This document shows, piece after piece, positions 1 to 64,000 of a stretch of DNA of 64,000 nucleotides. Position numbers and translations under genes: made by a program. Below the pieces are notes generated by a model, which saw only the letters and a program-made list of their open reading frames with translations, had not been told where the DNA came from and searched no databases. The stretch comes from a virus. Positions within the stretch are counted from its first letter, which is position 1, and each line of letters starts with the position of its first letter. Where the stretch lies: positions 1 to 64,000 of the IMG/VR virus record IMGVR_UViG_3300030329_004107; one strand, 5' to 3'.

Positions 1-648
1 GTATTCGTACCCTTTATTGGAGCTGGTGTTGACCCGTTCTTTTAAGGGTTTATATTTCAGGTTAAAATGTTTATATAAAAAGTGCTTAAAGTTTTTACCG
101 TTAAACTCTGCTACGTATTGTATTTGATCTATAGGTTCTGGTAGGTGCCAAAACTTTTTACACCCAATATTGCTTTCGTCGATGTATGTTCTTATGAATT
201 CGTTTATAGATAAATCTAAAGAGTGCTTGTTAAAGACGCAGTCGAACCAGTCGTTGTGTTTTTTAAATGGAATCGCAACGTCTTCTTTTGCTTTTAGGTC
301 TATCAAATCTTGCGGAAAAAGGCTCGTAATAAAACCATTTTCTACCAAATCTTTAGACCAAAAGTAAAGAGAGCAAAGTAATTCTTTAGGGTCTCTCAAA
401 AACATAAAAGTTAAAAACCCGCTCTTGTTAGCTTGATCTACGGCTTTCAAGCTCCAGTTAAAGTGGTGATTATGTAAAAAGGTTTTGTCGTTTGCATTTT
501 TTATAATAGTTAAAAGCTGGGCCTCGGTATAGTCTCTGCCGGGATTTCTATGACTAACGTAATCATCAGGCTCAAAAACGTGTCGATTCAGATAATTGCC
601 AACGTAAGTTCCCCCTGCTTTAGCGAAATGTATAAAAGCTAATTTCAT
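1..648 (-). CDS. Sulfotransferase-like protein, partial (C-terminus outside window)
   Basis: The reading frame is open from an ATG at 648 to the window edge (216 codons). The N-terminus reads KLAFIHFAKAGGTYVGNYL, which resembles the 5'-phosphosulfate-binding loop of PAPS-dependent sulfotransferases (H-x-x-K-x-G-G-T). A later stretch, FMFLRDPKELLCSLYFW, resembles the 3'-phosphate motif (R-x-P-x-x-x-x-x-S-x-Y). It is a paralogue of the C-terminal half of the gene at 1217-2911. The start codon overlaps the upstream TGA (ATGA), which implies translational coupling. Likely role by family: transfer of sulfate to a glycan or other acceptor. The substrate is unknown. Confidence 0.8.
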   Translation of the reverse strand, partial: MKLAFIHFAKAGGTYVGNYLNRHVFEPDDYVSHRNPGRDYTEAQLLTIIKNANDKTFLHNHHFNWSLKAVDQANKSGFLTFMFLRDPKELLCSLYFWSKDLVENGFITSLFPQDLIDLKAKEDVAIPFKKHNDWFDCVFNKHSLDLSINEFIRTYIDESNIGCKKFWHLPEPIDQIQYVAEFNGKNFKHFLYKHFNLKYKPLKERVNTSSNKGYEY

Positions 649-1220
649 TTTTTATTAATATTAAGTCTGTACTCGAAAGAGGCGTCTTGGTCTTCCAGCC
701 ACAAAAGTAAATTTTCTTGATCTATAGTAAAACCATCTCTTATGTACTTTAATAATCTCTTGTTGTTGATTCTTGGCTGTCTATCTCGAATTGAATTTCT
801 TACTAAAGTTTTAGTTTTTATATGATCTTCAAAATCGACATGACAAACAAATTCCTTTCTGCTGTCTAAAGCGGCCATGCCTACTGTAAAATCAAATAAC
901 TTAATCATTTCTTCCGGAGTCTTGGCGTTGGCTAAAGATTCGCCAGAGTCAGACCAACAAAGCATGTCATAGTAATTATCTTTGTATATGTATTTTTCTC
1001 CTCGTGGTAAATCTTTAACTTTTTTGGCCCCGCGTAGCAGTAGTCTTTCTTGGGCTATTTCTCTATCTTCATGACTGGTAAAGAAAAAGTCATAATCTTT
1101 TAGATTTTTACCAATGAAAAAATCTTTTATTGCACCCCCAGCAATCCAGAAATATATATCCAACCCTTTAAAAATTTCAAAGTGCGGCTGCATATATTTT
1201 TTTAAATCATCTGAGCTCAT
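645..1220 (-). CDS. Nucleotidyltransferase-fold protein
   Basis: A 191-aa protein. WIAGGAIKDFFIGKNLKDYD (about residues 26-45) matches the Gly-Gly motif plus D-x-D of the polymerase-beta-like nucleotidyltransferase fold, as in the head domain of poly(A) polymerase and CCA-adding enzymes. It lacks the long RNA-binding C-terminal region of those enzymes, so a stand-alone transferase on a protein, small molecule or sugar is as likely as tRNA work. It overlaps both flanking genes by 4 nt and so belongs with the two sulfotransferase-like genes. Fold assignment is good; substrate is unknown. Confidence 0.7.
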   Translation of the reverse strand: MSSDDLKKYMQPHFEIFKGLDIYFWIAGGAIKDFFIGKNLKDYDFFFTSHEDREIAQERLLLRGAKKVKDLPRGEKYIYKDNYYDMLCWSDSGESLANAKTPEEMIKLFDFTVGMAALDSRKEFVCHVDFEDHIKTKTLVRNSIRDRQPRINNKRLLKYIRDGFTIDQENLLLWLEDQDASFEYRLNINKK

Positions 1221-2911
1221 AAGTATTTTAAATACCTTTTGTATTCTGGGTGGGTTTCTATCATGTTGTTAGTCTCTTCGGAGATTTCGCCTCGATCTAA
1301 ATAAGCTTTATACCCCTCGCTTTTAGAGGTGTTTCGTTTTTTCATGGGAACATATAGATGTTGGAAGTTGTCCAGCAAAAACGAGCGAAAATTTTCGTTG
1401 TTAAATTTTGCAACGTGCTGTATGTCGTCTACATAGTCTGGCAGTATCCATAAATGTTGCGCTCCCTTACCGCTTAGCATGCCGCGAATAAAATCATCTA
1501 AACTAATGTTATGTGGATTATCTTGTCCAGACATATACATTAACTCCTCCGTCAAAGGCTGTCTCAAAGCTTGGGCGCTTTTATCGTCCGCGTCCCATCT
1601 ATCCCACTGGCTTTGCGCCCAAAAATACAAAGAGCACATTACATCTTTAGGGTTTCTTATGAACATAAACGTTAACCAACCTTTATCATTAAATTTTTTA
1701 ACAGATTCTTTAGTCCAATTTATGTGATGATTATGTGTTAGTGCCTCTTCTACATCGGCGTCAGCTATATCTAACAGTTCTTCTTCTGTCCAATCTCTAG
1801 TTAAGGCTCTTTTGTTTTTATAGTTAAAATCCCACCAAGAGTTAAAATGCTTTATGCGCGGGAAAACCTGCTCTCTTATGTAGTGCTGTATATAGACTCC
1901 AGCCGCTTTGCCGTAGTGTATAAATGCTAATTTTTTATTGCAGTCAGGGTTGTAGTGTTTTCTTAAATGGCTATTTATAATTGGTTTGTTTTTCGCTTGA
2001 GATAAAGCGTAATCCTTCGCTTTTTTATTCAGAGCTATTAGCCCCAGCCCTCTTCCCGCACTGCCCAACTCAGAAATATGAGCGTGAACAGATTTAGCTT
2101 TGATCGGCAAATCGTCACCTCTCCAAAAACCTACGTTGTGGCTTGTGTCGAATGTTTGTATTTTATAATAATCAGATATTCTATTCATGCATTCCTGCTC
2201 GAAAAAGCTAGAGTCAGTTAAATACAGGTGCCTCCAAAATTTTGGGAATCCTTTGTTCGCGCAAAATAAATACCCCGCGTTGTAAAACCCGAATTCAAAG
2301 CCTTTGTGTTGGTTTTTCTTTGGGTAGAAGTGAGGCGATAAAACAATCTGCGCCGTAAAGTATTCTTGTAGGTTGTCTAGAACTATGATATCGGTATCTA
2401 GAAAAAAAGTATTATTGTGGTATTTTAAAGCAAAGTCCATCACTTCCATTTTTTTAATGATCGAGGGGGCGTCATGAACTTGATTAGCTACGCAAGAGTG
2501 TCCATCAAAAACTTTTTTTTGTATGTGATCCAAGTGTTCTTTTTCGGCGCTCGTTCTAAACTTGACGTTGTCGCATACCCCCATTCTATTTAAGAAAATC
2601 TTAGTTTCTTTATCGCAAATAACGTAAACAGGCTCATCGTGGAAAAGCCTTAGAGTCTTTAGTAAAACTTCGGCCTCGTCTTTAAGGTTTGCTGTAACAA
2701 CAAAGCAAAAGCTTTCTATTTTGTGGTACTGTTTTGGTTCGTGTATTGGGGGTCGATTCTCTAACCAAAACTTTTTTGGGGCGGAATCGGTCTCAAACTG
2801 TCCTGCAACTACGTCATTGAATACGCTAAGATTTTTGGGCTCAAACAATCCATTTCCTAAATCGCGTAAGCCAACCTCTTTATCGTTTATTTTTAATCTT
2901 GAGGTTTCCAT
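1217..2911 (-). CDS. Glycosyltransferase-sulfotransferase fusion
   Basis: A 564-aa protein with two modules. The first about 310 residues resemble a GT-A nucleotide-sugar transferase: the metal-binding type motif FLDTDIIVL and a later FGFYNAGYLF strand are visible. From about residue 335 (KLAFIHYGKAAGVYIQHYI) it resembles a sulfotransferase and aligns with the partial gene at 1-648, including FMFIRNPKDVMCSLYFW for the 3'-phosphate site. The arrangement suggests addition and sulfation of a sugar on a surface glycan or virion protein, which is inference from its place beside fibre genes. The sulfotransferase P-loop is degenerate (GKAAGVY), so activity of that half is less certain. Confidence 0.75.
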   Translation of the reverse strand: METSRLKINDKEVGLRDLGNGLFEPKNLSVFNDVVAGQFETDSAPKKFWLENRPPIHEPKQYHKIESFCFVVTANLKDEAEVLLKTLRLFHDEPVYVICDKETKIFLNRMGVCDNVKFRTSAEKEHLDHIQKKVFDGHSCVANQVHDAPSIIKKMEVMDFALKYHNNTFFLDTDIIVLDNLQEYFTAQIVLSPHFYPKKNQHKGFEFGFYNAGYLFCANKGFPKFWRHLYLTDSSFFEQECMNRISDYYKIQTFDTSHNVGFWRGDDLPIKAKSVHAHISELGSAGRGLGLIALNKKAKDYALSQAKNKPIINSHLRKHYNPDCNKKLAFIHYGKAAGVYIQHYIREQVFPRIKHFNSWWDFNYKNKRALTRDWTEEELLDIADADVEEALTHNHHINWTKESVKKFNDKGWLTFMFIRNPKDVMCSLYFWAQSQWDRWDADDKSAQALRQPLTEELMYMSGQDNPHNISLDDFIRGMLSGKGAQHLWILPDYVDDIQHVAKFNNENFRSFLLDNFQHLYVPMKKRNTSKSEGYKAYLDRGEISEETNNMIETHPEYKRYLKYL

Positions 2912-3135
2912 TCTGAAGCGTTATCGAGAATCTGTATAATTTCTTCATGCGTAAACTCCTGCAAGCCTACGGCGTCTTGAGTTATGTTGAACACAAACTC
3001 GGGCTGCTCCCCCTCGTACTTTAAGAGGAAGTGTTTTCCGTCTATAGAGTAACGCAAAGTCTCTGGATTGTCCTGTTTGACAGAAGAGAAATCAACATAT
3101 TCTAAAAATTCAGATTGTACAATAATATAATTCAT
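2893..3135 (-). CDS. Hypothetical protein
   Basis: An 80-aa acidic protein with no recognised family. It overlaps the glycosyltransferase fusion by 19 nt and the LamG gene by 4 nt (ATGA), so it is made from the fibre-region operon. It could be a small chaperone or tail accessory protein, but nothing in the sequence proves this. Confidence 0.6.
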   Translation of the reverse strand: MNYIIVQSEFLEYVDFSSVKQDNPETLRYSIDGKHFLLKYEGEQPEFVFNITQDAVGLQEFTHEEIIQILDNASEWKPQD

Positions 3136-3920
3136 GCTGTGTAAGTTGGTCCATAGATTCTATTATCGTTTATATCGTGACTAGCTAAAAAGTTCTGTCT
3201 TATTTGGGAGTCTGTAAGTTGGGCGTCGTAAACATGTACGTGCCCTACTTTTGTGCCGCTGCCTGAATATGCGGCGCTACTAACATTACGTCTGCCTATC
3301 TCTAAAGGGCCGCTTCCTGTCGGGTCCATAAGGTTTCCTGCGTCAGTATCGAATGGGGTGTCATACGTGCTAAATAAAAAGCTGCCATTGAGATAAACCT
3401 TCCATTTTCCGCTGCCATCGTGGCTGACGCCAATGTAATACCAAGTATTTGCGCTGATTAGACTTCGAAATTCATCCATCGTCCAAAATCTGTCTGAGCC
3501 ACCAGCTTCAATCCATAGGCGTACATCCTCGTCGCTTTGAACTTGCAAATAAAATCTATTATTATCGTCTACTTTTACATTGCAAGGGTAACTCGTAACG
3601 TTATTATGCTTAAACCAAACTAAAATAGTAAATGCATTACCAATATTTACGTTAAAAGGGTCTCCTCCGTAACCTGTTGAAGCTGCGCCCAAATAATCAT
3701 CAGTTCCATCGAACTGAAAATTATGAGGAGTAGAATTGTTATGTGTTATGCCGTTATATCTTCTAAGATTCTTGCCGTTAGTAACTAGATTGTCCCAAGC
3801 GTTAGCGTCACTTCCAATGCTCGATGGGTTAAAATTGCCAATTAAATTACTAGTAACAATACCATCAGATTGCTGACCTAATGTTTTGACTAAACCAGTT
3901 TTGTGGACATGAATACCCAT
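3132..3920 (-). CDS. LamG/concanavalin-like domain virion protein
   Basis: A 262-aa protein. Residues about 65-245 carry the strand pattern of a LamG or concanavalin-like lectin domain (FTILVWFKHN, WYYIGVSHDG, WKVYLNGSFL, PLEIGRRN, GHVHVYDAQLTDSQI). Such domains bind glycans and are frequent on phage fibres. It lies 2 nt after the giant collagen-like fibre gene, and its domain resembles the LamG segment near the C-terminus of that protein. Likely a receptor-binding or fibre tip protein. Confidence 0.75.
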   Translation of the reverse strand: MGIHVHKTGLVKTLGQQSDGIVTSNLIGNFNPSSIGSDANAWDNLVTNGKNLRRYNGITHNNSTPHNFQFDGTDDYLGAASTGYGGDPFNVNIGNAFTILVWFKHNNVTSYPCNVKVDDNNRFYLQVQSDEDVRLWIEAGGSDRFWTMDEFRSLISANTWYYIGVSHDGSGKWKVYLNGSFLFSTYDTPFDTDAGNLMDPTGSGPLEIGRRNVSSAAYSGSGTKVGHVHVYDAQLTDSQIRQNFLASHDINDNRIYGPTYTA

Positions 3921-3922
3921 GA

Positions 3923-6900
3923 TTAATCTTGAACTGCATAACTACAAACAACATCAGCTTCATTCGTGCCGAAACAAGTCATACTTAGCAGCGCGGTTTT
4001 GCTTGCGGCAATACTCGCTGGTTTTTCTCCAACAAACTTCCAATCGCTATGAAAAGTAAGCGTTCTATCGCTGCTGTCACATACAATTCTTACGACCATT
4101 GACCTACCTGCTTCTTTGTTTCCAACGGCTGTACTAAAGTCTGCATTACCATTAAGAGTTACTGTTTGTAGGGGTTCGTGTTCGAAATCTAAATCAACAT
4201 TACCGCCAGCAGAGTGTGTTTTAAGAGCCGTCTTGATAGACTTGGCTATGTAAAGCCCGTTTGTATCATCAAATGTTAGACTCGCTTCTGCATCGAGCTC
4301 TGTCGTCGTAGATGCTACGGTGACAATCTCATTTTCTGTAGCGTTGTTGACTGTTAAGTTGCCATCGCTACCACCAGTAACGCTTGTTACCACGGTTTGT
4401 GCTGTTACGGTTGGTAAAGCTGCCGAATGAACTGTAAAGTTAGCATTGCCATATCTTGCAGTACCAAGCGTAACTCTTACATCATCAATGAATGAAGAGG
4501 CTTGTCTGCTAGATGAGTCAAATTGGCCAATTTCAATATCTCTTGTAGAATTAAATATTTTAAAATTATGCCCACATTGAGTAGAGGCTTTTAAAACTCC
4601 ATCTACATAAAATCTAATATAATCAGCTTCACGGACAGCGGCAAAATGATACCAAGTGTCATCCGATAAACTTAAGCTTGCAAGCGCGCTGTAATCCCAA
4701 CTTCCACCACCGTCAGAAGTGTAAATGCCATTATTTGATGACCCATTATAATAAAGAACCAAAGCACTTCCGCCATCACTGGTTGCGGCTGAATTTTTAC
4801 CCTGACCAAACAAACCAAACGGGTTAGAAGCATCGCCTATACGAGCCCAAAGCTCAATCGTCCAATCTTGGGTTCCCCAGATTTCATCTTCATCTATCTC
4901 ATAGGTCATTCCTCCATCAGAGGCAGTCGCTAAAGATGCTGAACCAAATTTCTTTTGCGAAGTAGACCGCGCTGCTGAACCTACTGCTACGCCATCATGC
5001 TTGAATACGCTCTCATCTTCTATGTTGCTTTCGAAAGTATTTCTAATAAAAACTTGGCTCCAATACCCATCATTACTTGGTGGTACAGAAATCGTAGTAG
5101 TATTTTGAGAAAATGAACCAGCGGGTCCAGTAGGCCCAGTGCTTCCAGCAGGACCAGTAGGCCCAGTACCACCAGCGGGACCAGCGGGACCGGCGGGACC
5201 AGTACTACCAGCGGGACCAGTACTACCAGCGGGACCAGCGGGGCCAGCATCTCCATCGTCGCCAGCAGGACCGGCGGGACCGGCAGGACCAGCAGGACCA
5301 GTGCTGCCATTGCTACCAGCGGGACCAGTAGGCCCAGTGCTTCCAGCAGGACCAGTAGGCCCAGTGCTACCAGCAGAGCCAGCAGGACCAGCGGGGCCAG
5401 CGGGGCCAGCATCTCCATCGTCGCCAGCAGGACCAGCAGGACCGGCGGGACCAGTACTGCCAGCGGGACCAGCAGGACCAGTTGCGCCTGTCGCGCCACT
5501 AGGACCAGTAGGCCCAGTGCCACCAGCAGGACCGGCAGGACCAGCAGGACCAGCAGGACCAGTGCTGCCATTGCTACCAGCGGGGCCAGTAGGCCCAGTG
5601 CTTCCAGCAGGACCAGTAGGCCCAGTGCTACCAGCAGAACCAGCGGGACCGGCAGGACCAGTTGCGCCTGTCGCGCCACTAGGACCAGTAGGCCCAGTGC
5701 TACCAGCAGAGCCAGCGGGACCAGCGGGACCAGCGGGACCAGCGGGGCCAGCATCTCCATCGTCGCCAGCAGGACCGGCAGGACCAGCAGGACCAGTGCT
5801 ACCAGCGGGACCAGTGCTGCCAGCGGGACCAGCAGGACCAGTTGCGCCTGTCGCGCCACTAGGACCAGTAGGCCCAGTGCCACCAGCAGAACCAGCGGGA
5901 CCAGCGGGACCGGCGGGACCAGTACTGCCAGCAGGACCAGTAGGCCCAGCGCCACCAGCAGGACCAGTAGGCCCAGCACCGCCAGCAGAACCAGCAGGAC
6001 CAGTTGCTCCTACATTTCCGTAACGAGTAAAAGAAACAACTAATTTATCACCACTTTGAAATACTCCGGCTGTTTGGTTTGGCGTGGAATCTTGATCGCT
6101 GCAATAATTAAAGCTGATAGGAACAGTATAATAATTTCCACTATCAGAAACAGAACCGTCGATGTCATAAGATACAAATTTATTACTCTCGTCTTCCTTG
6201 AAGATTAGAATATTACCTTTTGTACTATTAGTTGAATCGTCTAACGCCTCAATCCAAGTCGCGTTGTCAATATCGTTATGACCTGTTTGGTGAATCCAAA
6301 GTTTTGTGGCTACTGCTAGGCCTGTATTAAATACAGAAACTTGACCACTTGTTGGATTTACAATTGGAGTAGTTTGTCCATTATAAATATAGTTGACGCT
6401 ATTGCCACCGATATTTGATCCTCTTACGATGGGCGAAGCGCTAGCCGCAGATTCTCCAGAATTTTGTAATACGATTTTACCATCATTGTTAAGAGAAATT
6501 TTGGCTCCGTCCATGTGTAGTGAACCGCCGCCCATGTAAACTGATTTCCATAATCTAGAAGGCGAACCTAAATCATGAGAGTTGTTATCTGTGGGCATTA
6601 TGTGGCCGCTCATAGCTAGCACACCGCGAATATCTAAAGCGCCAGAAGCGCTAGCTACTTTAGCGCTAGGTCCAACTAAAATTTTATCACTATCCCAACG
6701 GTTGTAAAATAAGCTATTTGCACCACTTATTTGGTCATTTTCATTAAACTGGAAAGACCCACTAACGCCTCCTGCGTCAGCAGAACCAGCAGGGCCAGCA
6801 GGACCAGCAGCGCCTTGAGGGCCGGTGGGGCCTGTTGTGCCAGCGGGGCCGGTAGGACCAGTACTTCCATTACTACCAGCGGGACCAGTAGGGCCAGCGC

Positions 6901-9415
6901 TACCAGCAGAACCAGCGGGACCAGTTGCACCTGTTGCACCGCTAGGCCCAACGGGTCCAGTGGGGCCAGCAGGGCCAGCGCCACCAGCGGAACCGGCAGG
7001 ACCAGTTGCGCCTGTTGCGCCGCTAGGTCCAGTAGGTCCGGCGCTACCAGCAGGACCAGTTGCGCCAGCAGGACCAGTTGGACCAGCGGCTCCTCCGGGT
7101 CCGGCAGGTCCAGCGGAACCGGCAGGACCAGTTGCGCCTGTTGCACCGCTAGGCCCAGTAGGACCAGCTACAGAGCTTGCAGCGCCTTCAGGCCCAGTTG
7201 GTCCAGCAGGACCAGTTGCGCCAGCAGGACCAGTGGGGCCAGCTACGCTACTTGCAGCGCCTTCAGGCCCAGTTGGGCCTCTTCCCCCAGCCGCCGTAAA
7301 ACTCATAACGATGTTGTCGTTAAGAGAAAAAGAACTATTAGAAGCTACATGTCCTACATTTAATTTTCTATAACTTGTATGAGAAGATGTTGCACCAGTT
7401 ATATTAAAAACAATATATTTACTAGAATCATCTTCTTTAAAAAATCTAAGATGACCTCTTGGATTGTTTGTGGTATTATCATCTAAACTATCTAACCAAG
7501 ATGTAGCGGAGTCCGCGCCGTTATCGAGATCATCTACAAAGATTTCAGTAACGCTAGACAAAGTCCCATGATTGAAAGACACTTTTCCATTACCGGGGTC
7601 TGCGTCACTTGTAGAAGTATTAAATTTATACAATAAACTATTGCCGCCAAAAAGCCCTCTCGGGCCTGTAGGCCCAGTAGGCCCAGCGCTACCAGCAGGA
7701 CCAGTAGGACCAGCGGGACCGATAGGGCCATCAGGACCAGCGGCTCCTCCGGGTCCGGTAGGCCCGGTTGCACCAGCGGGGCCAGTACTGCCAGCGGGAC
7801 CAGTGGGACCAGCAGGACCAGTTGCGCCTGTTACGCCGCTAGGACCAATAGGGCCAGTAGGGCCAGTAGCGCCAGCAGCCGCAGCAGCACCAGCAGTTCT
7901 TGTGATTACAAATTCACATTCGCCAGTGATTGTAGTAACTGCCCCTGCTCCATCCGCGTCATCCATCCATGCAAACAACTCAAGATAATCATTAGTTGAA
8001 AGCTCAAGTGTTGTGTTGGTTTGTAAAGTCTTTTCGTCACCATAGCTACTTCCTCTGCTATATGCGGAACATCTGGTTTCGGTTATCTCAGAGCCGTTCT
8101 TAAAAATTGACGCTCTTGGAGAAGCTCTGTTACTACCTCCATTGTCAAATCCAATTGTAGCATTTATGTGATAGATACCACTAGCGGTTACTGTTACTCT
8201 TTTATTATTTGAACTAGTGGAATGCGTGAATATTGATGCCTTAGAAACTGTATTATCAAAACCAATTCCCGTTTTATTGGCGTAAGTTACGTTGATATTT
8301 TCGGTGACAGATGATTTATTTAAGTTACAATAGTCAAGACTACCTCCAGCAGCACCAGAAGGCCCAAGAGCGCCTGTTGCGCCACTAGGACCAGTAGGCC
8401 CAGCGCTACCAGCAGGACCAGTAGGACCAGCGGGACCAGTAGGGCCAGCGTGTCCTGCCTCGGTAAATGAAACTGCTACTCTGTCGCCGCTTGAAAAACT
8501 TAACGCTGGGCCAGAATTATAACGTACTAAAACCTTTCTATATGAAGAATCAAGATCGTTATCTCCGGTAATCTCGAATGTCACATATGCACTAGCATTG
8601 TCTTCTTTAAAAATGGTTAGGTGGCCCCGAGGATCACTTCCGGTATTATCGTCAAGCTTGTTTAACCAGTTAACCATCGTCGATGTATCAACGTCAACAT
8701 TATCGATATACAACGAGCTAACCAAATCAATTGTAGCATGATTAAAAGCAACTCTTCCGTCTCCGGGATCGGCATCGGTGGTAGAATTATTAAATTTGTA
8801 AATGTGAGTATTGCCGCCAGCAAATCCGCGTGAACCTGAAGGACCAGTAGGACCGACATAAGTAGCGTCTCCAATTAACTTTAGGTTAAGAACGCCTGTA
8901 GCGCCCATGCCCGCATGATTTTTACAATAGTAATAAAGCGTGCTTGGAGCCGAATGACTAACTTCGAATTGACTATAAGCGTTTGGATTTCCTGCAACAC
9001 CATATGTTGTCCAGCCGTTAGTATATGGTGAGCCGCCTTCGTGTATACCTCCAGAAGTTGTAGAGATAAAAAAAGGATGACCAGAGTTAGTTCCTCCGGT
9101 CTGTAAGAAATTATATGTAAACCCTTTATATAAATTTATTTGAGGAGTTAAAGCTCCATCCAGATAAAATCTATTCCCCGCCCCCGGATTGCTAACACTG
9201 ACATCAATCTCTTGAGCTATAGCAATGCCCGTAGCACCGCTTGGTCCAGTAGGTCCGATAACGCCAGTAGCGCCGCTTGGGCCAAGTGGTCCAGCGGGTC
9301 CAATTGGACCTACAGGCCCTTGAATCCCTGCTGTTGCTGCTGTTGCTGACGAGCCTCCGACTATTGGAGCTTGTCCGGAAGCAGAACCAGCTACTATAAC
9401 GTCTACCGATGCCAT
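3923..9415 (-). CDS. Giant collagen-like tail fibre with cupredoxin-like, C1q-like and LamG domains
   Basis: An 1830-aa protein with blocks of Gly-X-Y triplets, mostly GPA, GPT, GPS and GAT, separated by globular domains. Residues about 65-180 look like a cupredoxin: H113 followed by C164-x2-H167-x2-M170. A domain of about 120 residues beginning GGN and ending near VxVSFT occurs three times. A C1q/TNF-like segment ([13 protein letters not shown], with a later [12 protein letters not shown]) and a LamG-like segment ([21 protein letters not shown]) are also visible. Expected to form trimeric triple-helical fibres. The repeats are also direct DNA repeats, so the copy number may vary between isolates. 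Confidence 0.85.
5110..6015. repeat. Largest collagen-encoding DNA repeat block
   Basis: About 900 bp of 9-bp units (read on the plus strand as variants of accagcagg / accagtagg / accagcggg) that encode Gly-Pro-Ala, Gly-Pro-Thr and Gly-Ser-Thr triplets. Longer units such as those containing atctccatcgtcgcc recur three times, which shows expansion by duplication of larger blocks. Similar shorter blocks lie at about 6780-7285, 7650-7885, 8345-8455 and 9235-9330. Confidence 0.9.
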
Positions 9416-9419
9416 TTTA

Positions 9420-9758
9420 TTATCTCGTTACTTCGGGTAAAATATTAGCGTACCCGTAGATAAGTTTTTCTACATATGCACCTGAATATATTTCAATATC
9501 GTAAACGCCTTGGGTAATTGGTAAGCCTACGGTATCAGCGCCATTTAATTTAATGTCAACATAACCGCTAGCAAAATAACCAGAAACTCCACTTGGCTTT
9601 AAATCCAAAATAGAGGTGGTGTCAGAATATTGATGTTTAACAAGGCCGCTTACTGAATAGCCAGACAAATTAATTGCGACTCCGTTCTCGTCTTTAGCGA
9701 CAAGTCTTACTTCATACTTAGAGCCTTGCGTTATATTCAGATCATAATTTGTAGCCAT
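9420..9758 (-). CDS. Putative baseplate/tail-fibre adaptor protein
   Basis: A 112-aa, all-beta-looking protein ([28 protein letters not shown]). It resembles small Ig-like structural proteins found beside phage fibre genes, but the family is not certain. There is no Shine-Dalgarno sequence before the ATG. A GTGTAATATT element sits 9 nt upstream, so the transcript may have almost no leader. Confidence 0.5.
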
Positions 9759-9767
9759 AATATATAC

Positions 9768-9777
9768 AATATTACAC
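9768..9777 (-). promoter_or_regulatory. GTGTAATA-type putative late promoter element
   Basis: The minus-strand decamer GTGTAATATT lies 9 nt before the ATG of the gene ending at 9758. Near-identical decamers precede four other genes (19966, 20941, 25981 plus strand, 55288). It has no TTGACA at -35. A phage-sigma-dependent promoter is inferred from recurrence and position only. Confidence 0.35.
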
Positions 9778-9799
9778 TACAGTCTGGAATTTTTATATA

Positions 9800-10183
9800 T
9801 TATTTACCCTCGTCTAAAATCTTCCTAATTTCGGAAGAAACCTTGGGTGGCTCTTTTTCATCAGCCGGAACACGGTAGTTCGAAACGTGGCGGCGAAATT
9901 CCTTAAATAACCTATTTCTAAGTTGATCTAAGTTTTCAGTGGGAATAATTCCAATTTTAGAAGCATGAGCATAAAGGTCTGATCTTGTCATTTCTTTAAT
10001 TTGACTTTCGTAGTCTTCTTCTTGTAAGGTGTTATATTTCCACAAGCCGTCATCACCCCAAACTTGATCGAGGGTTCTTGCTTGGTACTCACTTTTACCG
10101 TGAGTTTGTTGTAAATCATCCAGTTTCTTACTGGCTTTGGCCGTTTTATTAGGCTTATTCTTTGAGGCTTTTTTTCTTGGCAT
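9800..10183 (-). CDS. SAP-like DNA-binding domain protein
   Basis: A 127-aa protein with a Lys-rich N-terminus (MPRKKASKNKPNKTAK). The segment TRSDLYAHASKIGI followed by LDQLRNRLFKEF resembles a SAP helix-extension-helix. I chose the ATG at 10183 because a GGAG lies 9 nt before it. The upstream in-frame TTG at 10198 overlaps that ribosome-binding site. It is transcribed separately from the capsid gene, which ends in a terminator just upstream. Role unknown; the position suggests a virion or head-associated protein. Confidence 0.55.
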   Translation of the reverse strand: MPRKKASKNKPNKTAKASKKLDDLQQTHGKSEYQARTLDQVWGDDGLWKYNTLQEEDYESQIKEMTRSDLYAHASKIGIIPTENLDQLRNRLFKEFRRHVSNYRVPADEKEPPKVSSEIRKILDEGK

Positions 10184-10251
10184 AATATTAATCTCCAAAA
10201 CTGGTTACACTATTATAACTCAAATAGGAACAAAAAAAAACAAATTTTTAA

Positions 10252-10280
10252 TAAAAAAAATCCGGGCCGAAGCCCGGATT
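10252..10280 (-). terminator. Rho-independent terminator after major capsid gene
   Basis: A perfect 9-bp stem (AATCCGGGC / GCCCGGATT) with a UUCG tetraloop, followed by eight T residues on the minus strand, 20 nt after the capsid stop codon. This is the strongest terminator in the window and fits the need to isolate very high capsid expression. Confidence 0.95.
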
Positions 10281-10299
10281 GAATTGTTTTAGTATTAGC

Positions 10300-11427
10300 T
10301 TAGACAGCGATACCAACAACAGCACGGCTATCGATGCAGACGCGGCCTTCTTCGAGGAACCCGTAAAAACCGAGCTTCTCAGAGCGGACACTCCACTGAT
10401 CGTCAGCGAGAGCGGTAAAGCTACCATTGCTCTCATGCTGCTGTGCAACAGGACGGATGAACGCGCCCTTGCTGTTATCAACACCAACGAGGATTTCGTC
10501 AGAGGCTTCTACGAATGCGTGAGCACCACCAGAGCCATCAGGCGCGATGTTGCCGGAATCGAATTCGTCGAACAGCTTGTTGTACTTCTTGCCAGTGCCA
10601 AACTCGTTCATCTCAACGAGGTTGATACCGTACAACTCTTGCGTACCAGCAGCGCGGAAGATGCCATCACGTACATTGTCCGGAAGGGCAATGGAAGTAG
10701 ATGTATCAGAACCGCTACCTGTTGAACCGGCACGGGTGTTCATCGGCTGATAAGCGAAACCGCGAACTTGCTGCATCATCTCGGGAGAGAGGTACAGGTC
10801 AGTTACACCGTTGCTGTATGCGCTATCAGGCGAGCCGTTAGCGAAGGACTCATTGAGTCTACGCATGCGGGTCATCAAACGATTCAAGTCGTCAAGCTGG
10901 AATACACTCTCCGTGGTAGCAGCAATAACATGCTTATTACCACCGTGACTGCCTTCACCAAGAGCCTTAAGAACAACGGCCCAAGCATTACGCTCTTGCT
11001 TAACAAGAATCTCTTGCGCCATTCTTTCAGTAGCTTTGCTGACAACATCCAAGCGACCACGACGGGCATAACGTCTCAACAGGCTTACGGCGCTGTCAAG
11101 GCGATACGTCGAAATCTTCAGTTCCTTCATGCCTTCTACGTGGGAAGTCGGAAGACCACCGGCGATAGATTGCGAAACAACCGAGACCATATTATCGTAA
11201 TCATTATAATACAAATCCAACGGATAGCTGGGTGCATCATCTTCATCATACGGAGCATCAGTGTAAATTGCACTGGCTGTTCCGGCTTGAGAAAGAACTT
11301 GTTGGACTACCGGCCCGAGAAATGCAGCAAAAGCTTCTGCCGCTTCTCTCGCCACGGTGTAATCTTTCGATCCCATCGCTTTGATAAGCTCAACTTGCTC
11401 TGGAGTATTTTTTAAATTTAATCTCAT
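10300..11427 (-). CDS. Major capsid protein (HK97-fold, probable)
   Basis: A 375-aa protein in the expected slot: after protease/scaffold and a decoration-like gene, and before a strong terminator. The order of an N-terminal helical arm, a region QSIAGGLPTSHVEGMKELKI with an alpha-rich spine, and a C-terminal beta-rich segment fits HK97-type capsid proteins. Third-position GC and codon choice look more biased than in neighbours, as expected for the most highly expressed phage gene. The AGGAG ribosome-binding site lies 10 nt before ATG. The assignment rests mainly on synteny, size and expression signals. Confidence 0.75.
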   Translation of the reverse strand: MRLNLKNTPEQVELIKAMGSKDYTVAREAAEAFAAFLGPVVQQVLSQAGTASAIYTDAPYDEDDAPSYPLDLYYNDYDNMVSVVSQSIAGGLPTSHVEGMKELKISTYRLDSAVSLLRRYARRGRLDVVSKATERMAQEILVKQERNAWAVVLKALGEGSHGGNKHVIAATTESVFQLDDLNRLMTRMRRLNESFANGSPDSAYSNGVTDLYLSPEMMQQVRGFAYQPMNTRAGSTGSGSDTSTSIALPDNVRDGIFRAAGTQELYGINLVEMNEFGTGKKYNKLFDEFDSGNIAPDGSGGAHAFVEASDEILVGVDNSKGAFIRPVAQQHESNGSFTALADDQWSVRSEKLGFYGFLEEGRVCIDSRAVVGIAV

Positions 11428-11452
11428 CTTTATAATCTCCTATTTTAAATGT

Positions 11453-11998
11453 TTAGAGGTTGATCCTCACCAATACGTGGTTATTATCGTCCTCCGCACC
11501 CAAAGCGATGCCAACCGCCGAACCGCCACCATCGGTGGTCGTCAATTCGCCGTTGTTATCCGAGTACAGGGTAGCGCCTAACGTCGGATTATCCGCCGCT
11601 AACTGCGTACCGCTATAAAGAACAATACCTCTTGTCATAACGGGAACAGCTTGTCCGCTAAGAACGACATCGTTTTCAGCAGCCTTGCGAGGATTGAAGA
11701 TAAACTTCTCTCCGTTCTCGTCGGTTTCTTTTACGTCATAGAGCATCATTCCAAGAACTGAATCACCAGAACCCGCTACCGCTACCTTCGCCGCTACGCC
11801 ATATCTTTCAGATACGGTGTTGGCATAGGATGAACCCACCGCGCCAAGGCGATCAAGTTCGGCAGTATTGGACCAGCCAGCTTGGAGCTTAACCATATGA
11901 CCTTTAGTAACACCATTGGTTACGTCTCCGCTCAAGCTGAACAGATTAATAACATCGTGCTCGTCATAATCTCTAAATGGTCTTAATGTAGTTGCCAT
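11453..11998 (-). CDS. Putative capsid decoration/head-stabilising protein
   Basis: A 181-aa, Gly/Ala/Val-rich protein. The middle (residues about 25-60 and 120-180) has features of small beta-rich capsid decoration proteins encoded next to major capsid genes (for example VKLQAGWSNTAELDRLG and GATLYSDNNGELTT). It has a good AGGAG site before ATG and its own 25-nt spacer to the capsid gene. Assignment is from context and composition. Confidence 0.55.
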   Translation of the reverse strand: MATTLRPFRDYDEHDVINLFSLSGDVTNGVTKGHMVKLQAGWSNTAELDRLGAVGSSYANTVSERYGVAAKVAVAGSGDSVLGMMLYDVKETDENGEKFIFNPRKAAENDVVLSGQAVPVMTRGIVLYSGTQLAADNPTLGATLYSDNNGELTTTDGGGSAVGIALGAEDDNNHVLVRINL

Positions 11999-12026
11999 AA
12001 TTTATATTCTCCTAATTTGTTAATTT

Positions 12027-12869
12027 TTACAATTTAATTTCAAATCCTTCCATCGAGAAGGCATTTTTGTATTTTTCATAAACGGTGGGCTCAGAAGCCT
12101 CGGAGGTTACTGGAACGGATTCCGTAGTCTCTTCAGCAGCTTCAATAGCTTCGTCTACAACATCTTCTGCCGTGTCAACAGGCTCTTCAGCCTTGGTCTC
12201 TTCGGCTTGAGGCTTTTCAGTCTCGGTTTTTTCGGCGCTAGCTTCTTCGGTCTCTGTCTCTTTCGCCTCGTCGGATGCTTCCGCAGTCTCCTGCGTAGCA
12301 TTTGACGAACTCCAGAGCTTATTAACCAAAGCCTCGACGGCCTTTAGAGGTAATCCCATTTTCATGGCCTTGGACAGCATCTTTTCTAATTCCTTTTCAG
12401 GATTTAATGCTTGTCCTTCTTCTAAAGAAGCAACGACCTCTTCCTGTTTTTCTTTAGAACTGAGAAGTACGCCCATTTTGCTTTCCCAAGCAGAATAAGC
12501 CTCTTCATCAAGTTCCTTGATGTCGGAAGCAATAACTTCTCGATCTTCGTCAGTCAGAGCATACTTCTCATCAAGAGTAGCCATGCGTTGACTAAAAAGT
12601 TGTTGTTTTTCTCTCTCGATCTTCTCAGCCTTTAAAGAGTCTAACTCTTCCGATACGGAAGCAAGATCACTCTTAAGCTGTTCCTGATCCTTAACTAAAG
12701 CTTCGGACTTCTCCTCGGCGGCTTGAAGGGCTGTATCAACCTTGGCTTTTTCTTCCAAGTATTGTTCACTTGCCTTCTTTAGCTCATCCTCGATGAAGTC
12801 ACTAATTTGCGAAGCCTCAATTTCTTTGAGAGACTCATTAGTAATATCACTAAGTTTCTCGATCTTCAT
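12027..12869 (-). CDS. Internal in-frame scaffold protein (alternative start)
   Basis: Codon 303 of the protease gene is an ATG (MKIEKLSDITNES) preceded by AAGGA with 10-nt spacing. Starting there gives a 280-aa coiled-coil, acidic protein with no protease domain. Lambda C/Nu3 and related phages make their scaffold this way. This is inferred from the ribosome-binding site and from the domain boundary falling exactly at this point. Confidence 0.5.
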   Translation of the reverse strand: MKIEKLSDITNESLKEIEASQISDFIEDELKKASEQYLEEKAKVDTALQAAEEKSEALVKDQEQLKSDLASVSEELDSLKAEKIEREKQQLFSQRMATLDEKYALTDEDREVIASDIKELDEEAYSAWESKMGVLLSSKEKQEEVVASLEEGQALNPEKELEKMLSKAMKMGLPLKAVEALVNKLWSSSNATQETAEASDEAKETETEEASAEKTETEKPQAEETKAEEPVDTAEDVVDEAIEAAEETTESVPVTSEASEPTVYEKYKNAFSMEGFEIKL

Positions 12870-13775
12870 AATACTAGTATCCTTGTTTTCTTTTACATTA
12901 TTTTCTTTAGAATGTGAAATATTATTTTGTTTGTTTAGGTTGGTTTTTAACTCGTTTTGAGTTTTTTCGGAAATTTCTTTTGCGTCTTTATCATCGGCGC
13001 TTTTAACGTTTTTTACTAATTTAATTTCTTCTGTGTCAGATTTTACCAATACGCCGATTACATCTGCGGCTGGCGTCTCTGTTAAACCTATTCCGAGGGG
13101 AACTACATTACCGATGACTTTTCTATAAACATTGTGTCCATCGTCGGTAACTCCTTCGCCTCCTAATGATCGTAAATTAGACTTTAATTCGTCGATTTGA
13201 TCATCATCGTCAATAATTTCAGCATTTTCTAAATTTTTTTCATCTCCGACAGTTAAAGCTAAGTCATAGTCACTAAAGCCTAATTCCCAGCTAGCGGAAA
13301 TGCCTAAATAGTTATCGCTAGTCGGGTCGCTAGAATCCTCTAGCCTGTCAGCGACATCAGAATTTACCACCTTCCAAACAACGCCGCCTAAAGTGACGTT
13401 AAAAGGAGTGTCTGTATTTATAATATCCTCTTCTGAAAGCGGCTTGTCTGTGCCGAATTCACTATAACCAGCAGTTAAGACAACTCCTATCACGCGGGTT
13501 CTATTGTGCTCAATATTAATCGGTTTGTTCGCAAAAGATTTAGCTATTTCAATGGCTGTTTGGGTGTCTACTACATCGCCATTTTTATTGACTCTATTAG
13601 CTACAAAGGCGTTGAAAGCCACGGGAAGAAGGTCGATATTTTTATCCGCATCAACATCAGGAATATAAGCTCCAATGTCAGCAAGGCTCGCAATAGCGAG
13701 ATATTTATCTTTCTCTTCAGGAATTACCGATTTGATTATCGAACTGAAAGTGGTTGTAAACTTAAAATTTTTCAT
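12027..13775 (-). CDS. Prohead protease with C-terminal scaffold region
   Basis: A 582-aa protein. The N-terminal about 265 residues look like a prohead serine protease: INIEHNRTRVIGVV carries the candidate catalytic His and YLGISASWELGF the candidate Ser. Residues about 300-450 are a charged coiled coil, and the last 100 residues are very acidic (Glu/Thr/Ala). This matches a scaffolding core fused to its protease. It starts two nt after the stop codon of the gene at 13777. An internal in-frame start probably makes the scaffold alone (see the next entry). Confidence 0.7.
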   Translation of the reverse strand: MKNFKFTTTFSSIIKSVIPEEKDKYLAIASLADIGAYIPDVDADKNIDLLPVAFNAFVANRVNKNGDVVDTQTAIEIAKSFANKPINIEHNRTRVIGVVLTAGYSEFGTDKPLSEEDIINTDTPFNVTLGGVVWKVVNSDVADRLEDSSDPTSDNYLGISASWELGFSDYDLALTVGDEKNLENAEIIDDDDQIDELKSNLRSLGGEGVTDDGHNVYRKVIGNVVPLGIGLTETPAADVIGVLVKSDTEEIKLVKNVKSADDKDAKEISEKTQNELKTNLNKQNNISHSKENNVKENKDTSIMKIEKLSDITNESLKEIEASQISDFIEDELKKASEQYLEEKAKVDTALQAAEEKSEALVKDQEQLKSDLASVSEELDSLKAEKIEREKQQLFSQRMATLDEKYALTDEDREVIASDIKELDEEAYSAWESKMGVLLSSKEKQEEVVASLEEGQALNPEKELEKMLSKAMKMGLPLKAVEALVNKLWSSSNATQETAEASDEAKETETEEASAEKTETEKPQAEETKAEEPVDTAEDVVDEAIEAAEETTESVPVTSEASEPTVYEKYKNAFSMEGFEIKL

Positions 13776-13776
13776 C

Positions 13777-14061
13777 TTATACTGCTGATAAATCTTCTAC
13801 GTAATAAGTAACTGTTACGTCTCCTGCCGTGCTATGCAGGGCTACATTTACACCGATAGGAATGCCCGATCTCATATTAGAGCTTCCAGCCGGAATGTAA
13901 GCTACTACATCTCCACTTCCGTTTGTTTGCTTAAATGTGGTTGCCGCACTCGCCAAAATATCGACAATGACAATTTGCTTACTCGCACCCGGCGCAGCAA
14001 TTACTGCACCAGCGCCACTTCGCGCTGCAACATTTAATCTTAAATCTCTTAAATTTGCCAT
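13777..14061 (-). CDS. Small structural protein (putative)
   Basis: A 94-aa protein, rich in Ala, Gly, Val and Ser, predicted all-beta (QIVIVDILASAATT, DVTVTYYVEDLSAV). A GGAAAAATT leader precedes the ATG. It lies between a gene of unknown function and the protease in the capsid operon. Could be a head fibre, neck or minor capsid subunit; no family is recognised. Confidence 0.5.
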   Translation of the reverse strand: MANLRDLRLNVAARSGAGAVIAAPGASKQIVIVDILASAATTFKQTNGSGDVVAYIPAGSSNMRSGIPIGVNVALHSTAGDVTVTYYVEDLSAV

Positions 14062-14076
14062 AATTTTTCCTTTTCG

Positions 14077-14595
14077 TTAATCCCAATGAAACTGTAATGG
14101 TTCTGGTTCTTTAATATTATATAACTCGTCTATACAATTAAAGTTATAATCTACATTAAACTTTTGGATGTCTTCTTTTGCAGTGTTCCAACACTCAAGA
14201 TCGGGTACTGCGCCATGAATAATGTCAATGTTAGATAATGATAAATAATTTCCTGATTCGATGTCTAAGTGAGGTATTTTGCCGATTGTGATATTTAAAA
14301 ACATATTAATTCTGGCAAAACCTAAATGATTTTTATTTTCTGGATGCTTTGTTGGATCGAAGGAGTTTACCGCACTGCAATAAACTTGCTTTAATTGAGC
14401 TAGGCTGACTTTGGAATTTTTATTGGCAGCATTATGCTCTCTCATTTTGGTGTCAAAAGCCTTAATTAGCTTTGAAGAGAATTCTACCGCTTGATCCTGA
14501 GACTCAATTAGCGAAGATTTTTGTTCTCCCATATCATCATCAGCATCAATATTCTCTGTGTTCACAAAGCTATCAGAATCATTATGTGTAGACAT
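14077..14595 (-). CDS. Hypothetical protein of the capsid operon
   Basis: A 172-aa protein with an acidic, Asn/Asp-rich N-terminus and a helical centre. No family recognised. It is the first gene after the 14.65-kb terminator, so it probably heads the capsid transcription unit. The upstream minus-strand sequence GTGTATATAATAATGG contains a possible -10 element close to the ATG. Confidence 0.5.
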   Translation of the reverse strand: MSTHNDSDSFVNTENIDADDDMGEQKSSLIESQDQAVEFSSKLIKAFDTKMREHNAANKNSKVSLAQLKQVYCSAVNSFDPTKHPENKNHLGFARINMFLNITIGKIPHLDIESGNYLSLSNIDIIHGAVPDLECWNTAKEDIQKFNVDYNFNCIDELYNIKEPEPLQFHWD

Positions 14596-14639
14596 CCATT
14601 ATTATATACACTTCCACAAGAGAAATATATAAAAAATAA

Positions 14640-14671
14640 TAAAAAAAGCCCGCGCCGAAATCGACGCGGGT
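14640..14671 (-). terminator. Rho-independent terminator
   Basis: On the minus strand the stem CCCGCGUCG / CGGCGCGGG (with one G-U pair) and a four-base loop are followed by C and seven T residues. It lies just after the small lipoprotein gene ending at 14694 and separates the lysis/envelope cassette from the capsid operon. Confidence 0.9.
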
Positions 14672-14693
14672 TGCGTGTGTTAGAACTATTTGA

Positions 14694-14885
14694 CTAGTCT
14701 TCCTTAACCGGGGCAACGCCAGCCTTCACAAAGGGCAGGGTAACATTTACCCCGTCCTTGTTTACGGATGCGTCAACCCACGGTGGATTAGCCGAAGGTC
14801 CAACTGTAGTGGTAGCGGAACATCCCGTACCGAGGACGACAGCGACAGCCGCTGCCATTGTTACTAGTTTTGCTTTATTACTCAT
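14694..14885 (-). CDS. Small lipoprotein
   Basis: A 63-aa protein: Lys-containing N-terminus, hydrophobic stretch (TMAAAVAVVLGTGC) and a Cys at about residue 22, which reads as a signal-peptidase-II-type signal with an imperfect lipobox (G-T-G-C). The mature part is about 40 residues. A possible -10 TATAAT lies upstream (minus strand GGTATAATGC). It follows other membrane and lipoprotein genes, so it may act in lysis or superinfection exclusion. Confidence 0.65.
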   Translation of the reverse strand: MSNKAKLVTMAAAVAVVLGTGCSATTTVGPSANPPWVDASVNKDGVNVTLPFVKAGVAPVKED

Positions 14886-14920
14886 AGTACAAAAGCATTA
14901 TACCATGAACTTTAGGAATG

Positions 14921-15442
14921 TCAAAAGGTTTTTTGTATTTTTTTTAGGAGATAAACCTGAATAATCTCAGTTTTTTCGCCAAAGTGAGTTTTAATATTCT
15001 TGTCGTTAGGATAGCACATCCAGTGCCAATCTTGGCTTAATGAGGCTCCTTTGACTAAAACTATGGCTACATCGCCCTTTTTTAAGGAATTAAAATCGTC
15101 TATTTTTTCTATTGTATATCCGTGGTTATTTAAATATTTTTTTATTTCGCAAGGCCAAGTAATCATGAAAGAATCGTGATGGAATAAAGAAAGTAATGAT
15201 CTGGAAATATTACCGGACTTTTGAATTTCTTGGCTTATATTTTTATAAGTAGCTCTTTCCCCGAAGTTAGATTTTGCGTCACGGATGGCGTCTACCCCAC
15301 AAGACCTATAATGCTTTCTATAAAAGCCTAGATCGTCTTTGGCTGCCGATTCTGGGTGAAACGCTATACATCCAGAGTTAAGCAAGCTTATCGCTGTCAA
15401 CCAAATAAGAGCCTTTGATATGTGTTTTTTGGAAAATAACAT
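14921..15442 (-). CDS. Lipoprotein with papain/C39-like cysteine peptidase motifs
   Basis: A 173-aa protein. The N-terminus is a lipoprotein signal (ISLLNSGC). The mature region has SCGVDAIRDA, like the catalytic Cys segment of C39/papain-fold peptidases, and DWHWMCYPNDKN, which supplies a His followed by Asn/Asp in the usual order. It could cleave peptides in the periplasm or the cell wall, or be an inactive relative. The gene starts inside the previous gene, overlapping it by 65 nt in another frame, an arrangement that recalls Rz/Rz1. No clear ribosome-binding site is seen. Confidence 0.55.
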   Translation of the reverse strand: MLFSKKHISKALIWLTAISLLNSGCIAFHPESAAKDDLGFYRKHYRSCGVDAIRDAKSNFGERATYKNISQEIQKSGNISRSLLSLFHHDSFMITWPCEIKKYLNNHGYTIEKIDDFNSLKKGDVAIVLVKGASLSQDWHWMCYPNDKNIKTHFGEKTEIIQVYLLKKIQKTF

Positions 15443-15704
15443 TTTCTAAACTTTTAACTTTCAAGTATTGTACAATATTTAAACCTAAGCTCATTCCCAG
15501 CAACATAGCGACAGTCACAGAAATCAAGAGTTTTTTAACCCCTTCTCCCATAGCTAAAATATTTTTCGCCGGTAAATTGCTCATTTTATTTTCCCTTTTT
15601 TCCTTTTTATTCTTAAATAACCACCATTCTCCGTTTTTATCTTGACAAGCCCATTCGTCTTCTAAACCTGTCCACCACTTTGAATTCTTGTCCAATTTTC
15701 TCAT
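15378..15704 (-). CDS. Small membrane protein
   Basis: A 108-aa protein with a charged, Trp-containing N-terminus and one transmembrane segment at about residues 58-80 (KKLLISVTVAMLLGMSLGLNI). Its 3' end overlaps the start of the lipoprotein peptidase-like gene. The pair of one membrane protein with one embedded lipoprotein gene is typical of two-component spanins, although topology and size do not match the standard form. Confidence 0.55.
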   Translation of the reverse strand: MRKLDKNSKWWTGLEDEWACQDKNGEWWLFKNKKEKRENKMSNLPAKNILAMGEGVKKLLISVTVAMLLGMSLGLNIVQYLKVKSLENVIFQKTHIKGSYLVDSDKLA

Positions 15705-15705
15705 T

Positions 15706-16050
15706 TCATGCCTCGGATCGAGAAGGAGAGCCTTCTGGCTGCGCCGGTATTGGCATTCCTCTTAGTTTTCTAAGTTCTAATATCAATTGGTTAATTATCT
15801 GGTTTTGCCTATTAATGTGCTCTCTTTGAGATTCGATTTCGTTTTCGTGGAAAGTAATTGTCCTTTGCACCTCTCCTAAGATGTCGATCTGCTCCCTCAT
15901 TGAATCGACTTCTTGACCCTGCATTTGGAGGTCTTTTACGACATACAGGGGGAAGAATATAACAACGGCAACCATAAACGCTACAAAGGCTTGCTTGTAC
16001 TTAATTAATGAATCAGCTAGAAAGTCCGCAAACCGCTTGAATGCATTCAT
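15706..16050 (-). CDS. Membrane-anchored coiled-coil protein (spanin-like)
   Basis: A 114-aa protein: one N-terminal transmembrane helix (FVAFMVAVVIFFPLYVV), then a helical region (residues about 45-100) with heptad-like spacing, then a Pro-rich tail. This matches the inner-membrane spanin plan (Rz-like). I chose the ATG at 16050; a TTG six codons upstream is also possible. It ends 1 nt before the next gene, in a cassette with a holin and several lipoproteins. Confidence 0.55.
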   Translation of the reverse strand: MNAFKRFADFLADSLIKYKQAFVAFMVAVVIFFPLYVVKDLQMQGQEVDSMREQIDILGEVQRTITFHENEIESQREHINRQNQIINQLILELRKLRGMPIPAQPEGSPSRSEA

Positions 16051-16071
16051 ATATATAATTACACCCAAAAC

Positions 16072-16098
16072 GAAAAAAAGAGGGGTCTTTCGACCCCC
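16072..16098 (-). terminator. Rho-independent terminator
   Basis: The minus-strand stem GGGGTC / GACCCC with a GAAA loop is followed by TC and seven T residues. It follows the lipoprotein gene ending at 16134. Confidence 0.85.
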
Positions 16099-16133
16099 CT
16101 TTCCACTTTGCCGAGACTTACACTACCACACGC

Positions 16134-16349
16134 TCAGTCTCTTGGAATACCCCCAGCGTACCAACCTTCTGGAAGTTTAACTTTTTTCTTGCTCAATACC
16201 CATTCTCCATTTTTCAGTACATATACGCGCCCTGAAACATCAGGCCCTATCCGGACCAAGTCTGCTTGAGTATCTACAAACACTACCCGAGTGGAACCGC
16301 AGCCAGATAAGAGTAACAAACTACTCAGAAGTATTAGAGTCATTTTCAT
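16134..16349 (-). CDS. Small lysis-type lipoprotein
   Basis: A 71-aa protein with a textbook lipobox (LLLLSGC). The mature 54 residues are beta-rich with GEWVLSKKKVKLPEGWYAG. It overlaps the upstream 59-aa gene by 29 nt in another frame. In other phages similar small lipoproteins next to holins act as outer-membrane spanins or as host-envelope modifiers. Start ATG at 16349; a second ATG two codons later is also possible. Confidence 0.65.
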   Translation of the reverse strand: MKMTLILLSSLLLLSGCGSTRVVFVDTQADLVRIGPDVSGRVYVLKNGEWVLSKKKVKLPEGWYAGGIPRD

Positions 16350-16500
16350 TTTTCTTAACCTTCTTTTCCTGTTCTTCTATACGTTTGCGCCACTTGTCTT
16401 TTAGACTTTTGGGTGTTGCATCAGCATCGCCAGCCTTAACATCTTGTTTTACAAGGTCTGTCAGCCAATCTAAAATAGCTTTAACTAAAGCTATCCACAT
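16321..16500 (-). CDS. Small amphipathic protein of the lysis cassette
   Basis: A 59-aa protein beginning MWIALVKAILDWLTDLVKQD, an amphipathic or weakly hydrophobic helix, followed by a highly charged Lys/Glu tail. A perfect AAGGAGG lies about 7 nt before the ATG, inside the end of the holin gene, so the two are co-translated. Could be a pinholin-like, antiholin-like or membrane-associated factor. Not matched to a known family. Confidence 0.7.
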   Translation of the reverse strand: MWIALVKAILDWLTDLVKQDVKAGDADATPKSLKDKWRKRIEEQEKKVKKNENDSNTSE

Positions 16501-16506
16501 TTAGCA

Positions 16507-16719
16507 TCAACCTCCTTTCTTGGCGAGGCCTCTAGATACGGTATAACCCAAAGCTGCGGCTGCACTGCAAACAAATCCAAAGATTTTGTCCGCAGCCGAA
16601 GCGCCCTCTGGATCGACTACCCCGGCCCCCCAAGCTAGAGAAGCCAAAGTGACGCAAAGCGTAATCCAAAATTCCGTAGTTTTCCAACCGGGTTTGATAT
16701 TATTATTTTTAGTAGCCAT
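16507..16719 (-). CDS. Holin
   Basis: A 70-aa protein with IKPGWKTTEFWITLCVTL and two hydrophobic segments (residues about 17-35 and 46-62) and a basic end (SRGLAKKGG). The K-P-G-x-K-T-x-E-F-W opening is typical of a widespread class of phage holins. It should form lethal membrane lesions that release or activate the endolysin. An AGGAG site precedes the ATG. No endolysin is recognisable next to it. Confidence 0.8.
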   Translation of the reverse strand: MATKNNNIKPGWKTTEFWITLCVTLASLAWGAGVVDPEGASAADKIFGFVCSAAAALGYTVSRGLAKKGG

Positions 16720-16784
16720 AATTTATTAACTCCTATTTAAGTATAACGGATAAATAAAAAATTTCAAAACTTTTTATTACTTAA

Positions 16785-17939
16785 TTAATTAATGTCTCCA
16801 TTGCGTTTCAATTCCTGTAATTTGTCGTGAGGAATTCCTAATCCACCAATGGCAGTATATACAATTAAATTGTCTTTATTACCACTGTAGATTCCGCGAT
16901 GTACAGTATTTCCCGGTTTTAAGATTCTTGAGAATTGCTCAAAAGCTTTGTCAAGATTTTCTTGAGGGACTTGATTAAGAACGTTGACTCCGCCTACGAC
17001 GACTACGCCAGCGCAGCTACCAGACTCAAGATCAAAGCCTCCGCATAGAAGATTTTGTTTTAAATTATCTCTAACTGTTTTAGAAATACTTGTAGGCTTT
17101 GTCCAATCCGATACAGGAGACGCGCCATATAAGATGCAGCCTGAATTTAGAATTTGCCTATAGTCATTTGGATCAAAAGAAGAATAACTGCTGTCTTTTG
17201 CCGCAGTTATGTTAAACAGGTGAAATAAGCCAACGATACTTTTGTTGGCAGTTTCCCAAAATGGCCCCACTGGCAACTTTGGATAGAGCTTGCTAATTTT
17301 TTCATTGTCAATCAAAATTAAAGGAGATACCTTTCCTTCTTGCACCATACCTAAAACACGATGCAAAAGCTGAAAAGCATTAGCGTTTACTTTTTTGCCT
17401 TCTGAGACTTTGGGCAAAGCGAGAACGACGCCAACCTTTTTGGGTCCGTCGATTTGAGCGATGTCTTGATATTGAAGAGCGCTGTCAATTAACGAGCAAG
17501 TTGTTCCTGCGCCTGATCCACCACCCGCACCAGCGCAAACGAAAATTCTATCGATTTCGTCTCCGAAGGCTTCGCGCATCAAATCAAACGCATCTTCTTT
17601 CTTCTCGGAAAAAAGTTTAGCAGCCAAGTCCATATCTTTTCCCGCTCCTCCACTGCCGATACAAAGCTTATGCTCAATATCTACAGTATTAAGGTCTTGC
17701 TGTGCCGTGTTTATGGCGCATACTCTTGCGTATCCGAATTTATGAAAAGTTTCCGCGATTCTAGAGCCGCCTTGACCAGCGCCCACGAAAGCAAATTTAA
17801 AAGCTCCATCGAACTTATCTTCAATTACTTTTTCAGGTGGTGCTGCTTCAGGTACGGGAATTTCTGGGAGAGACAGGTCAAAATCGTCTGCGCCCATGTT
17901 GTTGTAGGAAGCTAAATCATCTATTTTATCATCACTCAT
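16785..17939 (-). CDS. Tubulin/FtsZ-like GTPase
   Basis: A 384-aa protein. It carries the FtsZ-type nucleotide elements in order: FVGAGQGGSR (about 51-60), AINTAQQDL (75-83), GSGGAGKD (95-102), the tubulin signature AGAGGGSGAGTT (136-147) and GVVLALP (170-176). SFDPNDYRQIL (254-264) aligns with the T7 loop of FtsZ and keeps both catalytic Asp residues (D256, D259), while the preceding Asn is Ser. A Pro/Glu-rich N-terminal tail (1-45) precedes the GTPase domain. It is closer to FtsZ than to the divergent PhuZ type by eye. It sits directly after the portal gene, unlike known phage tubulins in replication regions. Confidence 0.85.
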   Translation of the reverse strand: MSDDKIDDLASYNNMGADDFDLSLPEIPVPEAAPPEKVIEDKFDGAFKFAFVGAGQGGSRIAETFHKFGYARVCAINTAQQDLNTVDIEHKLCIGSGGAGKDMDLAAKLFSEKKEDAFDLMREAFGDEIDRIFVCAGAGGGSGAGTTCSLIDSALQYQDIAQIDGPKKVGVVLALPKVSEGKKVNANAFQLLHRVLGMVQEGKVSPLILIDNEKISKLYPKLPVGPFWETANKSIVGLFHLFNITAAKDSSYSSFDPNDYRQILNSGCILYGASPVSDWTKPTSISKTVRDNLKQNLLCGGFDLESGSCAGVVVVGGVNVLNQVPQENLDKAFEQFSRILKPGNTVHRGIYSGNKDNLIVYTAIGGLGIPHDKLQELKRNGDIN

Positions 17940-17942
17940 AAA

Positions 17943-19946
17943 TTATTCCTTTTCTTTTTTGCTAGCCAACAAGATGCTGGCTAAATAAGCATTTACTCCA
18001 TGCTCATGAGATAGTTCCATTACCTCGTTTACTCTGTCTGAGTTATGGTCAATGGGCATATCTGTATATTTAGCAACGGACTCATTCCAGTTTTCTGGAG
18101 GTTCATTGCAAATGATCACTTCGCTAATATCTTCAGCAACGCTTTTCTGCTTTTTGTTGAGCCTTTTTATATCATGCTTTTCTCTGAGATATTTTTCCAC
18201 TTCTCCTTGTAGTTTCTGTGCTAAAATTAAATTATTCTTAACATGTTCTAAACTAAAGTGGTCTACAGCTTTGGATTGTTCTCCTTCTCCTATTGGAGAA
18301 ACATTTTTAGATTGCTGCGGGGTTCCTGTGCCTTCAGGTCTGCCATTTTCTTTAGCCGCTTTCTTTTGTTGAGCGATCTGTTTGTCAGCCATCTTTTTCT
18401 GTGTGAATGGGCCTCCCAATAGAGGCTCGTAAAGACCTTTATCTTTTAAGCTCCTAAATTCTTCTTGGGACTCCAACGCTTCTTCTTGGCTGGGTAGCCT
18501 TCCGTGTTCAATAGCTTGCAAGCCTTCTTCCGCAGTCAAAATGCCAAGCTCTACGAGTCTGGTATAAATTCTTGAGTATTGAAGATTGTCTCTTAAATCA
18601 ATGTTGTCGAAATGGGCCGTGGGGAAGTTTTTAAAACCCAGCGCCCTCGAAATTCTTTTAATTTCTGGATACAAAAAGTCATTGATGAAAGTCTCTCTCG
18701 CTTGTTTAAGCCTCTCTGTGAATACTTTTACTTTTATGCTTTGGTTAGCAAATTTCTCATTTTCTCCGATAAGGATATTATTTAACCCAATACGAATATC
18801 TTGGTCTAAGATGGTGTATTTAGCGGGATCGAGAAGTGCTCCGATACTTGGAACAACGAATTCCGCCTTGGTGGTATAGTCTGCAATTAAAACCCTACCC
18901 ACGGATTCATTAGCGAATAAATTTTGCATCGCTTCTAAATTCTTTTGGTTGATTCCGCCCTTTTCTGGTTCTGCGCCCATAGTTACGAGAAGAATGGCTT
19001 GCTGCATTGTACGAGCAATCGCCATGTCGATTTTCTTCATTTCGTATTTGGCGTTGATATCTTCCAGAACGGGATAGCCCATTGGAACGGCGAAAGGCTC
19101 GTAGTCTTGCTTTTTGTAAAAAACCGCGACGATCTTATCTTTTTCCAAAGGCAATAAAATTGTCGAAGCTCTAGGGTTATTGATCGCCTTTTTCGCGTCG
19201 TCTGGCAAGTTCGATACTAATTCTTTTTCCTCTTCAGTTTTAGGGTCTCTAAGCCTGTCGAGTTCATAAGTGCTAACAGATTTTTTATACTCCCCTTGCA
19301 CAAAAGACAGGGAACCAGATAGTTTAATATCCGCTGGATTTAAAATGATGTATCTCAAAGGAATTGTAGAATCAGCAGCAGCAATATCTTCTAAAGATGC
19401 ATTAGCTCCAAATGTCCGCGCTAATTTATTGATATCTGACTTTTTAAGTTTCCCGTCAAATCTAAATACAAATACATTTCCTGATCTAAAATATTCTCTA
19501 AAGAACTTATCTTGGAAGCTTCTTAAATTAATTTTCTTAAATAAAGCATTAAAGAAATCTCTAGACTTTTTACTGCCTCCCTTAAAGTAAATGTTGCTAA
19601 CACAAAATTCGGCCATTAAGTCGATTGTGTTTCTGAATATAGAAAAATTGTAATAAGCCTTTTGACAAAGAATAACAGCATCTCTTACATCAATATCACT
19701 GTTACTTGCGCTATTAGCCCCATATCTAAATGGAACCATCCCGTCTTCGATATTCTTATACCGATCCGTTTTAACAATAGATGACGCGGCATTCCGCCTA
19801 CTTCTCGTAGCCCCGCTTGAATTCGCGGAGACTGCGGCGCTGGTGGCCATCAATGGAGTTGCTCCCGGCTCTTCTTTTTTGGTTTTAGCTCTACTTTGAG
19901 TTTTCTTAGCGGGAGTTTTAGGCTTAGATTTATTCTTATTGTCCAT
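17943..19946 (-). CDS. Portal protein
   Basis: A 667-aa protein. A basic, low-complexity N-terminus is followed by portal-like segments such as FREYFRSGNVFVFRFDGK, and a long helical stem region with DIRIGLNNILIGENEKFANQ and ARETFINDFLYPEIKRI. It forms the dodecameric DNA gate of the head. A GTGTAATATA element lies 19 nt upstream of the ATG. Strong synteny with terminase and capsid genes supports the call. Confidence 0.85.
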   Translation of the reverse strand: MDNKNKSKPKTPAKKTQSRAKTKKEEPGATPLMATSAAVSANSSGATRSRRNAASSIVKTDRYKNIEDGMVPFRYGANSASNSDIDVRDAVILCQKAYYNFSIFRNTIDLMAEFCVSNIYFKGGSKKSRDFFNALFKKINLRSFQDKFFREYFRSGNVFVFRFDGKLKKSDINKLARTFGANASLEDIAAADSTIPLRYIILNPADIKLSGSLSFVQGEYKKSVSTYELDRLRDPKTEEEKELVSNLPDDAKKAINNPRASTILLPLEKDKIVAVFYKKQDYEPFAVPMGYPVLEDINAKYEMKKIDMAIARTMQQAILLVTMGAEPEKGGINQKNLEAMQNLFANESVGRVLIADYTTKAEFVVPSIGALLDPAKYTILDQDIRIGLNNILIGENEKFANQSIKVKVFTERLKQARETFINDFLYPEIKRISRALGFKNFPTAHFDNIDLRDNLQYSRIYTRLVELGILTAEEGLQAIEHGRLPSQEEALESQEEFRSLKDKGLYEPLLGGPFTQKKMADKQIAQQKKAAKENGRPEGTGTPQQSKNVSPIGEGEQSKAVDHFSLEHVKNNLILAQKLQGEVEKYLREKHDIKRLNKKQKSVAEDISEVIICNEPPENWNESVAKYTDMPIDHNSDRVNEVMELSHEHGVNAYLASILLASKKEKE

Positions 19947-19965
19947 TTTAGATTAATTTACGTCT

Positions 19966-19975
19966 TATATTACAC
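19966..19975 (-). promoter_or_regulatory. GTGTAATA-type putative late promoter element
   Basis: The minus-strand decamer GTGTAATATA lies 19 nt before the portal ATG. It is identical to the element at 55288-55297. Confidence 0.4.
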
Positions 19976-20032
19976 GATGCAAGTAAAAAAGACGAAAAAT
20001 ATTCCAAAATAATCAAATCTAAGAAGATAATT

Positions 20033-20923
20033 TTACCAAGAGCTAATTCCTACCCGTTTCCACGTATTATTAGCCGTGCAGATGTAGATGTAGTCGCTAT
20101 CCCACGCAATCTCGCCTTTGTGGCCTTTGGAGCTAGCCGCAGAAGGAACATAGACGGAGGCGTTTTTTATTCCTAAAAATTCACCGCTTCCGCTTACTTC
20201 AAAGTCGTAAGTATCAGGGTCAGTCTTAACGCCAAAGCCGCCGCCTTTTACGTAGCTATCTCCACTTGCGGCAAATTTAGCAGTTCCGATACCCCCTTGT
20301 TTATACAATCTCAAAGAAGCACCGTTATCCTCGTAAACAACTCTGGCGCTGGCGTTGTTGCCAGTGTTTGTAAATCTACCGCCCAAGCCTCCATTTACGT
20401 CAAGATCATAGCTGGGTACTCCTGTTTTTATGCCGACGTTACCCGTATTGTCTATGACGAAAGTAGGTTGAGTTTTATCAGATTTCTTGATAATTAAATC
20501 ATCATTTGAATCAACATAAATATACGCAGAATCTTGTCCGGCCTGAGAGACTATAACTCCTGTTTTGCCGATAATAACGTTTTCTTCGGATTTAATGTTG
20601 CCGCCAGAAACATGGAAAAGCTCTGAGGGAGTATCATAATTAACACCTACGCCAATCTTGTTGCTTGAATGATTTAATACGCTTGCACCGGCAAATTGAG
20701 TGCTGCTGTTGTATTGAAATTGACCATTAGACCCTGACGCAGTGCTTGCTCCAGCAGGGCCAGCGGGTCCGGTGCTGCCAGCCGCTCCAGTAGCGCCTGT
20801 AGGCCCAATGGGTCCGGCGGGTCCAGCGGGACCGCTAACTCCTGTAATTGGCGCAACAGCCAAGATGTATCCAGAAAGCTCTGGAAGAAAAACTTGTTTT
20901 AATCTGATTCTATTGTCTGGCAT
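20033..20923 (-). CDS. Collagen-like tail fibre protein
   Basis: A 296-aa protein: a short N-terminal attachment segment (MPDNRIRLKQVFLPELSGY), a Gly-X-Y block (about residues 31-60, [16 protein letters not shown]), then beta-rich fibre repeats with the motif IGKTGVIVSQ / FVIDNTGNVGI typical of phage fibre shafts. AAGGAAA precedes the ATG. It is shorter than, and distinct from, the 1830-aa fibre, so the virion may have two kinds of collagen-like appendage. Confidence 0.75.
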   Translation of the reverse strand: MPDNRIRLKQVFLPELSGYILAVAPITGVSGPAGPAGPIGPTGATGAAGSTGPAGPAGASTASGSNGQFQYNSSTQFAGASVLNHSSNKIGVGVNYDTPSELFHVSGGNIKSEENVIIGKTGVIVSQAGQDSAYIYVDSNDDLIIKKSDKTQPTFVIDNTGNVGIKTGVPSYDLDVNGGLGGRFTNTGNNASARVVYEDNGASLRLYKQGGIGTAKFAASGDSYVKGGGFGVKTDPDTYDFEVSGSGEFLGIKNASVYVPSAASSKGHKGEIAWDSDYIYICTANNTWKRVGISSW

Positions 20924-20940
20924 TTTCCTTTTTCCCTATT

Positions 20941-20949
20941 TTATTACAC
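20941..20949 (-). promoter_or_regulatory. GTGTAATA-type putative late promoter element
   Basis: The minus-strand sequence GTGTAATAA lies 17 nt before the ATG of the collagen-like fibre gene, followed by an AAGGAAA ribosome-binding site. Confidence 0.4.
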
Positions 20950-20954
20950 ATTTA

Positions 20955-22778
20955 TTAAATTAGACGGGGCGTAAAAGTATCAGTATTTTCTGGCTTGAAG
21001 CCTTGTAGGTCATAATAGGACTTTAAAGCCCAGTTGGCTAACATAAGAGTCGTATAATTGTCTTTACGGGCTCTATTTGCGCTTGTGGAGCGTTTTAAAT
21101 GCAGGGGAAGGTCAAACGTCTGCGTGCCCCTTGCGGTGCTCTTAACCTCAAGCAGAGCGCATTGCTTCTTTGTCTGGTAAATTAGGTCGTCTTGGATTTC
21201 GATCAAGTCTAATGTGTTTTCGGCGTTTGTTAAATTAATATTAACGTGCTGACTAGAGACAGAGTTGAAAGCGTTTTCGCTGGCTGTCGTGCTGGAAGCG
21301 AACCAAATCTTTTTGTGGTCAATACAGGCTTGTAAATGCTCGTTTGCTTTTCTTAACCAATCAGAACCAAATACTTGTTTAAATACGATAGTATTATTGT
21401 TTTTATTGTATTGTCTTTTCGCTTGCTTTACTTGCTTGCGATAATCTTCTCCTTCTTTGTTAGTGTCGAAATCGAAGAACTTTAAATTAATCTTAGAATC
21501 TAAAAACAGCTTATTCTCATTGCACGAATCAATGAACTGAAATCCCGCATTATCAATAACAATCATTTCAATGTCAAAATTAGCTATCATATAATAGAGA
21601 TATTTAATATGATCTTTTAAATCACCTCCTGCGACAGCATAACTATGCACCAAGGTTCCTTGCTGGGTTTCATCGTCAAGCTCTAATAAGGACATGGCGA
21701 AATAGTCAGAGCTTGGACTGTTAGAAAATGAGGGGTCAATACCAAGAATGTATTTTGCGTTTGGAGCGCCTTTGATCAAAGTGTGTGGAGATTGCCCGTT
21801 AGGTATCGTGCATTCGTGCATTTTTTTCGCGCTAAAATAAGAATCAGAACCATCTGTAAATATAGCGCAATACTCTCTTAAAAATGATGAATGAGAAGCT
21901 CCTCCGCTTTTAGCTTCATCAATGATGGTCGTGTCTATCATTTCGCTTGGTAGAGACTCGTATCCCATTTGAGAGATGAAGTAAGAAGAGGTTTGCTCCT
22001 TCTCGGGGTGATATATTTTTTCTGTCCATTCTTTGTAAGTCTTGTAAAGATTTTCGAATGTATAGCTAGCGGAAGATAAGGCCACCATCTTAGAATTGTT
22101 TTCGAAAACCATTCGCTCATCTTCAGTCATTAAGCCCTGCTCGATGAGCTTGTCTTCTTGTTCTCTGATTGAAATACGTTCCGTCATATCTTGAGGTGCA
22201 ACCAAAAACGGCATCAACACTGTCTTAATGGTTTCTTCAGGCAGAAGAAGAAACTCGTCCAGTAAGAGTACGTTTGCTCGGAAACCACGAATTTTTTCCC
22301 CGGATAGTGGAACTGCGGTTATGCTGCCTCCATTTATTAGCCACTCGAACTGGTCGTTACGTTTAGAGGGCTTCGCAGAAAACGCTTGCTGGAGGAACTC
22401 CGCCCCTTTAGATGCAACTATCTTTTCCAGATTGTTAAAAATAAATCTAGCAGTACGAAAGGTTGGACCAGCAATTAAAATCTTAGTGCCCGGATAAAAT
22501 ATACATTGCAAGAAGGCGAATACCGACGCTATAAAAGTTTTACCGCAGCCACGACCCCATACACACATACTAAAGTTTTTAGTCATCAAACCTCTTAATG
22601 TAATCTCTTGGAACGGGGCCAACTTGAGTCCAGAAATTAATTCGGTGGTAAATCCAATATTGTGCCGCAGAAATTTAGCTAAAGTAATTTTAGCTTCTTT
22701 ATCTTGCAACTCACCCTCTAACTTTAATAGCTCTTCGTTGATGTTGGGCGTTTGCTTGTCTGAGTTAGCGTACCACAT
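20955..22778 (-). CDS. terL: Terminase large subunit
   Basis: A 607-aa protein. Walker A is VWGRGCGKT (about residues 74-82), Walker B is VLLLDEF (about 172-178), and the C-terminal RNase-H-like nuclease is marked by ILGIDPSFSNS and MIVIDNAGF. It is the packaging motor and headful or cos nuclease. The ATG overlaps the stop of the ERCC4 nuclease gene (TAATG), so the two are translationally coupled. Confidence 0.92.
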   Translation of the reverse strand: MWYANSDKQTPNINEELLKLEGELQDKEAKITLAKFLRHNIGFTTELISGLKLAPFQEITLRGLMTKNFSMCVWGRGCGKTFIASVFAFLQCIFYPGTKILIAGPTFRTARFIFNNLEKIVASKGAEFLQQAFSAKPSKRNDQFEWLINGGSITAVPLSGEKIRGFRANVLLLDEFLLLPEETIKTVLMPFLVAPQDMTERISIREQEDKLIEQGLMTEDERMVFENNSKMVALSSASYTFENLYKTYKEWTEKIYHPEKEQTSSYFISQMGYESLPSEMIDTTIIDEAKSGGASHSSFLREYCAIFTDGSDSYFSAKKMHECTIPNGQSPHTLIKGAPNAKYILGIDPSFSNSPSSDYFAMSLLELDDETQQGTLVHSYAVAGGDLKDHIKYLYYMIANFDIEMIVIDNAGFQFIDSCNENKLFLDSKINLKFFDFDTNKEGEDYRKQVKQAKRQYNKNNNTIVFKQVFGSDWLRKANEHLQACIDHKKIWFASSTTASENAFNSVSSQHVNINLTNAENTLDLIEIQDDLIYQTKKQCALLEVKSTARGTQTFDLPLHLKRSTSANRARKDNYTTLMLANWALKSYYDLQGFKPENTDTFTPRLI

Positions 22779-23734
22779 TATAAAATTTTTGAATCATATG
22801 CTAATTGTAAGTCTGCTTTTTTATAAATGCATCCCGACATAAAAATTTTCTCAATGACGCGGGCAGATTCTTTCCTTCCGTTTACAAATAAGAACTGAAT
22901 CGTAGGATATTCTTGATTTAACTTTCTTATTCTGTGAAAAATAAAATCCGGGGTAGCTTTTATCTTACTGTATACTCTTGATTTATCGTGGGCTTTTCTA
23001 ATATGATTAAAATTTAAGGCATCGATCAATTTAGCTTCTACCACAATAATCAAGTTGGCTTCCTCCTCAATAGAGCGCTCAATTTCTTTACAAAATCGAT
23101 CATAGCCCCCGCTTATAGTTCCAATGAGGTCAACTAAAGACTTTCTCTCAACGTAGCAGTTGCAAGTCGCATCTCTATCAGAAAAAGCATAATCTCCATA
23201 TTTTAAAGCTTTTAATTCTATAGGTCTTTTAAACTTTAAAGGTCGCTGCTCGCGGGTATCCACGTAGATCATATATTTTGGTTTTAGATATTCTGAGGCG
23301 CATATGATATTGTCAATATTAGAGTATTTTATCTTTAAACCTAAATCTTCACAAAGAGAGTAGTAGTCGCCAAAAATTTCATTATAGTAAGGAATCGGAG
23401 GACTCATAATAGACCTTAATTCAACTTGCGTTGGCGCGTATTCTATTTTCTTCTCTTTTATTCTTTTAGTTAATAACTCACGGCAAAACTCTTTGGCTTC
23501 CTCAATATCAACATTTTTGAGCCACATTCTAAGATTAGTTCTGTTATTGAATTCGGCATTTAAATATTGTTCTTTATTTTTAAATTTTATTATATCGCCA
23601 GTATGTTTATCGAAGCGCGGATAGTATTTTTGATAATACTCGGCCATACGCATTTTATGCTTGCGGAGGTGCTTGTGAAGTTCTTTGTCGCTAGCAAATT
23701 CTTCATTATCTATCTTGCAAATGACCTTACCCAT
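22778..23734 (-). CDS. ERCC4-type nuclease
   Basis: A 318-aa protein. Residues about 160-310 hold an XPF/ERCC4 nuclease domain: IYVDTREQRPLKF, LKALKYGDYAF and CYVERKSLVDLIGTI give the G-D-x(n)-E-R-K-S active site. The N-terminal half contains a C2H2-like or degenerate zinc finger (VICKIDNEEFASDKELHKHLRKH). It overlaps both neighbours in the packaging operon, so a job in DNA resolution during packaging is likely. Confidence 0.8.
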   Translation of the reverse strand: MGKVICKIDNEEFASDKELHKHLRKHKMRMAEYYQKYYPRFDKHTGDIIKFKNKEQYLNAEFNNRTNLRMWLKNVDIEEAKEFCRELLTKRIKEKKIEYAPTQVELRSIMSPPIPYYNEIFGDYYSLCEDLGLKIKYSNIDNIICASEYLKPKYMIYVDTREQRPLKFKRPIELKALKYGDYAFSDRDATCNCYVERKSLVDLIGTISGGYDRFCKEIERSIEEEANLIIVVEAKLIDALNFNHIRKAHDKSRVYSKIKATPDFIFHRIRKLNQEYPTIQFLFVNGRKESARVIEKIFMSGCIYKKADLQLAYDSKIL

Positions 23735-24815
23735 CTAAAGCCTCGTCTTTACTCAATCCTAAAATTTTGCACTTTATATCGTCCATGTTTGACAAATTAT
23801 CTACCTCTTCTGATACTATTTTTTTACGCCGCTCTGCGATAGCAATCATTTTTTGTCTGGACTCTTCTTCTTTCCACATCTCTACTAAGTTTAAAATACT
23901 TGCGTTGCTTTTAAGCTGCGATTTTAACTTGTCGCTTCTTTTTTCTTTTAAATCTCCAAGAAGCTTATGCTGTCGATTTACAGATTGATTATATTCAGTT
24001 TGAGCAGTATTGATTGACTCTACCAACGACATAGCTATCCGTCGCCCTTCTGAGTCATCTGCTGATTGGTCTAAAAGCCGTTGAAGGTGCTCTACGCGCC
24101 GTTGGATGTTAACCGCGATAACCACCTCAACAGAAAGCACTATATATTGATCTACTTCTTCTTGAGTTAAATCTTCTTTATCGTGAGTATAGCGAACAAA
24201 ACTGCTTTCAAATAACTCTCGATCTTCAATAGTTTCATAATTGTTAATTTGATGTAAAAACCTATAAGTATGAAGATAGCCAATAAGAGAGTTTATATCT
24301 CTTTTTTGTTTTGCTGTAATTTTATTTTTATTTATTCCGTGGAGTACATACTTATTTACTCTGGTGATGGCTCTATCTGCGTTTGTGGGCGGTTTGTATT
24401 CGCCTTGAGGCACGCTATTGTCATTTTGTGCTGATTCAATATTTAACGTCGAAATGAAGTCATTAACCGTTCTAGTCTCTTGAGAGAGATTGGATATCTT
24501 ATCATCTTTGAATAGAATCCTAGCGATTTCTACTGCCGTCATCATACCGGCGTTATTAACGATGAACTCTTTTTTTTCTTCGTCTAACTTTAAAACGCCT
24601 TTGTGCTTGTATTCGTGTGAGGCTCGGGCACGTATTTGCCTCGTAGCTAAAAACGCTTTTACGGCCTTTCCCTCTTTTGTTCGGCCATCTAGCTCTGGAT
24701 TATCTGGATACGCTACTCTTATCAACTCTAATAAAGAGGGCGGGTTATCAGGCCGGTTATTCCACTCGCTCAAGATATCCTGTTGCTGCTGCGCGTTTAA
24801 ATTCGGTAAACTCAT
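23727..24815 (-). CDS. Putative terminase small subunit
   Basis: A 362-aa, strongly helical protein with a possible helix-turn-helix near the N-terminus (residues about 85-125) and a long coiled-coil end. Its place two genes before TerL in a coupled operon suggests it recognises DNA for packaging. Length is greater than most TerS proteins and no clear family motif is seen, so this is inference from context. Confidence 0.45.
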   Translation of the reverse strand: MSLPNLNAQQQQDILSEWNNRPDNPPSLLELIRVAYPDNPELDGRTKEGKAVKAFLATRQIRARASHEYKHKGVLKLDEEKKEFIVNNAGMMTAVEIARILFKDDKISNLSQETRTVNDFISTLNIESAQNDNSVPQGEYKPPTNADRAITRVNKYVLHGINKNKITAKQKRDINSLIGYLHTYRFLHQINNYETIEDRELFESSFVRYTHDKEDLTQEEVDQYIVLSVEVVIAVNIQRRVEHLQRLLDQSADDSEGRRIAMSLVESINTAQTEYNQSVNRQHKLLGDLKEKRSDKLKSQLKSNASILNLVEMWKEEESRQKMIAIAERRKKIVSEEVDNLSNMDDIKCKILGLSKDEALDG

Positions 24816-25495
24816 ACTATATCAATGTTATTCTTATCTAGATGCTTTTTAACTTTTTCAATGATAGATTTTTTGATATTTTTAATTTGTTTATATCCGG
24901 GTGATCTGTTTTTTTCTGAAGTTTTGTATCCTAGCTCTTCAGCCACTTCTTGTTCTGATTTATTGTTTATATAAAGACTTAGATATACTTTCCATTCTAT
25001 AGGCTTTAAAATCTCCTTCATCTTTTTATGGAGTTTCATTATATTAGACTCGACATCAAAAGAGTCGCTAGATTGACTGAAAACTTCTTGAGCGTGATTT
25101 TCTAAAGGTAAGGGTATTTTTAAGTCGTGAGCCCGCTTTTTAGTCCTTTCCCAAGTTTGATATAAAGGACATGTTGAATCTTGCTTGCCGTAAATCTCAC
25201 ATAGATTGTTGCCTTCTGCGGCTGCACATTTTAAACAAGGTCTACAATAATTACCATAGTTGTTTCTAATTAAATTTTTTATTTGATTTGATATGATTCT
25301 GTTGAGCCAAGGCGCTAAAGGCTTGGATTGGTCGTAAAGATGCCACTTTTTGTATATGTGTATCCTTAGTATCTGAGACACATCATCGAAATCCATCCAA
25401 GGAATTGCTGTTAAATTCCATTTATTTTTGCGCTTGATAATTTCTTGATTTACTTCTTCGATACATTCTTCAAAAGTTCTCTCTTTCTGTTTTAT
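24812..25495 (-). CDS. Phage sigma factor with probable AUA start
   Basis: A 227-aa protein. Region 2 is visible (WMDFDDVSQILRIHIYKKW, then PLAPWLNRIISNQIKNLIRN) and a region-4 helix-turn-helix (NNKSEQEVAEELGYK) follows. Between them is a Cys-rich insert (CRPCLKCAAAEGNNLCEIYG, then C-P) that may bind metal. The first in-frame ATG (25396) would cut region 2. The open frame continues 33 codons upstream to an ATA 7 nt after AAGGAG that overlaps the upstream stop as ATAA, exactly like an ATGA junction. No ATG, GTG or TTG occurs in that stretch. Probable role: late-gene transcription. Confidence 0.75.
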   Translation of the reverse strand: MKQKERTFEECIEEVNQEIIKRKNKWNLTAIPWMDFDDVSQILRIHIYKKWHLYDQSKPLAPWLNRIISNQIKNLIRNNYGNYCRPCLKCAAAEGNNLCEIYGKQDSTCPLYQTWERTKKRAHDLKIPLPLENHAQEVFSQSSDSFDVESNIMKLHKKMKEILKPIEWKVYLSLYINNKSEQEVAEELGYKTSEKNRSPGYKQIKNIKKSIIEKVKKHLDKNNIDIV

Positions 25496-25899
25496 TTGCC
25501 GTCTCCTTTCTCTCTAAGAGAGCCAGCTTCTTTTTTGAAATTTTCCAAAAATTGTTTTTTAGACTCTCTTTTTGCTTTTGGCGTTTGATAATCATCATTT
25601 CCTTGAGAGGGAGCGGAAGTTCCCGCTATTTCACCAAAAGTGAAAGAGTTTTTAGGTATCTCGAAGTCTACCTCTAGACCTTCGAGTGTCGGCAAAGTTT
25701 CTTCAGGTTCTTGACTCGCAGTAACAGATTCTTGCTCTTCTGCTTGTTCAGCTTCTTCTTGAGCCACTTCTTCAACTGAATCTTGAGCTTGGGCACGCAC
25801 ATCTCCAGTTTTAGCACCACATTGCATACAAAAATTAGGCGGAGCGCCATTATAGGTCATTCCGTATCCACATTGATAACAATACATCTTCATATCCAT
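25492..25899 (-). CDS. Zinc-ribbon protein
   Basis: A 135-aa protein. The N-terminus has CYQCG and FCMQCG, a four-Cys zinc ribbon, followed by an acidic Glu/Gln-rich linker and a Lys-rich end. It heads the sigma-TerS-ERCC4-TerL operon. A zinc ribbon just before a sigma gene suggests a transcription co-factor, but function is not shown. Confidence 0.6.
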   Translation of the reverse strand: MDMKMYCYQCGYGMTYNGAPPNFCMQCGAKTGDVRAQAQDSVEEVAQEEAEQAEEQESVTASQEPEETLPTLEGLEVDFEIPKNSFTFGEIAGTSAPSQGNDDYQTPKAKRESKKQFLENFKKEAGSLREKGDGK

Positions 25900-25980
25900 T
25901 AATTATATGGGGTAAGTTCTTTAAAAACAACATTTAATAGTTTTTTAACCAAAAAAAATGAACCGACTGTCTAAAATTAA

Positions 25981-25990
25981 CTGTAATATA
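25981..25990 (+). promoter_or_regulatory. CTGTAATATA putative promoter element (plus strand)
   Basis: CTGTAATATA ends 4 nt before the ATG at 25995. It is the plus-strand member of the GTGTAATA family and would drive the only plus-strand gene cluster. A -10 this close implies a leaderless transcript. Confidence 0.4.
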
Positions 25991-25994
25991 TAGT

Positions 25995-26303
25995 ATGAAA
26001 AGACCTCAAGAGCCCTTTTTCTTTACAAACTCCGAAGGTATAGAATACGAGGTCATTTTCAGAAAGCCTGACAAGCGCCATTTCGGCAAAGCTGATGGGA
26101 TTTGCACTGCTCCTAATGGGAAAAACCCTAAAATCCACATTAATCCAAATCTTACTAGCAAATCAGAATTTAACACTATAGTTCACGAATTAGCACACGC
26201 CTTCTTTTGGGATAAATCAGAAAAAGAAATATATAAGTTTGCCAACACGGTAACAAAATTTTTATTTACAAATCAAAAATGGAGAAAAACCAAAAATGAG
26301 TGA
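25995..26303 (+). CDS. HExxH zinc metallopeptidase-like protein
   Basis: A 102-aa protein with VHELAHAFFW (H64-E65-x2-H68), the zinc-binding helix of many metallopeptidases, in a short SprT/DUF-like context. Length is minimal for a protease, and the third ligand is not obvious. It is the first of three plus-strand genes and overlaps the ClpP-like gene by 8 nt. Confidence 0.65.
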   Translation: MKRPQEPFFFTNSEGIEYEVIFRKPDKRHFGKADGICTAPNGKNPKIHINPNLTSKSEFNTIVHELAHAFFWDKSEKEIYKFANTVTKFLFTNQKWRKTKNE

Positions 26304-27060
26304 AGATTCAAGAACCAAAAAAGAAATCGAAGCCGATCTCAAAGTGAAGCACGCTGAAGCCCGTAAAGCCGAAGCTGAAGCTCGCAAATTTGAGGCCGAA
26401 GCTTTGCAAGAAGAAATCTTGGCTAATAGAGCTTATGAAGACGACATGAGAAAGAAAGCTCAAGATAAAGAGAATTTTTTATATAGATTTTCTGGAGACG
26501 TTAGGTCTTCTTCAGTTCAATTATGTATGGAAAAACTTACTCAGTGGTCGCGGATGCACCCCGGATGCGATATTGAAATCATCTTTTCTTCTCCCGGTGG
26601 CAGCATTATCGATGGATTCGAGCTTTTTGACTTTATTCAACATTTAAGGAATAAAGGACACAAGATCACTACGGGCACGTTAGGTATGGCTGCATCTATG
26701 GCGGGCATTTTGTTAATGGCTGGAGATATTAGATGGGTTGGCAAACAGGCTTGGATAATGATTCATCGTGCAGCTTTTGGCGCGATGGGTAAAACTTATG
26801 AAATCGAGGACGAGGTAGAATTCGTTAAAAGGATTGAGGGACGGATTTTAGACATATTTGTTTCTAGGTCCAAACTCACTAAGCAAAAAATCAAAAGAAA
26901 CTGGGATCGCAAAGATTGGTGGATTAGCGCTGATGAAGCGATGGAATTAGAGTTGGTTGACGAAATTCGTGCAGTTATGCCTGAACAAATGAAAGGCCAG
27001 AACGATGGAAAACAGCCGAGAAAGACTAGAAGCAATACGAAGTCTAAGAAAAGAAGTTAA
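26296..27060 (+). CDS. ClpP-like serine protease
   Basis: A 254-aa protein. After a coiled-coil N-terminus (residues about 8-55, Ala/Glu/Lys-rich) comes a ClpP fold: IIFSSPGGSIIDGFELFDFI, the nucleophile in GMAASMAG (S134) and the catalytic His in MIHRAAFG (H157). Phage ClpP-like enzymes often mature capsids, but this phage has another protease in the capsid operon, so it may instead degrade host proteins. No ClpX-type partner is seen. Confidence 0.8.
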   Translation: MSEDSRTKKEIEADLKVKHAEARKAEAEARKFEAEALQEEILANRAYEDDMRKKAQDKENFLYRFSGDVRSSSVQLCMEKLTQWSRMHPGCDIEIIFSSPGGSIIDGFELFDFIQHLRNKGHKITTGTLGMAASMAGILLMAGDIRWVGKQAWIMIHRAAFGAMGKTYEIEDEVEFVKRIEGRILDIFVSRSKLTKQKIKRNWDRKDWWISADEAMELELVDEIRAVMPEQMKGQNDGKQPRKTRSNTKSKKRS

Positions 27061-27226
27061 GGACTTGGGTTCTCTAAGTTTAGACATAATTACCAAGTTT
27101 AAGCACTTCGACTATAGCCGTTTTGAGATCGAGGACGCTCTCCTTAAGGCTATAAACATAAACAAACGCTGCCACACGCTCCATGATAAGTTACGCATCT
27201 TAGAGGGGGAGATGAGAAATTCTTAA
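27005..27226 (+). CDS. Small helical protein
   Basis: A 73-aa, highly charged helical protein (RERLEAIRSLRKEVKD). It begins inside the ClpP-like gene in another frame, 55 nt before its stop. A weak AAAGG precedes the ATG. Not matched to a family; may be a partner of the protease. Confidence 0.5.
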   Translation: MENSRERLEAIRSLRKEVKDLGSLSLDIITKFKHFDYSRFEIEDALLKAININKRCHTLHDKLRILEGEMRNS

Positions 27227-27274
27227 TTAAGCATTGTTGAAACCCTTCGGGATTTCACCTTACTGCTGAAAAAC

Positions 27275-28063
27275 TCAATTAATATCTTTTAATTTCTTGA
27301 TTAAAAATTTAATCAATTCAGAGCGCATGATATCCTCTTCATCAAATGTAAAGGTATAAATTCCTTTATTAATTGAATCTTCATCTTCATTAAATAAATT
27401 AAACATCTTTTCGAAACCATGCTGTTTGTCCTCATGCTTGAGATCGGTCTGCATAGGATCGGCAAGAATAAAGCAACGTGAACCGTTACCCATTCTAGTT
27501 AATACAGTAGTAATTTCCTTCATAGTTGAATTTTGTGCTTCATCTAAAATAATGCACTTATCAGTCCAATTCATTCCTCTTGCAAAATTTACAGGAAACA
27601 TACTAATTCTCTTTTCTTGCTCAAGTTTCTCAGGCCGCCCCTTGGCTAACAATTCATCTAATTTATCAATAAATGGCATATTAAAAAATCTAAGCTTTTC
27701 ATCGGCAGTGCCCGGTAAAAAGCCCAAAGATTTATCTGAAGATTCTACGGCGCTCCGAAGATACATAATACTATCAATTACTTTCATATTTAACATTTGT
27801 AATGCACAATAAGTAGAAAGTAAGGTTTTAGCCGTTCCTGCGGGGCCGTTAACAAATACTATTTTAGTGGAAGGATGTAATGCTACTTTAAAAAATTCTT
27901 TTTGCTTTGTCGTCCATGAAAATTGATTTATTTTAATAACTCTTGTTATTGGATTTGCAACTTGATGCTGTTTTTTGTGGTTTTCGTGGATTAGTTCTTC
28001 AGGAAGCTTCTTGTCGCCGCGAATCTTAATCCGACCCTCGATGGGCATATCGTTATCGTCCAT
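27275..28063 (-). CDS. phoH: PhoH-like ATPase
   Basis: A 262-aa protein. Walker A is GPAGTAKT and Walker B is CIILDEAQNS; GNGSRCFILADPMQTDL is the typical PhoH motif after the B strand. PhoH-type NTPases are widespread in phages and resemble RNA helicase cores. It converges with the plus-strand cluster. A possible -10 (TATAAT) lies a few nt before the ATG, so the transcript may have almost no leader. Confidence 0.85.
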   Translation of the reverse strand: MDDNDMPIEGRIKIRGDKKLPEELIHENHKKQHQVANPITRVIKINQFSWTTKQKEFFKVALHPSTKIVFVNGPAGTAKTLLSTYCALQMLNMKVIDSIMYLRSAVESSDKSLGFLPGTADEKLRFFNMPFIDKLDELLAKGRPEKLEQEKRISMFPVNFARGMNWTDKCIILDEAQNSTMKEITTVLTRMGNGSRCFILADPMQTDLKHEDKQHGFEKMFNLFNEDEDSINKGIYTFTFDEEDIMRSELIKFLIKKLKDIN

Positions 28064-28121
28064 TATACAATAATTTACACAATAATCAGGTGTTTATTAC
28101 TCAAAATGAAAACTAAAAAAA

Positions 28122-28835
28122 CTACGCCGCGAGCCACCCTGTCACAGATAGGCGTTTTTGGCGAACTCCGGGTACAACATGGGACACGTAATGCGGAATT
28201 CCATTCCGCGAAGGTATATCAAATAATACAAGACGATTAAATGTAGAAATTACTACCTTCTTTATTGTTTTATAATCTTGTTCTAATATGTATAAATTAC
28301 CTCCATAAGAGGGATGCCAACCTTTAGTTAAGCTATACACTGTTCCTGCTGTTCCTTTTTTGTGGTCGTGGTGCGGAGATAAGAATTGATTTTCTGTAAA
28401 ACGAGATGCAAATATCTCTCCTTTTTGTAATTTTTGTTCTACGCCAGTTATATTGTTAACAAATTCGTTCATAGCCGCGCCAGAGAAGAAATTTATATAA
28501 TTGCATAAAGTACAACCACAATTTTCAACATGATCGTGTGTTCTATCAAAAATATAAGAAAATTCATTGTCATGAAACGAATTGTATATGTCTGAGTAGT
28601 TATTTAAAATCTTTTTTATATTATCATCAGTTCTTCTTATGGAAAGCGGCGCGTCGTAGCCTTCGCCGCCAGCTTTCATCGCCGTAAACCACCAATCTTC
28701 GGGCATTTTGTTGGCTAGCCAATCCCAGAGTAGCTCTGCATCCTCTTCTACAAGAAAATTATGTATAATTACATTCTTGCTTTCTTCATAGTCTTCTTTT
28801 AATTGATCTATGTTTAAATTAGGATTGATTCTCAT
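28122..28835 (-). CDS. 2OG-Fe(II) oxygenase, prolyl-4-hydroxylase-like
   Basis: A 237-aa protein. The iron site appears as SPHHDHKKG (H-x-D) and the distal His in PHYVSHVVPG, followed by the 2-oxoglutarate-binding Arg in RLSVTGWL. GDLYIL-type central strands (GGNLYILEQD, NRLVLFDIPS) complete the jelly roll. Enzymes of this group hydroxylate proline or other side chains. The phage also encodes two Gly-Pro-X collagen-like fibres, an obvious possible substrate. I start it at the ATG 28835; an upstream TTG (28856) is less likely. Confidence 0.8.
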   Translation of the reverse strand: MRINPNLNIDQLKEDYEESKNVIIHNFLVEEDAELLWDWLANKMPEDWWFTAMKAGGEGYDAPLSIRRTDDNIKKILNNYSDIYNSFHDNEFSYIFDRTHDHVENCGCTLCNYINFFSGAAMNEFVNNITGVEQKLQKGEIFASRFTENQFLSPHHDHKKGTAGTVYSLTKGWHPSYGGNLYILEQDYKTIKKVVISTFNRLVLFDIPSRNGIPHYVSHVVPGVRQKRLSVTGWLAA

Positions 28836-28985
28836 GTCTATTACAGTATATAACAAAAGCGATAAAATTGCAAATATACCGGGGGAATTTTTATGGTTTA
28901 ATATATTTGTTAAATTATGAATTAGTGTGGTTTTATAAATGTACCCCCTCCCCCCCGAAAATATATTTAAATGCCTGATTTTTTT

Positions 28986-29010
28986 TCAAAAAGGGGTGGG
29001 GTCACTCCCC
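28986..29010 (-). terminator. Hairpin terminator
   Basis: Minus-strand GGGG-AGTGA-CCCC followed by ACCCC and five T residues, just after the 21-aa microORF. Confidence 0.55.
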
Positions 29011-29067
29011 AGACATAATAAATGTCATTTTATAGGCAACAAAGATAGAAAATGCGGCGATTATCAT
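29002..29067 (-). CDS. Membrane microprotein (21 aa)
   Basis: MIIAAFSIFVAYKMTFIMSGE: a single hydrophobic segment. AGGAG lies 9 nt before the ATG. It fits a series of very short single-span membrane proteins in this phage, but is short enough to be chance. Confidence 0.4.
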   Translation of the reverse strand: MIIAAFSIFVAYKMTFIMSGE

Positions 29068-29159
29068 ATAAAAATTCTCCTGTGATGGTGGGGGGGTGTT
29101 TTTTTGGTAACATGCCACCCCTTTATAAAATTAGAGTGATAAAATAGTTTTGATAAGGG

Positions 29160-29201
29160 GGGGAGGGTCAGGTAGAACAACGAAACACCCCGACCCTCCC
29201 C
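29160..29201 (-). terminator. GC-rich hairpin (putative terminator)
   Basis: A 10-bp perfect stem (GGGGAGGGTC / GACCCTCCCC on the minus strand) with a 22-nt loop, right after the gene ending at 29213. There is no strong T run, so it may be an RNA-stabilising hairpin instead. Confidence 0.5.
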
Positions 29202-29212
29202 GTGGTGGTAAG

Positions 29213-29473
29213 CTAATAAGTTGGCCGCTTGCGGTTGAGGCTTTTGGATACAGCGCGAATAGCTTTGACGCTCATGGCGCAAGCAGGAACATGGCTCCAA
29301 CCATTAGGGCGACGAATGCTCAAATTGAAATCGTGCATTCCGTGTGGGTAGTGAGCGAGAAAGCCACGAATGAATGCAATAGCTTCCTCGTCAGTGTCTA
29401 GCTCGGCAAGCACAACGTTTTTCCAATTCGTACCCGCATCGTTTCTTTCGACTGTAAATTTTTCTTGTTTCAT
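29213..29473 (-). CDS. Hypothetical protein
   Basis: An 86-aa protein with FTVERNDAGTNWKNVVLAEL and a basic C-terminus. No family recognised. Last gene of the 29-36-kb accessory cluster in transcription order. Confidence 0.55.
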   Translation of the reverse strand: MKQEKFTVERNDAGTNWKNVVLAELDTDEEAIAFIRGFLAHYPHGMHDFNLSIRRPNGWSHVPACAMSVKAIRAVSKSLNRKRPTY

Positions 29474-29494
29474 TTTGTCTTTTGGTTAATCTAG

Positions 29495-29686
29495 TTATGC
29501 GGCAACCCACTCGTCTTTGCCTGTTTCAATGTCCGCCAACACAAAGCCAACGGGGTCATCTCCAGACCAGTAGCTTTCTCCGTCAGAACACATCTCCATT
29601 TGAATTTCGGTGATGCGCCACAGCTTCCCGTTATACTCAACGACGTTTCCCACGTCGCTCCAATCGTTGTAATCTTTATCTTTCAT
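29495..29686 (-). CDS. Hypothetical protein
   Basis: A 63-aa acidic protein (GNVVEYNGKLWRITEI). Not recognised. A sigma-54-like 22-bp element ends 12 nt upstream of the ATG. Confidence 0.55.
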   Translation of the reverse strand: MKDKDYNDWSDVGNVVEYNGKLWRITEIQMEMCSDGESYWSGDDPVGFVLADIETGKDEWVAA

Positions 29687-29697
29687 AATCTATCCTA

Positions 29698-29719
29698 TAC
29701 ACAGCAGGTTGTGTGCCAA
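29698..29719 (-). promoter_or_regulatory. Sigma-54-like element, copy 1
   Basis: Minus strand TTGGCACACAACCTGCTGTG: GG-N10-GC as in -24/-12 promoters. Precedes the gene 29495-29686. Confidence 0.5.
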
Positions 29720-29724
29720 AATCA

Positions 29725-29898
29725 TTAAACTTTTTTTATGAGACATTTACAGACGCGCTCCCCTTTTTTAGAAGTGCAAAATAGTCTGTCAGCAACACGT
29801 TGCGCGTGTTCCTCATTCCTTGCGTTAACGAACCCAAGGGTGGCGTCTCCATCGAATGTGAGAACTTCAAATAATTTTTCTTTCTTCATCGTTTTCAT
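29725..29898 (-). CDS. Hypothetical protein
   Basis: A 57-aa basic protein starting MKTMKKEKLFEVLTFDGDAT, with two close Cys (VCKCLIKKV) at the end. Unrecognised. The ATG follows AGAGGTAGA, and a sigma-54-like element lies upstream. Confidence 0.55.
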   Translation of the reverse strand: MKTMKKEKLFEVLTFDGDATLGFVNARNEEHAQRVADRLFCTSKKGERVCKCLIKKV

Positions 29899-29909
29899 CT
29901 TCTACCTCT

Positions 29910-29931
29910 TACACAGCAGGTTGTGTGCCAA
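29910..29931 (-). promoter_or_regulatory. Sigma-54-like element, copy 2
   Basis: Same 22-bp element (TTGGCACA-N4-CTGCT) upstream of the 57-aa gene at 29725-29898. Confidence 0.5.
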
Positions 29932-29935
29932 GTTT

Positions 29936-30019
29936 CTATTCTGCTAGGCCAATGGCCCAACACAGGCCCAAGCCAATCACGGCGCAAGGTGCGGCGATAA
30001 TTAAAATCTCGTTAATCAT
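29936..30019 (-). CDS. Membrane microprotein (27 aa)
   Basis: MINEILIIAAPCAVIGLGLC and a short end: one transmembrane helix. AAGGAAAGGA lies upstream of the ATG. The stop codon is 5 nt from element copy 2. Confidence 0.6.
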   Translation of the reverse strand: MINEILIIAAPCAVIGLGLCWAIGLAE

Positions 30020-30020
30020 T

Positions 30021-30098
30021 TTATCCTTTCCTTAACTGGCTTGTCAGCCAGCAAAGCCAGAGCAGCGTCAAGCTAAATGCAAATAATGGTTCAATCAT
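30021..30098 (-). CDS. Membrane microprotein (25 aa), paralogue of 52421-52495
   Basis: MIEPLFAFSLTLLWLCWLTS plus a basic tail. The protein at 52421-52495 begins MIEALFAFSLTLLWVCW, so this is a real conserved family despite its size. Its end supplies the ribosome-binding site for the next gene. Confidence 0.7.
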   Translation of the reverse strand: MIEPLFAFSLTLLWLCWLTSQLRKG

Positions 30099-30100
30099 CT

Positions 30101-30262
30101 TTAGTCCCTGTCTTTCAGGTTGAGTGGAGCATTGAATTGGGCATCCCAACGGGCTTGCTCCTCGTCACGCTTTCTGTTGACTTCTTGCCTTGCTTTCATT
30201 GCAGCGAGCCATTCGTGTAGGTCGCTCTTGAACTCGTTTAGGTTTTCTTTGTTGTCTTTCAT
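30101..30262 (-). CDS. Hypothetical charged helical protein
   Basis: A 53-aa protein, helical (NLNEFKSDLHEWLAAMKARQ) and rich in Lys, Arg, Glu. Unrecognised. The ATG follows AGAGGTAGATATT. Confidence 0.6.
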   Translation of the reverse strand: MKDNKENLNEFKSDLHEWLAAMKARQEVNRKRDEEQARWDAQFNAPLNLKDRD

Positions 30263-30274
30263 AATATCTACCTC

Positions 30275-30397
30275 TTACACAGCAGGATGCGTGCCAAGTT
30301 CGCGTTGCGTTTGTTCTAGCATTGCTTCTAGTTGGTCGAGTTGAGCGAGTGCCATCATCAAGGCTCGCTCTAGTTTGGCTTGTTCTTTGTCGTTCAT
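30275..30397 (-). CDS. Small helical protein (LGTHPA family)
   Basis: A 40-aa protein, MNDKEQAKLERALMMALAQL..., ending ELGTHPAV. A paralogue lies at 31378-31506. A sigma-70-type promoter places its ATG at about +4. Both paralogues end exactly on a sigma-54-like element, so the C-terminus may have been shaped by that element. Confidence 0.6.
   Translation of the reverse strand: MNDKEQAKLERALMMALAQLDQLEAMLEQTQRELGTHPAV
30276..30297 (-). promoter_or_regulatory. Sigma-54-like element, copy 3
   Basis: TTGGCACG-CATC-CTGCT on the minus strand, before the gene at 30101-30262. This copy also forms the last codons (LGTHPAV, stop) of the 40-aa gene at 30275-30397. Confidence 0.5.
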
Positions 30398-30406
30398 TGT
30401 TGTTAT

Positions 30407-30435
30407 AAGATAGCACAAGATTGGCCATTTGTCAA
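30407..30435 (-). promoter_or_regulatory. Sigma-70-type promoter
   Basis: TTGACA, 17-nt spacer, TATCTT, with the family extension TGTGC before the -10. Predicted +1 at about 30400; ATG at 30397. Confidence 0.8.
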
Positions 30436-30466
30436 GGGGTAAAATGCATTTTTTTTCAAAAAAAGT

Positions 30467-30513
30467 TTGACACTTGGCACGGAGGCTGCTGCCGCCCCGC
30501 CGCACATTGTCAA
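30467..30513 (-). repeat. 47-bp hairpin repeat, copy 1
   Basis: Starts TTGACA and ends TGTCAA (plus strand), with a GC-rich inner hairpin. On the minus strand it is followed by AC and seven T, so it can act as a terminator. The plus strand contains TTGGCACG-GAGG-CTGCT, the same core as the sigma-54-like elements. Confidence 0.75.
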
Positions 30514-30627
30514 GGGGAAAGGGGAGTTTTTTTCGGTATGTTTTCAACCTTCCTGTGTTCCCCACACAGCCTTTCCTTTTCCTTTCGGTTCCCCGCTTCA
30601 TTGCGAGAAATTATAAAATTATCACAT

Positions 30628-30652
30628 TAAAAAAAAGCCCGCTTTCGCGGGG
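30628..30652 (-). terminator. Rho-independent terminator
   Basis: Minus-strand CCCGC-GAAA-GCGGG then C and eight T, following the gene ending at 30659. Confidence 0.85.
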
Positions 30653-30658
30653 TGAGGT

Positions 30659-30874
30659 TTACAGAAGCTCGCGCTTCTCGACCCATTTGAGGTAGGCATC
30701 GGAGTGATAACCGCACCATTCTTGGTACTGGTCATCATACTCGCGAATCTCCTCTTCCCTCACGCGGAAGGACTTGTCGCCATCGACGACCAGCCACTTG
30801 CCGTTGCGCGGCGAGGCGGCGACTACTCCGAGGTAGCCGTTGAGGTTTTCAACCTCCATACCTAATTCGATCAT
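30659..30874 (-). CDS. Hypothetical protein
   Basis: A 71-aa acidic protein with GMEVENLNGYLGVVAASPRN, which looks like a small SH3-like beta barrel. Its codons are more GC-rich than those of its neighbours, which may reflect separate acquisition. Unit bounded by terminators on both sides. Confidence 0.55.
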   Translation of the reverse strand: MIELGMEVENLNGYLGVVAASPRNGKWLVVDGDKSFRVREEEIREYDDQYQEWCGYHSDAYLKWVEKRELL

Positions 30875-30882
30875 AATGATAT

Positions 30883-30919
30883 TAAAAGGGCGCGATCTCC
30901 GAGGCCATCGCGCTGGCCC
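30883..30919 (-). terminator. Hairpin terminator
   Basis: GCGCGAT / ATCGCGC stem extended by GGG/CCC, followed by TTTT on the minus strand, just after the gene ending at 30925. Confidence 0.6.
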
Positions 30920-30924
30920 ATATT

Positions 30925-31107
30925 CTAGTTTGCGTAAAATTCTTCGCTGGTCGGCATCATGTCGCGGAAGTCGTCCTCGATGTTTATAGTGCTTTCCTGC
31001 ACTCTGGACGACATCGCGGCGGCGATGCGGTTGGCGTGGTCTTGGTCGGTGGCCCGCACAAATTCGCGTTGGCCGTTTACTTGAGTTTCAAAAATGTTGT
31101 CGTTCAT
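30925..31107 (-). CDS. Hypothetical protein
   Basis: A 60-aa protein (MNDNIFETQVNGQREFVRAT...). The ATG at 31107 directly follows a sigma-54-like element; longer upstream readings run through that element and are unlikely. Unrecognised. Confidence 0.6.
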   Translation of the reverse strand: MNDNIFETQVNGQREFVRATDQDHANRIAAAMSSRVQESTINIEDDFRDMMPTSEEFYAN

Positions 31108-31112
31108 ACCTA

Positions 31113-31134
31113 TACACAGCAAGTTGTGTGCCAA
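31113..31134 (-). promoter_or_regulatory. Sigma-54-like element, copy 4 (best match)
   Basis: Minus strand TTGGCACA-CAAC-TTGCT: identical to the -24/-12 consensus, including TTGCT. The A of the downstream ATG would lie at about +1. Confidence 0.55.
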
Positions 31135-31139
31135 TTCAT

Positions 31140-31373
31140 TTAAAACTTTTCTACAAAAAATTCTTCGCCCCAAGCTTCCAAGTGAAATTCTTCTTTGGGC
31201 AACCATCCCATCCAGCCATCCGATGCACGGACAAGCCACATCGGGGGAAAGGCATTGTCATTGCGACGTTCCAGAATGAAACCCTTTGCGCCATGCTCAC
31301 GGATGCGGTTTTTGGTGCGCGTGGTGGCTTTGCTGTTGGGGCTGATTAAGATTCTTTGTCCTTCGATGTTCAT
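31140..31373 (-). CDS. Hypothetical protein
   Basis: A 77-aa protein with MNIEGQRILISPNSKATTRT and a Trp-rich centre (MWLVRASDGWMGWLP). Unrecognised. Start chosen at the ATG beside the sigma-54-like element. Confidence 0.6.
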   Translation of the reverse strand: MNIEGQRILISPNSKATTRTKNRIREHGAKGFILERRNDNAFPPMWLVRASDGWMGWLPKEEFHLEAWGEEFFVEKF

Positions 31374-31377
31374 ACTA

Positions 31378-31506
31378 TTACAGAGCAGGATGCGTGCCAA
31401 GTTCGTTTTGTGTTTGCTCGACCATTGCTTCCACTTGGTCGAGTTGGGCGAGTGCCATCATAAAGGCTCGTTGCAGTTCGGCTTGTTGTTCTTCGTTCAT
31501 CATCAT
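31378..31506 (-). CDS. Small helical protein (LGTHPA family)
   Basis: A 42-aa paralogue of the gene at 30275-30397 (shared MMALAQLDQ and ELGTHPA). The ATG coincides with the predicted +1 of its promoter, so the mRNA would be leaderless. Confidence 0.6.
   Translation of the reverse strand: MMMNEEQQAELQRAFMMALAQLDQVEAMVEQTQNELGTHPAL
31379..31400 (-). promoter_or_regulatory. Sigma-54-like element, copy 5
   Basis: TTGGCACG-CATC-CTGCT, upstream of the gene 31140-31373 and inside the 3' end of the LGTHPA gene. Confidence 0.5.
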
Positions 31507-31512
31507 GCATAG

Positions 31513-31545
31513 AGCATATCACAGAGGGTGGGACATCCGTAGTCC
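31513..31545 (-). promoter_or_regulatory. GGAC-GTCC palindrome promoter, copy 1
   Basis: Minus strand GGACTACGGATGTCC (GGAC/GTCC arms), then CACCC, then an extended -10 (TGATATGCT). Predicted +1 at 31506, the ATG itself. Two near-identical copies at 31677 and 33260. Confidence 0.65.
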
Positions 31546-31670
31546 TACCTTTTGTTTTTCTTTTTCCACTCTTTCACGAGTTGCTTCACTGCTTCCACGG
31601 ATTCCTTCCAGCGTTGCACGCGTCTTTCAACCTTGCGCTGCTGCTCTCTCTTTTGTTCTTCAGTCATCAT
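31545..31670 (-). CDS. Small basic coiled-coil protein
   Basis: A 41-aa protein, MMTEEQKREQQRKVERRVQR and a Lys-rich end. The ATG is at the predicted +1 of the palindrome promoter (leaderless). Unrecognised. Confidence 0.55.
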   Translation of the reverse strand: MMTEEQKREQQRKVERRVQRWKESVEAVKQLVKEWKKKNKR

Positions 31671-31676
31671 GCGTAT

Positions 31677-31709
31677 ACTATAACACAGGGGGTGGGACAT
31701 CCGCAGTCC
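31677..31709 (-). promoter_or_regulatory. GGAC-GTCC palindrome promoter, copy 2
   Basis: GGACTGCGGATGTCC, CACCCCC, then TGTTATAGT (extended -10). Predicted +1 at 31670 equals the ATG. Confidence 0.65.
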
Positions 31710-31739
31710 TACCAAAAAGAAAGTTGAAAAAATTTTGCC

Positions 31740-31786
31740 TTGACACTTGGCACGGAGGCGGCTGCGGCCCCGCCGCACATTGTCAA
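31740..31786 (-). repeat. 47-bp hairpin repeat, copy 2
   Basis: Same element as at 30467, with changes in the inner stem. Lies between the gene ending at 31839 and the palindrome promoter. Confidence 0.75.
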
Positions 31787-31838
31787 GCCCCAATACCAAA
31801 AAAGCAAGACAACGTGGGCGAGGTTAGTATTTAATTAT

Positions 31839-32117
31839 TTAATATTCATCATCTTCCCATTTATAATCTATTGGTGGAAGCAATTCGTAAAGCTCCTCGC
31901 CTCTTTGAATGCTCAAAATGTATGGTTCAATTTCTGGAAGGTAAACGCTTCCCCATTCGTCTGCAAAACCCATGACGAAACCATAAGCAATTCCTTCGCT
32001 GTCTGTTTCGCCAAGGTAATATTCCCAGCCGTGTCGAGTGATAATGTGTTGGGCGACCTCGAATGGTTCGCCGCCATTCATGTGGATGATCTTGCGAGTT
32101 TTATGTAATGTTTTCAT
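31839..32117 (-). CDS. Hypothetical protein
   Basis: A 92-aa acidic protein (GEPFEVAQHIITRHGWEYYL). Unrecognised. It follows the gene at 32119 by one base. Confidence 0.55.
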   Translation of the reverse strand: MKTLHKTRKIIHMNGGEPFEVAQHIITRHGWEYYLGETDSEGIAYGFVMGFADEWGSVYLPEIEPYILSIQRGEELYELLPPIDYKWEDDEY

Positions 32118-32118
32118 A

Positions 32119-32349
32119 TTAGTTTAATTCTGGTCTGGATGTAAAACCATGCGCTGCTTGCACTTGATTCGCTTGCTCGATTAGGTCTGGGCAAGCGTCC
32201 CAAGCCCATGCCGAGAACTCAAGAACGCTCTCGGTGTCTTCGAATTGCGGACTGTCTTTGACGCAATCCCACAGGTCAATGATGGCAATCCAATTGTTTT
32301 TATTCCATGTGGCCCATTCGGGCAGTTCGTTGATGGGTATGTTTTTCAT
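32119..32349 (-). CDS. Hypothetical protein
   Basis: A 76-aa Trp-rich acidic protein (PEWATWNKNNWIAIIDLWDC). Unrecognised; tightly linked with its neighbours. Confidence 0.55.
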   Translation of the reverse strand: MKNIPINELPEWATWNKNNWIAIIDLWDCVKDSPQFEDTESVLEFSAWAWDACPDLIEQANQVQAAHGFTSRPELN

Positions 32350-32352
32350 TTT

Positions 32353-32514
32353 TTAGTTCCAGTTTTCTTGGAGGGCAACGACCTCTTTTTCTTCTTCTTC
32401 AGTAGGTTGTTTTACTCCGTCGCATACTGCGTCGAGCAGCTTGAGAGTAGGCTTGTCAAAGTTCTCCACGGTGTTTTCCTCGTGGCTCCAATCGTTGTGT
32501 TCTTCAATCATCAT
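32353..32514 (-). CDS. Hypothetical acidic protein
   Basis: A 53-aa protein (MMIEEHNDWSHEENTVENFD...). Unrecognised. Preceded by AGAGGTAGAT and a sigma-54-like element. Confidence 0.55.
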   Translation of the reverse strand: MMIEEHNDWSHEENTVENFDKPTLKLLDAVCDGVKQPTEEEEKEVVALQENWN

Positions 32515-32524
32515 ATCTACCTCT

Positions 32525-32546
32525 TACACAGCAGGATGCGTGCCAA
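32525..32546 (-). promoter_or_regulatory. Sigma-54-like element, copy 6
   Basis: TTGGCACG-CATC-CTGCT. It fills exactly the space between the TAG of the upstream gene (32547) and the leader of the next. Confidence 0.5.
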
Positions 32547-32735
32547 CTAGGGTTCTACTTTTCTCAAAAGGCTTTTCTGCATAACGAAATTCGCACCATG
32601 CTTTGCGTGAGGAGGAGTGTGCCATACCCACACACGGCCCGTTACGGGGCGAGTCGGGTCAAGGTCATGGGTTACAATACCACGCCAACGCGGATTGTCA
32701 CGGTGCTTTACTTTGTCGTCTACTTTAATCTTCAT
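32547..32735 (-). CDS. Hypothetical basic protein
   Basis: A 62-aa protein with KVDDKVKHRDNPRWRGIVTH and VTGRVWVWHTPPHAKHGA: a small beta barrel of the KOW/SH3 kind is possible. Unrecognised. Confidence 0.55.
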   Translation of the reverse strand: MKIKVDDKVKHRDNPRWRGIVTHDLDPTRPVTGRVWVWHTPPHAKHGANFVMQKSLLRKVEP

Positions 32736-32745
32736 ATCTACCTCT

Positions 32746-32766
32746 TACACAGCAGGATGCGTGCCA
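32746..32766 (-). promoter_or_regulatory. Sigma-54-like element, copy 7
   Basis: TGGCACG-CATC-CTGCT upstream of the gene 32547-32735 (the first T of the usual TTGG is replaced by A). Confidence 0.45.
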
Positions 32767-32769
32767 TCT

Positions 32770-32937
32770 TTAGTCTCTGTCTCTGATGTCATTACCATCG
32801 TTGTCGTTGTAATAACCCGACACGCCCCACTGCTTGTCGTAGTTGGGGAGGTTGTTCGTCACTGGTCGCACAGGGGGAAGCTCAGGCACGGGTACTTCCA
32901 ATGCGGCTGCTTTTTTGGTTTCTTCTTTGTCTTTCAT
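32770..32937 (-). CDS. Hypothetical protein
   Basis: A 55-aa Pro-rich protein (LEVPVPELPPVRPVTNNLP). Unrecognised. Confidence 0.5.
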   Translation of the reverse strand: MKDKEETKKAAALEVPVPELPPVRPVTNNLPNYDKQWGVSGYYNDNDGNDIRDRD

Positions 32938-32949
32938 AATCTCTACCTA

Positions 32950-32971
32950 TACACAGCAGGTTGTGTGCCAA
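32950..32971 (-). promoter_or_regulatory. Sigma-54-like element, copy 8
   Basis: TTGGCACA-CAAC-CTGCT upstream of the gene 32770-32937. Confidence 0.5.
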
Positions 32972-32974
32972 GTT

Positions 32975-33253
32975 TTAGTCGCCGTGATAGTGGCCTTGCT
33001 TGTAATACTGAACCAATTCGTTGTTGCGGGATTCGGTCAATGCTTGATGCTCCCAGACATTGGAGTAGTGTCTATGCTTGAGGAAAAATTGCCCCTCGAA
33101 ACAGGCAACCCATGTTTGGAGTTTGCTGGCCAATTCAATCGCCGCCTCAAGCCCTTCGTGAGACTTGGCGAAATAATGGCTTTCCTCGTTCTCATAATCG
33201 TACACGCAATAGTGCGGTGTGGTGTTTAATTGTTCTTCGTTCATTTTCATCAT
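32975..33253 (-). CDS. Hypothetical protein
   Basis: A 92-aa protein (YCVYDYENEESHYFAKSHEG). The ATG at 33253 coincides with the predicted +1 of its palindrome promoter. Unrecognised. Confidence 0.6.
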   Translation of the reverse strand: MMKMNEEQLNTTPHYCVYDYENEESHYFAKSHEGLEAAIELASKLQTWVACFEGQFFLKHRHYSNVWEHQALTESRNNELVQYYKQGHYHGD

Positions 33254-33259
33254 GTGATT

Positions 33260-33292
33260 AGTATAGCATAGGGGGTGGGACATCCGTAGTCC
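33260..33292 (-). promoter_or_regulatory. GGAC-GTCC palindrome promoter, copy 3
   Basis: GGACTACGGATGTCC, CACCCCC, then TGCTATACT (extended -10). Predicted +1 at 33253 equals the ATG. Confidence 0.7.
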
Positions 33293-33465
33293 TAGTGACT
33301 TAATTCCCAAGCAATTTCTAGCTTGGCCCAGCTTCGATTAGTTGTGCCACGCTGGGCAGCGTGTTCAAGCTGACGGAAACGCAAATTCGCTTCATGCTTG
33401 GTTTTCTCCTTGCAAGCAAGGGCAACGTTCTCGGCGGTGGTGTTTTTCTTCGTGTTGTTTTTCAT
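33292..33465 (-). CDS. Hypothetical protein
   Basis: A 57-aa basic helical protein (MKNNTKKNTTAENVALACKE...). Its TAG abuts the palindrome of the next promoter. Unrecognised. Confidence 0.55.
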   Translation of the reverse strand: MKNNTKKNTTAENVALACKEKTKHEANLRFRQLEHAAQRGTTNRSWAKLEIAWELSH

Positions 33466-33471
33466 ACCCTA

Positions 33472-33493
33472 TACACAGCAGGATGCGTGCCAA
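33472..33493 (-). promoter_or_regulatory. Sigma-54-like element, copy 9
   Basis: TTGGCACG-CATC-CTGCT; the ATG of the next gene lies about 7 nt beyond the element, so +1 and ATG nearly coincide. Confidence 0.5.
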
Positions 33494-33510
33494 CCCATTG
33501 TTAAGGGGAA

Positions 33511-33587
33511 TGGTAGGCAAGGTGGGACTCGAACCCACGACCCACGGTTTAGAAGACCGTTGCTCTATCCAACTGAGCTACTTGCCC
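33511..33587 (-). tRNA. tRNA-Arg (anticodon UCU)
   Basis: A complete 77-nt cloverleaf: acceptor GGGCAAG / CTTGCCT, D arm, anticodon stem ACGGT/ACCGT with loop CTTCTAA (anticodon TCT), T arm with GGTTCGAGTCC, and an encoded ACCA end. It would read AGA codons. A sigma-54-like element directly precedes it, which shows that this element is not a translation signal. Confidence 0.95.
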
Positions 33588-33600
33588 AAATCTGTTCCTA

Positions 33601-33622
33601 TACACAGCAGGATGCGTGCCAA
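33601..33622 (-). promoter_or_regulatory. Sigma-54-like element, copy 10 (tRNA gene)
   Basis: TTGGCACG-CATC-CTGCT, ending 14 nt before the 5' end of tRNA-Arg. Supports a role in transcription start or RNA processing. Confidence 0.55.
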
Positions 33623-33641
33623 CCTCGACGCGAAAAAAAAC

Positions 33642-33688
33642 TTGACACTTGGCACGGAGGCCGCTGCCGCCCCAGCGCACATTGTCAA
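33642..33688 (-). repeat. 47-bp hairpin repeat, copy 3
   Basis: TTGACA...TGTCAA ends, GC-rich centre, then G and eight T on the minus strand. Confidence 0.75.
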
Positions 33689-33723
33689 AAAAAAAGCGCC
33701 ACAAAAAAGCAAAGGCGTGGCGG
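33687..33723 (-). terminator. Rho-independent terminator
   Basis: Minus-strand CGCCAC / GTGGCG stem followed by C and nine T residues, after the gene ending at 33747. It merges into the hairpin repeat, giving two hairpins in a row. Confidence 0.75.
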
Positions 33724-33746
33724 CTTATTTGTTATTTGTTCCTTTC

Positions 33747-33941
33747 TTATTTCTTATTTAAATAGCTATCGGTTTCTTCTTCGGAAGCCATTCTCAAATT
33801 CTTTGCTTTTAATAGCTCCGGTTTGTTGTCGTGGTGAGTAACCCACACGCTAGAAGTGTTAGCCTTTGCTCTTGCTCGCCATACTTTACCGGAGGCTTCT
33901 TCCGCATAAAGGGAGCCGTTTTTAATATGATTAATATTCAT
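33747..33941 (-). CDS. Hypothetical protein
   Basis: A 64-aa protein (GKVWRARAKANTSSVWVTHH). Overlaps the upstream gene by 11 nt. Unrecognised. Confidence 0.5.
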   Translation of the reverse strand: MNINHIKNGSLYAEEASGKVWRARAKANTSSVWVTHHDNKPELLKAKNLRMASEEETDSYLNKK

Positions 33942-34104
33942 CAGTTATCCTTTCATCACTTGGGAAATGTGCGTCTATCTGGTCGGGGTAGATGTACGCT
34001 TCTTCTCCATCATCATCTGCAACCCAATAGCCATCTTCACAAACCTCTTCTACTATGAATTGTTTTATTCCAATAACAATTAGGTCTTTCTCTTTTATCT
34101 TCAT
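33931..34104 (-). CDS. Hypothetical protein
   Basis: A 57-aa acidic protein (MKIKEKDLIVIGIKQFIVEE...YWVADDDGEEAYIYP): looks like a small SH3-type barrel. ATG about 4 nt after the predicted +1. Confidence 0.55.
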   Translation of the reverse strand: MKIKEKDLIVIGIKQFIVEEVCEDGYWVADDDGEEAYIYPDQIDAHFPSDERITDEY

Positions 34105-34114
34105 TGCTATAATT

Positions 34115-34143
34115 AGTTTATACTACGCTTTAAATTTAGTCAA
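34115..34143 (-). promoter_or_regulatory. Sigma-70-type promoter (weak)
   Basis: TTGACT, 17 nt, TAAACT, with the family AAAGCG core in the spacer. Predicted +1 at 34108. Confidence 0.55.
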
Positions 34144-34144
34144 G

Positions 34145-34342
34145 CTAAAATGTTCTATGTATCAAATCTTTTGGTGTGGTGGTTGGTGGTCGCCACCCTT
34201 GGTCGCACTTGCAATACTTCGGGCAATCATCCTCTGCGCTTCCCTCTTTTGCCACCGTTTCGTGACAGGTGGGGCAAAGGAATAGTCGGCGCATCTGTGG
34301 GTAATCTCGGCAAAACTTTTTTGTCTTTGGCCCATACTTCAT
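34145..34342 (-). CDS. Zinc-ribbon-like hypothetical protein
   Basis: A 65-aa protein with LFLCPTCHETV and DDCPKYCKCDQGW, giving five Cys and one His in zinc-ribbon spacing. Function unknown. Confidence 0.55.
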   Translation of the reverse strand: MKYGPKTKKFCRDYPQMRRLFLCPTCHETVAKEGSAEDDCPKYCKCDQGWRPPTTTPKDLIHRTF

Positions 34343-34352
34343 TTAATCCTCC

Positions 34353-34538
34353 TTACAGATAATCCTTACAGATAACGCGGCGCACAGCATCATGGTCAGG
34401 TGTGTAGGAATACTCTGTGTGAACCAAGTCACCCATACCATCCAACACTTCATTTACTGCATCTTGCTTGCTAATTGCTTCGACTTCAAACGTAGCGCAG
34501 TGAATCTCGTTTAATTCTACTTTGTATAATCTTTTCAT
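34353..34538 (-). CDS. Hypothetical protein
   Basis: A 61-aa protein (YKVELNEIHCATFEVEAISK); one base separates it from the next gene. Unrecognised. Confidence 0.5.
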   Translation of the reverse strand: MKRLYKVELNEIHCATFEVEAISKQDAVNEVLDGMGDLVHTEYSYTPDHDAVRRVICKDYL

Positions 34539-34539
34539 T

Positions 34540-34740
34540 TTAATCCTCCACTATGTCCATTCGTGCAACGGTGTTTCCGTTATGGTCTTGCGCTGTTACA
34601 AAGTCACCAGCATCAACCGCCATCATTCTTCCAGCGCGAGCCAACAACCTGTCTGTCACATTGTTCATTTCAAACAAGCGTTCCGCAGGAGTATCGCCAA
34701 ACGCTTCGTTGCCTAGTTCAATTTTAATTATAGCTTTCAT
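34540..34740 (-). CDS. Hypothetical protein
   Basis: A 66-aa protein (MKAIIKIELGNEAFGDTPAE...). Unrecognised. A variant sigma-54-like element sits 7 nt upstream. Confidence 0.5.
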   Translation of the reverse strand: MKAIIKIELGNEAFGDTPAERLFEMNNVTDRLLARAGRMMAVDAGDFVTAQDHNGNTVARMDIVED

Positions 34741-34747
34741 TTGTATG

Positions 34748-34769
34748 TACGCAGCATGTTCCGTGCCAA
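34748..34769 (-). promoter_or_regulatory. Sigma-54-like element, copy 12 (variant)
   Basis: TTGGCACG-GAAC-ATGCT: the four central and several flanking bases differ from the other copies while GG-N10-GC is kept, as expected if the -24/-12 pattern is what matters. Confidence 0.5.
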
Positions 34770-34771
34770 GT

Positions 34772-35044
34772 TTACACTTGGGCTTGTGCTTTTACAATAT
34801 CATCAAATTCCATCATGTGATATTCGTTCCCGCTTGTAAGGGAGGTTATGTGGTCGTTGTAGAGTGGCACTCGGCCTTCTCGGAGAGAGGCGATGTTTTT
34901 TAAATCCACCGCATCAAGTTCGGCGGCGAGAGTGTTTCTCCGTGTCCCATCATCCCATGTGCGTTGGTCTCGCTCCGCTATGTCTGCTTGAAGGCGACGG
35001 ATGTGAGCGGAGAATAGTTCGTTTACTTTTTTGTCTTGTTCCAT
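34772..35044 (-). CDS. Hypothetical helical protein
   Basis: A 90-aa charged helical protein (NELFSAHIRRLQADIAERDQ). Unrecognised. Confidence 0.5.
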   Translation of the reverse strand: MEQDKKVNELFSAHIRRLQADIAERDQRTWDDGTRRNTLAAELDAVDLKNIASLREGRVPLYNDHITSLTSGNEYHMMEFDDIVKAQAQV

Positions 35045-35078
35045 AATCTTTATAATGTTTCTATGTCAATGCTTTTTG

Positions 35079-35342
35079 TTAAAGTTTTTTAATGACGTTT
35101 ATCCAATCTTGTACATCACTTTCATTCTGCCAACCTTTGACGGTATCACCCCAATCAGCAGGGTCAATCATATGATTGTTAAAGAATACGCCAATTTCAT
35201 ACAAACCTTTTTCGCTACCGTGAGAAAACTTATGCTTCACCACGGAAACATCGTAGCCATTAGGTAATTCCACATACGCCTGAATCGCACCTTCTCCATG
35301 CGTTTCAGAGATGTCATCAAATTTTAAATCTTCAAACTTCAT
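35079..35342 (-). CDS. Hypothetical protein
   Basis: An 87-aa acidic protein (QAYVELPNGYDVSVVKHKFS). Start overlaps the stop of the 31-aa membrane protein (ATGA). Unrecognised. Confidence 0.55.
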   Translation of the reverse strand: MKFEDLKFDDISETHGEGAIQAYVELPNGYDVSVVKHKFSHGSEKGLYEIGVFFNNHMIDPADWGDTVKGWQNESDVQDWINVIKKL

Positions 35343-35434
35343 AGTGTTTCAATATAAATGCCTGTTAATATAATAACAATAAAAGACGCGATACCCACGC
35401 TAATTACAAAACATAAATCTCTATCGTCTTTCAT
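35339..35434 (-). CDS. Membrane microprotein (31 aa)
   Basis: MKDDRDLCFVISVGIASFIV followed by IILTGIYIETL: one transmembrane helix. Coupled to the next gene by ATGA; driven by the promoter at 35500 with a leader of about 58 nt. Confidence 0.6.
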   Translation of the reverse strand: MKDDRDLCFVISVGIASFIVIILTGIYIETL

Positions 35435-35499
35435 AAAATTCTGAACCCTCGTTTTTTAGATGCTCTCCTGCATCACGGGTTCTCTCAAACAACTGACAT

Positions 35500-35528
35500 A
35501 ATATAGCACACAAAGGTCAGCTTGTCAA
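35500..35528 (-). promoter_or_regulatory. Sigma-70-type promoter
   Basis: TTGACA, 17 nt, TATATT with TGTGC before the -10. Confidence 0.85.
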
Positions 35529-35547
35529 GGGGTGTAATGCATTTTTT

Positions 35548-35979
35548 TCATTTTCTGTACTTGTCTTCCCACCACCAAATACTGCTAGGCTCGGTGAGGT
35601 AGGCCCACACGCCATCTGTACGAATCTCAACGAACCACGCTTCTCTTACTGGAACGGACTCGTCCTCTACCAAAACAAAACTCTTATGTTTATAAGGGTT
35701 GTAAGTAATCTTCTGCCACGCGCAAAGCTCAATGCCGGTGCTGTAGTCATCAATCAGCGATTCCCGCATTCTCATGCCTTGAATGTAAGCGTGAACGTTT
35801 TTGCGCTTCTCGTCACGCACTCGCTGGTTGCCTTTCGGGCCTACCCTCAAGACGGGGCGACTTAACGCAATTTCTGTAACGTGGTCTACAACAATACCTT
35901 TGTCATTGCGAACACTATAAACCGATGTGCCTTCTTTGGTAGTTTTGTGTAGGTTGCGGTATACTTGTACTTTTTCCAT
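35548..35979 (-). CDS. Hypothetical protein
   Basis: A 143-aa protein (MEKVQVYRNLHKTTKEGTSV...), with a region QGMRMRESLIDDYSTGIELC. ATG 35979 chosen because GGAGGACTAAAC precedes it. Unrecognised. Confidence 0.55.
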   Translation of the reverse strand: MEKVQVYRNLHKTTKEGTSVYSVRNDKGIVVDHVTEIALSRPVLRVGPKGNQRVRDEKRKNVHAYIQGMRMRESLIDDYSTGIELCAWQKITYNPYKHKSFVLVEDESVPVREAWFVEIRTDGVWAYLTEPSSIWWWEDKYRK

Positions 35980-35981
35980 GT

Positions 35982-36188
35982 TTAGTCCTCCTGCCCGCCA
36001 AAGATTCCGTCTTGGCAAGTCTGACAATAAGCCGAAATGCCGTACTCTTTGCGGCTGAGTTCGTCGCGGAACTCAAGGTTGTACTGGCCGCACTTGACGC
36101 ACTGGCCCGCAGCCAGCGCGATATTGCGGCTACGGCCAAATAGGTTTAGGCACATCGCCTCTTTCATGTCTTCTATCTCGTTTAACAT
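35982..36188 (-). CDS. Zinc-ribbon-like small protein
   Basis: A 68-aa protein with QCVKCGQY and YCQTCQD: a four-Cys zinc ribbon. ATG at 36188 matches the predicted +1 of its promoter within one base. Confidence 0.6.
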   Translation of the reverse strand: MLNEIEDMKEAMCLNLFGRSRNIALAAGQCVKCGQYNLEFRDELSRKEYGISAYCQTCQDGIFGGQED

Positions 36189-36193
36189 AATAA

Positions 36194-36222
36194 AATATAG
36201 CACAGGTTGGTTGGTTTGTCAA
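36194..36222 (-). promoter_or_regulatory. Sigma-70-type promoter, leaderless type
   Basis: TTGACA, 17 nt, TATATT. Predicted +1 at 36187; ATG at 36188. Confidence 0.85.
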
Positions 36223-36226
36223 GGGC

Positions 36227-36343
36227 TCAACCCCAATTTTTCTGATGTTTTTTCCGACGACGGAAAGAGCCTTTACCCTTCTTGACTTTATGCTCACGGG
36301 ACGCGCTTCCCATGAACCCTTGTTTGTTTACTCTTGCTTTCAT
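36227..36343 (-). CDS. Very basic small protein
   Basis: A 38-aa protein (MKARVNKQGFMGSASREHKV and KGKGSFRRRKKHQKNWG), net charge strongly positive. Could bind nucleic acid. Preceded by a sigma-54-like element. Confidence 0.55.
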   Translation of the reverse strand: MKARVNKQGFMGSASREHKVKKGKGSFRRRKKHQKNWG

Positions 36344-36349
36344 ACCCTA

Positions 36350-36371
36350 TACACAGCAGGTTGCGTGCCAA
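36350..36371 (-). promoter_or_regulatory. Sigma-54-like element, copy 11
   Basis: TTGGCACG-CAAC-CTGCT; predicted +1 next to the ATG of the basic 38-aa protein. Confidence 0.5.
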
Positions 36372-36391
36372 CCTCGATGCGAAAAAAAAAC

Positions 36392-36438
36392 TTGACACTT
36401 GGCACGGCGGCGGCTGCCGCCCCAGCGCACATTGTCAA
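36392..36438 (-). repeat. 47-bp hairpin repeat, copy 4
   Basis: Inner stem GGCGG/CCGCC differs in sequence from other copies but keeps pairing. Followed on the minus strand by G and nine T. Confidence 0.75.
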
Positions 36439-36442
36439 GAGG

Positions 36443-36485
36443 AATCGCCGCACCAGCGAAAAACAAAAAAACTGATGCGGCGATT
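36443..36485 (-). terminator. Long hairpin after 36547 gene
   Basis: AATCGCCGCA / TGCGGCGATT, a 10-bp perfect stem extended by CAG/CTG. The U tract is supplied only by the following repeat, so the two hairpins probably act together. Confidence 0.6.
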
Positions 36486-36546
36486 ATTTGTTGGATATTT
36501 ATTTCTTATTTATTTATATTTGTTCTGCCCCTTCTATTTAATTATT

Positions 36547-36777
36547 CTATTGGCGAACTTGCGGCACAGGCGGCAGGGCCACGCTAACAAAGCCCTTCAG
36601 CTTTGCCGACAGCATATGTTCCAACAGAGGCTCGGCGGCCTTAATGTTGTAGATACGGTAGGCTTCGGCTTTCGCCTTGGCGTGAGACACACCCCGCTTC
36701 TTTTGAGCGATGATGTGATTTGTAACCTGCGCGGCCTTGACCGCGTTTTGGGCTTGGTAGGTTTTATATGTTTTCAT
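36547..36777 (-). CDS. Hypothetical protein
   Basis: A 76-aa basic helical protein (TYQAQNAVKAAQVTNHIIAQ). Unrecognised. Confidence 0.5.
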   Translation of the reverse strand: MKTYKTYQAQNAVKAAQVTNHIIAQKKRGVSHAKAKAEAYRIYNIKAAEPLLEHMLSAKLKGFVSVALPPVPQVRQ

Positions 36778-36786
36778 TGTCTTATC

Positions 36787-36861
36787 TTATCCTTTCTTTG
36801 TTGGCGATGTTAAAAATATAATTACTGTAAATACTACTAATAGAGCAAAGAGCATATCCAT
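36787..36861 (-). CDS. Membrane microprotein (24 aa)
   Basis: MDMLFALLVVFTVIIFLTSP plus TKKG. GGAGG lies before the ATG, and the ATG overlaps the upstream stop (TAATG). Confidence 0.65.
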   Translation of the reverse strand: MDMLFALLVVFTVIIFLTSPTKKG

Positions 36862-37598
36862 TAAACCGCCTCCTTTGCTTTTCGTTTGAGTGCTTGCAAG
36901 GCTTGGCTTGCTATGCTGCCCTTGGGTTGTGTGCCGTGAATCAGCAGAGCAAAACTCTCTTTGCCAAATGCTGCATGAGAATCGTTATGGTCAATTTCCA
37001 AACCAAGCTCATCAGCTTCTTTTTCACTGTAAACGACAACGGCTTCTTTCCAGCCGTGTAAGTCAATCAAATCATCATACTTGCCACCACGGGAGGCGGT
37101 CAACACAAGGTTTTCAGGCAAGGCAAATTGCTTGAACAAATGCAAGCTCTTGCTGTAAGAGTAAAACACCTTGTCAGGGTTGCGCTTGGCTACTTCAATC
37201 CACGCTTGCAAATACTTGGCGTTGAAATAATCGCCGCCAACGTGGACGCGCATAATGTCGAATTTTTTGGGCAAACTTTTTTCAATGAGGTCGGCGCAGG
37301 AGTCCGCGCCGTTTTTTAATGCTGCACGAACTAATTCAAAATTGCTCCAAACCATTTGGCGTAACGAGGGATAGGTTGCTTCCGCACTAGCGGCGAAACA
37401 TCTAAATTGCGTGTCAGGCCCATCTTGAATTTTACCCGTTTCTCTGTCTGCGCGGGATAAACAATCCTTTGCTGCGGGGCAAGTATGTCCTGCGGGGAGC
37501 GTAAATGTTTTGAGTTTTAAGCCTAGCTTTTTAACGAGCTTTTTGAGCTTGGAGTTCGGTTCTCCGAATTTTAACAGTTTGTCTTTCATGTCTTTCAT
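36861..37598 (-). CDS. GP88-like phage protein
   Basis: A 245-aa protein with TFTLPAGHTCPAAKDCLSRA and TQFRCFAASAEATYPSLRQM, the Cys-containing start typical of the phage gene-product-88 family. Function of that family is unknown. ATG 37598 equals the predicted +1 of its promoter. Confidence 0.65.
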   Translation of the reverse strand: MKDMKDKLLKFGEPNSKLKKLVKKLGLKLKTFTLPAGHTCPAAKDCLSRADRETGKIQDGPDTQFRCFAASAEATYPSLRQMVWSNFELVRAALKNGADSCADLIEKSLPKKFDIMRVHVGGDYFNAKYLQAWIEVAKRNPDKVFYSYSKSLHLFKQFALPENLVLTASRGGKYDDLIDLHGWKEAVVVYSEKEADELGLEIDHNDSHAAFGKESFALLIHGTQPKGSIASQALQALKRKAKEAV

Positions 37599-37604
37599 TC
37601 CTAC

Positions 37605-37632
37605 AATATAGCATACTTTTCCCATTTGTCAA
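37605..37632 (-). promoter_or_regulatory. Sigma-70-type promoter, leaderless type
   Basis: TTGACA, 16 nt, TATATT. Predicted +1 37598 = A of ATG. Confidence 0.85.
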
Positions 37633-37642
37633 GGGCTGGAGG

Positions 37643-38149
37643 TCATTTTTCTAAAGAACTTTTTGCTTGGCCCCAACGCCCACCACCATCACCATCGACG
37701 CAACCATGCTCTTGCTTTTGCAAGAACGCAAAACCAGCAGTTTCTTGCGCGTCGAATGGTTCTTGGTAAGGCTCATATAAAGAGTTGATTTTGATGCAGC
37801 GACCCTCACCCACTAGCGGTTCAAAACTATCATATAATTCCTTGGCGATTACTTTCGCGGTGGGCATGGCCCCGCCTTTTACTTTTTTCCATGCTACGCT
37901 TCCAGCGTCATTTAATAGCTTAAACAATGTTGCGTTTTCAATAGCTTTTAAAATTTTGTCGCGCCCTAAAACTTCTCCATCCCCACGCGCCCAAAAGGTT
38001 GCGCGAGTTGCGTTTTGCCATTCTAATTCGCCGCTTGTTGCGCCATGATTCCAAAACGAATAAAACCGTTCTGTGATTTCTTGTTGATCGTCGCCTTCTA
38101 AAACTACTGCGGTGTCTTTGCCGTGATGCTGTAACTTGGTTGTAATCAT
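37643..38149 (-). CDS. Hypothetical protein
   Basis: A 168-aa protein (ITERFYSFWNHGATSGELEW) with a Gly-rich end (CVDGDGGGRWGQ). Unrecognised. ATG within one base of the predicted +1. Confidence 0.55.
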   Translation of the reverse strand: MITTKLQHHGKDTAVVLEGDDQQEITERFYSFWNHGATSGELEWQNATRATFWARGDGEVLGRDKILKAIENATLFKLLNDAGSVAWKKVKGGAMPTAKVIAKELYDSFEPLVGEGRCIKINSLYEPYQEPFDAQETAGFAFLQKQEHGCVDGDGGGRWGQAKSSLEK

Positions 38150-38154
38150 ATAAC

Positions 38155-38182
38155 AATATAGCACAAAATAGCTACTTGTCAA
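38155..38182 (-). promoter_or_regulatory. Sigma-70-type promoter, leaderless type
   Basis: TTGACA, 16 nt, TATATT. Predicted +1 38148; ATG 38149. Confidence 0.85.
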
Positions 38183-38214
38183 GGGGCCGAGGGTTTTTTT
38201 TGAAAAAAGTTTTT

Positions 38215-38261
38215 TTGACACTTGGCACGGAGGCTGCTGCCGCCTCGCCGCACATTGTCAA
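38215..38261 (-). repeat. 47-bp hairpin repeat, copy 5
   Basis: Nearly identical to copy 1. Lies between a terminator (38283) and the next promoter. Confidence 0.75.
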
Positions 38262-38282
38262 GCCTTTTTTACGAACAAGGCA

Positions 38283-38312
38283 TAAAAAAAACCCCACCTT
38301 ATTTGGCGGGGG
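38283..38312 (-). terminator. Rho-independent terminator
   Basis: Minus-strand CCCCGCC / GGTGGGG (one G-U pair) followed by eight T, after the DUF932-like gene. Confidence 0.85.
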
Positions 38313-38328
38313 TGATATTATTATTTAT

Positions 38329-39213
38329 TTATTCAGTAACAACCACGGCCTCGTTTTTCTCTGGAGTCCAGAGTTTATCAAGGGCAGTCGAGTCTGTCGC
38401 CGCCTTGGTGAACAGCTTGGTGATGTTGCTGTTCAGACGCTCACTCAGAACGAAATTGTTTTCTGCAACTTCATGCGTTGTGAATTGCGTTACCGCGTTT
38501 AGCAAGTTATACAGGTTGCGGTCTTCATCTTCACCGTGAGTCGGATTGTTCCAAATCCGCGCCACACCTTCGCGGCGTGTTTCGGAAATGGTTCCTCTGT
38601 TGGTGAGGGACTGCAAAATGTTGATACCTTGCTCCTGCGATACCTCGCGGGATGCCATCAGCGTAAATGGGTTATCGGGTTGGCCCAGATTCTCAAAGGC
38701 TTGCATGGCGTCTTTAATCGCCTTGACAATGGTTTTGACGCTGAACTTGTTGGAGTGCTTGCAGGAAATGCCATGCTCTCTGTCTAGAGTGGTCATGCCA
38801 TTGGTGCAAACCAAGCGCAAGGCTCCACCAATAGTGCGAATGCGATGCGACAAGTCAAAAGAGTTGTCAACATCCATACGGAAGCCCAGAGTGTCGCCTA
38901 CCTTGGGAATTTTCACCACAGTGTCCTTGAACTCGTAACGAGTTTTAAAACGCGCTCCGCCTCCCATGACGTAATGCGTTTCGTTGGTTGGTTCAATGCC
39001 AAGGTCGGCAAAGACATTACGCACTGGTTCCATTACCTCGCGGTTCTGAACCACGTTGTAATCCTTGGACACTCCTACTTTGAGGATAGTCCCGTTGTCC
39101 ACACGGCGCGTCATAAACGAGCCTGTATCTTTGCCCTCTGGAGTGAAGACGGGAACCTTTTCCACATCATAGTCCCAGTTGGAGTTAATTGCATGAGTTG
39201 CTGTACGAGCCAT
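38329..39213 (-). CDS. DUF932-like protein
   Basis: A 294-aa protein. Segments VPVFTPEGKDTG, KDYNVVQNREVMEPV, THYVMGGGARFKTRYEF and ALRLVCTNGM match the pattern of the DUF932 / phage-plasmid-like family, which is common in phages and often near recombination or replication genes. Function unknown. Leader of about 42 nt after its promoter. Confidence 0.8.
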   Translation of the reverse strand: MARTATHAINSNWDYDVEKVPVFTPEGKDTGSFMTRRVDNGTILKVGVSKDYNVVQNREVMEPVRNVFADLGIEPTNETHYVMGGGARFKTRYEFKDTVVKIPKVGDTLGFRMDVDNSFDLSHRIRTIGGALRLVCTNGMTTLDREHGISCKHSNKFSVKTIVKAIKDAMQAFENLGQPDNPFTLMASREVSQEQGINILQSLTNRGTISETRREGVARIWNNPTHGEDEDRNLYNLLNAVTQFTTHEVAENNFVLSERLNSNITKLFTKAATDSTALDKLWTPEKNEAVVVTE

Positions 39214-39261
39214 TTTTTTATCTTTCTTTTTAGGTTTCTTCTTATCGTTTAATTATAGTAC

Positions 39262-39289
39262 AATATAGCACACATTCGGGATTTGTCAA
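39262..39289 (-). promoter_or_regulatory. Sigma-70-type promoter
   Basis: TTGACA, 16 nt, TATATT with TGTGTGC before the -10. Leader about 42 nt. Confidence 0.85.
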
Positions 39290-39531
39290 GGGGCCGAGGT
39301 CATTTTTTTTATTTTTTTTTCTTCTGATAATTAAAGTTTTTGTTTGACAAAATTGGCGAGGCGGGAGCGGCCCCGGCGCACATTGTCAAGCACTTTTTTT
39401 AGATTTTTTTAATTATAATAGTACTTATTTGTTTAATATTTATTTACCATTTATTTGTTCATTATTTAGTCCTTATTTGTTTGTTATTTATTTGTCATTT
39501 ATTTATAAGTAATTCACTTGCAAGTTAATAT
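39290..39531. other. Non-coding spacer with low-complexity ladder
   Basis: Within the 380 bp between genes lie a degenerate hairpin repeat (39344) and, at about 39420-39505, many close repeats of TTATTTG, ATTTATTT and GTTATTTA. No gene is visible. Confidence 0.6.
39344..39389 (-). repeat. Hairpin repeat, copy 6 (degenerate)
   Basis: Keeps the TTGACA...TGTCAA ends and the GCGCACATTGTCAAG arm; the other arm has diverged. Confidence 0.6.
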
Positions 39532-39573
39532 AAAAATACCCCCGGCAGGAACGTTACAAAACCGCCGAGGGTA
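39532..39573 (-). terminator. Rho-independent terminator
   Basis: Minus-strand TACCCTCGGC / GCCGGGGGTA (10 bp, one G-U) followed by TTTTTAT, after the AT-hook-like gene. Confidence 0.8.
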
Positions 39574-39595
39574 CTTTGTTATGGTTGGCTCCCAC

Positions 39596-39883
39596 TCAGG
39601 AGCGCTTCTTTTTTGGACGGCCTCGTGGTCTGGCAGAGACGACAGTTACCGGATTTCCGAGTTCATCCAAAGCTTGATATCCATTCCATTCGAATTGATC
39701 GCCTACCGGAGATAGAGCACGGGTCCGCGAGGTCTCTGGCCCCAACCACGTCACTGTACCTGCTGTGCCCTCTAAGGTATCAAAGTCCTTTACGGCGACG
39801 GTGGCATTCTGGTTGCTCGGGGTATCGATCCGTGCATGCGTAGCGCCCTTCGGTGGGCGGGGAATGACTAGTTCTTTTGACAT
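39596..39883 (-). CDS. Small protein with AT-hook-like tail
   Basis: A 95-aa protein. The C-terminus PRGRPKKKRS has the R-G-R-P core of an AT-hook, suggesting minor-groove DNA binding. The rest is unrecognised. ATG overlaps the stop of the RuvB-like gene. Confidence 0.55.
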   Translation of the reverse strand: MSKELVIPRPPKGATHARIDTPSNQNATVAVKDFDTLEGTAGTVTWLGPETSRTRALSPVGDQFEWNGYQALDELGNPVTVVSARPRGRPKKKRS

Positions 39884-40863
39884 TATTTTGGTAATTTAAT
39901 TTTAGTTGGCGCGGGCTTGTCAACTTGCTTGAGGTACTTTTGCCCCTTGGCGGTTAGTGCGCGTCCCGCAGTTGTAATCTCCATGAGACTCTGCTTCTGA
40001 AGATACATCTCGAAATCACGCTGCAAGCAGGACTTGGTTAATCCTGTTTTAGCGGCGAGGTAAGTCAAAGAGCAATCTTTCTTCTCGGAAAGAATCTGCA
40101 AGACTTGATGCTCGATAGGAGACAAACCCAGAGGCATAATAGCCAGAGAATGTTTCATGTTGTCCCAATCTTGTCTGGAGAAATGAGTCTTATCTTTACC
40201 AGCGAGATAGGTACGAATGTTGTTCGCCATCTTCTGAGCAGCGCGAGCATTGCCGCGCAGCACGGTGGCAATATCAGCAGTTAGACCATCATCAAAGGTG
40301 AAGTCAGCGCAGACACGGTTAACAATCTCTCCGAGTTGGTCGTAAGTATATTCCTCAAGGTCAACACGCTCACACCTGTCCATCAAGGCGTGGAAGATGT
40401 GTTGAGCTTCGGTGGTGGCGAACATGAATGTCTGCCGAGAGAAGTCAAAATCGACAGTGTAATCCTCGCAAGAGAAGGTGGTGCGATTCTCCGAATTAGG
40501 ATTCAAGATAGTCAGCAACGCCATCGTCAGGTCTTTGGGCAGTTCGGATGCCTCATCAAACAAGACGGTAACTTCCTTGTGATTAATGTGAGGAATAACC
40601 ACTTGGTTGAAGAACTGCTTTACGCTCTTGAGAGTCGAGCAGTTTAGCTCGATAAAAGTCTTTGTTTTTTCGCTACCACGGCGATTCAAGTGCTTGCCTG
40701 TTGCTTTGGCGAGCATGGTTTTGCCGCACCCTTTGGGGGCCACGAACATGATGTGCGGGCAGATGTTGTTGCCTTTGTAACCGTCAAGATAAAAGTCGAG
40801 TCGGCGTTTTGCCTTGTCTTGGCCCACGATGTTAGACCAGCGTTCAGTAGGATTTGTCGTCAT
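39883..40863 (-). CDS. RuvB-like AAA+ ATPase
   Basis: A 326-aa protein. It has Walker A APKGCGKT, Walker B TVLFDEASEL, sensor ATTEAQ and an Arg-finger region (MDRCERVDL). A C-terminal winged helix (LTYLAAKTGLTKSCLQRDFE, then GRALTAKGQKYL) matches RuvB. RuvB drives Holliday-junction branch migration with RuvA, but no RuvA or RuvC gene is seen here. ATG 40863 equals the predicted +1. Confidence 0.8.
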   Translation of the reverse strand: MTTNPTERWSNIVGQDKAKRRLDFYLDGYKGNNICPHIMFVAPKGCGKTMLAKATGKHLNRRGSEKTKTFIELNCSTLKSVKQFFNQVVIPHINHKEVTVLFDEASELPKDLTMALLTILNPNSENRTTFSCEDYTVDFDFSRQTFMFATTEAQHIFHALMDRCERVDLEEYTYDQLGEIVNRVCADFTFDDGLTADIATVLRGNARAAQKMANNIRTYLAGKDKTHFSRQDWDNMKHSLAIMPLGLSPIEHQVLQILSEKKDCSLTYLAAKTGLTKSCLQRDFEMYLQKQSLMEITTAGRALTAKGQKYLKQVDKPAPTKIKLPK

Positions 40864-40869
40864 AATTCT

Positions 40870-40898
40870 AATATAGCACACGCTTTAGGTTTTGTCAA
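40870..40898 (-). promoter_or_regulatory. Sigma-70-type promoter, leaderless type
   Basis: TTGACA, 17 nt, TATATT with AAAGCGTGTGC. Predicted +1 40863 = A of ATG. Confidence 0.9.
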
Positions 40899-40907
40899 CC
40901 CCTTAAT

Positions 40908-41183
40908 TTACCATTCGTCACCCAAGTCAGACACCACCAACTTCACCTCTGTCTCTGGTTCTTCAACGAGGTTTTCGATCTTGAGATCGACTTGATTAGC
41001 TAACGACTCAATATTCTTGGTCGTGGCAGCGACAGGCTCGCCAGCAAGCTGAAGTTGCTCCGCATAGCGGCGCGAAACCATTACGGTTGCGTTGGGTTTT
41101 AGAACACCATTGAGTGCGCCTAACGATACGGCGACGAAACTGACTGCTCCCTTTGTTCTTCCAGATTTTCCTTTTCTCGGCAT
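40908..41183 (-). CDS. Hypothetical protein
   Basis: A 91-aa protein with a basic start (MPRKGKSGRTKGA) and an acidic end. ATG at the predicted +1. Unrecognised. Confidence 0.6.
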   Translation of the reverse strand: MPRKGKSGRTKGAVSFVAVSLGALNGVLKPNATVMVSRRYAEQLQLAGEPVAATTKNIESLANQVDLKIENLVEEPETEVKLVVSDLGDEW

Positions 41184-41189
41184 AAGAAC

Positions 41190-41218
41190 AATATAGCACA
41201 CGCTTTACGGGTTGTCAA
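41190..41218 (-). promoter_or_regulatory. Sigma-70-type promoter, leaderless type
   Basis: TTGACA, 17 nt, TATATT with AAAGCGTGTGC. Predicted +1 41183 = A of ATG. Confidence 0.9.
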
Positions 41219-41247
41219 TAGATATTTTAATTTATTTTTAAATACAA

Positions 41248-41627
41248 TCAAATAAAATCTTTATCTGGTTTTAAGTCATTGTATATATGAATTTTTAAAT
41301 AATAAGATTTAATGTCAGCAAAGGAAGGAAATTGTCCTGCACAATCTGTATCTTCTAGGAAGTCTGTTACGTGCATATCGTCTATGTGCGACTCTGCGAC
41401 AATATAATAAATATCATTTTTATTGATTGCAAATATACCGCGCCCAATATATCTAATATTATTTTTATATTTTGGATAATATTGTTTTAAATGATCTATG
41501 AAGATATTCGGGTCGGGCTGACCATCTTCAAATAGTTGGCACTGATCACTGTTCCAAGTTGCCTTGGCATCAGTTAAGGTTTTGTCAGGAACCTTGTCAG
41601 TGAACACGGCGTCAACCTTATGCGTCA
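41248..41627 (-). CDS. Hypothetical protein
   Basis: A 126-aa acidic protein (MTHKVDAVFTDKVPDKTLTD...). ATG 41627 overlaps the end of the upstream gene. Unrecognised. Confidence 0.5.
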
Positions 41628-41836
41628 TCGCGAGGGGGCGTCCATCCTTCGCACTGTCCAAGCTCGATGATCTCTTTCGTGACCTCGTTAGATACGCGCT
41701 CCCACGCAGCGTGGTCATCTAGGTAGCCTGTGATAATCTCTCGTTTCCACGGCGCGAGCTTATTCACTACATAATTGAACGCCTGTTCGTAGCGGGCCGC
41801 TTGGCCGGTTGGTTCAGGTAAGGTTTTTTTATTCAT
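41618..41836 (-). CDS. Hypothetical protein
   Basis: A 72-aa helical protein (QAARYEQAFNYVVNKLAPWK). A GGAG lies before the ATG, but the predicted +1 is only about 3 nt upstream of the ATG. Confidence 0.5.
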   Translation of the reverse strand: MNKKTLPEPTGQAARYEQAFNYVVNKLAPWKREIITGYLDDHAAWERVSNEVTKEIIELGQCEGWTPPRDDA

Positions 41837-41845
41837 AACAACTCC

Positions 41846-41874
41846 ATACTATCACACGCTTTAAAAGGCGTCAA
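41846..41874 (-). promoter_or_regulatory. Sigma-70-type promoter
   Basis: TTGACG, 17 nt, TAGTAT, with AAAGCGTGTG in the spacer. +1 about 41839. Confidence 0.65.
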
Positions 41875-42048
41875 GCCTCAAGTTTCTATTATAATATTAC
41901 ATTAAAATACCATAACAGAATATAAAAAACATTCTTTATTTACATTATAAGATTAAACAACAATAAAATTGATAAAAAGTCATAAAAAAACACAAAAAGG
42001 GCCGAAAATATTAATTAATTTTTATTCTTTTAATATCAGATTATTGGT

Positions 42049-42090
42049 GACAATGTGCAGCGGGTACAAGTTTACTCGGCGCACATTGTC
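42049..42090. repeat. Hairpin repeat, copy 7 (perfect palindromic arms)
   Basis: GACAATGTGC and its exact complement GCACATTGTC flank 22 nt. It shares the CGCACATTGTC arm with the hairpin repeats between genes. Confidence 0.7.
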
Positions 42091-42169
42091 GAGGGGCTTC
42101 AAAGAGGCGGTTCCGCGCAATATTTGACATTATTTTATTAGTAATTATTAATAAATATTTCGGCCAGAA

Positions 42170-42338
42170 TCATTCACAATTAAAGCCATATTATTAGATA
42201 TAAAAAAATTATTTTATTCGGCGGGTAGGCGGGATATTTTATTGAATTAATATATTTCGAGCAAATTCATTCACAATTATTTCACATTATTTCATTCACA
42301 ATTATTAATAATATTTGATTCAATATCATTCACAATTA
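42170..42338. repeat. Iteron-like 13-bp direct repeats
   Basis: TCATTCACAATTA occurs exactly at 42170, 42267, 42292 and 42326, plus a half copy near 42280. Direct, same-strand, in an AT-rich stretch. Confidence 0.75.
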
Positions 42339-42340
42339 TA

Positions 42341-42448
42341 TTAATCTAATTTATCTTTGTCTTTGTATGCAAGCCAAAGGGTCGCGCCTAACATCAATGC
42401 CATCGGCGTCCCAATGAATATTAATAAAATCAATATTTCATCTTTCAT
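42341..42448 (-). CDS. Membrane microprotein (35 aa)
   Basis: MKDEILILLIFIGTPMALML and GATLWLAYKDKDKLD: one transmembrane helix with a charged tail. No strong ribosome-binding site. Confidence 0.55.
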   Translation of the reverse strand: MKDEILILLIFIGTPMALMLGATLWLAYKDKDKLD

Positions 42449-42556
42449 TATTCATAATTACACTATCATACAATATAATATAATTACTATAAATGGCACA
42501 TAAAGGTATATAATAAATTAATTAATAAAGTATTTGACAAAAATATATAAAAGTGC

Positions 42557-42595
42557 CACACCCATCCCACACAACGCCCCACACTCCCCCACACC
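42557..42595 (-). other. G-quadruplex candidate
   Basis: The minus strand has G runs of 5, 4, 3 and 3 with loops of 5, 8 and 2 nt; the plus strand is almost free of G over 40 nt. Located in the origin-like region. Confidence 0.45.
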
Positions 42596-42707
42596 ACGCG
42601 CCGTATTATATATATTTAAATTTAATTATATTCCTAATCATTATTCTTTATATTCCCTATACTGAATTGATTAATAATACAAAAAAATTCCCCAAAAAAT
42701 GAGGAAT

Positions 42708-42794
42708 TTAGTCTCTATCTCTGCCTACGTTACCTAGCTCACAGGTGATCCGGTACACCAGCCAGAGTGAGAACACCCCGAACACAATGTCCAT
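42708..42794 (-). CDS. Membrane microprotein (28 aa)
   Basis: MDIVFGVFSLWLVYRITCEL plus GNVGRDRD. AAAGGAA lies 4 nt before the ATG. The tail NVGRDRD resembles other tiny genes here ending in DRD. Confidence 0.6.
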   Translation of the reverse strand: MDIVFGVFSLWLVYRITCELGNVGRDRD

Positions 42795-42906
42795 AATGTT
42801 CCTTTTCTGTCGTCATGTTGGGTTGTTTTGTTGATAAATTTCATTATATGTAAAAAGGTTTAATAATATATGTAAATAAGGTACGGCGCGATATATAAAA
42901 AAGATT

Positions 42907-42964
42907 TAAAAAATGACGAGGGAAAGGAGAGTAAGACAAAAAGAACCTCTCCGATCCCCCGTCT
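42907..42964 (-). terminator. Terminator of rIIB
   Basis: Imperfect long stem (GACG-GGG-GGAGAG / CTCTCC-CCC-CGTC) then A and six T on the minus strand, just after the rIIB stop. Confidence 0.75.
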
Positions 42965-42981
42965 GAGCGCATCCCTACGCT

Positions 42982-43764
42982 TTAAAGGTAATCGCCTTCT
43001 TCTTCGTATTCGTACTCATCGTCCCACTCACCGTAGATTCCTTCTTCCAGTGGCGGGGCTTCGATGTTCTCGACATGAGCCACGACCTTGTATTTTGCTG
43101 TACGCAGCTTTTGGCATTCGCAATCCAGAGGAACGCTTACAACGTCAGCAGGGTTGATTTCCACCAGCATGAGGTTGCCGCCGCCACTAGCATAGCTCTT
43201 GGCATAATCGTAACTGCCAGCGTGGAACCCGTCAGAGCAACCAATATTGGCATCGTCACACACACTGTTTCGGCGCATCTCAAGGGTTTGACCAACAGAG
43301 TTGTCAAACTTGCGGGTGTATAAATCCTTGAAATCTTCCGAGACTCCCTTGTAAGCCACGAAATTACCAGAGGGGGTCAGAGGCATATTCTTATGCTCCA
43401 AGAACCTGTAAAGCTCATTTACGGCTCTACGAGAGGGGTTGTCGAGCAACTTGTCAAGAAACCTGACAAGAGGTTGGAACGGCAAATCTTTCCGCATAAA
43501 ATCCAAGATTTTATCCACCACAACATTGTCGGTAATCTCGCCGCGATGATATATCGCGCCATCTTTGACCTCTACGTTGCCATCGGCGTAATCTTGCACG
43601 GCTTTAGCCAAGTCCAATGCGTCCATGAGCTTTTCAGTATCGCCTTGTTTCAGCGCGGCCAAAGCATTATTCCAACTTGGATGGTCTTTTTGAATTGTGT
43701 GGGCTTGCCCGTCGAGGATTACGGTCAGGGAGTGGTCGGTTAGGATATGTGGTGGTATGTTCAT
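42982..43764 (-). CDS. rIIB: rIIB-like protein
   Basis: A 260-aa protein. The segment NFVAYKGVSEDFKDLYTRKF, then ANIGCSDGFHAGSYDYAKSY, is the rIIB signature seen in many phages. The acidic C-terminus (EYEYEEEGDY) is unusual. T4 rII proteins affect host membrane and exclusion. Together with rIIA-like it brackets one unknown gene. Confidence 0.85.
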   Translation of the reverse strand: MNIPPHILTDHSLTVILDGQAHTIQKDHPSWNNALAALKQGDTEKLMDALDLAKAVQDYADGNVEVKDGAIYHRGEITDNVVVDKILDFMRKDLPFQPLVRFLDKLLDNPSRRAVNELYRFLEHKNMPLTPSGNFVAYKGVSEDFKDLYTRKFDNSVGQTLEMRRNSVCDDANIGCSDGFHAGSYDYAKSYASGGGNLMLVEINPADVVSVPLDCECQKLRTAKYKVVAHVENIEAPPLEEGIYGEWDDEYEYEEEGDYL

Positions 43765-43807
43765 CTTCTTTAGTCTTTCGGTTTAGTGTTTCTCAATCGC
43801 TATATAT

Positions 43808-43836
43808 AATATAGCATACACTTTAGAGGTTGTCAA
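43808..43836 (-). promoter_or_regulatory. Sigma-70-type promoter
   Basis: TTGACA, 17 nt, TATATT with TATGC before the -10. Leader about 37 nt to the rIIB ATG. Confidence 0.85.
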
Positions 43837-43845
43837 GAGACTTTT

Positions 43846-44364
43846 TTAAGTTTTTTCATCGTCAGGAAGAACCAACGCGCCGTGTTCATCTCGCTCTATT
43901 GGATTTTCTTTCACTCTTTTCTGTTCTGTTTTGACAGTTTTCTTGAAATTATCCATAAAATGCTCTTTTGTTTCGGCTTTAATGAACTTTTGAATTTCTT
44001 CGCGGGAATCTTTTGAATTAAACTGACTTAAATTACTAATTGGGGTTTCTGAATCTTCTGTAATAAATACTTTGATTGATTCATCTTGTTTTAAATTCTC
44101 TTGTTCGTCACTGGCTTCTTTAACTAATTCTTTTAAATGAGATTTTACATTGATTTGATTAATTTCGGAATCAATTTCTTTAATAAAATAGTCTTTAAAT
44201 GAGTCATCCCATTCCCATTCCACTAAATCCACAACCTCTGGATGCGCGGAACCAGAATAGCAAAGCCAAAAGGCTTCGCGATTCAAAAATACAGGCTTGC
44301 CAATGCCGTTGTGATAGCCCATTTTGGGCTTTTGGTCGATCCAACTTAAATCATATTCATTCAT
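43846..44364 (-). CDS. Hypothetical acidic protein
   Basis: A 172-aa protein, Glu/Lys-rich, helical C-terminal half. Unrecognised. Lies between rIIB-like and rIIA-like. Confidence 0.5.
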   Translation of the reverse strand: MNEYDLSWIDQKPKMGYHNGIGKPVFLNREAFWLCYSGSAHPEVVDLVEWEWDDSFKDYFIKEIDSEINQINVKSHLKELVKEASDEQENLKQDESIKVFITEDSETPISNLSQFNSKDSREEIQKFIKAETKEHFMDNFKKTVKTEQKRVKENPIERDEHGALVLPDDEKT

Positions 44365-44471
44365 AACTTAAAAAACTTTTTCTCGCAGAGAAAAATAAAT
44401 AGGTTATATTCTTTTTATTCTAATCTCTACGGAGCAGGAGTTCAATTTTTTTATCAATTAAAATATAAAGC

Positions 44472-44518
44472 AAAGTAAAGGGCGGCTCCAAGAAATCCTA
44501 CAAACTTGGAACCGCCCC
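44472..44518 (-). terminator. Terminator of rIIA
   Basis: Minus-strand GGGCGG-T-TCCAAG / CTTGGA-G-CCGCCC, a 13-bp stem with one G-U, then TTTACTTT. Confidence 0.8.
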
Positions 44519-44553
44519 GCAGCACTAGGGTAAGCAATCCAAAAACCCAGTGC

Positions 44554-46800
44554 TTAATCACCCTTTAATACGCTCTTGGTCGAGGAAACGTCGATCAAGT
44601 TAATGTAATCTATGCAGGGTTGCCATGCTGGCCCGCTCTCATCACGCAGATCGCGCCGAAAGTCCCAAGCGTCAATGAGCATGAGCATCGGGTACTTTGC
44701 GTTGAGTGCGGAGGCGTAACTAGCCAAATCCCATTGAGGAGAACATTCAGTTAACATCGTGGACTTGCCTTGATAACTGCTCAAGATGTTTTGAAGCTCA
44801 TCAAAGCTTTCAGACTTCTTGGCAGACTTTTGCATCTCGCGGATATGCTGATGAATAGTCGCGAAATCACCATCTTGAATTTCTACATGATCTGCGAGCT
44901 TGAACAGATTATCACGGTAAAATTCTCCTTTTCTCCAAAGCGCAAGTGCATTTTTATCTGCCAAGGACTGCTCCAGACCTTGCTCCTCACCCGCTTTCAC
45001 GATAACGTCTGCAAGATAATCAAACCAATTTACCCAATTAGGATTGTTTTCTACTTTAGAGGCTTGAGCTTTTTTAATGCCGTAGATAAGCGGCTTGTCT
45101 ATGTCGAGAATTTTAACTAAATCTCTGACATTCGTAATAACTTTGCGCGGTTCAATAATCGAGGGGTTTCCATTCCAATCCTTTGCTGCGGCAATGTCAC
45201 GATTGTCAACGATCTTGTATCTGTCCAAGATTACATACACTCCACTATCGTTTTCAAAATCAACATCTGTTGGTTTCCAGCGATCCGACTCCTTATCCTG
45301 CCAACCTGTTTTATCGTAATCTAAAACAAAGGTTTTTGCTGTAATCGTCTTGCCAGTTCTTTGATTAGTAGTCGAACCACCGTAGTAATGACTGATTGCC
45401 TTTTTAGGCAAATCGGTAAGTAAAGGCATTGCGCCATCAAAACCCGTTTGCTTCATCCACGCCTTGCGTTTTTTCGCGTTAGAAAATTCGATGAGGTACA
45501 CGGTTTTGTTTTGGTCAATAGCCAGCGGCAGTAGCTTACCCAGCACTCCACGATTTCCGTTGCCGCCATCGTTTTCAACTACAACAACATTCTTACGGCA
45601 ATCAATTCTATACTGCTGTTCCAAGCGCAACCGATGACCGCGATTTGGTTTAACCAATTTAAAAAGGCGCACCCCACTGTCATCGTCAACGCAACTAAAA
45701 GAGTCGCCATCTAATGCCTTTCCTTTCCAGAGCATCATCGGTGCTAACACCTGACGCAAACCATAAAGACCAGTGCTGTAATCAAACACCTGACCGTGCA
45801 AGCACTTTGCGTCGAAAAGTGTTTTGCAGCTTTTAAAATCTTTAGCAACGACTTCGCCAAGTTCTTTGGAGACTAAACGTAGCTTATCCTTGAGGTTCTT
45901 ACGAGTGAAGTCAGTCATCTGCAACTTTTCGCGAGAAGCAGAGATTTCCAAATCACCGATATTAAATCGCATCACAAGACTACCAGTTAACAGGTCGGAA
46001 AGTCCAGCGTCAGCATCTTCAGTGGTCAACTGAAGGTCAGAGTACGTTACCGGATACGCGATGTTACCCATGACAGCCATTGTTTCTCTTTGGCTATACC
46101 CATACCGTCTATCACTCGGATCATCAACCCAATCCCAGCTTTCTCCAGAGAACAAGGGAGTGTTTTTATCATACTCAAATTCCATCACGCCTTTGATTAC
46201 AGGCTTGATTTTGAACCATTGAAATAAATCCTTGCCTGTTTCTGCAAACTCGCTAACATCCTCAAGGTTAACAGGAATAACGATTTCGATCCCGTCTGGT
46301 TCTTCAGTATCTTCAGCGTGAAGTTTGCTGATTTGCCCAACTTGAGAAGGGTCGATGAATGCGTTGTAAACGTGCTTCTTACCTTTAACATAAGAATTGA
46401 TAACAAAATTGTCACCATAGGCGAATGCAGATTTCGAGCCGATGCCAAGCATACCCGTTTGCTCATTGGTGTTCCGCTTGGTGGATTCACCATAAAAAGC
46501 ATAAATATCCGCAATGTCATCGTCAGTAAGTGCTAATCCAAAATCACGCACCTTAAAAAAGGGAGAAAGAGTATTAGGGAAAGTGACTTCGATTGGCTCA
46601 TCGGGCTTGCCAGCCTCGATATGAGCGTCCATTGCGTTGGTGCTATACTCACGAATCACAGCGCGAACTTTATCAGAATAAAGCTGATTACGCAGTACGT
46701 TAAAGATGTGGGCGATTCCAGTGGATTTGATGCCAAAGGAAACAGAGTTTGTGACGCCGCTAGTTTTTAATTTGTTAGGATTCGCTTGTGTAGGTTTCAT
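44554..46800 (-). CDS. rIIA: rIIA-like GHKL ATPase
   Basis: A 748-aa protein. N-terminal GHKL/Hsp90-type ATPase features: AVIREYSTNAMDAHIEAG (N box), VRDFGLALTD (D-x-G), GMLGIGSKSAFAYG (G2 box). This matches T4 rIIA, a membrane-associated protein that works with rIIB. Promoter at 46838 with a leader of about 30 nt. Confidence 0.85.
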   Translation of the reverse strand: MKPTQANPNKLKTSGVTNSVSFGIKSTGIAHIFNVLRNQLYSDKVRAVIREYSTNAMDAHIEAGKPDEPIEVTFPNTLSPFFKVRDFGLALTDDDIADIYAFYGESTKRNTNEQTGMLGIGSKSAFAYGDNFVINSYVKGKKHVYNAFIDPSQVGQISKLHAEDTEEPDGIEIVIPVNLEDVSEFAETGKDLFQWFKIKPVIKGVMEFEYDKNTPLFSGESWDWVDDPSDRRYGYSQRETMAVMGNIAYPVTYSDLQLTTEDADAGLSDLLTGSLVMRFNIGDLEISASREKLQMTDFTRKNLKDKLRLVSKELGEVVAKDFKSCKTLFDAKCLHGQVFDYSTGLYGLRQVLAPMMLWKGKALDGDSFSCVDDDSGVRLFKLVKPNRGHRLRLEQQYRIDCRKNVVVVENDGGNGNRGVLGKLLPLAIDQNKTVYLIEFSNAKKRKAWMKQTGFDGAMPLLTDLPKKAISHYYGGSTTNQRTGKTITAKTFVLDYDKTGWQDKESDRWKPTDVDFENDSGVYVILDRYKIVDNRDIAAAKDWNGNPSIIEPRKVITNVRDLVKILDIDKPLIYGIKKAQASKVENNPNWVNWFDYLADVIVKAGEEQGLEQSLADKNALALWRKGEFYRDNLFKLADHVEIQDGDFATIHQHIREMQKSAKKSESFDELQNILSSYQGKSTMLTECSPQWDLASYASALNAKYPMLMLIDAWDFRRDLRDESGPAWQPCIDYINLIDVSSTKSVLKGD

Positions 46801-46837
46801 AGTAGGATTTCTTTTTTATGTCGTATGTCTGAAAACA

Positions 46838-46865
46838 ATATAGCACGGGCTTTAGAGTTTGTCAA
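46838..46865 (-). promoter_or_regulatory. Sigma-70-type promoter
   Basis: TTGACA-type -35 and TATATT -10, with GTGC before the -10 and an AAAGC core. Exact spacer uncertain by 1-2 nt. Drives rIIA. Confidence 0.75.
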
Positions 46866-46874
46866 ATACTTTTT

Positions 46875-47936
46875 TCATTTTTTTCTCAAAGGGTTATCAT
46901 CATATCCATAACACTGATTAGAAAGACCCTTTAGTTTAGCCAGTGCGATAAATTGTATCTGTCTGATTCTCTCCCTAGTGAGGCCATGTCTCTCGCCAAT
47001 TTTTTCAAGCGTTTCACTCTCTTTGTTATCCAAGCCAAAGCGATAAATGAGAATTTGTTTTTCACGGCGCGTTAATTGGCTTAAAAACTTTTCAAGCACT
47101 TCAATATCTTCAGAAAATTCATACTGGTCAGAAGGTGACTCGCTATCGTCTGGGATCATAGCCTCAAGATCGGGTGGGCTGTCGGAAACGGTGGAGTGGT
47201 TGCGTGAGGCGGGTTCTTGCAAAGAGCAAATATTCATCACCCCGCTCTCAAAAACATTTTCAACCATATTAACCGAGCATTTGGCTCCTTTAGCAATTTG
47301 CTCTCTAGTAGGTTCGTGACCATGTTCATCTTTAAATTCATTTTTAAAAGTTAGAATACGATAATAAGCGTCCCGCGCATTTTCGGGCAATGCAATCACA
47401 CGGGCATCACGGGCCAGCAAACGGAGAATAGATTGGCGAATCCAAAAAGCTGCATAAGTAGAGAGTTTAGTCCCTTTTCCTAGCTGGAATTTATCAACTG
47501 CTCGCATCAATCCAATGTTTCCTTCGCTAATCAAATCATCCAAAGGAACACCGCATTTACTATAATCCCCTGCTATTTTAACAACGAGTAAAAGATTAGA
47601 TGTTATTAGCTTTTCTCTTGCTTCTCGACCAATTCTACGAACTCGGCCATTGCAACCGTTTTTTAAAGCGCGAGTGTCTCTCCATTTAATAAAATCAGTA
47701 AATAGCTTTTGTTCTTCGGCGCGTTTTAATCTAGGGAATTTGCCTATTTCTTCTAGGTACATTCCTAAAGCAGTTTCGTTATCGTTATCCCAAATTTGAA
47801 CGCCGTCTTTGTTCTCTTTTTCCCATTGACGTTTTTTCAGCCTTGCCGCATTAAGCTTCCTAAACCTAGAATTGGTGCTATTGCGTTTGCTTGCTGCTTC
47901 TGATTTGGTCATTTTCTTTTTCGATTGTTTTTTCAT
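46875..47936 (-). CDS. Full-size sigma-70 family factor (RpoD/RpoS-like)
   Basis: A 353-aa protein. Region 1.2 (ALGMYLEEIGKFPRLKRAEE), region 2 (GNIGLMRAVDKFQLGKGTKL, STYAAFWIRQSILRLLARDA), region 3 and region 4 (LTRREKQILIYRFGLDNKES, HGLTRERIRQIQFIALAKL) are all present; region 1.1 is missing and a basic tail replaces it. This is a group 1/2 sigma, much closer to bacterial housekeeping sigma than the usual small phage sigma. It could direct RNA polymerase to the TTGACA/TATATT promoters of this phage. Confidence 0.9.
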   Translation of the reverse strand: MKKQSKKKMTKSEAASKRNSTNSRFRKLNAARLKKRQWEKENKDGVQIWDNDNETALGMYLEEIGKFPRLKRAEEQKLFTDFIKWRDTRALKNGCNGRVRRIGREAREKLITSNLLLVVKIAGDYSKCGVPLDDLISEGNIGLMRAVDKFQLGKGTKLSTYAAFWIRQSILRLLARDARVIALPENARDAYYRILTFKNEFKDEHGHEPTREQIAKGAKCSVNMVENVFESGVMNICSLQEPASRNHSTVSDSPPDLEAMIPDDSESPSDQYEFSEDIEVLEKFLSQLTRREKQILIYRFGLDNKESETLEKIGERHGLTRERIRQIQFIALAKLKGLSNQCYGYDDNPLRKK

Positions 47937-47952
47937 TTTAATTAATTTTTAT

Positions 47953-48318
47953 TTAACAGCGAGAGAAGATGCCAGCAGCCTTCTCAAATTTTCCCAGCGC
48001 GGTAAAAAATAAATTAGATAATTTTTGATCGTATTTATATGTCTCGTTGACAACATACATCAAGTTCATTCTAATTTGTTTTATTTCATTTTTATTTTCA
48101 CAATTCAATACGGCGCGTTCAAATTGATTTTTGCCTTTACTATCTTCGTGATAAGATTCATTACTGCCCAAGAGCATTTGCGTAAAGGCGTCTGCCGCAG
48201 CTTCGCGACCAAAGGCTTCGATCTCCAACCCGTTTGGCCCGATAACTTGGTATTTCCTGCCAAGAGATGTTTTTCCAAGGCAGCGCAGTACGGTGCGAGG
48301 ATTTTCAACGAATCTCAT
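47953..48318 (-). CDS. Hypothetical protein
   Basis: A 121-aa protein (MRFVENPRTVLRCLGKTSLG...). Overlaps the upstream gene by 14 nt. Unrecognised. Confidence 0.5.
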   Translation of the reverse strand: MRFVENPRTVLRCLGKTSLGRKYQVIGPNGLEIEAFGREAAADAFTQMLLGSNESYHEDSKGKNQFERAVLNCENKNEIKQIRMNLMYVVNETYKYDQKLSNLFFTALGKFEKAAGIFSRC

Positions 48319-48535
48319 TCATCGCCTTTCCTTCAATTTCTGCGAGGGACTCGGTAACATAGATCAGTCTTTTAGAAGTGAGGGTTAATTCAGTATATAT
48401 TTCTCCTGTTTCTTTGGAGCTATCAAAGACCGAGCCGCCGTCACCTCCTTGTAAAGTTTTAGCCATTACGACATTATCCCAATTAACTAATACTTTATCT
48501 TTGCTACCGTCACGCAATGTTAATTTTATATTCAT
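48305..48535 (-). CDS. Hypothetical protein
   Basis: A 76-aa beta-rich protein (MNIKLTLRDGSKDKVLVNWD...). Unrecognised. Confidence 0.5.
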   Translation of the reverse strand: MNIKLTLRDGSKDKVLVNWDNVVMAKTLQGGDGGSVFDSSKETGEIYTELTLTSKRLIYVTESLAEIEGKAMNEIR

Positions 48536-48541
48536 AATTTG

Positions 48542-49417
48542 TTAATCCTTCTCCCACCATTTTTGGTATCGGTCAACGTCTCGTAAAATTGAATCTGGAA
48601 GTTTTAACAAAACTTCGTCGGCAAAACCGCATACATGGTAAATCATATACCAATATTCTTCTTTATTATACATTCTAGGATTATCAATAAAATCATATAA
48701 CGGGCCATAATAGGCTTGATCTTCTAAATCGTCCCAACCGTTTCCTTCTCGCCACTCATTTTTATTTCTTAAATCATTCAAAATCTCAAAACCACTTTTT
48801 TGTCGCAACTCTTGCTCTGAAAGTTTGGCATACTCACTTTCTAAATTAGAAAAAGGAACCATTTTTTTAAATTGTTTATGCGCGTCATTTCTTGCGTCTG
48901 CGCCATTGTCTGAACTGCTACTCCACTTTAGATTAAACTTGGCCCAAAGAACTTTGCATGGGCAACAATAACCAAACATTCTATGTAAAAGCGATGCGTA
49001 ATGTACGGTAGCTTTATCATTAACATCATTTATATGATCCACTTCGGTTAATTCATCGGGACTCGGATTAAAAATGCTTACTAATGCTGTAAGTTTATGC
49101 GCCCCTATTCCAAAAGTATTAGGATATTGTTGGCGACTCGTTTTCAACTCTCCATCGTCGCCGTTTCCCATGTCTATACTATATTTGTGTCCATCTTCTC
49201 TTATGACACAGGGCAACGGGTTAGATGTTTGCCCAAACCCATCCCATCCTCCCATTTGAAGATATGCTTGATGTTGGCTTTTCTTTCTTGTTTTATGGAT
49301 TTTTTCTATTACAGCTTTGGGCCACAGCCCACAATCTAATGGGTTTACGCTATTTAAAAGAGGTATTGTTTCGTAACCTTTCCACTCCGCGCCATAATAA
49401 TTTTTCTTCCAAATCAT
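48542..49417 (-). CDS. HNH-endonuclease-like protein
   Basis: A 291-aa protein. TEVDHINDVNDKATVHYASLL (read from about residue 124) resembles the V-D-H-I-D-x-N core of HNH homing-type nucleases. Cys pairs (YCCPCKVLW) follow. The rest is unrecognised. Could be a free-standing homing enzyme or a packaging nuclease. Confidence 0.45.
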   Translation of the reverse strand: MIWKKNYYGAEWKGYETIPLLNSVNPLDCGLWPKAVIEKIHKTRKKSQHQAYLQMGGWDGFGQTSNPLPCVIREDGHKYSIDMGNGDDGELKTSRQQYPNTFGIGAHKLTALVSIFNPSPDELTEVDHINDVNDKATVHYASLLHRMFGYCCPCKVLWAKFNLKWSSSSDNGADARNDAHKQFKKMVPFSNLESEYAKLSEQELRQKSGFEILNDLRNKNEWREGNGWDDLEDQAYYGPLYDFIDNPRMYNKEEYWYMIYHVCGFADEVLLKLPDSILRDVDRYQKWWEKD

Positions 49418-49419
49418 TT

Positions 49420-49584
49420 CTATTCCTCTTTACCTAATTCTTTAGGAATTGCGGGTCGCTCTTTTTCAATTAAGTCTATAATACCTTGACAACGATCAAC
49501 GTATTGATCCGTGGTTAAATGATTACCGTCTCGCGTATCGGGGCATCTATCGTAGATCGCTTTTATAATTTCATAATTTCTCAT
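49420..49584 (-). CDS. Hypothetical protein
   Basis: A 54-aa protein (MRNYEIIKAIYDRCPDTRDG...). Unrecognised. Confidence 0.5.
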   Translation of the reverse strand: MRNYEIIKAIYDRCPDTRDGNHLTTDQYVDRCQGIIDLIEKERPAIPKELGKEE

Positions 49585-49585
49585 T

Positions 49586-49720
49586 TTAAATAATATCAAA
49601 TAGTTTAAGTATAATTACAATTTGTAGAACCAACGTGCAGAGAGCTAATGTAGTCCTCATTAATTCCATCAGATGATTGCATCTGTCTAGTTTTCTTTCT
49701 ATTGCTTGTAACCACTTCAT
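49586..49720 (-). CDS. Membrane microprotein (44 aa)
   Basis: MKWLQAIERKLDRCNHLMEL then TLALCTLVLQIVIILKLF: amphipathic start and one transmembrane helix. Confidence 0.6.
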   Translation of the reverse strand: MKWLQAIERKLDRCNHLMELMRTTLALCTLVLQIVIILKLFDII

Positions 49721-49726
49721 AATTTT

Positions 49727-49963
49727 TTAATCAAATAATGCCGTTTTAATCCTTCGCCAAAACCCGATGGGTTGTCGGGTGTTGGCCCGAATGTCAGGCG
49801 TTTCCTCAATAACCTCATCGTTTTTATTCAGCCCCAATCTTTCGTAATTATCAACCACTTGGGAATCCGTTAAATCTCTATTTGCTCCCGCGCCGTACAT
49901 TAAAATGCACCACAGGTCGAGTCGCTGACGCAAGGTATTGATTTGGCCTTTTGTGTATTTCAT
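49727..49963 (-). CDS. Hypothetical protein
   Basis: A 78-aa basic protein (RQRLDLWCILMYGAGANRDL). Unrecognised; two nt from its neighbour. Confidence 0.5.
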   Translation of the reverse strand: MKYTKGQINTLRQRLDLWCILMYGAGANRDLTDSQVVDNYERLGLNKNDEVIEETPDIRANTRQPIGFWRRIKTALFD

Positions 49964-49965
49964 AA

Positions 49966-50172
49966 TTATTTATGCTCGCTAAAAGGACGGTTGCGGTTGT
50001 ATTCGTTGCGCTGCTCCTCCTCGTCATTTTTTTGCCATTCAGTTTCAACAAAGTCCAATGTCGCTTTAATCTTATCTTTAAGCCGCTCTTGGCCTTCGAC
50101 TGTATTGATGTGCGCTTGGTTCATGTCGCGTAGATTATAGTAAACCTCATCAAGTATTTGTTTATCGGTCAT
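49966..50172 (-). CDS. Hypothetical protein
   Basis: A 68-aa charged helical protein (MTDKQILDEVYYNLRDMNQA...). ATG equals the predicted +1 of its promoter. Confidence 0.6.
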   Translation of the reverse strand: MTDKQILDEVYYNLRDMNQAHINTVEGQERLKDKIKATLDFVETEWQKNDEEEQRNEYNRNRPFSEHK

Positions 50173-50178
50173 AAAAAT

Positions 50179-50207
50179 ATCCTATCATAGACTTTAATTT
50201 ATGTCAA
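50179..50207 (-). promoter_or_regulatory. Sigma-70-type promoter, leaderless type
   Basis: TTGACA, 17 nt, TAGGAT. Predicted +1 50172 = A of ATG. Confidence 0.8.
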
Positions 50208-50263
50208 TGCTTTTTTCGTGCTTGAGAGCGTTTACTATCTTTCATTTTTAAATTTTTTTATAT

Positions 50264-50581
50264 TTAATCTTCTTCAATAGTGATGCAATCCCATTCTTCG
50301 TCAAACGGAAATATGAAAGCGGGAGTAAATTCTCCAACGTATGCTCCTGTTACGTTAAATTGAAAGTATTCGATAGCTTCCCCGCAATCCATCTTATCTC
50401 TTTCCATAAGTATGTCAATACATTTTGAACTATCGTAGCAAGCCACTGGCTTTTTACCAAAAACCTCGCTAACCCCCATAAACGCCTCCTCGAAACCATC
50501 AGCTAAAAGAATGTCATCAACAAAATCTGGATAATTATCTTCTAGGTAATTGTCTATTCCTTCTTTAATACTTACTTTCAT
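50264..50581 (-). CDS. Hypothetical acidic protein
   Basis: A 105-aa protein (MKVSIKEGIDNYLEDNYPDF...). ATG 50581 chosen because AAAGGAG lies 8 nt before it. Unrecognised. Confidence 0.55.
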   Translation of the reverse strand: MKVSIKEGIDNYLEDNYPDFVDDILLADGFEEAFMGVSEVFGKKPVACYDSSKCIDILMERDKMDCGEAIEYFQFNVTGAYVGEFTPAFIFPFDEEWDCITIEED

Positions 50582-50776
50582 TTTTTTTTCTCCTTTTTTC
50601 AATATCCCTTTGATTGCGTTGAGTCTGCTTTTCTGATAACATACTCAAACGTAAAGCTCTTATAGCCTCCTCGCCCTCTTTGTCTGTCGGGTATCCATCT
50701 TGCGGCGGCTGGTAATCAGCGGGTAAAGGCCAACGGGAGGCCCAAGTATAATGCAGCTTTTTTTTCTTAACGCCCA
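50565..50776 (-). CDS. Hypothetical basic protein
   Basis: A 70-aa protein (MGVKKKKLHYTWASRWPLPA...). Its end carries the ribosome-binding site of the next gene. Unrecognised. Confidence 0.5.
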
Positions 50777-50784
50777 TTAATCTT

Positions 50785-50979
50785 TTATTTTTTGTGGCGG
50801 GGTGTACACAGTTGCAAAATGCCAGACCCTTCATTCATGTAGTCTTGTATTTGATATATGGCCTCAAGGTGTTTTTTATCTTCAGCGGAAAAGGCTCGTT
50901 TCTTTCTCGAAACGGTTTTCTCATACGCTCCGCTTTCCGCGAGCCTCAACACTATCTCCATTGCTTCTCTGTTAGTCAT
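50785..50979 (-). CDS. Small protein, MTNREAM family
   Basis: A 64-aa protein. MTNREAMEIVLRLAESGAY and EAIYQIQDYMN recur in the genes at 51668-51832 and 52497-52658, so this is a local paralogous family. Function unknown. Confidence 0.65.
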   Translation of the reverse strand: MTNREAMEIVLRLAESGAYEKTVSRKKRAFSAEDKKHLEAIYQIQDYMNEGSGILQLCTPRHKK

Positions 50980-51142
50980 TTAATTCCAATCCCATTTCAG
51001 ACAATGCTTCTGTCCAAATTTCCCTCTGCGCTTTCATAATATCATCTGCAATTTCTTCTCTTGCAAAGTCAGAGGTTAGGTTTGCTTGCTTCAACCCATA
51101 GGATTGTAACACTTTCATTATGGCTTCTTTTTCTTTAGTCAT
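50972..51142 (-). CDS. Hypothetical helical protein
   Basis: A 56-aa protein (MTKEKEAIMKVLQSYGLKQA...). Overlaps the next gene by 8 nt. May be a distant member of the MTNREAM family. Confidence 0.6.
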   Translation of the reverse strand: MTKEKEAIMKVLQSYGLKQANLTSDFAREEIADDIMKAQREIWTEALSEMGLELND

Positions 51143-51337
51143 TTATGCCTCCCATTCTTCAATTTCAAGGATTTCAAAGTTAAGACTCTTTGCTCTCGCT
51201 TTATAGGCTTGATAAACCGCCGCCTCGCTTCGGTATCTCCCCGCCGTCATCTCCCAAAGCGGGTTAGCGCATCGAGGCCGCGCATTTCCTTCGCCTTTAT
51301 ATTCAACGAGCATTCTGTATTTTTTTAATGGTTTCAT
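51143..51337 (-). CDS. Hypothetical protein
   Basis: A 64-aa basic protein (AGRYRSEAAVYQAYKARAKS). ATGA overlap with the upstream gene. Unrecognised. Confidence 0.5.
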   Translation of the reverse strand: MKPLKKYRMLVEYKGEGNARPRCANPLWEMTAGRYRSEAAVYQAYKARAKSLNFEILEIEEWEA

Positions 51338-51498
51338 CGTTCTATCTTTTCAAAGTGTTTGTCTACAATGTCGAGTATGTCCTCTTGAACTTTCTGCGCT
51401 TCTTCTCCGTGCCAAATCCAGCCAGAGGGTTTACTCAAGAGATATTCTTCAACATCTTCGTGAATGTCTGCTTTAACGTCTAGTATCTTGTATCCCAT
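51334..51498 (-). CDS. Small acidic protein, YKIL family
   Basis: A 54-aa protein (MGYKILDVKADIHEDVEEYL...). Shares the Y-K-I-L opening and a Glu-rich plan with the next gene (51510-51668). Confidence 0.55.
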   Translation of the reverse strand: MGYKILDVKADIHEDVEEYLLSKPSGWIWHGEEAQKVQEDILDIVDKHFEKIER

Positions 51499-51509
51499 AA
51501 TTTAATCTC

Positions 51510-51668
51510 CTAATTTCCGCTGCTCCATTTACCGTACAAATCCCATGCTTCGTCAGCCCATTTTTCACCATAGACCTTTTGCTTCTCTGCAAGGTAGACT
51601 TCCACCTCATCGTAGGGAGTATTTTCGTAAACTTTAATAAGGTCTGTTTTAAGTATCTTGTATTTCAT
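51510..51668 (-). CDS. Small protein, YKIL family
   Basis: A 52-aa protein (MKYKILKTDLIKVYENTPYD...KWADEAWDLYGKW). Probable paralogue of 51334-51498. Confidence 0.55.
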   Translation of the reverse strand: MKYKILKTDLIKVYENTPYDEVEVYLAEKQKVYGEKWADEAWDLYGKWSSGN

Positions 51669-51832
51669 TATGCGTCCTCCCTCATTAAGTCGTTCATGTA
51701 GTCTTGCATCTGATAGATAGCCTCATAATTATTCATGCCATCCACATCACTTTGAACACCTTCATCTTCTGCTACTTGCGCTCCCAAGTCTGCGAGCTTC
51801 AGCACTCGCTCCATTGCTTTTCTGTTAGTCAT
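51668..51832 (-). CDS. Small protein, MTNREAM family
   Basis: A 54-aa protein (MTNRKAMERVLKLADLGAQV...EAIYQMQDYMNDLM). Paralogue of 50785-50979. TAATG overlap with the next gene. Confidence 0.65.
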   Translation of the reverse strand: MTNRKAMERVLKLADLGAQVAEDEGVQSDVDGMNNYEAIYQMQDYMNDLMREDA

Positions 51833-51835
51833 AAT

Positions 51836-51997
51836 TTAATCCTTCGTCTTTTTCTTTATTCTTGCTTCTTGTCTTGCTCGTACTCGTCTCATCATACGGT
51901 CATCACCGTGTATATGGTAAATGCCCTGCAAGGCTGGAGTTGCGCCAAATTTTCCATATTCTTTTAATTTAAGTTTTGCATTTTTACGTTTTCCCAT
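51836..51997 (-). CDS. Basic small protein, paralogue of 52237-52395
   Basis: A 53-aa protein ending DDRMMRRVRARQEARIKKKT. The basic tail matches the tail of the gene at 52237-52395. Possible nucleic-acid binder. Confidence 0.65.
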   Translation of the reverse strand: MGKRKNAKLKLKEYGKFGATPALQGIYHIHGDDRMMRRVRARQEARIKKKTKD

Positions 51998-52000
51998 AAT

Positions 52001-52093
52001 TTAATCCTTCATTTGTTCGTCATTGTGATCGAGCAACCATGCTACCGCAATCATTGACGAAAATATAGCCCCAGCGTAAATTAGTATTTCCAC
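52001..52093 (-). CDS. Membrane microprotein (30 aa, GTG start)
   Basis: MEILIYAGAIFSSMIAVAWL then LDHNDEQMKD. GTG start that overlaps the upstream TAG (CTAGTGG). Confidence 0.5.
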   Translation of the reverse strand: MEILIYAGAIFSSMIAVAWLLDHNDEQMKD

Positions 52094-52236
52094 TAGCTGT
52101 CCATGTGTTGTTGTAGTTGGTCACGCAAACGGACAAGCTCATCGTCAGACATATCCATTTCTTCGACTATTGTATCTGGAACAGTAGCCATCGCTATCCG
52201 CGCCATTTCTAAATAAGTAATATTATCTTCTTTCAT
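52093..52236 (-). CDS. Hypothetical acidic protein
   Basis: A 47-aa protein (MKEDNITYLEMARIAMATVP...). Unrecognised. Confidence 0.55.
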   Translation of the reverse strand: MKEDNITYLEMARIAMATVPDTIVEEMDMSDDELVRLRDQLQQHMDS

Positions 52237-52395
52237 TTAATTCTTCGTCTTTCTCTTTATTCTTGCTTCTTCTCTTGCTCGTAGCCGTCTCGTCCTACGG
52301 TCATCAACGTGTGTCTGCCTCGCATAATTATTGGCAACGGCCACACCAAATTTTTCATAATCTTTTCCTCTCTTGCCGCCGATTTTCCTCGCCAT
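52237..52395 (-). CDS. Basic small protein, paralogue of 51836-51997
   Basis: A 52-aa protein ending DDRRTRRLRAREEARIKRKT. Clear paralogue by its tail; the N-terminal halves also align (YEKFGVAVANNY versus YGKFGATPALQG). Confidence 0.65.
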   Translation of the reverse strand: MARKIGGKRGKDYEKFGVAVANNYARQTHVDDRRTRRLRAREEARIKRKTKN

Positions 52396-52420
52396 AATTT
52401 AATCCTTTCTAATGTTTTCG

Positions 52421-52495
52421 TTAATCCTTTCGGAAACCCACAAACCAGCAAACCCAAAGTAACGTAAGGCTAAATGCAAATAATGCTTCAATCAT
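52421..52495 (-). CDS. Membrane microprotein (24 aa), paralogue of 30021-30098
   Basis: MIEALFAFSLTLLWVCWFVG plus FRKD. AGGAGG before the ATG is supplied by the end of the upstream gene. Confidence 0.7.
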   Translation of the reverse strand: MIEALFAFSLTLLWVCWFVGFRKD

Positions 52496-52496
52496 T

Positions 52497-52658
52497 TTAC
52501 CTCCTAATTAAATCGTTGCAATAATCTTGCGCTATCGCCAACGCCTCTTGTTCCCTATTGTATTGTTCTCCCTGTTCAGCGTACATGATGTCGTGTTCAG
52601 CAAGGGTATTGGCTTTTGCCAATTTTAATACAATTTCAAATGCTTCTTTAGTTGTCAT
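52497..52658 (-). CDS. Small protein, MTNREAM family
   Basis: A 53-aa protein (MTTKEAFEIVLKLAKANTLA...AIAQDYCNDLIRR). Third paralogue of the set. Confidence 0.6.
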   Translation of the reverse strand: MTTKEAFEIVLKLAKANTLAEHDIMYAEQGEQYNREQEALAIAQDYCNDLIRR

Positions 52659-52661
52659 AAT

Positions 52662-52853
52662 TTATAGCAGCCCTTCTTGTTCTTCCCATTTTAGAGCGTG
52701 TGCTTCAAATTGTTTTAGCTTCTGCAAAACTTCTTCGTCGCTTATCTCTCTTTCCCATGCGTCAGCACCGTAGGCTAGTTCCCATACTTCTTCCACGAAA
52801 TCTCTGTCGAGAACTACTTCGTGTTTGCTTAATGTAATTACTTTATCTTCCAT
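52662..52853 (-). CDS. Hypothetical acidic protein
   Basis: A 63-aa acidic, Trp-containing protein (VEEVWELAYGADAWEREISD). Unrecognised. Confidence 0.5.
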   Translation of the reverse strand: MEDKVITLSKHEVVLDRDFVEEVWELAYGADAWEREISDEEVLQKLKQFEAHALKWEEQEGLL

Positions 52854-52854
52854 T

Positions 52855-53523
52855 TTATATTCCTTTCCCGTAGGGGATTGCTTCTAGTCTTTCGATTTCT
52901 TTTTGTAGATTATCAATGTGGTATTCTTTTACCGCTTCATTCTTCTGCTCTACGGAATCAAACTCTTTGTAGAGATGGATTGTCTCCAGATGCAAGTCAT
53001 CTTTATCAAGTCCTTGAGCTTCGATAATCTCTAGTGGGGTTGTACGTCCACTCCACTTACTAGCTAAATTGTTGTATGGATTTGTGAGTTGCTTCCACAC
53101 TCTTTCCTCCATGATTGCTTTGGCACTCCACCAGTTGTCAGGATTACGATGTTTCCAAGCGTGAGCTTCCCAAAGCATATACTTGTCAGCGCGTTGCCAG
53201 TAGCTTTTAGAGTTGGGGTGAAAAGGATAGTCGCCGTAGCTGTCATCAAAGTAAAGACCATAGCCGTCAAAGTCATAACGTGGACTGAACCAATCGTTAG
53301 AATTAAAGTCACACTGTTCGGTAATGCCAAGGTTGGCTCCAGAAAATTGTCGCTTCTTTCGTGCTGGGCCGAGAGTTCTCTCGTTGTCCCAATCGTATGT
53401 GTACCCCTCGAAAGATACAGCCCATGTGCCGAGCCTCATGTAGAGTAATTCAGATTCATCTATGCGGAAGGCTGGGATGCCTGTTTCGACTACTTTTAAT
53501 GGGTCTGGTTCTTTTGTCATCAT
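52855..53523 (-). CDS. Hypothetical Trp/Tyr-rich protein
   Basis: A 222-aa protein rich in Trp, Tyr and His in the middle (SYWQRADKYMLWEAHAWKHR). No family recognised. One of the largest unknowns in this cluster. Confidence 0.55.
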   Translation of the reverse strand: MMTKEPDPLKVVETGIPAFRIDESELLYMRLGTWAVSFEGYTYDWDNERTLGPARKKRQFSGANLGITEQCDFNSNDWFSPRYDFDGYGLYFDDSYGDYPFHPNSKSYWQRADKYMLWEAHAWKHRNPDNWWSAKAIMEERVWKQLTNPYNNLASKWSGRTTPLEIIEAQGLDKDDLHLETIHLYKEFDSVEQKNEAVKEYHIDNLQKEIERLEAIPYGKGI

Positions 53524-53533
53524 GTTTGTCTAA

Positions 53534-53731
53534 TTATTGGTACTTTTTTCTTAACTGTATTAAAACTCTATGCTGCATTCTTAAATATTCTGGATGGTCT
53601 TGGCACTCGCCTTTAACAAGTTTCTCGCCGCATACTTCACATTTTTTAATTATGCGAGATGGTTTTGGCTTGCGCCCAAACACCTCTTGCTCTAACTCAA
53701 GAATCGTTTTTTGTCTTTCTTCTTCCGTCAT
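53534..53731 (-). CDS. Small zinc-finger-like protein
   Basis: A 65-aa protein with KKCEVCGEKLVKGECQDHPE: a Cys/His cluster. ATG about 4 nt after the predicted +1. Confidence 0.55.
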   Translation of the reverse strand: MTEEERQKTILELEQEVFGRKPKPSRIIKKCEVCGEKLVKGECQDHPEYLRMQHRVLIQLRKKYQ

Positions 53732-53741
53732 CGCTAAATCT

Positions 53742-53770
53742 ATTAAACCACACGCTTTAAACTCTGTCAA
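53742..53770 (-). promoter_or_regulatory. Sigma-70-type promoter, near-leaderless
   Basis: TTGACA, 17 nt, TTTAAT with AAAGCGTGTG in the spacer. +1 about 53735; ATG 53731. Confidence 0.75.
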
Positions 53771-53775
53771 GTCTT

Positions 53776-53928
53776 TTAATTCTTTTTTATATCAACAGAC
53801 TGAGCTAGATAACGTATCTCTGGCTCGAAAAGCAAATCATGGTGCTTGTGCTGCGGCTTCGCGCTAGAGCAACCCGTTAAAAAGCCAACGGTTGCGCCTA
53901 CGCATACGATTAATGTAATTAATTTCAT
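53776..53928 (-). CDS. Small lipoprotein
   Basis: A 50-aa protein (MKLITLIVCVGATVGFLTGC): signal with lipobox FLTGC, then 30 charged residues with KPQHKHH. A phage-encoded lipoprotein could block superinfection or modify the envelope. Confidence 0.65.
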   Translation of the reverse strand: MKLITLIVCVGATVGFLTGCSSAKPQHKHHDLLFEPEIRYLAQSVDIKKN

Positions 53929-53931
53929 AAT

Positions 53932-54831
53932 TTAAAATAGTTCTAATGCTGCTAATGCTGTAATAGCATTGTCTTTGTGTTTGAGTTCTATATCATAGTC
54001 AACAGGCATATCGACACTGAAAGGGGGTGCGGCAGTAGGCATATCGGCATGACTGCGCGGGTTAGGCTTGTCAGGATGAGATTCGGAGTAGTGAAACAAC
54101 GGCTTGCAAGGCCAAGTAGCATAGCATAGCCGAAACGCTTGGTCTTGAGTAAGGCCGTCAGGCAAGCACTTGTGGTGCAAATTGTCGTAAGTAATTGGAA
54201 TATCGAAATGCTCTGCAAGTAATTTGGGAGTCCAGATACCCTTGTCCTCGTTCTCTACGACGAGCCGTTGCTGAACGCTCCAGTTACACTTGGCAAGATT
54301 AGACATGAAACGTGCAGCGATGTCAGCGGGGTCGCCTTTGGTATTATTGACATGGATATTGATAGGAGAACGATAATCACGGGGCGCACCTAGCATATCC
54401 ATGAGACAACCATGAAAATCAAGTTCTTTGATAGTTTTAGCTACATTGTGCTTGCCTTCGCTTGCAAGCACGTTGAACTGGTCGGGATGACAAGATACAC
54501 GAATAGAAAAAGAGGCGATAACACTAGCACAAGTTTGCAAAACCGACATGATCTCATCGTAGTCTGGATAATCACGCAGTCGCAACGCAGCAACCTCGTA
54601 TGTAAGGAGCGGAAACAAATTAGAACTAACACGATAACCCCAACCCTCGTCAGCGCATTGCTGGAGAACCTTACGCATAACGTGAATATTGTTGAGTGTA
54701 CGCGCAGATAAAGTAGAGATAGCATCGTCGCGGTCAAGCTGCGAAAAACGATGCCAAGTCATCGTCTGAAACTTGTAGCCCTGCTCTGCTAACGAATTAG
54801 ATATGCAACAAAGATTGTAAGTGCCGCGCAT
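53932..54831 (-). CDS. UV damage endonuclease (UvdE/UvsE-like)
   Basis: A 299-aa protein. The segments YNLCCISNSLA, GWGYRVSSNLFPLLTYEV, ASFSIRVSCHPDQFNVL and PINIHVNN follow the UvsE TIM-barrel order, with metal ligands in HPDQF and downstream His/Glu residues. UvsE nicks DNA 5' to UV photoproducts. It suggests life in sunlit water. ATG within one base of the predicted +1. Confidence 0.85.
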   Translation of the reverse strand: MRGTYNLCCISNSLAEQGYKFQTMTWHRFSQLDRDDAISTLSARTLNNIHVMRKVLQQCADEGWGYRVSSNLFPLLTYEVAALRLRDYPDYDEIMSVLQTCASVIASFSIRVSCHPDQFNVLASEGKHNVAKTIKELDFHGCLMDMLGAPRDYRSPINIHVNNTKGDPADIAARFMSNLAKCNWSVQQRLVVENEDKGIWTPKLLAEHFDIPITYDNLHHKCLPDGLTQDQAFRLCYATWPCKPLFHYSESHPDKPNPRSHADMPTAAPPFSVDMPVDYDIELKHKDNAITALAALELF

Positions 54832-54838
54832 GAAAACT

Positions 54839-54867
54839 AATATAGCACACACTTTAAATCTTGTCAA
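54839..54867 (-). promoter_or_regulatory. Sigma-70-type promoter, leaderless type
   Basis: TTGACA, 17 nt, TATATT with GTGTGC. +1 54832; ATG 54831. Confidence 0.9.
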
Positions 54868-55280
54868 ATGAAATCTTCATCATCTTCGTCGGATTCTTCA
54901 TCTTCTTCGTGATCGGTTAGAAGCTCTTGGAGCAGTTCTTCGGTAGCTTCTCCCGCGCTAAAGCCTTCGGAAACATTAATCTCATCAGATTCTTCTGGCT
55001 CGAAATTAAAAACGTATTCGTGAGCTTCGGTTAAAATTTTGAAGGAGACTTCTTCTGGTTTTAATTCCACAGTCGATTCAGAGATGGAATTAAAAAGACA
55101 ATCGTGACACAAAGTAACTACGGCGATAGGTAATTCAGATGAGCTTACTAAAAAATAAGCTATTTTAAAATTTTTATATAAAAGCTGGCAATCTTTTTTA
55201 CTATACTTTACGTCACAAGCATCACAGCAAAGTGACCGCGCTCTTATTTTATCTGGATAAATTAATTCCGCACATAACAT
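54864..55280 (-). CDS. Cys-rich protein with acidic tail
   Basis: A 138-aa protein. LCCDACDVKYSKKDCQ and TLCHDCLFN give paired Cys likely to bind zinc. The last 25 residues are almost all Asp and Glu. Function unknown; such proteins may bind polymerase. A GTGTAATATA element lies 7 nt upstream. Confidence 0.6.
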   Translation of the reverse strand: MLCAELIYPDKIRARSLCCDACDVKYSKKDCQLLYKNFKIAYFLVSSSELPIAVVTLCHDCLFNSISESTVELKPEEVSFKILTEAHEYVFNFEPEESDEINVSEGFSAGEATEELLQELLTDHEEDEESDEDDEDFI

Positions 55281-55287
55281 CCTACCA

Positions 55288-55297
55288 TATATTACAC
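55288..55297 (-). promoter_or_regulatory. GTGTAATA-type putative late promoter element
   Basis: GTGTAATATA on the minus strand, 7 nt before the ATG at 55280; identical to the portal element at 19966. Confidence 0.4.
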
Positions 55298-55298
55298 T

Positions 55299-55661
55299 TT
55301 ATTGGGGCGGGGATGGAAATATGCCTTGCGGCGGCTGCTGCGCGTATGGATTTTGTTGCGGCGGCGGCATTTGTTGCATTTGCTGTTGCTGCATTTGCTG
55401 TTGCATCGCCGCCATTTGACGCTCTTGAGCCATCCGCTGTTCTTCTTCTTGCTTCTGGCGTTTTAAAAATTGAATTTTATTTTCTTCAGCCTTTTCAAGT
55501 AAGAAAATTCGTTCTTGCCCTTTGTAGCTTTTGGCTTCTTCCCAAGAAAATCCCAAAAAAGTCACCATTTCCCAGTTATCTTCATAACCACGGCGAGGAT
55601 CGAGGCCGTTGGTGCGCGGTTTTTTAGTGGTCTTTTTCTTATTTGCAATCTTTTCAGTCAT
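55299..55661 (-). CDS. Gln/Pro-rich protein
   Basis: A 120-aa protein. Basic N-terminus, a conserved-looking centre (EDNWEMVTFLGFSWEEAKSY) and a low-complexity Gln/Met/Pro tail. A -10-like GTATAATA lies upstream. Function unknown. Confidence 0.55.
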   Translation of the reverse strand: MTEKIANKKKTTKKPRTNGLDPRRGYEDNWEMVTFLGFSWEEAKSYKGQERIFLLEKAEENKIQFLKRQKQEEEQRMAQERQMAAMQQQMQQQQMQQMPPPQQNPYAQQPPQGIFPSPPQ

Positions 55662-55719
55662 ATTTTTATTATACCTTTGATTATTTTATTTGGCAAACTT
55701 TTATTAGTAAATTTAATTG

Positions 55720-56180
55720 AGTAGGTCACGGCGCAAACCTTGCGAGGCAGTCTTTAATAGTCGTAGCCTAACCTTAAAGACTTTTTTATGTTTGTATGTC
55801 CCAAATTACCTCTCGGTTATCGCTACTACTCAAATTTTAAATTAATGGGTAGGAGGAGTCTCATTTACCTCCATCTTTTCGGGGTTGTAGCTTGAGTTTC
55901 AAGTCAAAACCCTACTTTGAGCCAACCCTCATCAGCCCCCAGACTTGGTGAGTCCTGCCAATGAGCATTGCACGTTAACTGCCACAACAGCAGCTTATTC
56001 CGTCATACCCTTTGTCGCTCCGTCGAGCAACAAAATTGTTTCGCTTGCACCTTTTCGGCTAAATATGTAAGTTTTACCCAAAAAACCAAACCTTATTTCT
56101 TGTTTTGTGTTTTTTCTCCTTATGGAGAGCTTACATACTTCATTGTGCATCCCAAGATGCAAGCAAATTTATTTTAAAGA
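55720..56180. ncRNA. Structured non-coding region
   Basis: About 460 bp without a convincing gene. Visible stems include GTTGCTC-GACG-GAGCGAC (56014-56031), TGCATC-TTGG-GATGCA (56146-56161), TATGTAAG / CTTACATA joined over about 60 nt (56064 and 56130) and GGAGG / CCTCC near 55851-55873. The concentration of stems suggests a folded RNA on the minus strand. Family unknown. Confidence 0.4.
55749..55787 (+). terminator. Plus-strand Rho-independent terminator
   Basis: AGTCTTTAA / TTAAAGACT, a perfect 9-bp stem, followed by T residues on the plus strand. No plus-strand gene precedes it, so it may end an antisense or small RNA, or mark the 5' part of the structured region. Confidence 0.6.
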
Positions 56181-56185
56181 ACAAA

Positions 56186-56371
56186 TTAAGAGCTTGTAAG
56201 CTCCATCACGCGAGCCATTAACTCGTCGTGGCTATAAGAAGTAGATTCTTCTTGTTGTCTGCTTTTAAGAGTGGCGTAACTACCATCTTTATTTGCAATA
56301 TAAACATGAGAGGCTTTCCGCACAACTCTATCATCTACTTGATTATCTGAATTATTATTAATTACAATCAT
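56186..56371 (-). CDS. Hypothetical protein
   Basis: A 61-aa protein (MIVINNNSDNQVDDRVVRKA...). Unrecognised. Hairpin AGCTT-AC-AAGCT lies in its 3' end. Confidence 0.5.
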   Translation of the reverse strand: MIVINNNSDNQVDDRVVRKASHVYIANKDGSYATLKSRQQEESTSYSHDELMARVMELTSS

Positions 56372-56372
56372 C

Positions 56373-56543
56373 TTATTTCCCTTTCTTTAGTAATCTTTTA
56401 CGTTCTCTTTCTCGTATTCTGCGAATAAGCCTAGAATCTTCGTGAACCACTTCGAGGGTAGCGTTATTGCGGACATTTTGATCGGGCATAACGCCGAAAT
56501 CCTGTATATGGACAACGCTCATTGGTATGAGTTTCTGTTTCAT
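56373..56543 (-). CDS. Hypothetical basic protein
   Basis: A 56-aa protein (MKQKLIPMSVVHIQDFGVMP...), very basic end (RRIRERERKRLLKKGK). Confidence 0.55.
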   Translation of the reverse strand: MKQKLIPMSVVHIQDFGVMPDQNVRNNATLEVVHEDSRLIRRIRERERKRLLKKGK

Positions 56544-56548
56544 TTTTT

Positions 56549-56896
56549 TTAAAGAATAAATATTTTATTTCCTTCTAGGAAAAGTTTTAAATTATAAGTT
56601 TTATCAATTTTTTTACCAGTTTTTACATCAGTAAGAACCACATCGTGACGTTTATCCATCGTCATAGCAACTTGATGTTTCCACTTTGGTCTTGGAGCTT
56701 TCTTTTCTTCCAAGCTTTTAACTTCATTTAAATCTACCGCGCCCTTTAACCAACCGCCTTTTTCGAGACAAGAGAAAGTCATATTAAAAGCGTGACTTTT
56801 CTTTAGTCTTTGCCTTTTATTTCTACTGTATCCCTCCTTAAAGCCCTTTATTTGGATGGACTTTTTCTTGGGAATGTATTTCGCTATTACAGTCAT
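56549..56896 (-). CDS. Hypothetical basic protein
   Basis: A 115-aa Lys-rich protein (KYIPKKKSIQIKGFKEGYSR). Unrecognised. Confidence 0.5.
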   Translation of the reverse strand: MTVIAKYIPKKKSIQIKGFKEGYSRNKRQRLKKSHAFNMTFSCLEKGGWLKGAVDLNEVKSLEEKKAPRPKWKHQVAMTMDKRHDVVLTDVKTGKKIDKTYNLKLFLEGNKIFIL

Positions 56897-56914
56897 CTAT
56901 TTCTCTTTTAAATT

Positions 56915-57013
56915 TTTTCGCGCCTTTTTTTGGCATTGTCACATATTAATCCCAACCCAACCTGTTTCCGTAAGATCAACACGCTACAATTCTTCGTGCT
57001 TCCCAAAAGGCGC
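56915..57013 (-). other. Long-range hairpin between genes
   Basis: The minus strand has GCGCCTTTTGG pairing with CCAAAAAAAGGCGC over about 95 nt, enclosing CACG/CGTG. The outline is tRNA-like but the arms do not fit a tRNA. Possible small structured RNA. Confidence 0.35.
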
Positions 57014-57018
57014 AAAAA

Positions 57019-57375
57019 TTATTCAGATGTCGGATCGTAAGTTCCCTTCATCTTGTCAATTTTTTCTTTTAAATCTTCTTGCATTTTCTTTTTAAAAAGC
57101 TCGGCAATCGCATGGTGGCCGCAGTTTCGTAAAACGTGTTCTGTTAGTGTGGCGATTTGTAAATCTGGATTATTAACCTTGTCTTTTTCCCAAGCCATCA
57201 TTATCGGCCCAAAACCATATTGTTCTTCTCCGCATTCTTGATCGTCGCTGGCTACTGTAATTTCATCGACGGCGCGGGACATCGCTTCAAATGCTTTCTC
57301 TTTATATTTATCAGAAAAATCATCTTCAATGTCGATTTCTTTAGTCCAGTTAGTTCCTTGTACGGTGAATATCAT
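57019..57375 (-). CDS. Hypothetical protein
   Basis: A 118-aa acidic protein (MIFTVQGTNWTKEIDIEDDF...). One-base overlap with the next gene. Unrecognised. Confidence 0.5.
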   Translation of the reverse strand: MIFTVQGTNWTKEIDIEDDFSDKYKEKAFEAMSRAVDEITVASDDQECGEEQYGFGPIMMAWEKDKVNNPDLQIATLTEHVLRNCGHHAIAELFKKKMQEDLKEKIDKMKGTYDPTSE

Positions 57376-57833
57376 TATTTAGATTCCTTATCAATATAGT
57401 TATTTTTTTCAAACTCTCGCGCTTTCAAAATGGAAGATTCTTCTACCCAAAAAATAGTACCATGAAAATTAAACCTGCGGCGTAACGCCCCGCCTTCATA
57501 ACGAGCAATTAAATTAAGACCTTTTATCTTATACAATTCCCCTTCGGTTAATTCCTCTGTTGGCACTACATCGCTTTTCAGCGAATCGTCTAATAAAAAA
57601 GTTTCTGCATGGGGGGTGTTTTTAAATTTTTTAAGGAAGAACTGCAAGGAATCTGCGGGGGAGGGTGCTTCTATTTTATTTGGCATTTTTTCATTCACAA
57701 TTTTAATGTCCTCGCCCTCAATCTCAATCTTATCAGCACCCGCTGTACCAGTGATCTTGTTCGCAGGATGCTCACTGAAGTAGTAGACCTCTACTTTTTT
57801 ACCGCACTTCGATGTGATCGTTGCTTTCTTCAC
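57375..57833 (-). CDS. Hypothetical protein (GTG start)
   Basis: A 152-aa protein. GTG 57833 (MKKATITSKCGKKVEVYYF) lies 4 nt after the predicted +1; longer upstream reading would include the promoter. Unrecognised. Confidence 0.55.
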   Translation of the reverse strand: MKKATITSKCGKKVEVYYFSEHPANKITGTAGADKIEIEGEDIKIVNEKMPNKIEAPSPADSLQFFLKKFKNTPHAETFLLDDSLKSDVVPTEELTEGELYKIKGLNLIARYEGGALRRRFNFHGTIFWVEESSILKAREFEKNNYIDKESK

Positions 57834-57843
57834 TGTAAAAAAT

Positions 57844-57872
57844 AGTATAACACACGCTTTAGCATCTGTCAA
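57844..57872 (-). promoter_or_regulatory. Sigma-70-type promoter, near-leaderless
   Basis: TTGACA, 17 nt, TATACT with AAAGCGTGTG. +1 about 57837; GTG 57833. Confidence 0.85.
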
Positions 57873-57880
57873 CAGTTTTT

Positions 57881-58117
57881 TTAATTATTTGCCCCTATCC
57901 AATTAGCGTATCCGTAAACGCTCATTACAACTAAAATAGAGGACATGACCGCTGTGGGGTAAGCCTCTCTAGCAAAGCTGTACGCGCCAACCAAAGCGTT
58001 ACCGAAAATCCAAAGCAACCACGAATTAGGATTTAAATTTGCATTTAAAAAATAGCCCAACAAAACAAGAACCATTCCAATCCAACCTAACCAATGTTTG
58101 CTACAAATTTCTCTCAT
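57881..58117 (-). CDS. Small integral membrane protein
   Basis: A 78-aa protein with three hydrophobic helices (WLGWIGMVLVLLGYFL, WLLWIFGNALVGAYSF, AVMSSILVVMSVYGYA). PnuC-like small transporters have a similar look, but the protein is too short for one. ATGA overlap with the upstream gene. Confidence 0.55.
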   Translation of the reverse strand: MREICSKHWLGWIGMVLVLLGYFLNANLNPNSWLLWIFGNALVGAYSFAREAYPTAVMSSILVVMSVYGYANWIGANN

Positions 58118-58659
58118 ATTAATCTTTGACTCTCAACGGCATCGAAAAGTTTCTTCTCGGTGCAGTAATAACATTTAAGTAGTTCTTCATCAATCCCTAA
58201 AAGGCGGCGAATATCACCTATTCTCATATTGACCAGCTTTTTAAACTGGACTTTAGATAAATCTGAAGCGCATCTGCTTCCTGCCATCACCCCGCTATAA
58301 AAAACGAACCTTTCTTCTTCTGTGAAGTTGTAGCCTTCGGGGTAAAAATATTTAGCACAAAAATAAAACAGATTACGCCGCCATCGCCGCATCTTCTTCG
58401 AGCTTCCCATCGTGTAGCCGATCACGAAAGCCTCGTCTTTGAGCATTAATCCGCGACCCACAAGTATGTGTATAGTATCATGCGAGAAAAGATCAACGTA
58501 ACCAGCAAAAAGTCCAATGTCATATTTAGGGTTTTCTATAAGTTTAATTATTAAGGGTATGTCTGACTGCTCCAAGGCAATCGGTTCCATGCTAGACAAG
58601 CATTCTTTTAGAGTTTTTTCGCTCTGTGAAAGGGGTATATGCCATTCTTCAGCTTCCAT
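58114..58659 (-). CDS. Coq4-like protein
   Basis: A 181-aa protein. SHDTIHILVGRGLMLKDEAF contains H-D-x2-H-x11-E, the metal-binding motif of the Coq4 family. Coq4 acts on ubiquinone precursors (decarboxylation and hydroxylation). The phage role is unknown. Overlaps both neighbours. Confidence 0.55.
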   Translation of the reverse strand: MEAEEWHIPLSQSEKTLKECLSSMEPIALEQSDIPLIIKLIENPKYDIGLFAGYVDLFSHDTIHILVGRGLMLKDEAFVIGYTMGSSKKMRRWRRNLFYFCAKYFYPEGYNFTEEERFVFYSGVMAGSRCASDLSKVQFKKLVNMRIGDIRRLLGIDEELLKCYYCTEKKLFDAVESQRLI

Positions 58660-58813
58660 TTAATTTATTTGCTTTTTTATATTCGGCCCAAGTTTTTTCT
58701 AACCAATATTTCCAAGCATCGCTTGCTAAAATATCTTGCTCTTCTTTTTTTCTTCTGGCATAAAATTCTTTATTTGTCTCAAATGCTGCTCGAAATCTTC
58801 TACTCTTACTCAT
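58649..58813 (-). CDS. Hypothetical basic protein
   Basis: A 54-aa protein (MSKSRRFRAAFETNKEFYAR...). Overlaps the Coq4-like gene by 11 nt. Confidence 0.55.
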   Translation of the reverse strand: MSKSRRFRAAFETNKEFYARRKKEEQDILASDAWKYWLEKTWAEYKKANKLNGS

Positions 58814-58993
58814 CTAACGAAATCTTTCTTGTATCACTGCGTTTTTATTTTCATCTACATAACCATATTTATCATTTATAATACAATATAATTTAACTAT
58901 ATCCGCATCTCTGCATTCGTTTTTATCTGATACGAATTGTAAAACATCTGATCTAATTTTTTCGAGAGTATAAATTTTTTTATCCGATTTCAT
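58814..58993 (-). CDS. Hypothetical protein
   Basis: A 59-aa protein (MKSDKKIYTLEKIRSDVLQF...). ATGA overlap with the HIT-like gene. Confidence 0.55.
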   Translation of the reverse strand: MKSDKKIYTLEKIRSDVLQFVSDKNECRDADIVKLYCIINDKYGYVDENKNAVIQERFR

Positions 58994-59280
58994 TTTTTGG
59001 GCCTTGCATGCCAGTGCATATGATCTGGTATTTTATTTTCTTTTTTATCAATATAAAAGTGCGGCCCCCCATAAAACCTATACGCAACCTTTGTTAACAT
59101 TCTTTCCATTTCAGCCCGTAAGTACGGCGAGCCGCCGTCTTTAGGGTCGATGTGTTCCCACGGTACAATCATGGGAACCTTACAATTCATACAGTCAAGT
59201 ATAATGAAATTCTCATCTCTATAATACTCATTTATTATTGTATGTAACTCGCATAATTCACATTTGTCATCTTTACGCAC
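58990..59280 (-). CDS. HIT-like protein with Cys pairs
   Basis: A 96-aa protein. KCELCELH and LDCMNCKVP give two Cys pairs, and DHMHWHARP matches the His-x-His-x-His end of HIT hydrolases/transferases. The combination recalls GalT/aprataxin-type proteins. It is short for the family. Confidence 0.55.
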   Translation of the reverse strand: MRKDDKCELCELHTIINEYYRDENFIILDCMNCKVPMIVPWEHIDPKDGGSPYLRAEMERMLTKVAYRFYGGPHFYIDKKENKIPDHMHWHARPKK

Positions 59281-59812
59281 ACTCTACTTTACTCCAATTT
59301 GTATAAGGTTTGTCAGCAACCCATTCTATTTGTCTACCAGTATCACCATTGAACCAGTAGTGAGCTACCTGTGTTTCATTTGGTATAAATGTTCCTTCTG
59401 AAGTGGGATCGGGTTCCCAATCTACATGATAAATATCATAAATAGAATCTATTATATTAATGTCATCTTTTATTTTAACGTGTATTCCAACGAAATCTTG
59501 AGCTTCTTCGAGTGTCGCAAAATGTAATTTACCTTGATCCATCCACCCAGCGTAAGGCCAGCCTTGATCCTCTTCAGCGGTCATGTATTCTCTTTCGTAG
59601 CTGAAGCTACCTCTGGTATTTTGACTGAATATCCACTCTCCCTGCTCTCGCTCATAACAATAAACTCTATAATTCCAGTTAAACCCAGCTTCTCCGGTTT
59701 CACCCTCTTCGCCTTTGGGGTCGTGTTCTTTTTCTTCGTATTTGCAGGTAACTGTCCAAGTGGTCAACGCCCCCATTACTCCTGCTTTTTTGATAAAATC
59801 TCGCCTATTCAT
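59273..59812 (-). CDS. Tat-exported lipoprotein (putative)
   Basis: A 179-aa protein. MNRRDFIKKAGVMGALTTWT is a twin-arginine signal (R-R-x-F-I-K) and TVTC gives a lipobox-like Cys. The mature part is Trp/Asp-rich and looks beta. A Tat substrate encoded by a phage is rare. ATG 59812 chosen over an upstream start. Confidence 0.6.
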   Translation of the reverse strand: MNRRDFIKKAGVMGALTTWTVTCKYEEKEHDPKGEEGETGEAGFNWNYRVYCYEREQGEWIFSQNTRGSFSYEREYMTAEEDQGWPYAGWMDQGKLHFATLEEAQDFVGIHVKIKDDINIIDSIYDIYHVDWEPDPTSEGTFIPNETQVAHYWFNGDTGRQIEWVADKPYTNWSKVECA

Positions 59813-59817
59813 GATAT

Positions 59818-60021
59818 TTAATCCCAATTATATTTGTTAATTGCCGCAAGGCAATCATCTGCATTAGCAAGTTTCTCTACTTGTTTAGACATTTCTTCAA
59901 CAATTTGAGGATGCTCGCCAATTCCTGCTGGGTTGTTAAAGTAAACCTCAAGGGTCGCATACGCTTCAGTACGCTGGGCTTCGTATTTCGACTTTAGTGC
60001 TTCTCTTAACGCTTTTTTCAT
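59818..60021 (-). CDS. Conserved phage small protein
   Basis: A 67-aa protein. NNPAGIGEHPQIVEEMSKQV resembles a conserved small hypothetical protein seen in T4-type cyanophages. Function unknown. Confidence 0.6.
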   Translation of the reverse strand: MKKALREALKSKYEAQRTEAYATLEVYFNNPAGIGEHPQIVEEMSKQVEKLANADDCLAAINKYNWD

Positions 60022-60022
60022 A

Positions 60023-61231
60023 TTACCTTCTGAACTGTGGTTGGTTATTGGGGCTGATCGGCGGGAAAAAGTTTCCGCCGCTAGGGATAGATGGATTCAT
60101 TCCGTTATTAAAGGGCTGTCCATTGTTAAACGGTTGCCCATTGTTGGTTGGCTGGCCGTTGTTATTTGGCATTTGGCCTTGACCATTTTGATTGTTATTT
60201 CCCAAATTAGCGGGAGCAACCCCTAACTGCGTCAAAGTTCTCTGGTTTAGATTCAGATGAAACTTACGAGTAGACAAGCCTCGCAATTTAGGGTCAGCTT
60301 TCATAAAAACCACGCCTGTTTCGCTTACTACAAAACCAATAGAAGGGTTGGTTTGGTTCGCGATTATATTTAACAACTGCATCGCGGTTATATTGTACAA
60401 TTTGGGAGGCATTCCTTTAAGCGTCACATCATCTGGGACGAAAGTTGCACCCGTGGCATCAACTGGGGTAACTGGTAATGCGCTATTAGCAAGGGGCGCA
60501 TTTGGCAACAGCGGTAAAGACGGGGGATTAGGAGGTGTCGCGCTCATTCCAAGCGGCAATCCTGTTGTTGGGTCAACCTGTGTCGGAGAACCCGAATTTG
60601 GCGGCGTAACGCCCATTCCCATCGGTAGCCCCGTTGTTGGGTCAAGATTTGGAGCGGAGCCGTTAAGGTTATTATTATTCTGATTATTATTTTGATTATT
60701 ATTTGGTCGATTTTTAGTAGGATCGTAAATCGTGTCAAAAATAAAGTTGATGCCGTTGGCCTTGGCGAACATTGTATCCATCGCCTCCACCACTTCCGCA
60801 AGGGTAAAGTTCTCTAAAGACCCCACCTCTTGTAGAACTATTTTATTTAGTTTATTTCGTATAAGCCCCCTAGAAGAAGGAACTGGTAGAGCAGTCTTTT
60901 GGCGACGATAACCAAAGTTTGGGCCGCTCTGAAGATAACCCGCTTCGCCAAGCGCATTTATTTGATGAAGAAACTTGTTCCATCGAATTTGCTCTGGCGA
61001 TAAGCCTAAATTATTGTAATTTGGCGGGACACTCTTTTTGAGAGTCTCGACTTGGCCTTGTAAAATGTTAATTTGATCCTTCAACATCTGCAACTCGGTT
61101 ACAGAAATTGGCGGTGCTGGCTGAACCACATCTGGACGCATAGGCGGCGGTGGCAGAATCGGTAATTGCGGCGGCGTTCCAACCCCAGCGCGAACAGAAA
61201 ATGTTAGTAATAATGTAATAATATATTTCAT
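60023..61231 (-). CDS. Secreted STN/secretin-like protein
   Basis: A 402-aa protein. A signal peptide (MKYIITLLLTFSVRAGVG), Pro-rich N-terminus, coiled coil, Asn-rich linker (NNNQNNNQ), a duplicated DPTTGLPMGMG / DPTTGLPLGMS motif, and a region (NITAMQLLNIIANQTNPSIG) like the STN/secretin N-domain. Gln/Asn-Gly-Gln end repeats. It reads like a bacterial envelope protein and may be horizontally acquired. Confidence 0.55.
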   Translation of the reverse strand: MKYIITLLLTFSVRAGVGTPPQLPILPPPPMRPDVVQPAPPISVTELQMLKDQINILQGQVETLKKSVPPNYNNLGLSPEQIRWNKFLHQINALGEAGYLQSGPNFGYRRQKTALPVPSSRGLIRNKLNKIVLQEVGSLENFTLAEVVEAMDTMFAKANGINFIFDTIYDPTKNRPNNNQNNNQNNNNLNGSAPNLDPTTGLPMGMGVTPPNSGSPTQVDPTTGLPLGMSATPPNPPSLPLLPNAPLANSALPVTPVDATGATFVPDDVTLKGMPPKLYNITAMQLLNIIANQTNPSIGFVVSETGVVFMKADPKLRGLSTRKFHLNLNQRTLTQLGVAPANLGNNNQNGQGQMPNNNGQPTNNGQPFNNGQPFNNGMNPSIPSGGNFFPPISPNNQPQFRR

Positions 61232-61764
61232 CGTAATTCCTTTCTCAAGAGCCTCCATCTATCGCTGTCGATAGTTTTATTTCCTTTATCTATTTCTTTT
61301 AACATCGTCATTATTTCGTCGATGCTGTTATAAATATAATGATGAGGAAGCATACCCATCATCCAAAGAGGCGTTTGGGATTTTCCTCCCTCCATAGAAA
61401 TAAAAATCGGCTTTTTCATTCTGACCGCAGTAACTATCTCCTCCGCGCTTCCCCAGCTTGCCACATCGGGTAATAAATGAGCGATAATAAAATCAGACCT
61501 ATCTACTAAATTGAGATCATAACTGCGTACCGTGGTCATTCTTTCTGCAACATCACTATAATAGCCGTTCATCATATCGTCGGCCATCCTGCTGCGAGCA
61601 GCCTCGTCCTCATCTACGTCTTTTACAAAAGGTTTTTTATACGGGTTGAAAACGACAATATCTAGCTGCTCTAGCTCTTTTTCTACTTCTTCGCGCCAGT
61701 TGCGACCATCTGCATATTGCATATGCCCTACTAAATAGGTTCTGGTTTTTTCTAGTATTCCCAT
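61228..61764 (-). CDS. Nucleoside 2-deoxyribosyltransferase-like protein
   Basis: A 178-aa protein. TYLVGHMQYADGRNWREEVE, VVFNPYKKPF and ASWGSAEEIVTAVRMKKPIF fit the deoxyribosyltransferase-like Rossmann fold. Probable nucleotide salvage, or base exchange. ATG 61764 equals the predicted +1. Confidence 0.65.
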   Translation of the reverse strand: MGILEKTRTYLVGHMQYADGRNWREEVEKELEQLDIVVFNPYKKPFVKDVDEDEAARSRMADDMMNGYYSDVAERMTTVRSYDLNLVDRSDFIIAHLLPDVASWGSAEEIVTAVRMKKPIFISMEGGKSQTPLWMMGMLPHHYIYNSIDEIMTMLKEIDKGNKTIDSDRWRLLRKELR

Positions 61765-61770
61765 AAATCT

Positions 61771-61799
61771 ATTCTATTATACGCTTTGGCCCGTGTCAA
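61771..61799 (-). promoter_or_regulatory. Sigma-70-type promoter, leaderless type
   Basis: TTGACA, 17 nt, TAGAAT with AAAGCG. +1 61764 = A of ATG. Confidence 0.8.
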
Positions 61800-61802
61800 G
61801 CC

Positions 61803-62006
61803 CTATCTCCACAATTCGTTTTCTTCGGCTTGTTTTTTAGCTGCCCATTTAGCAGCACTTTTTTGCTTTTTCTTCTTTTCTGACGGTGGAACGTAATATC
61901 TACGATCCCGCACTTGCTGTAAAGTGCCTTCTCTATCGAGCTTTTTTTTAAGTTTTTTTAAAGCTTGATCCACTGACATACCTTTTCCTAGTCTAACTTC
62001 ACTCAT
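61803..62006 (-). CDS. rpsU: Ribosomal protein bS21 homologue
   Basis: A 67-aa protein. MSEVRLGKGMSVDQALKKLK, REGTLQQVRDRRYYVPPSEK and a Lys/Ala-rich tail align along the whole length with bS21. bS21 sits near the anti-Shine-Dalgarno end of 16S rRNA and affects start-site choice. Phage-encoded bS21 is known from a few aquatic phages. Lies just upstream of several near-leaderless genes. Confidence 0.85.
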   Translation of the reverse strand: MSEVRLGKGMSVDQALKKLKKKLDREGTLQQVRDRRYYVPPSEKKKKQKSAAKWAAKKQAEENELWR

Positions 62007-62175
62007 TTGCTTTATTTATTATCTCCTTTCTTATTTTATCTATTGTTATTTTAGCGTGAAATGCGAATTTCTTGTCGTGCCAACTGGCATCTGATGACTT
62101 TATTTTTTGTATATACCCCTTTGATGCCCTATCTAGGACTCTTAAAATCTCTTCTACTGGGAGGTAATGCTTCAC
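61999..62175 (-). CDS. Hypothetical protein (GTG start)
   Basis: A 58-aa basic protein (MKHYLPVEEILRVLDRASKG...). Overlaps the bS21 gene by 8 nt. Confidence 0.5.
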   Translation of the reverse strand: MKHYLPVEEILRVLDRASKGYIQKIKSSDASWHDKKFAFHAKITIDKIRKEIINKANE

Positions 62176-62216
62176 TTATCATATATTATTCTCCCAATAA
62201 ATATTTTAATAAATTT

Positions 62217-62330
62217 TTATTCTTTTTTGAACAAATCCTTTATTATTGCCCATATTCCTAAAAATAATAAACTAAAAAAATAGAAAATAGATAGAATTAC
62301 TGTCCAGATTGCTTCTATTATCGTTTTCAT
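62217..62330 (-). CDS. Membrane microprotein (37 aa)
   Basis: MKTIIEAIWTVILSIFYFFS then LLFLGIWAIIKDLFKKE: one long hydrophobic segment. One-base overlap with ThyX (TAATG-type). Confidence 0.6.
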   Translation of the reverse strand: MKTIIEAIWTVILSIFYFFSLLFLGIWAIIKDLFKKE

Positions 62331-62992
62331 TACCAATTCAGTGCCTTGCTAACATTTGGAAATTGCTCAATAAAGATGTCTTTTACGGCGTTGGCAATGT
62401 CTCGATGCTCTTTTTGCGTGTTTTCTTCTGTTCTCAAGTCGATATAATGTACCCAGCTACGGACTGTTCCGTTCATATACAGTGTCGTTTCCGTAGTCAA
62501 CGGCAAAACCATTCTCGCGCTTTCTTTTGCGACACCCGCCTCAATTAACTCATTATATAACTTAATGCCTTGGTTCAAATGCTGGGAAATAGCCAATGAA
62601 GCTGGAACATTTTTGTAATCATCGGTAAGTGTCGGATCAATGACATCCGTAGAGCTTTGCCTATTCTTTTCAGCTTGCTGGCGCAACTCCAAAGGCTCAA
62701 GCTTTTGCGCTTCGCTATATCTTTGGCTAAATTCTTGAAAGCTGAAGCTTCTGTGCCTTAATATCTGCGCGGCGATGGCTCTGCTGGTTTTTATTTCCAC
62801 ACACATACTTGCAAGCTCGAAAGGCGACCAGTGCTTGTGCTTAATTAGAAAGCCAATTAGCTTGGGCGCAGTCTTTGTGTTCATTTGGTTGCTTGGGTTA
62901 GATACTCTCGCACAATAAGCGATAATATCTTCCGCAGACATCCCCGACGAACCTATTTGGGGCTGAGTAAGCGATACTAATTTTACGTTCAT
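62330..62992 (-). CDS. thyX: Flavin-dependent thymidylate synthase
   Basis: A 220-aa protein. RHRSFSFQEFSQRY is the ThyX motif (R-H-R-x7-S), with further FAD/dUMP residues (ARVSNPS, ESARMVLPL). Makes dTMP from dUMP with methylene-THF and FADH2. Confidence 0.92.
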   Translation of the reverse strand: MNVKLVSLTQPQIGSSGMSAEDIIAYCARVSNPSNQMNTKTAPKLIGFLIKHKHWSPFELASMCVEIKTSRAIAAQILRHRSFSFQEFSQRYSEAQKLEPLELRQQAEKNRQSSTDVIDPTLTDDYKNVPASLAISQHLNQGIKLYNELIEAGVAKESARMVLPLTTETTLYMNGTVRSWVHYIDLRTEENTQKEHRDIANAVKDIFIEQFPNVSKALNW

Positions 62993-62995
62993 TTT

Positions 62996-63511
62996 TTAAA
63001 ATCCAAAATCGTCATCTTGTTTTTGCACTGGACTCAACTGGCTGGCCTTTGCTATGTAATTAAGAGGCCCGTCTGGGCGATATATTTTCTTTGTTTTAAT
63101 CCTATCGAACTGTTCGCGACTGATTTCGCCAAGAACCTCTACTCGCGTATAATCCTTGGGATTTAACCGAGCCAAAACGAATTTCTTAACGTCCTTGTGT
63201 TTACCCGTCCACTCTTCGGCGGGGATTTTAAGCTCCGGTTCCCCCGCTCCAAAATAAGTCACGGTCTTGACTTCGATATCCTTAAAGTCCATACCGTCAT
63301 CTCTAACTTCGTAAATGTTACGATCTATTTCCAAGCCCGTGCATTTACCATAAGCGGCCTCGCCAAGAATGCCAATTTCATGTGCCATTGACCTCGCTGA
63401 ACCCTCATGCCATTGAGTATTATTTCTAAAAGAAGCGTCTTTAGCGTAATGACGCTTGCGACCAAGTGCGGCTATTTCCTCGGCTTCTTTCTTTGTAAAT
63501 GTAATTAACAT
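62996..63511 (-). CDS. PD-(D/E)XK-type nuclease-like protein
   Basis: A 171-aa protein. GILGEAAYGKCTG and DGMDFKDIEVKTVTY give the E...D...E-x-K arrangement of the PD-(D/E)XK fold. Possible DNA repair or restriction-like nuclease. Confidence 0.6.
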   Translation of the reverse strand: MLITFTKKEAEEIAALGRKRHYAKDASFRNNTQWHEGSARSMAHEIGILGEAAYGKCTGLEIDRNIYEVRDDGMDFKDIEVKTVTYFGAGEPELKIPAEEWTGKHKDVKKFVLARLNPKDYTRVEVLGEISREQFDRIKTKKIYRPDGPLNYIAKASQLSPVQKQDDDFGF

Positions 63512-63702
63512 CAGAGAAATCTATATTTAACGACCTCGCCGCTCTCTTTCGACTTATATAAAAAAACAATTTTAGTAGAGAATCCTACTTCTAGCCTAAT
63601 CCACTCTATGTCAAACTCACTTTTCGATGAATAGGTATAAATGTCATAATCTGGATCAGAGGTCTTATGTATTTTTCTTTTTGTTTTAGGTTTGGTTTTC
63701 AT
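63511..63702 (-). CDS. Hypothetical basic protein
   Basis: A 63-aa protein (MKTKPKTKRKIHKTSDPDYD...). ATG 63702 chosen; the longer version has no better start. Unrecognised. Confidence 0.5.
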   Translation of the reverse strand: MKTKPKTKRKIHKTSDPDYDIYTYSSKSEFDIEWIRLEVGFSTKIVFLYKSKESGEVVKYRFL

Positions 63703-63715
63703 CGCTAATCTTGTT

Positions 63716-63931
63716 TTAGTTGTCTCTATCGAAATAATCAGTATAGTGACCTTGTACATCTCCCGTCACTTTAGGATAAGTTTTTGGACGAATAGTGCTG
63801 TTCATCTCTAGCTGTCTATTATATATATCTACTTGCTGCTTACCGTAATCTGCAATAAAAAACGCTCTTTCTCTACACGGAAAAATATAGGCTGCTATCT
63901 TGATAAATATTTTAAACAGAAAAAGCCTCAT
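63716..63931 (-). CDS. Hypothetical protein
   Basis: A 71-aa protein with a hydrophobic N-terminus (MRLFLFKIFIKIAAYIFPC) that could be a membrane anchor. Unrecognised. Confidence 0.5.
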   Translation of the reverse strand: MRLFLFKIFIKIAAYIFPCRERAFFIADYGKQQVDIYNRQLEMNSTIRPKTYPKVTGDVQGHYTDYFDRDN

Positions 63932-63933
63932 GA

Positions 63934-64000
63934 TTAAACGCCTCCGGTGTCACTGGTTGAATCGGGCAAGTAATACTCTTCGCCTAGTTTATCTTCTCGA
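63934..64000 (-). CDS. Partial gene (C-terminus only)
   Basis: The frame is open from the window edge to a stop at 63934; the last residues are EDKLGEEYYLPDSTSDTGGV. The rest lies outside the window. Confidence 0.5.
   Translation of the reverse strand, partial: REDKLGEEYYLPDSTSDTGGV

Follow-up and report, generated by a model that had tools for sequence, protein, structure and literature searches.

An uncultured marine phage (IMG/VR record IMGVR_UViG_3300030329_004107, 68.3 kb) carries on its minus strand twelve near-perfect copies of a short element, each aimed into the next gene, which are very probably sigma-54-type (−24/−12) promoters read by host RpoN with a host activator, with predicted transcription starts at about element position 28. 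Eleven small ORFs (38–77 aa) and one tRNA-Arg(TCT) are served by them, one copy each. Sequence comparison showed the consensus, where it lies, that it is conserved, and that promoters are replaced in relatives. The array suggests that phages of this family place some of their genes under a regulatory switch of the host. The window was the whole stretch of DNA analysed (64,000 nt of the record), and its features are collected in Table 1.

Sequence and genomic occurrence of the element

All twelve copies reported in the initial annotation were present at the coordinates given there, each on the minus strand and directed towards the following gene, and the small genes said to lie behind them were found to be the eleven ORFs and the tRNA. 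The element core was [T/A]TGGCAC[G/A]-N4-[C/T/A]TGCT, and the GG-N10-GC spacing ascribed to every copy was intact in 12 of 12. The core originally proposed, TTGGCAC(G/A)-N4-(C/T/A)TGCT, held in general, though not for 32746–32767, which begins with ATGGCAC. Moreover, 31113–31134 (copy 4) read TTGGCAC-N5-TTGCT as described, while the copy with divergent flanks was 34748–34769 (TTGGCACGGAACATGCTGCGTA) and not that at 36350 (copy 12), as had been claimed. At least 11 of the 13 consensus positions were matched by 13 minus-strand sites, versus a mean of 1.1 in Markov shuffles (both strands). Among 39 unique copies, positions T2, G3, G4, C5, A6, C12, T14, G15, C16 and T17 were invariant and the spacing was constant, and all 47 copies in four phages had GG and GC separated by exactly 10 nt within a TGGCAC-N5-TTGC core. 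Position −15 was mostly C and not T, likewise in E. coli astC and norV.

An independent sigma-54 PSSM was built from 42 ChIP-mapped, intergenic E. coli sites (PMC4591121, Table 1). Applied to both strands of the 68.3-kb record (~136,600 positions), it ranked the twelve elements 1–12. Furthermore, 47 of the 47 copies in the four phages outscored the median E. coli site, and the positions described as most important for sigma-54 sites (3, 4, 14, 15 and 16; PMC4591121) were all among the invariant ones of the element.

Table 1. Features of the accessory region and of the compared loci; ATG distances are given as element positions.
Feature	Coordinates	Strand	Remarks
Putative sigma-54-type promoter	36350..36371	-	TTGGCACGCAACCTGCTGTGTA; directly 3' of terminator 36383–36444; ATG at 29
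Putative sigma-54-type promoter	34748..34769	-	TTGGCACGGAACATGCTGCGTA; most divergent copy; ATG at 30
Putative sigma-54-type promoter	33601..33622	-	Between terminator and tRNA-Arg
Putative sigma-54-type promoter	33472..33493	-	3' of tRNA-Arg, 5' of 57-aa ORF; ATG at 29
Putative sigma-54-type promoter	32950..32971	-	ATG at 35
Putative sigma-54-type promoter	32746..32767	-	ATGGCAC variant; ATG at 33
Putative sigma-54-type promoter	32525..32546	-	ATG at 33
Putative sigma-54-type promoter	31379..31400	-	ATG at 28 (predicted leaderless)
Putative sigma-54-type promoter	31113..31134	-	TTGGCACACAACTTGCT; top PSSM score; ATG at 28 (predicted leaderless)
Putative sigma-54-type promoter	30276..30297	-	ATG at 36
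Putative sigma-54-type promoter	29910..29931	-	ATG at 34
Putative sigma-54-type promoter	29698..29719	-	ATG at 34
38-aa gene	36227..36343	-	Element at 36371; six relatives have homologues, preceded by the element in some and by sigma-70-type promoters in others
66-aa gene	34540..34740	-	Element at 34769; four relatives have homologues
tRNA-Arg (TCT)	33511..33587	-	Behind element 33601–33622
57-aa gene	33292..33465	-	Element at 33493
55-aa gene	32770..32937	-	Element at 32971
62-aa gene	32547..32735	-	Element at 32767
53-aa gene	32353..32514	-	Element at 32546
77-aa gene	31140..31373	-	Element at 31400; homologues behind element in three relatives
60-aa gene	30925..31107	-	Element at 31134; homologues behind element in two relatives
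53-aa gene	30101..30262	-	Element at 30297; 91% identical homologue behind element in G001
57-aa gene	29725..29898	-	Element at 29931
63-aa gene	29495..29686	-	Element at 29719
Terminator-like hairpin, T8 tail	33633..33694	-	Element at 33622, 10 nt later
Terminator-like hairpin, T9 tail	36383..36444	-	Then element at 36371
Terminator, same family	30458..30519	-	Then sigma-70-type promoter at 30435
Terminator, same family	31731..31792	-	Then second promoter class at 31713
Terminator, same family	38206..38267	-	Then sigma-70-type promoter at 38182
Sigma-70-type promoter (example)	40870..40898	-	TTGACA-N17-TATATT-N6-ATG (leaderless)
Phage-encoded sigma-70-family factor	46875..47936	-	Regions 1.2, 2, 3, 4

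Conservation in relatives and upstream of hsp20

Three related marine contigs carried 12, 16 and 7 copies; among viral contigs, the exact 22-nt element was found in one other contig and a degenerate form in two more. Across phages, only the −24/−12 core was conserved, with differing flanks. In 21 relatives without the array, at least 12 of the 13 consensus positions were matched 8 times, versus 0.68 for permuted consensuses, none of 300 reaching 8. Clean −24/−12 sites were also encountered, unexpectedly, before hsp20 of many uncultured phages. In these, 30 of 36 upstream sequences matched at least 10 of 13 positions, versus a permuted mean of 0.87 and a maximum of 9, and the site appeared in some 18 upstream-sequence clusters.

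The phage itself has genes for a sigma-70-family factor with four regions and for a second protein that matches sigma region 2 (24812–25396), and it was considered whether such a factor, or an unrecognised polymerase, reads the elements instead of host RpoN. The fairly conserved positions 18–26 (TATAGG), which lie beyond the core and are not a sigma-54 requirement, also favour this reading. However, it was judged improbable: the core fits sigma-54 and shows no sigma-70-type layout, with no −10 hexamer 6 nt before the ATG of the kind found in the other promoters of this phage, and distant phages whose flanks differ carry this core ahead of hsp20. Taking TTGGCA as a −35 box was rejected, as TATAGG is just 14 nt away, adjoins the ATG and is absent from several of the 12 copies. 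A T7-type promoter was likewise discarded, no single-subunit RNA polymerase being found among the large ORFs scanned (Pfam, PHROGs) in a record that may be incomplete. No relatives of the phage sigma factor were confirmed in viral contigs.

Regarding the host RpoN reading, neither RpoN nor an enhancer-binding protein was encoded in the phage records searched (26 for the enhancer-binding protein), by which a phage-encoded RpoN or activator was rejected; no shared activator site was found upstream of the window copies. As for the host, relatives of the terminase in genomes were restricted to two MAG contigs. One MAG, whose terminase relative is full-length, carries rpoN, but in its order the phage gene was present in just 1 of the 298 genomes, so that the link may stem from misbinning; the match was not repeated in a sample of the phylum. 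Similarity of the tRNA was discarded as a host clue for being uninformative.

Start-codon geometry

The shortest element-to-ATG distance was 28, equal to the +1 predicted from sequence (GC+12, element position 28) by the same +19-from-centre rule as used in PMC4591121. A total of 28 copies had the ATG at 28–30 and none had it nearer, and a usable Shine-Dalgarno was found in only one of these 28. Another seventeen copies had the ATG at 33–36, most with a Shine-Dalgarno that would fall outside a transcript started by sigma-54, so that read-through mRNA may matter there. Sigma-70-type promoters of the window phage and of G004 also tended to have the ATG 6 nt past the −10, those of the former being leaderless as well.

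Given that the elements lie within ~36 nt of start codons, they could be start-associated translation or mRNA-structure sequences (ribosome-binding or hairpin) of the type known as SAS in cluster K mycobacteriophages, which was regarded as very unlikely. A 5-bp hairpin is possible in 10 of the 12 window copies, and in G001–G003 GC-rich inverted repeats starting GTAGTTGC were located 24, 36 or 49–52 nt upstream of the element in 21 of 21 cases; ESAS accompany SAS in comparable upstream placement (PMC3203893). However, the full stem was present in only 2 of 16 copies of G002 and 0 of 7 of G003, by which a structured RNA (hairpin or processing site) was rejected, and Rfam returned the tRNA as its sole match and none for the element. 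A Shine-Dalgarno or other translation element was discarded too, as the spacing was wrong in 27 of the 28 short-distance copies, and other phages have the core before hsp20 with the ATG at 29–32, or at 46–54 with a separate Shine-Dalgarno between. Moreover, the copy 33601–33622 does precede tRNA-Arg, which the initial annotation had taken to rule out a purely translational role.

Terminators and promoter replacement

Two element copies were found directly 3' of intrinsic terminators, a slot filled by other promoters elsewhere. In particular, the feature following six terminators of one family was a sigma-70-type promoter (3), a promoter of the second class (1) or an element (2, including the tRNA copy). 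Plus-strand matches to the consensus at 30474, 31747, 33649, 36399 and 38222 corresponded to terminator hairpins of minus-strand transcripts and are a separate feature. Furthermore, orthologous genes in relatives without the element often had a sigma-70-type promoter in its position; for orthologues of the element genes in G004, G009, G015 and G024, the promoter found there was of the sigma-70 type or of the second class.

The least credible reading is that a DNA-binding protein of the phage uses the elements as operators or stoperator-like sites, with a coincidental sigma-54 match: the elements are asymmetric, repeated and always oriented with transcription, as are L5 stoperators, and the terminator hairpins contain a similar TTGGCACG..GGCTGC stretch, but the twelve elements are the top twelve PSSM matches, at orthologous genes they take the place of sigma-70-type promoters, and one stands alone between a terminator and the tRNA.

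Discussion

The sigma-54 reading put forward in the initial annotation is supported by the PSSM, the core-only conservation, the start geometry, the placement after terminators and the promoter replacement. Under the proposed mechanism, host RNA polymerase with host RpoN would form a closed complex on TGGCAC (−26 to −21) and TGC (−14 to −12), which an ATP-driven host enhancer-binding protein would open, so that transcription would start ~12 nt past the GC, at element position ~28. For the eleven small accessory genes the mRNA would thus begin at the ATG or no more than ~8 nt before it, with little or no leader, and the tRNA-Arg would get a short leader, while many other phage genes would use sigma-70-type promoters. 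As opening would need an activator, expression of the accessory block would depend on the host signal that activates the enhancer-binding protein. The system would then amount to a sigma-54-type regulon in a phage, made up of accessory genes with leaderless mRNAs.

RpoN is a stress- and nutrient-responsive sigma factor of bacteria, and sigma-54 promoters stay inactive unless an activator driven by ATP answers a specific signal; their use would therefore wire phage accessory and small heat-shock genes to host physiology. Whether many uncultured marine phages run such a regulon (a conserved hsp20 and, in some lineages, an amplified array of twelve or more accessory genes with leaderless mRNAs, plus a tRNA), expressed only with an active host enhancer-binding protein, is an evenly balanced proposition, under which a stress or nutrient signal in the host would gate the accessory programme. 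If true, the array in several marine contigs and the hsp20 site in ~18 clusters would reflect a common strategy, and the hosts would be predicted to carry rpoN, a usable clue to their identity.

Comparison with known systems

In the Pseudomonas aeruginosa phage YuA, three promoters with a sigma-54 site are said to have been shown with an rpoN mutant by Ceyssens et al. in 2008, and reportedly drive the structural and lysis operons. Development of YuA is strictly dependent on host sigma-54 according to PMC5053324; recruitment of host RpoN by a phage, which had been called unusual, is indeed rare but not unprecedented, YuA being the only phage with demonstrated dependence met in the literature searched. 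Both YuA, as reported there, and the present phage, as predicted from its elements, would use host sigma-54. Unlike YuA, this phage family is uncultured, no named phage closely matching its terminase, and has 12–16 copies per phage, each for one small accessory gene or tRNA, with predicted leaderless mRNAs.

Compared with host sigma-54 promoters (E. coli, PMC4591121), the elements have the same 17-nt −24/−12 consensus, invariant positions and predicted start distance. However, host sites are single and scattered before operons, usually with 5' leaders, whereas the phage elements form a dense array and would be mostly leaderless.

With the SAS/ESAS of cluster K (PMC3203893), the elements share being short asymmetric repeats (11–19) directly 5' of the start codons of small non-structural genes, about half of them preceded by an inverted repeat. 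In contrast, SAS is a 13-bp sequence (GGGATAGGAGCCC, at most two mismatches) located 3–7 bp from the ATG and containing AGGAG (PMC3203893), to which the element is unrelated in sequence, fitting sigma-54 and having no consistent Shine-Dalgarno. Finally, SAS always marks where a protein-coding gene begins, whereas the copy 33601–33622 precedes tRNA-Arg.

Sigma-54-type elements and the genes behind them

The twelve 22-bp elements with a GG-N10-GC core that the initial annotation had placed in the window were all recovered at the coordinates given there, all on the minus strand. A scoring matrix (PSSM) was derived from the 42 intergenic sense sites that ChIP-seq had located for sigma-54 in E. coli (PMC4591121, Table 1). 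On both strands of the whole virus record (68,327 bases, 64,000 of them in the window), the twelve elements took ranks 1-12, with a drop from 16.2 bits to 14.5 bits at rank 13; this ranking favours the sigma-54-like reading initially given to them. Moreover, each of the 47 element copies known from four phages outscored the median E. coli site (leave-one-out). Among 39 unique copies, T2, G3, G4, C5, A6, C12, T14, G15, C16 and T17 were invariant, including positions 3, 4, 14, 15 and 16, the five named as most important for sigma-54 binding (PMC4591121).

Small ORFs (38-77 aa) lay downstream of eleven elements and tRNA-Arg(TCT) downstream of one. These ORFs are evidently real genes, since the majority have homologues in related phages; Pfam gave a convincing name for none. 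The record also encodes RIIA/RIIB, PhoH, a clamp-loader-like ATPase and thymidylate synthase. The 194-aa sigma-70 region 2 protein is perhaps a late sigma factor, and GTGTAATA, over-represented 5′ of structural genes, may be its promoter.

Features of the window, with the promoter next after each hairpin of the six-member family
Feature	Position	Remark
Tail fibre, 1830 aa	3923-9415	long collagen-like 9-nt repeats (Gly-X-Y)
TubZ/FtsZ-like tubulin homologue	16785-17939	phage size <70 kb
Large terminase	20955-22778	
Short second sigma-70 region 2 protein, 194 aa	24812-25396	adjoins terminase genes
Phage sigma-70-family factor	46875-47936	
Sigma-70-type promoter	30407-30435	next after hairpin
Sigma-70-type promoter	36194-36222	
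Sigma-70-type promoter	38155-38182	next after hairpin
Sigma-70-type promoter	39289	next after hairpin
Sigma-70-type promoter	40870-40898	
Sigma-70-type promoter	41190-41218	
Sigma-70-type promoter	54839-54867	
Sigma-70-type promoter	61771-61799	
Second promoter class	31489-31549	
Second promoter class	31653-31713	next after hairpin; GGACTRCGGATGTCCCACC-...-TGNTATRNT-N6-ATG
Second promoter class	33236-33296	
Element 33622	33601-33622	next after hairpin; before tRNA-Arg
Element 36371	36350-36371	next after hairpin
Terminator hairpin	30458-30519	
Terminator hairpin	31731-31792	
Terminator hairpin	33633-33694	
Terminator hairpin	36383-36444	
Terminator hairpin	38206-38267	

Start-site geometry

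Transcription from sigma-54 promoters starts about 12 nt 3′ of the GC, which would here correspond to element position 28. In 28 copies the ATG occupied position 28, 29 or 30, while 17 copies had it at 33-36; none of these had it nearer than 28. A usable Shine-Dalgarno was present in only one of the 28 short-distance copies and in 14 of the 17 long-distance ones, which may be translated from a read-through transcript as well. Leaderless mRNAs seem normal in this phage group, because after the sigma-70-type promoters (TTGACA-N16-18-TANNNT) the ATG lies most commonly exactly 6 nt past the -10, in the phage of the window and more clearly in the related contig G004. For the seven tabulated with both end coordinates, this distance was 5-7 nt (9 nt in one). 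A spacer motif common to many of them, TAAAGCGTGTG, may be an operator or reflect the specificity of the phage sigma factor.

Relatives and phage hsp20 genes

The terminase had at least 598 matches among virus contigs, taken to be mostly marine. The array was also present in three relatives, G001 (12 copies of the core pattern), G002 (16) and G003 (7), on the terminase strand wherever the terminase was visible. A GC-rich inverted repeat beginning GTAGTTGC lay 5′ of 21 elements in these three contigs, at 36 or 49-52 nt (24 nt once), and nowhere else in them; it could terminate the upstream transcript or bind a regulator. The array was absent from 21 other relatives (783 kb), which held eight consensus matches at 12-13/13 positions, whereas permuted consensuses averaged 0.68 (0/300 reaching 8).

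In four array-less relatives, the ATG of an Hsp20 gene (PF00011) was preceded at 29-32 nt by a sigma-54-type site, and a fifth such gene, in G011, had a weaker site (10/13) at equal distance. In an unbiased set of 40 phage hsp20 loci, reduced to 36 distinct upstream regions, 30 matched the consensus at ≥10/13; permuted consensuses gave a mean of 0.87 (maximum 9 in 200), and other windows of those loci 7/97. Many of the loci are related, and of the 21 upstream-sequence clusters 17 were positive, to which the G009 site, outside the scoring window used, adds one. The ATG lay 29-32 nt from the site start in one group and 46-54 nt in another, the latter with a Shine-Dalgarno in between. Since this distance varies while the 17 nt of the site stay constant, the site behaves like a promoter and not a translation signal. 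Strong -24/-12 sites 5′ of Hsp20 genes were observed in many uncultured phages: L178-L212 (hsp20 loci), G009 (18712), G013 (2398), G020 (1421) and G024 (3165). This phenomenon, absent from the initial annotation, is broader than the window array.

Terminators and alternative promoters

A single hairpin family of six members, five with a T tail, closes minus-strand genes. Between the T8 tail and tRNA-Arg, no promoter-like sequence was apparent besides element 33622. The antisense strand of the five tabulated hairpins reads TTGGCACGGAGGC-GCTGC, resembling a -24/-12 element; in G009 hairpins the same stretch is on the sense strand.

The second promoter class, also found in G009 and G024, consists of GGACTRCGGATGTCCCACC followed by TGNTATRNT-N6-ATG, without a -35 consensus, and looks activator-dependent and leaderless. 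In relatives lacking the element, orthologues of element genes often stood under a sigma-70-type or second-class promoter at the equivalent position, a case of promoter replacement. Examples are the genes 36371 (G004, G009), G001_2810 (G004, G015) and G001_4560 (G009, G024). Separately, TTATTCACA-N3-TGTGAATAA-like palindromes followed by KTGGCACRNNNCNTGCTG occurred in G010 (23683, 25001, 26857), G011 (5109, 5753, 5876) and G012 (35142), those of G010 additionally preceding a GGGGCTGCCCC-T4 hairpin; these loci may be small RNA genes transcribed from sigma-54-type promoters.

Host and activator

Terminase relatives appeared in two MAG contigs, one from a Flavobacteriales MAG carrying rpoN; the terminase gene, however, was missing from the order's 297 other genomes examined and, except for the seed, from a 399-genome phylum sample. 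The phage records searched yielded neither RpoN nor an enhancer-binding protein, and both would therefore have to come from the host. No shared activator site was found 5′ of the elements in the window.

Comparison with known systems

The development of phage YuA is described as strictly dependent on host sigma-54 (PMC5053324). Phage use of host RpoN, initially called unusual, is rare but not without precedent. The array is similar in layout to the start-associated sequences of cluster K mycobacteriophages, whose function is unknown (PMC3203893), but differs from them in its sequence, its tRNA copy and its sigma-54 match. Overall, the sequence evidence makes it very probable that the elements are sigma-54-type phage promoters, arranged here as a leaderless array and placed more widely 5′ of phage hsp20 genes.
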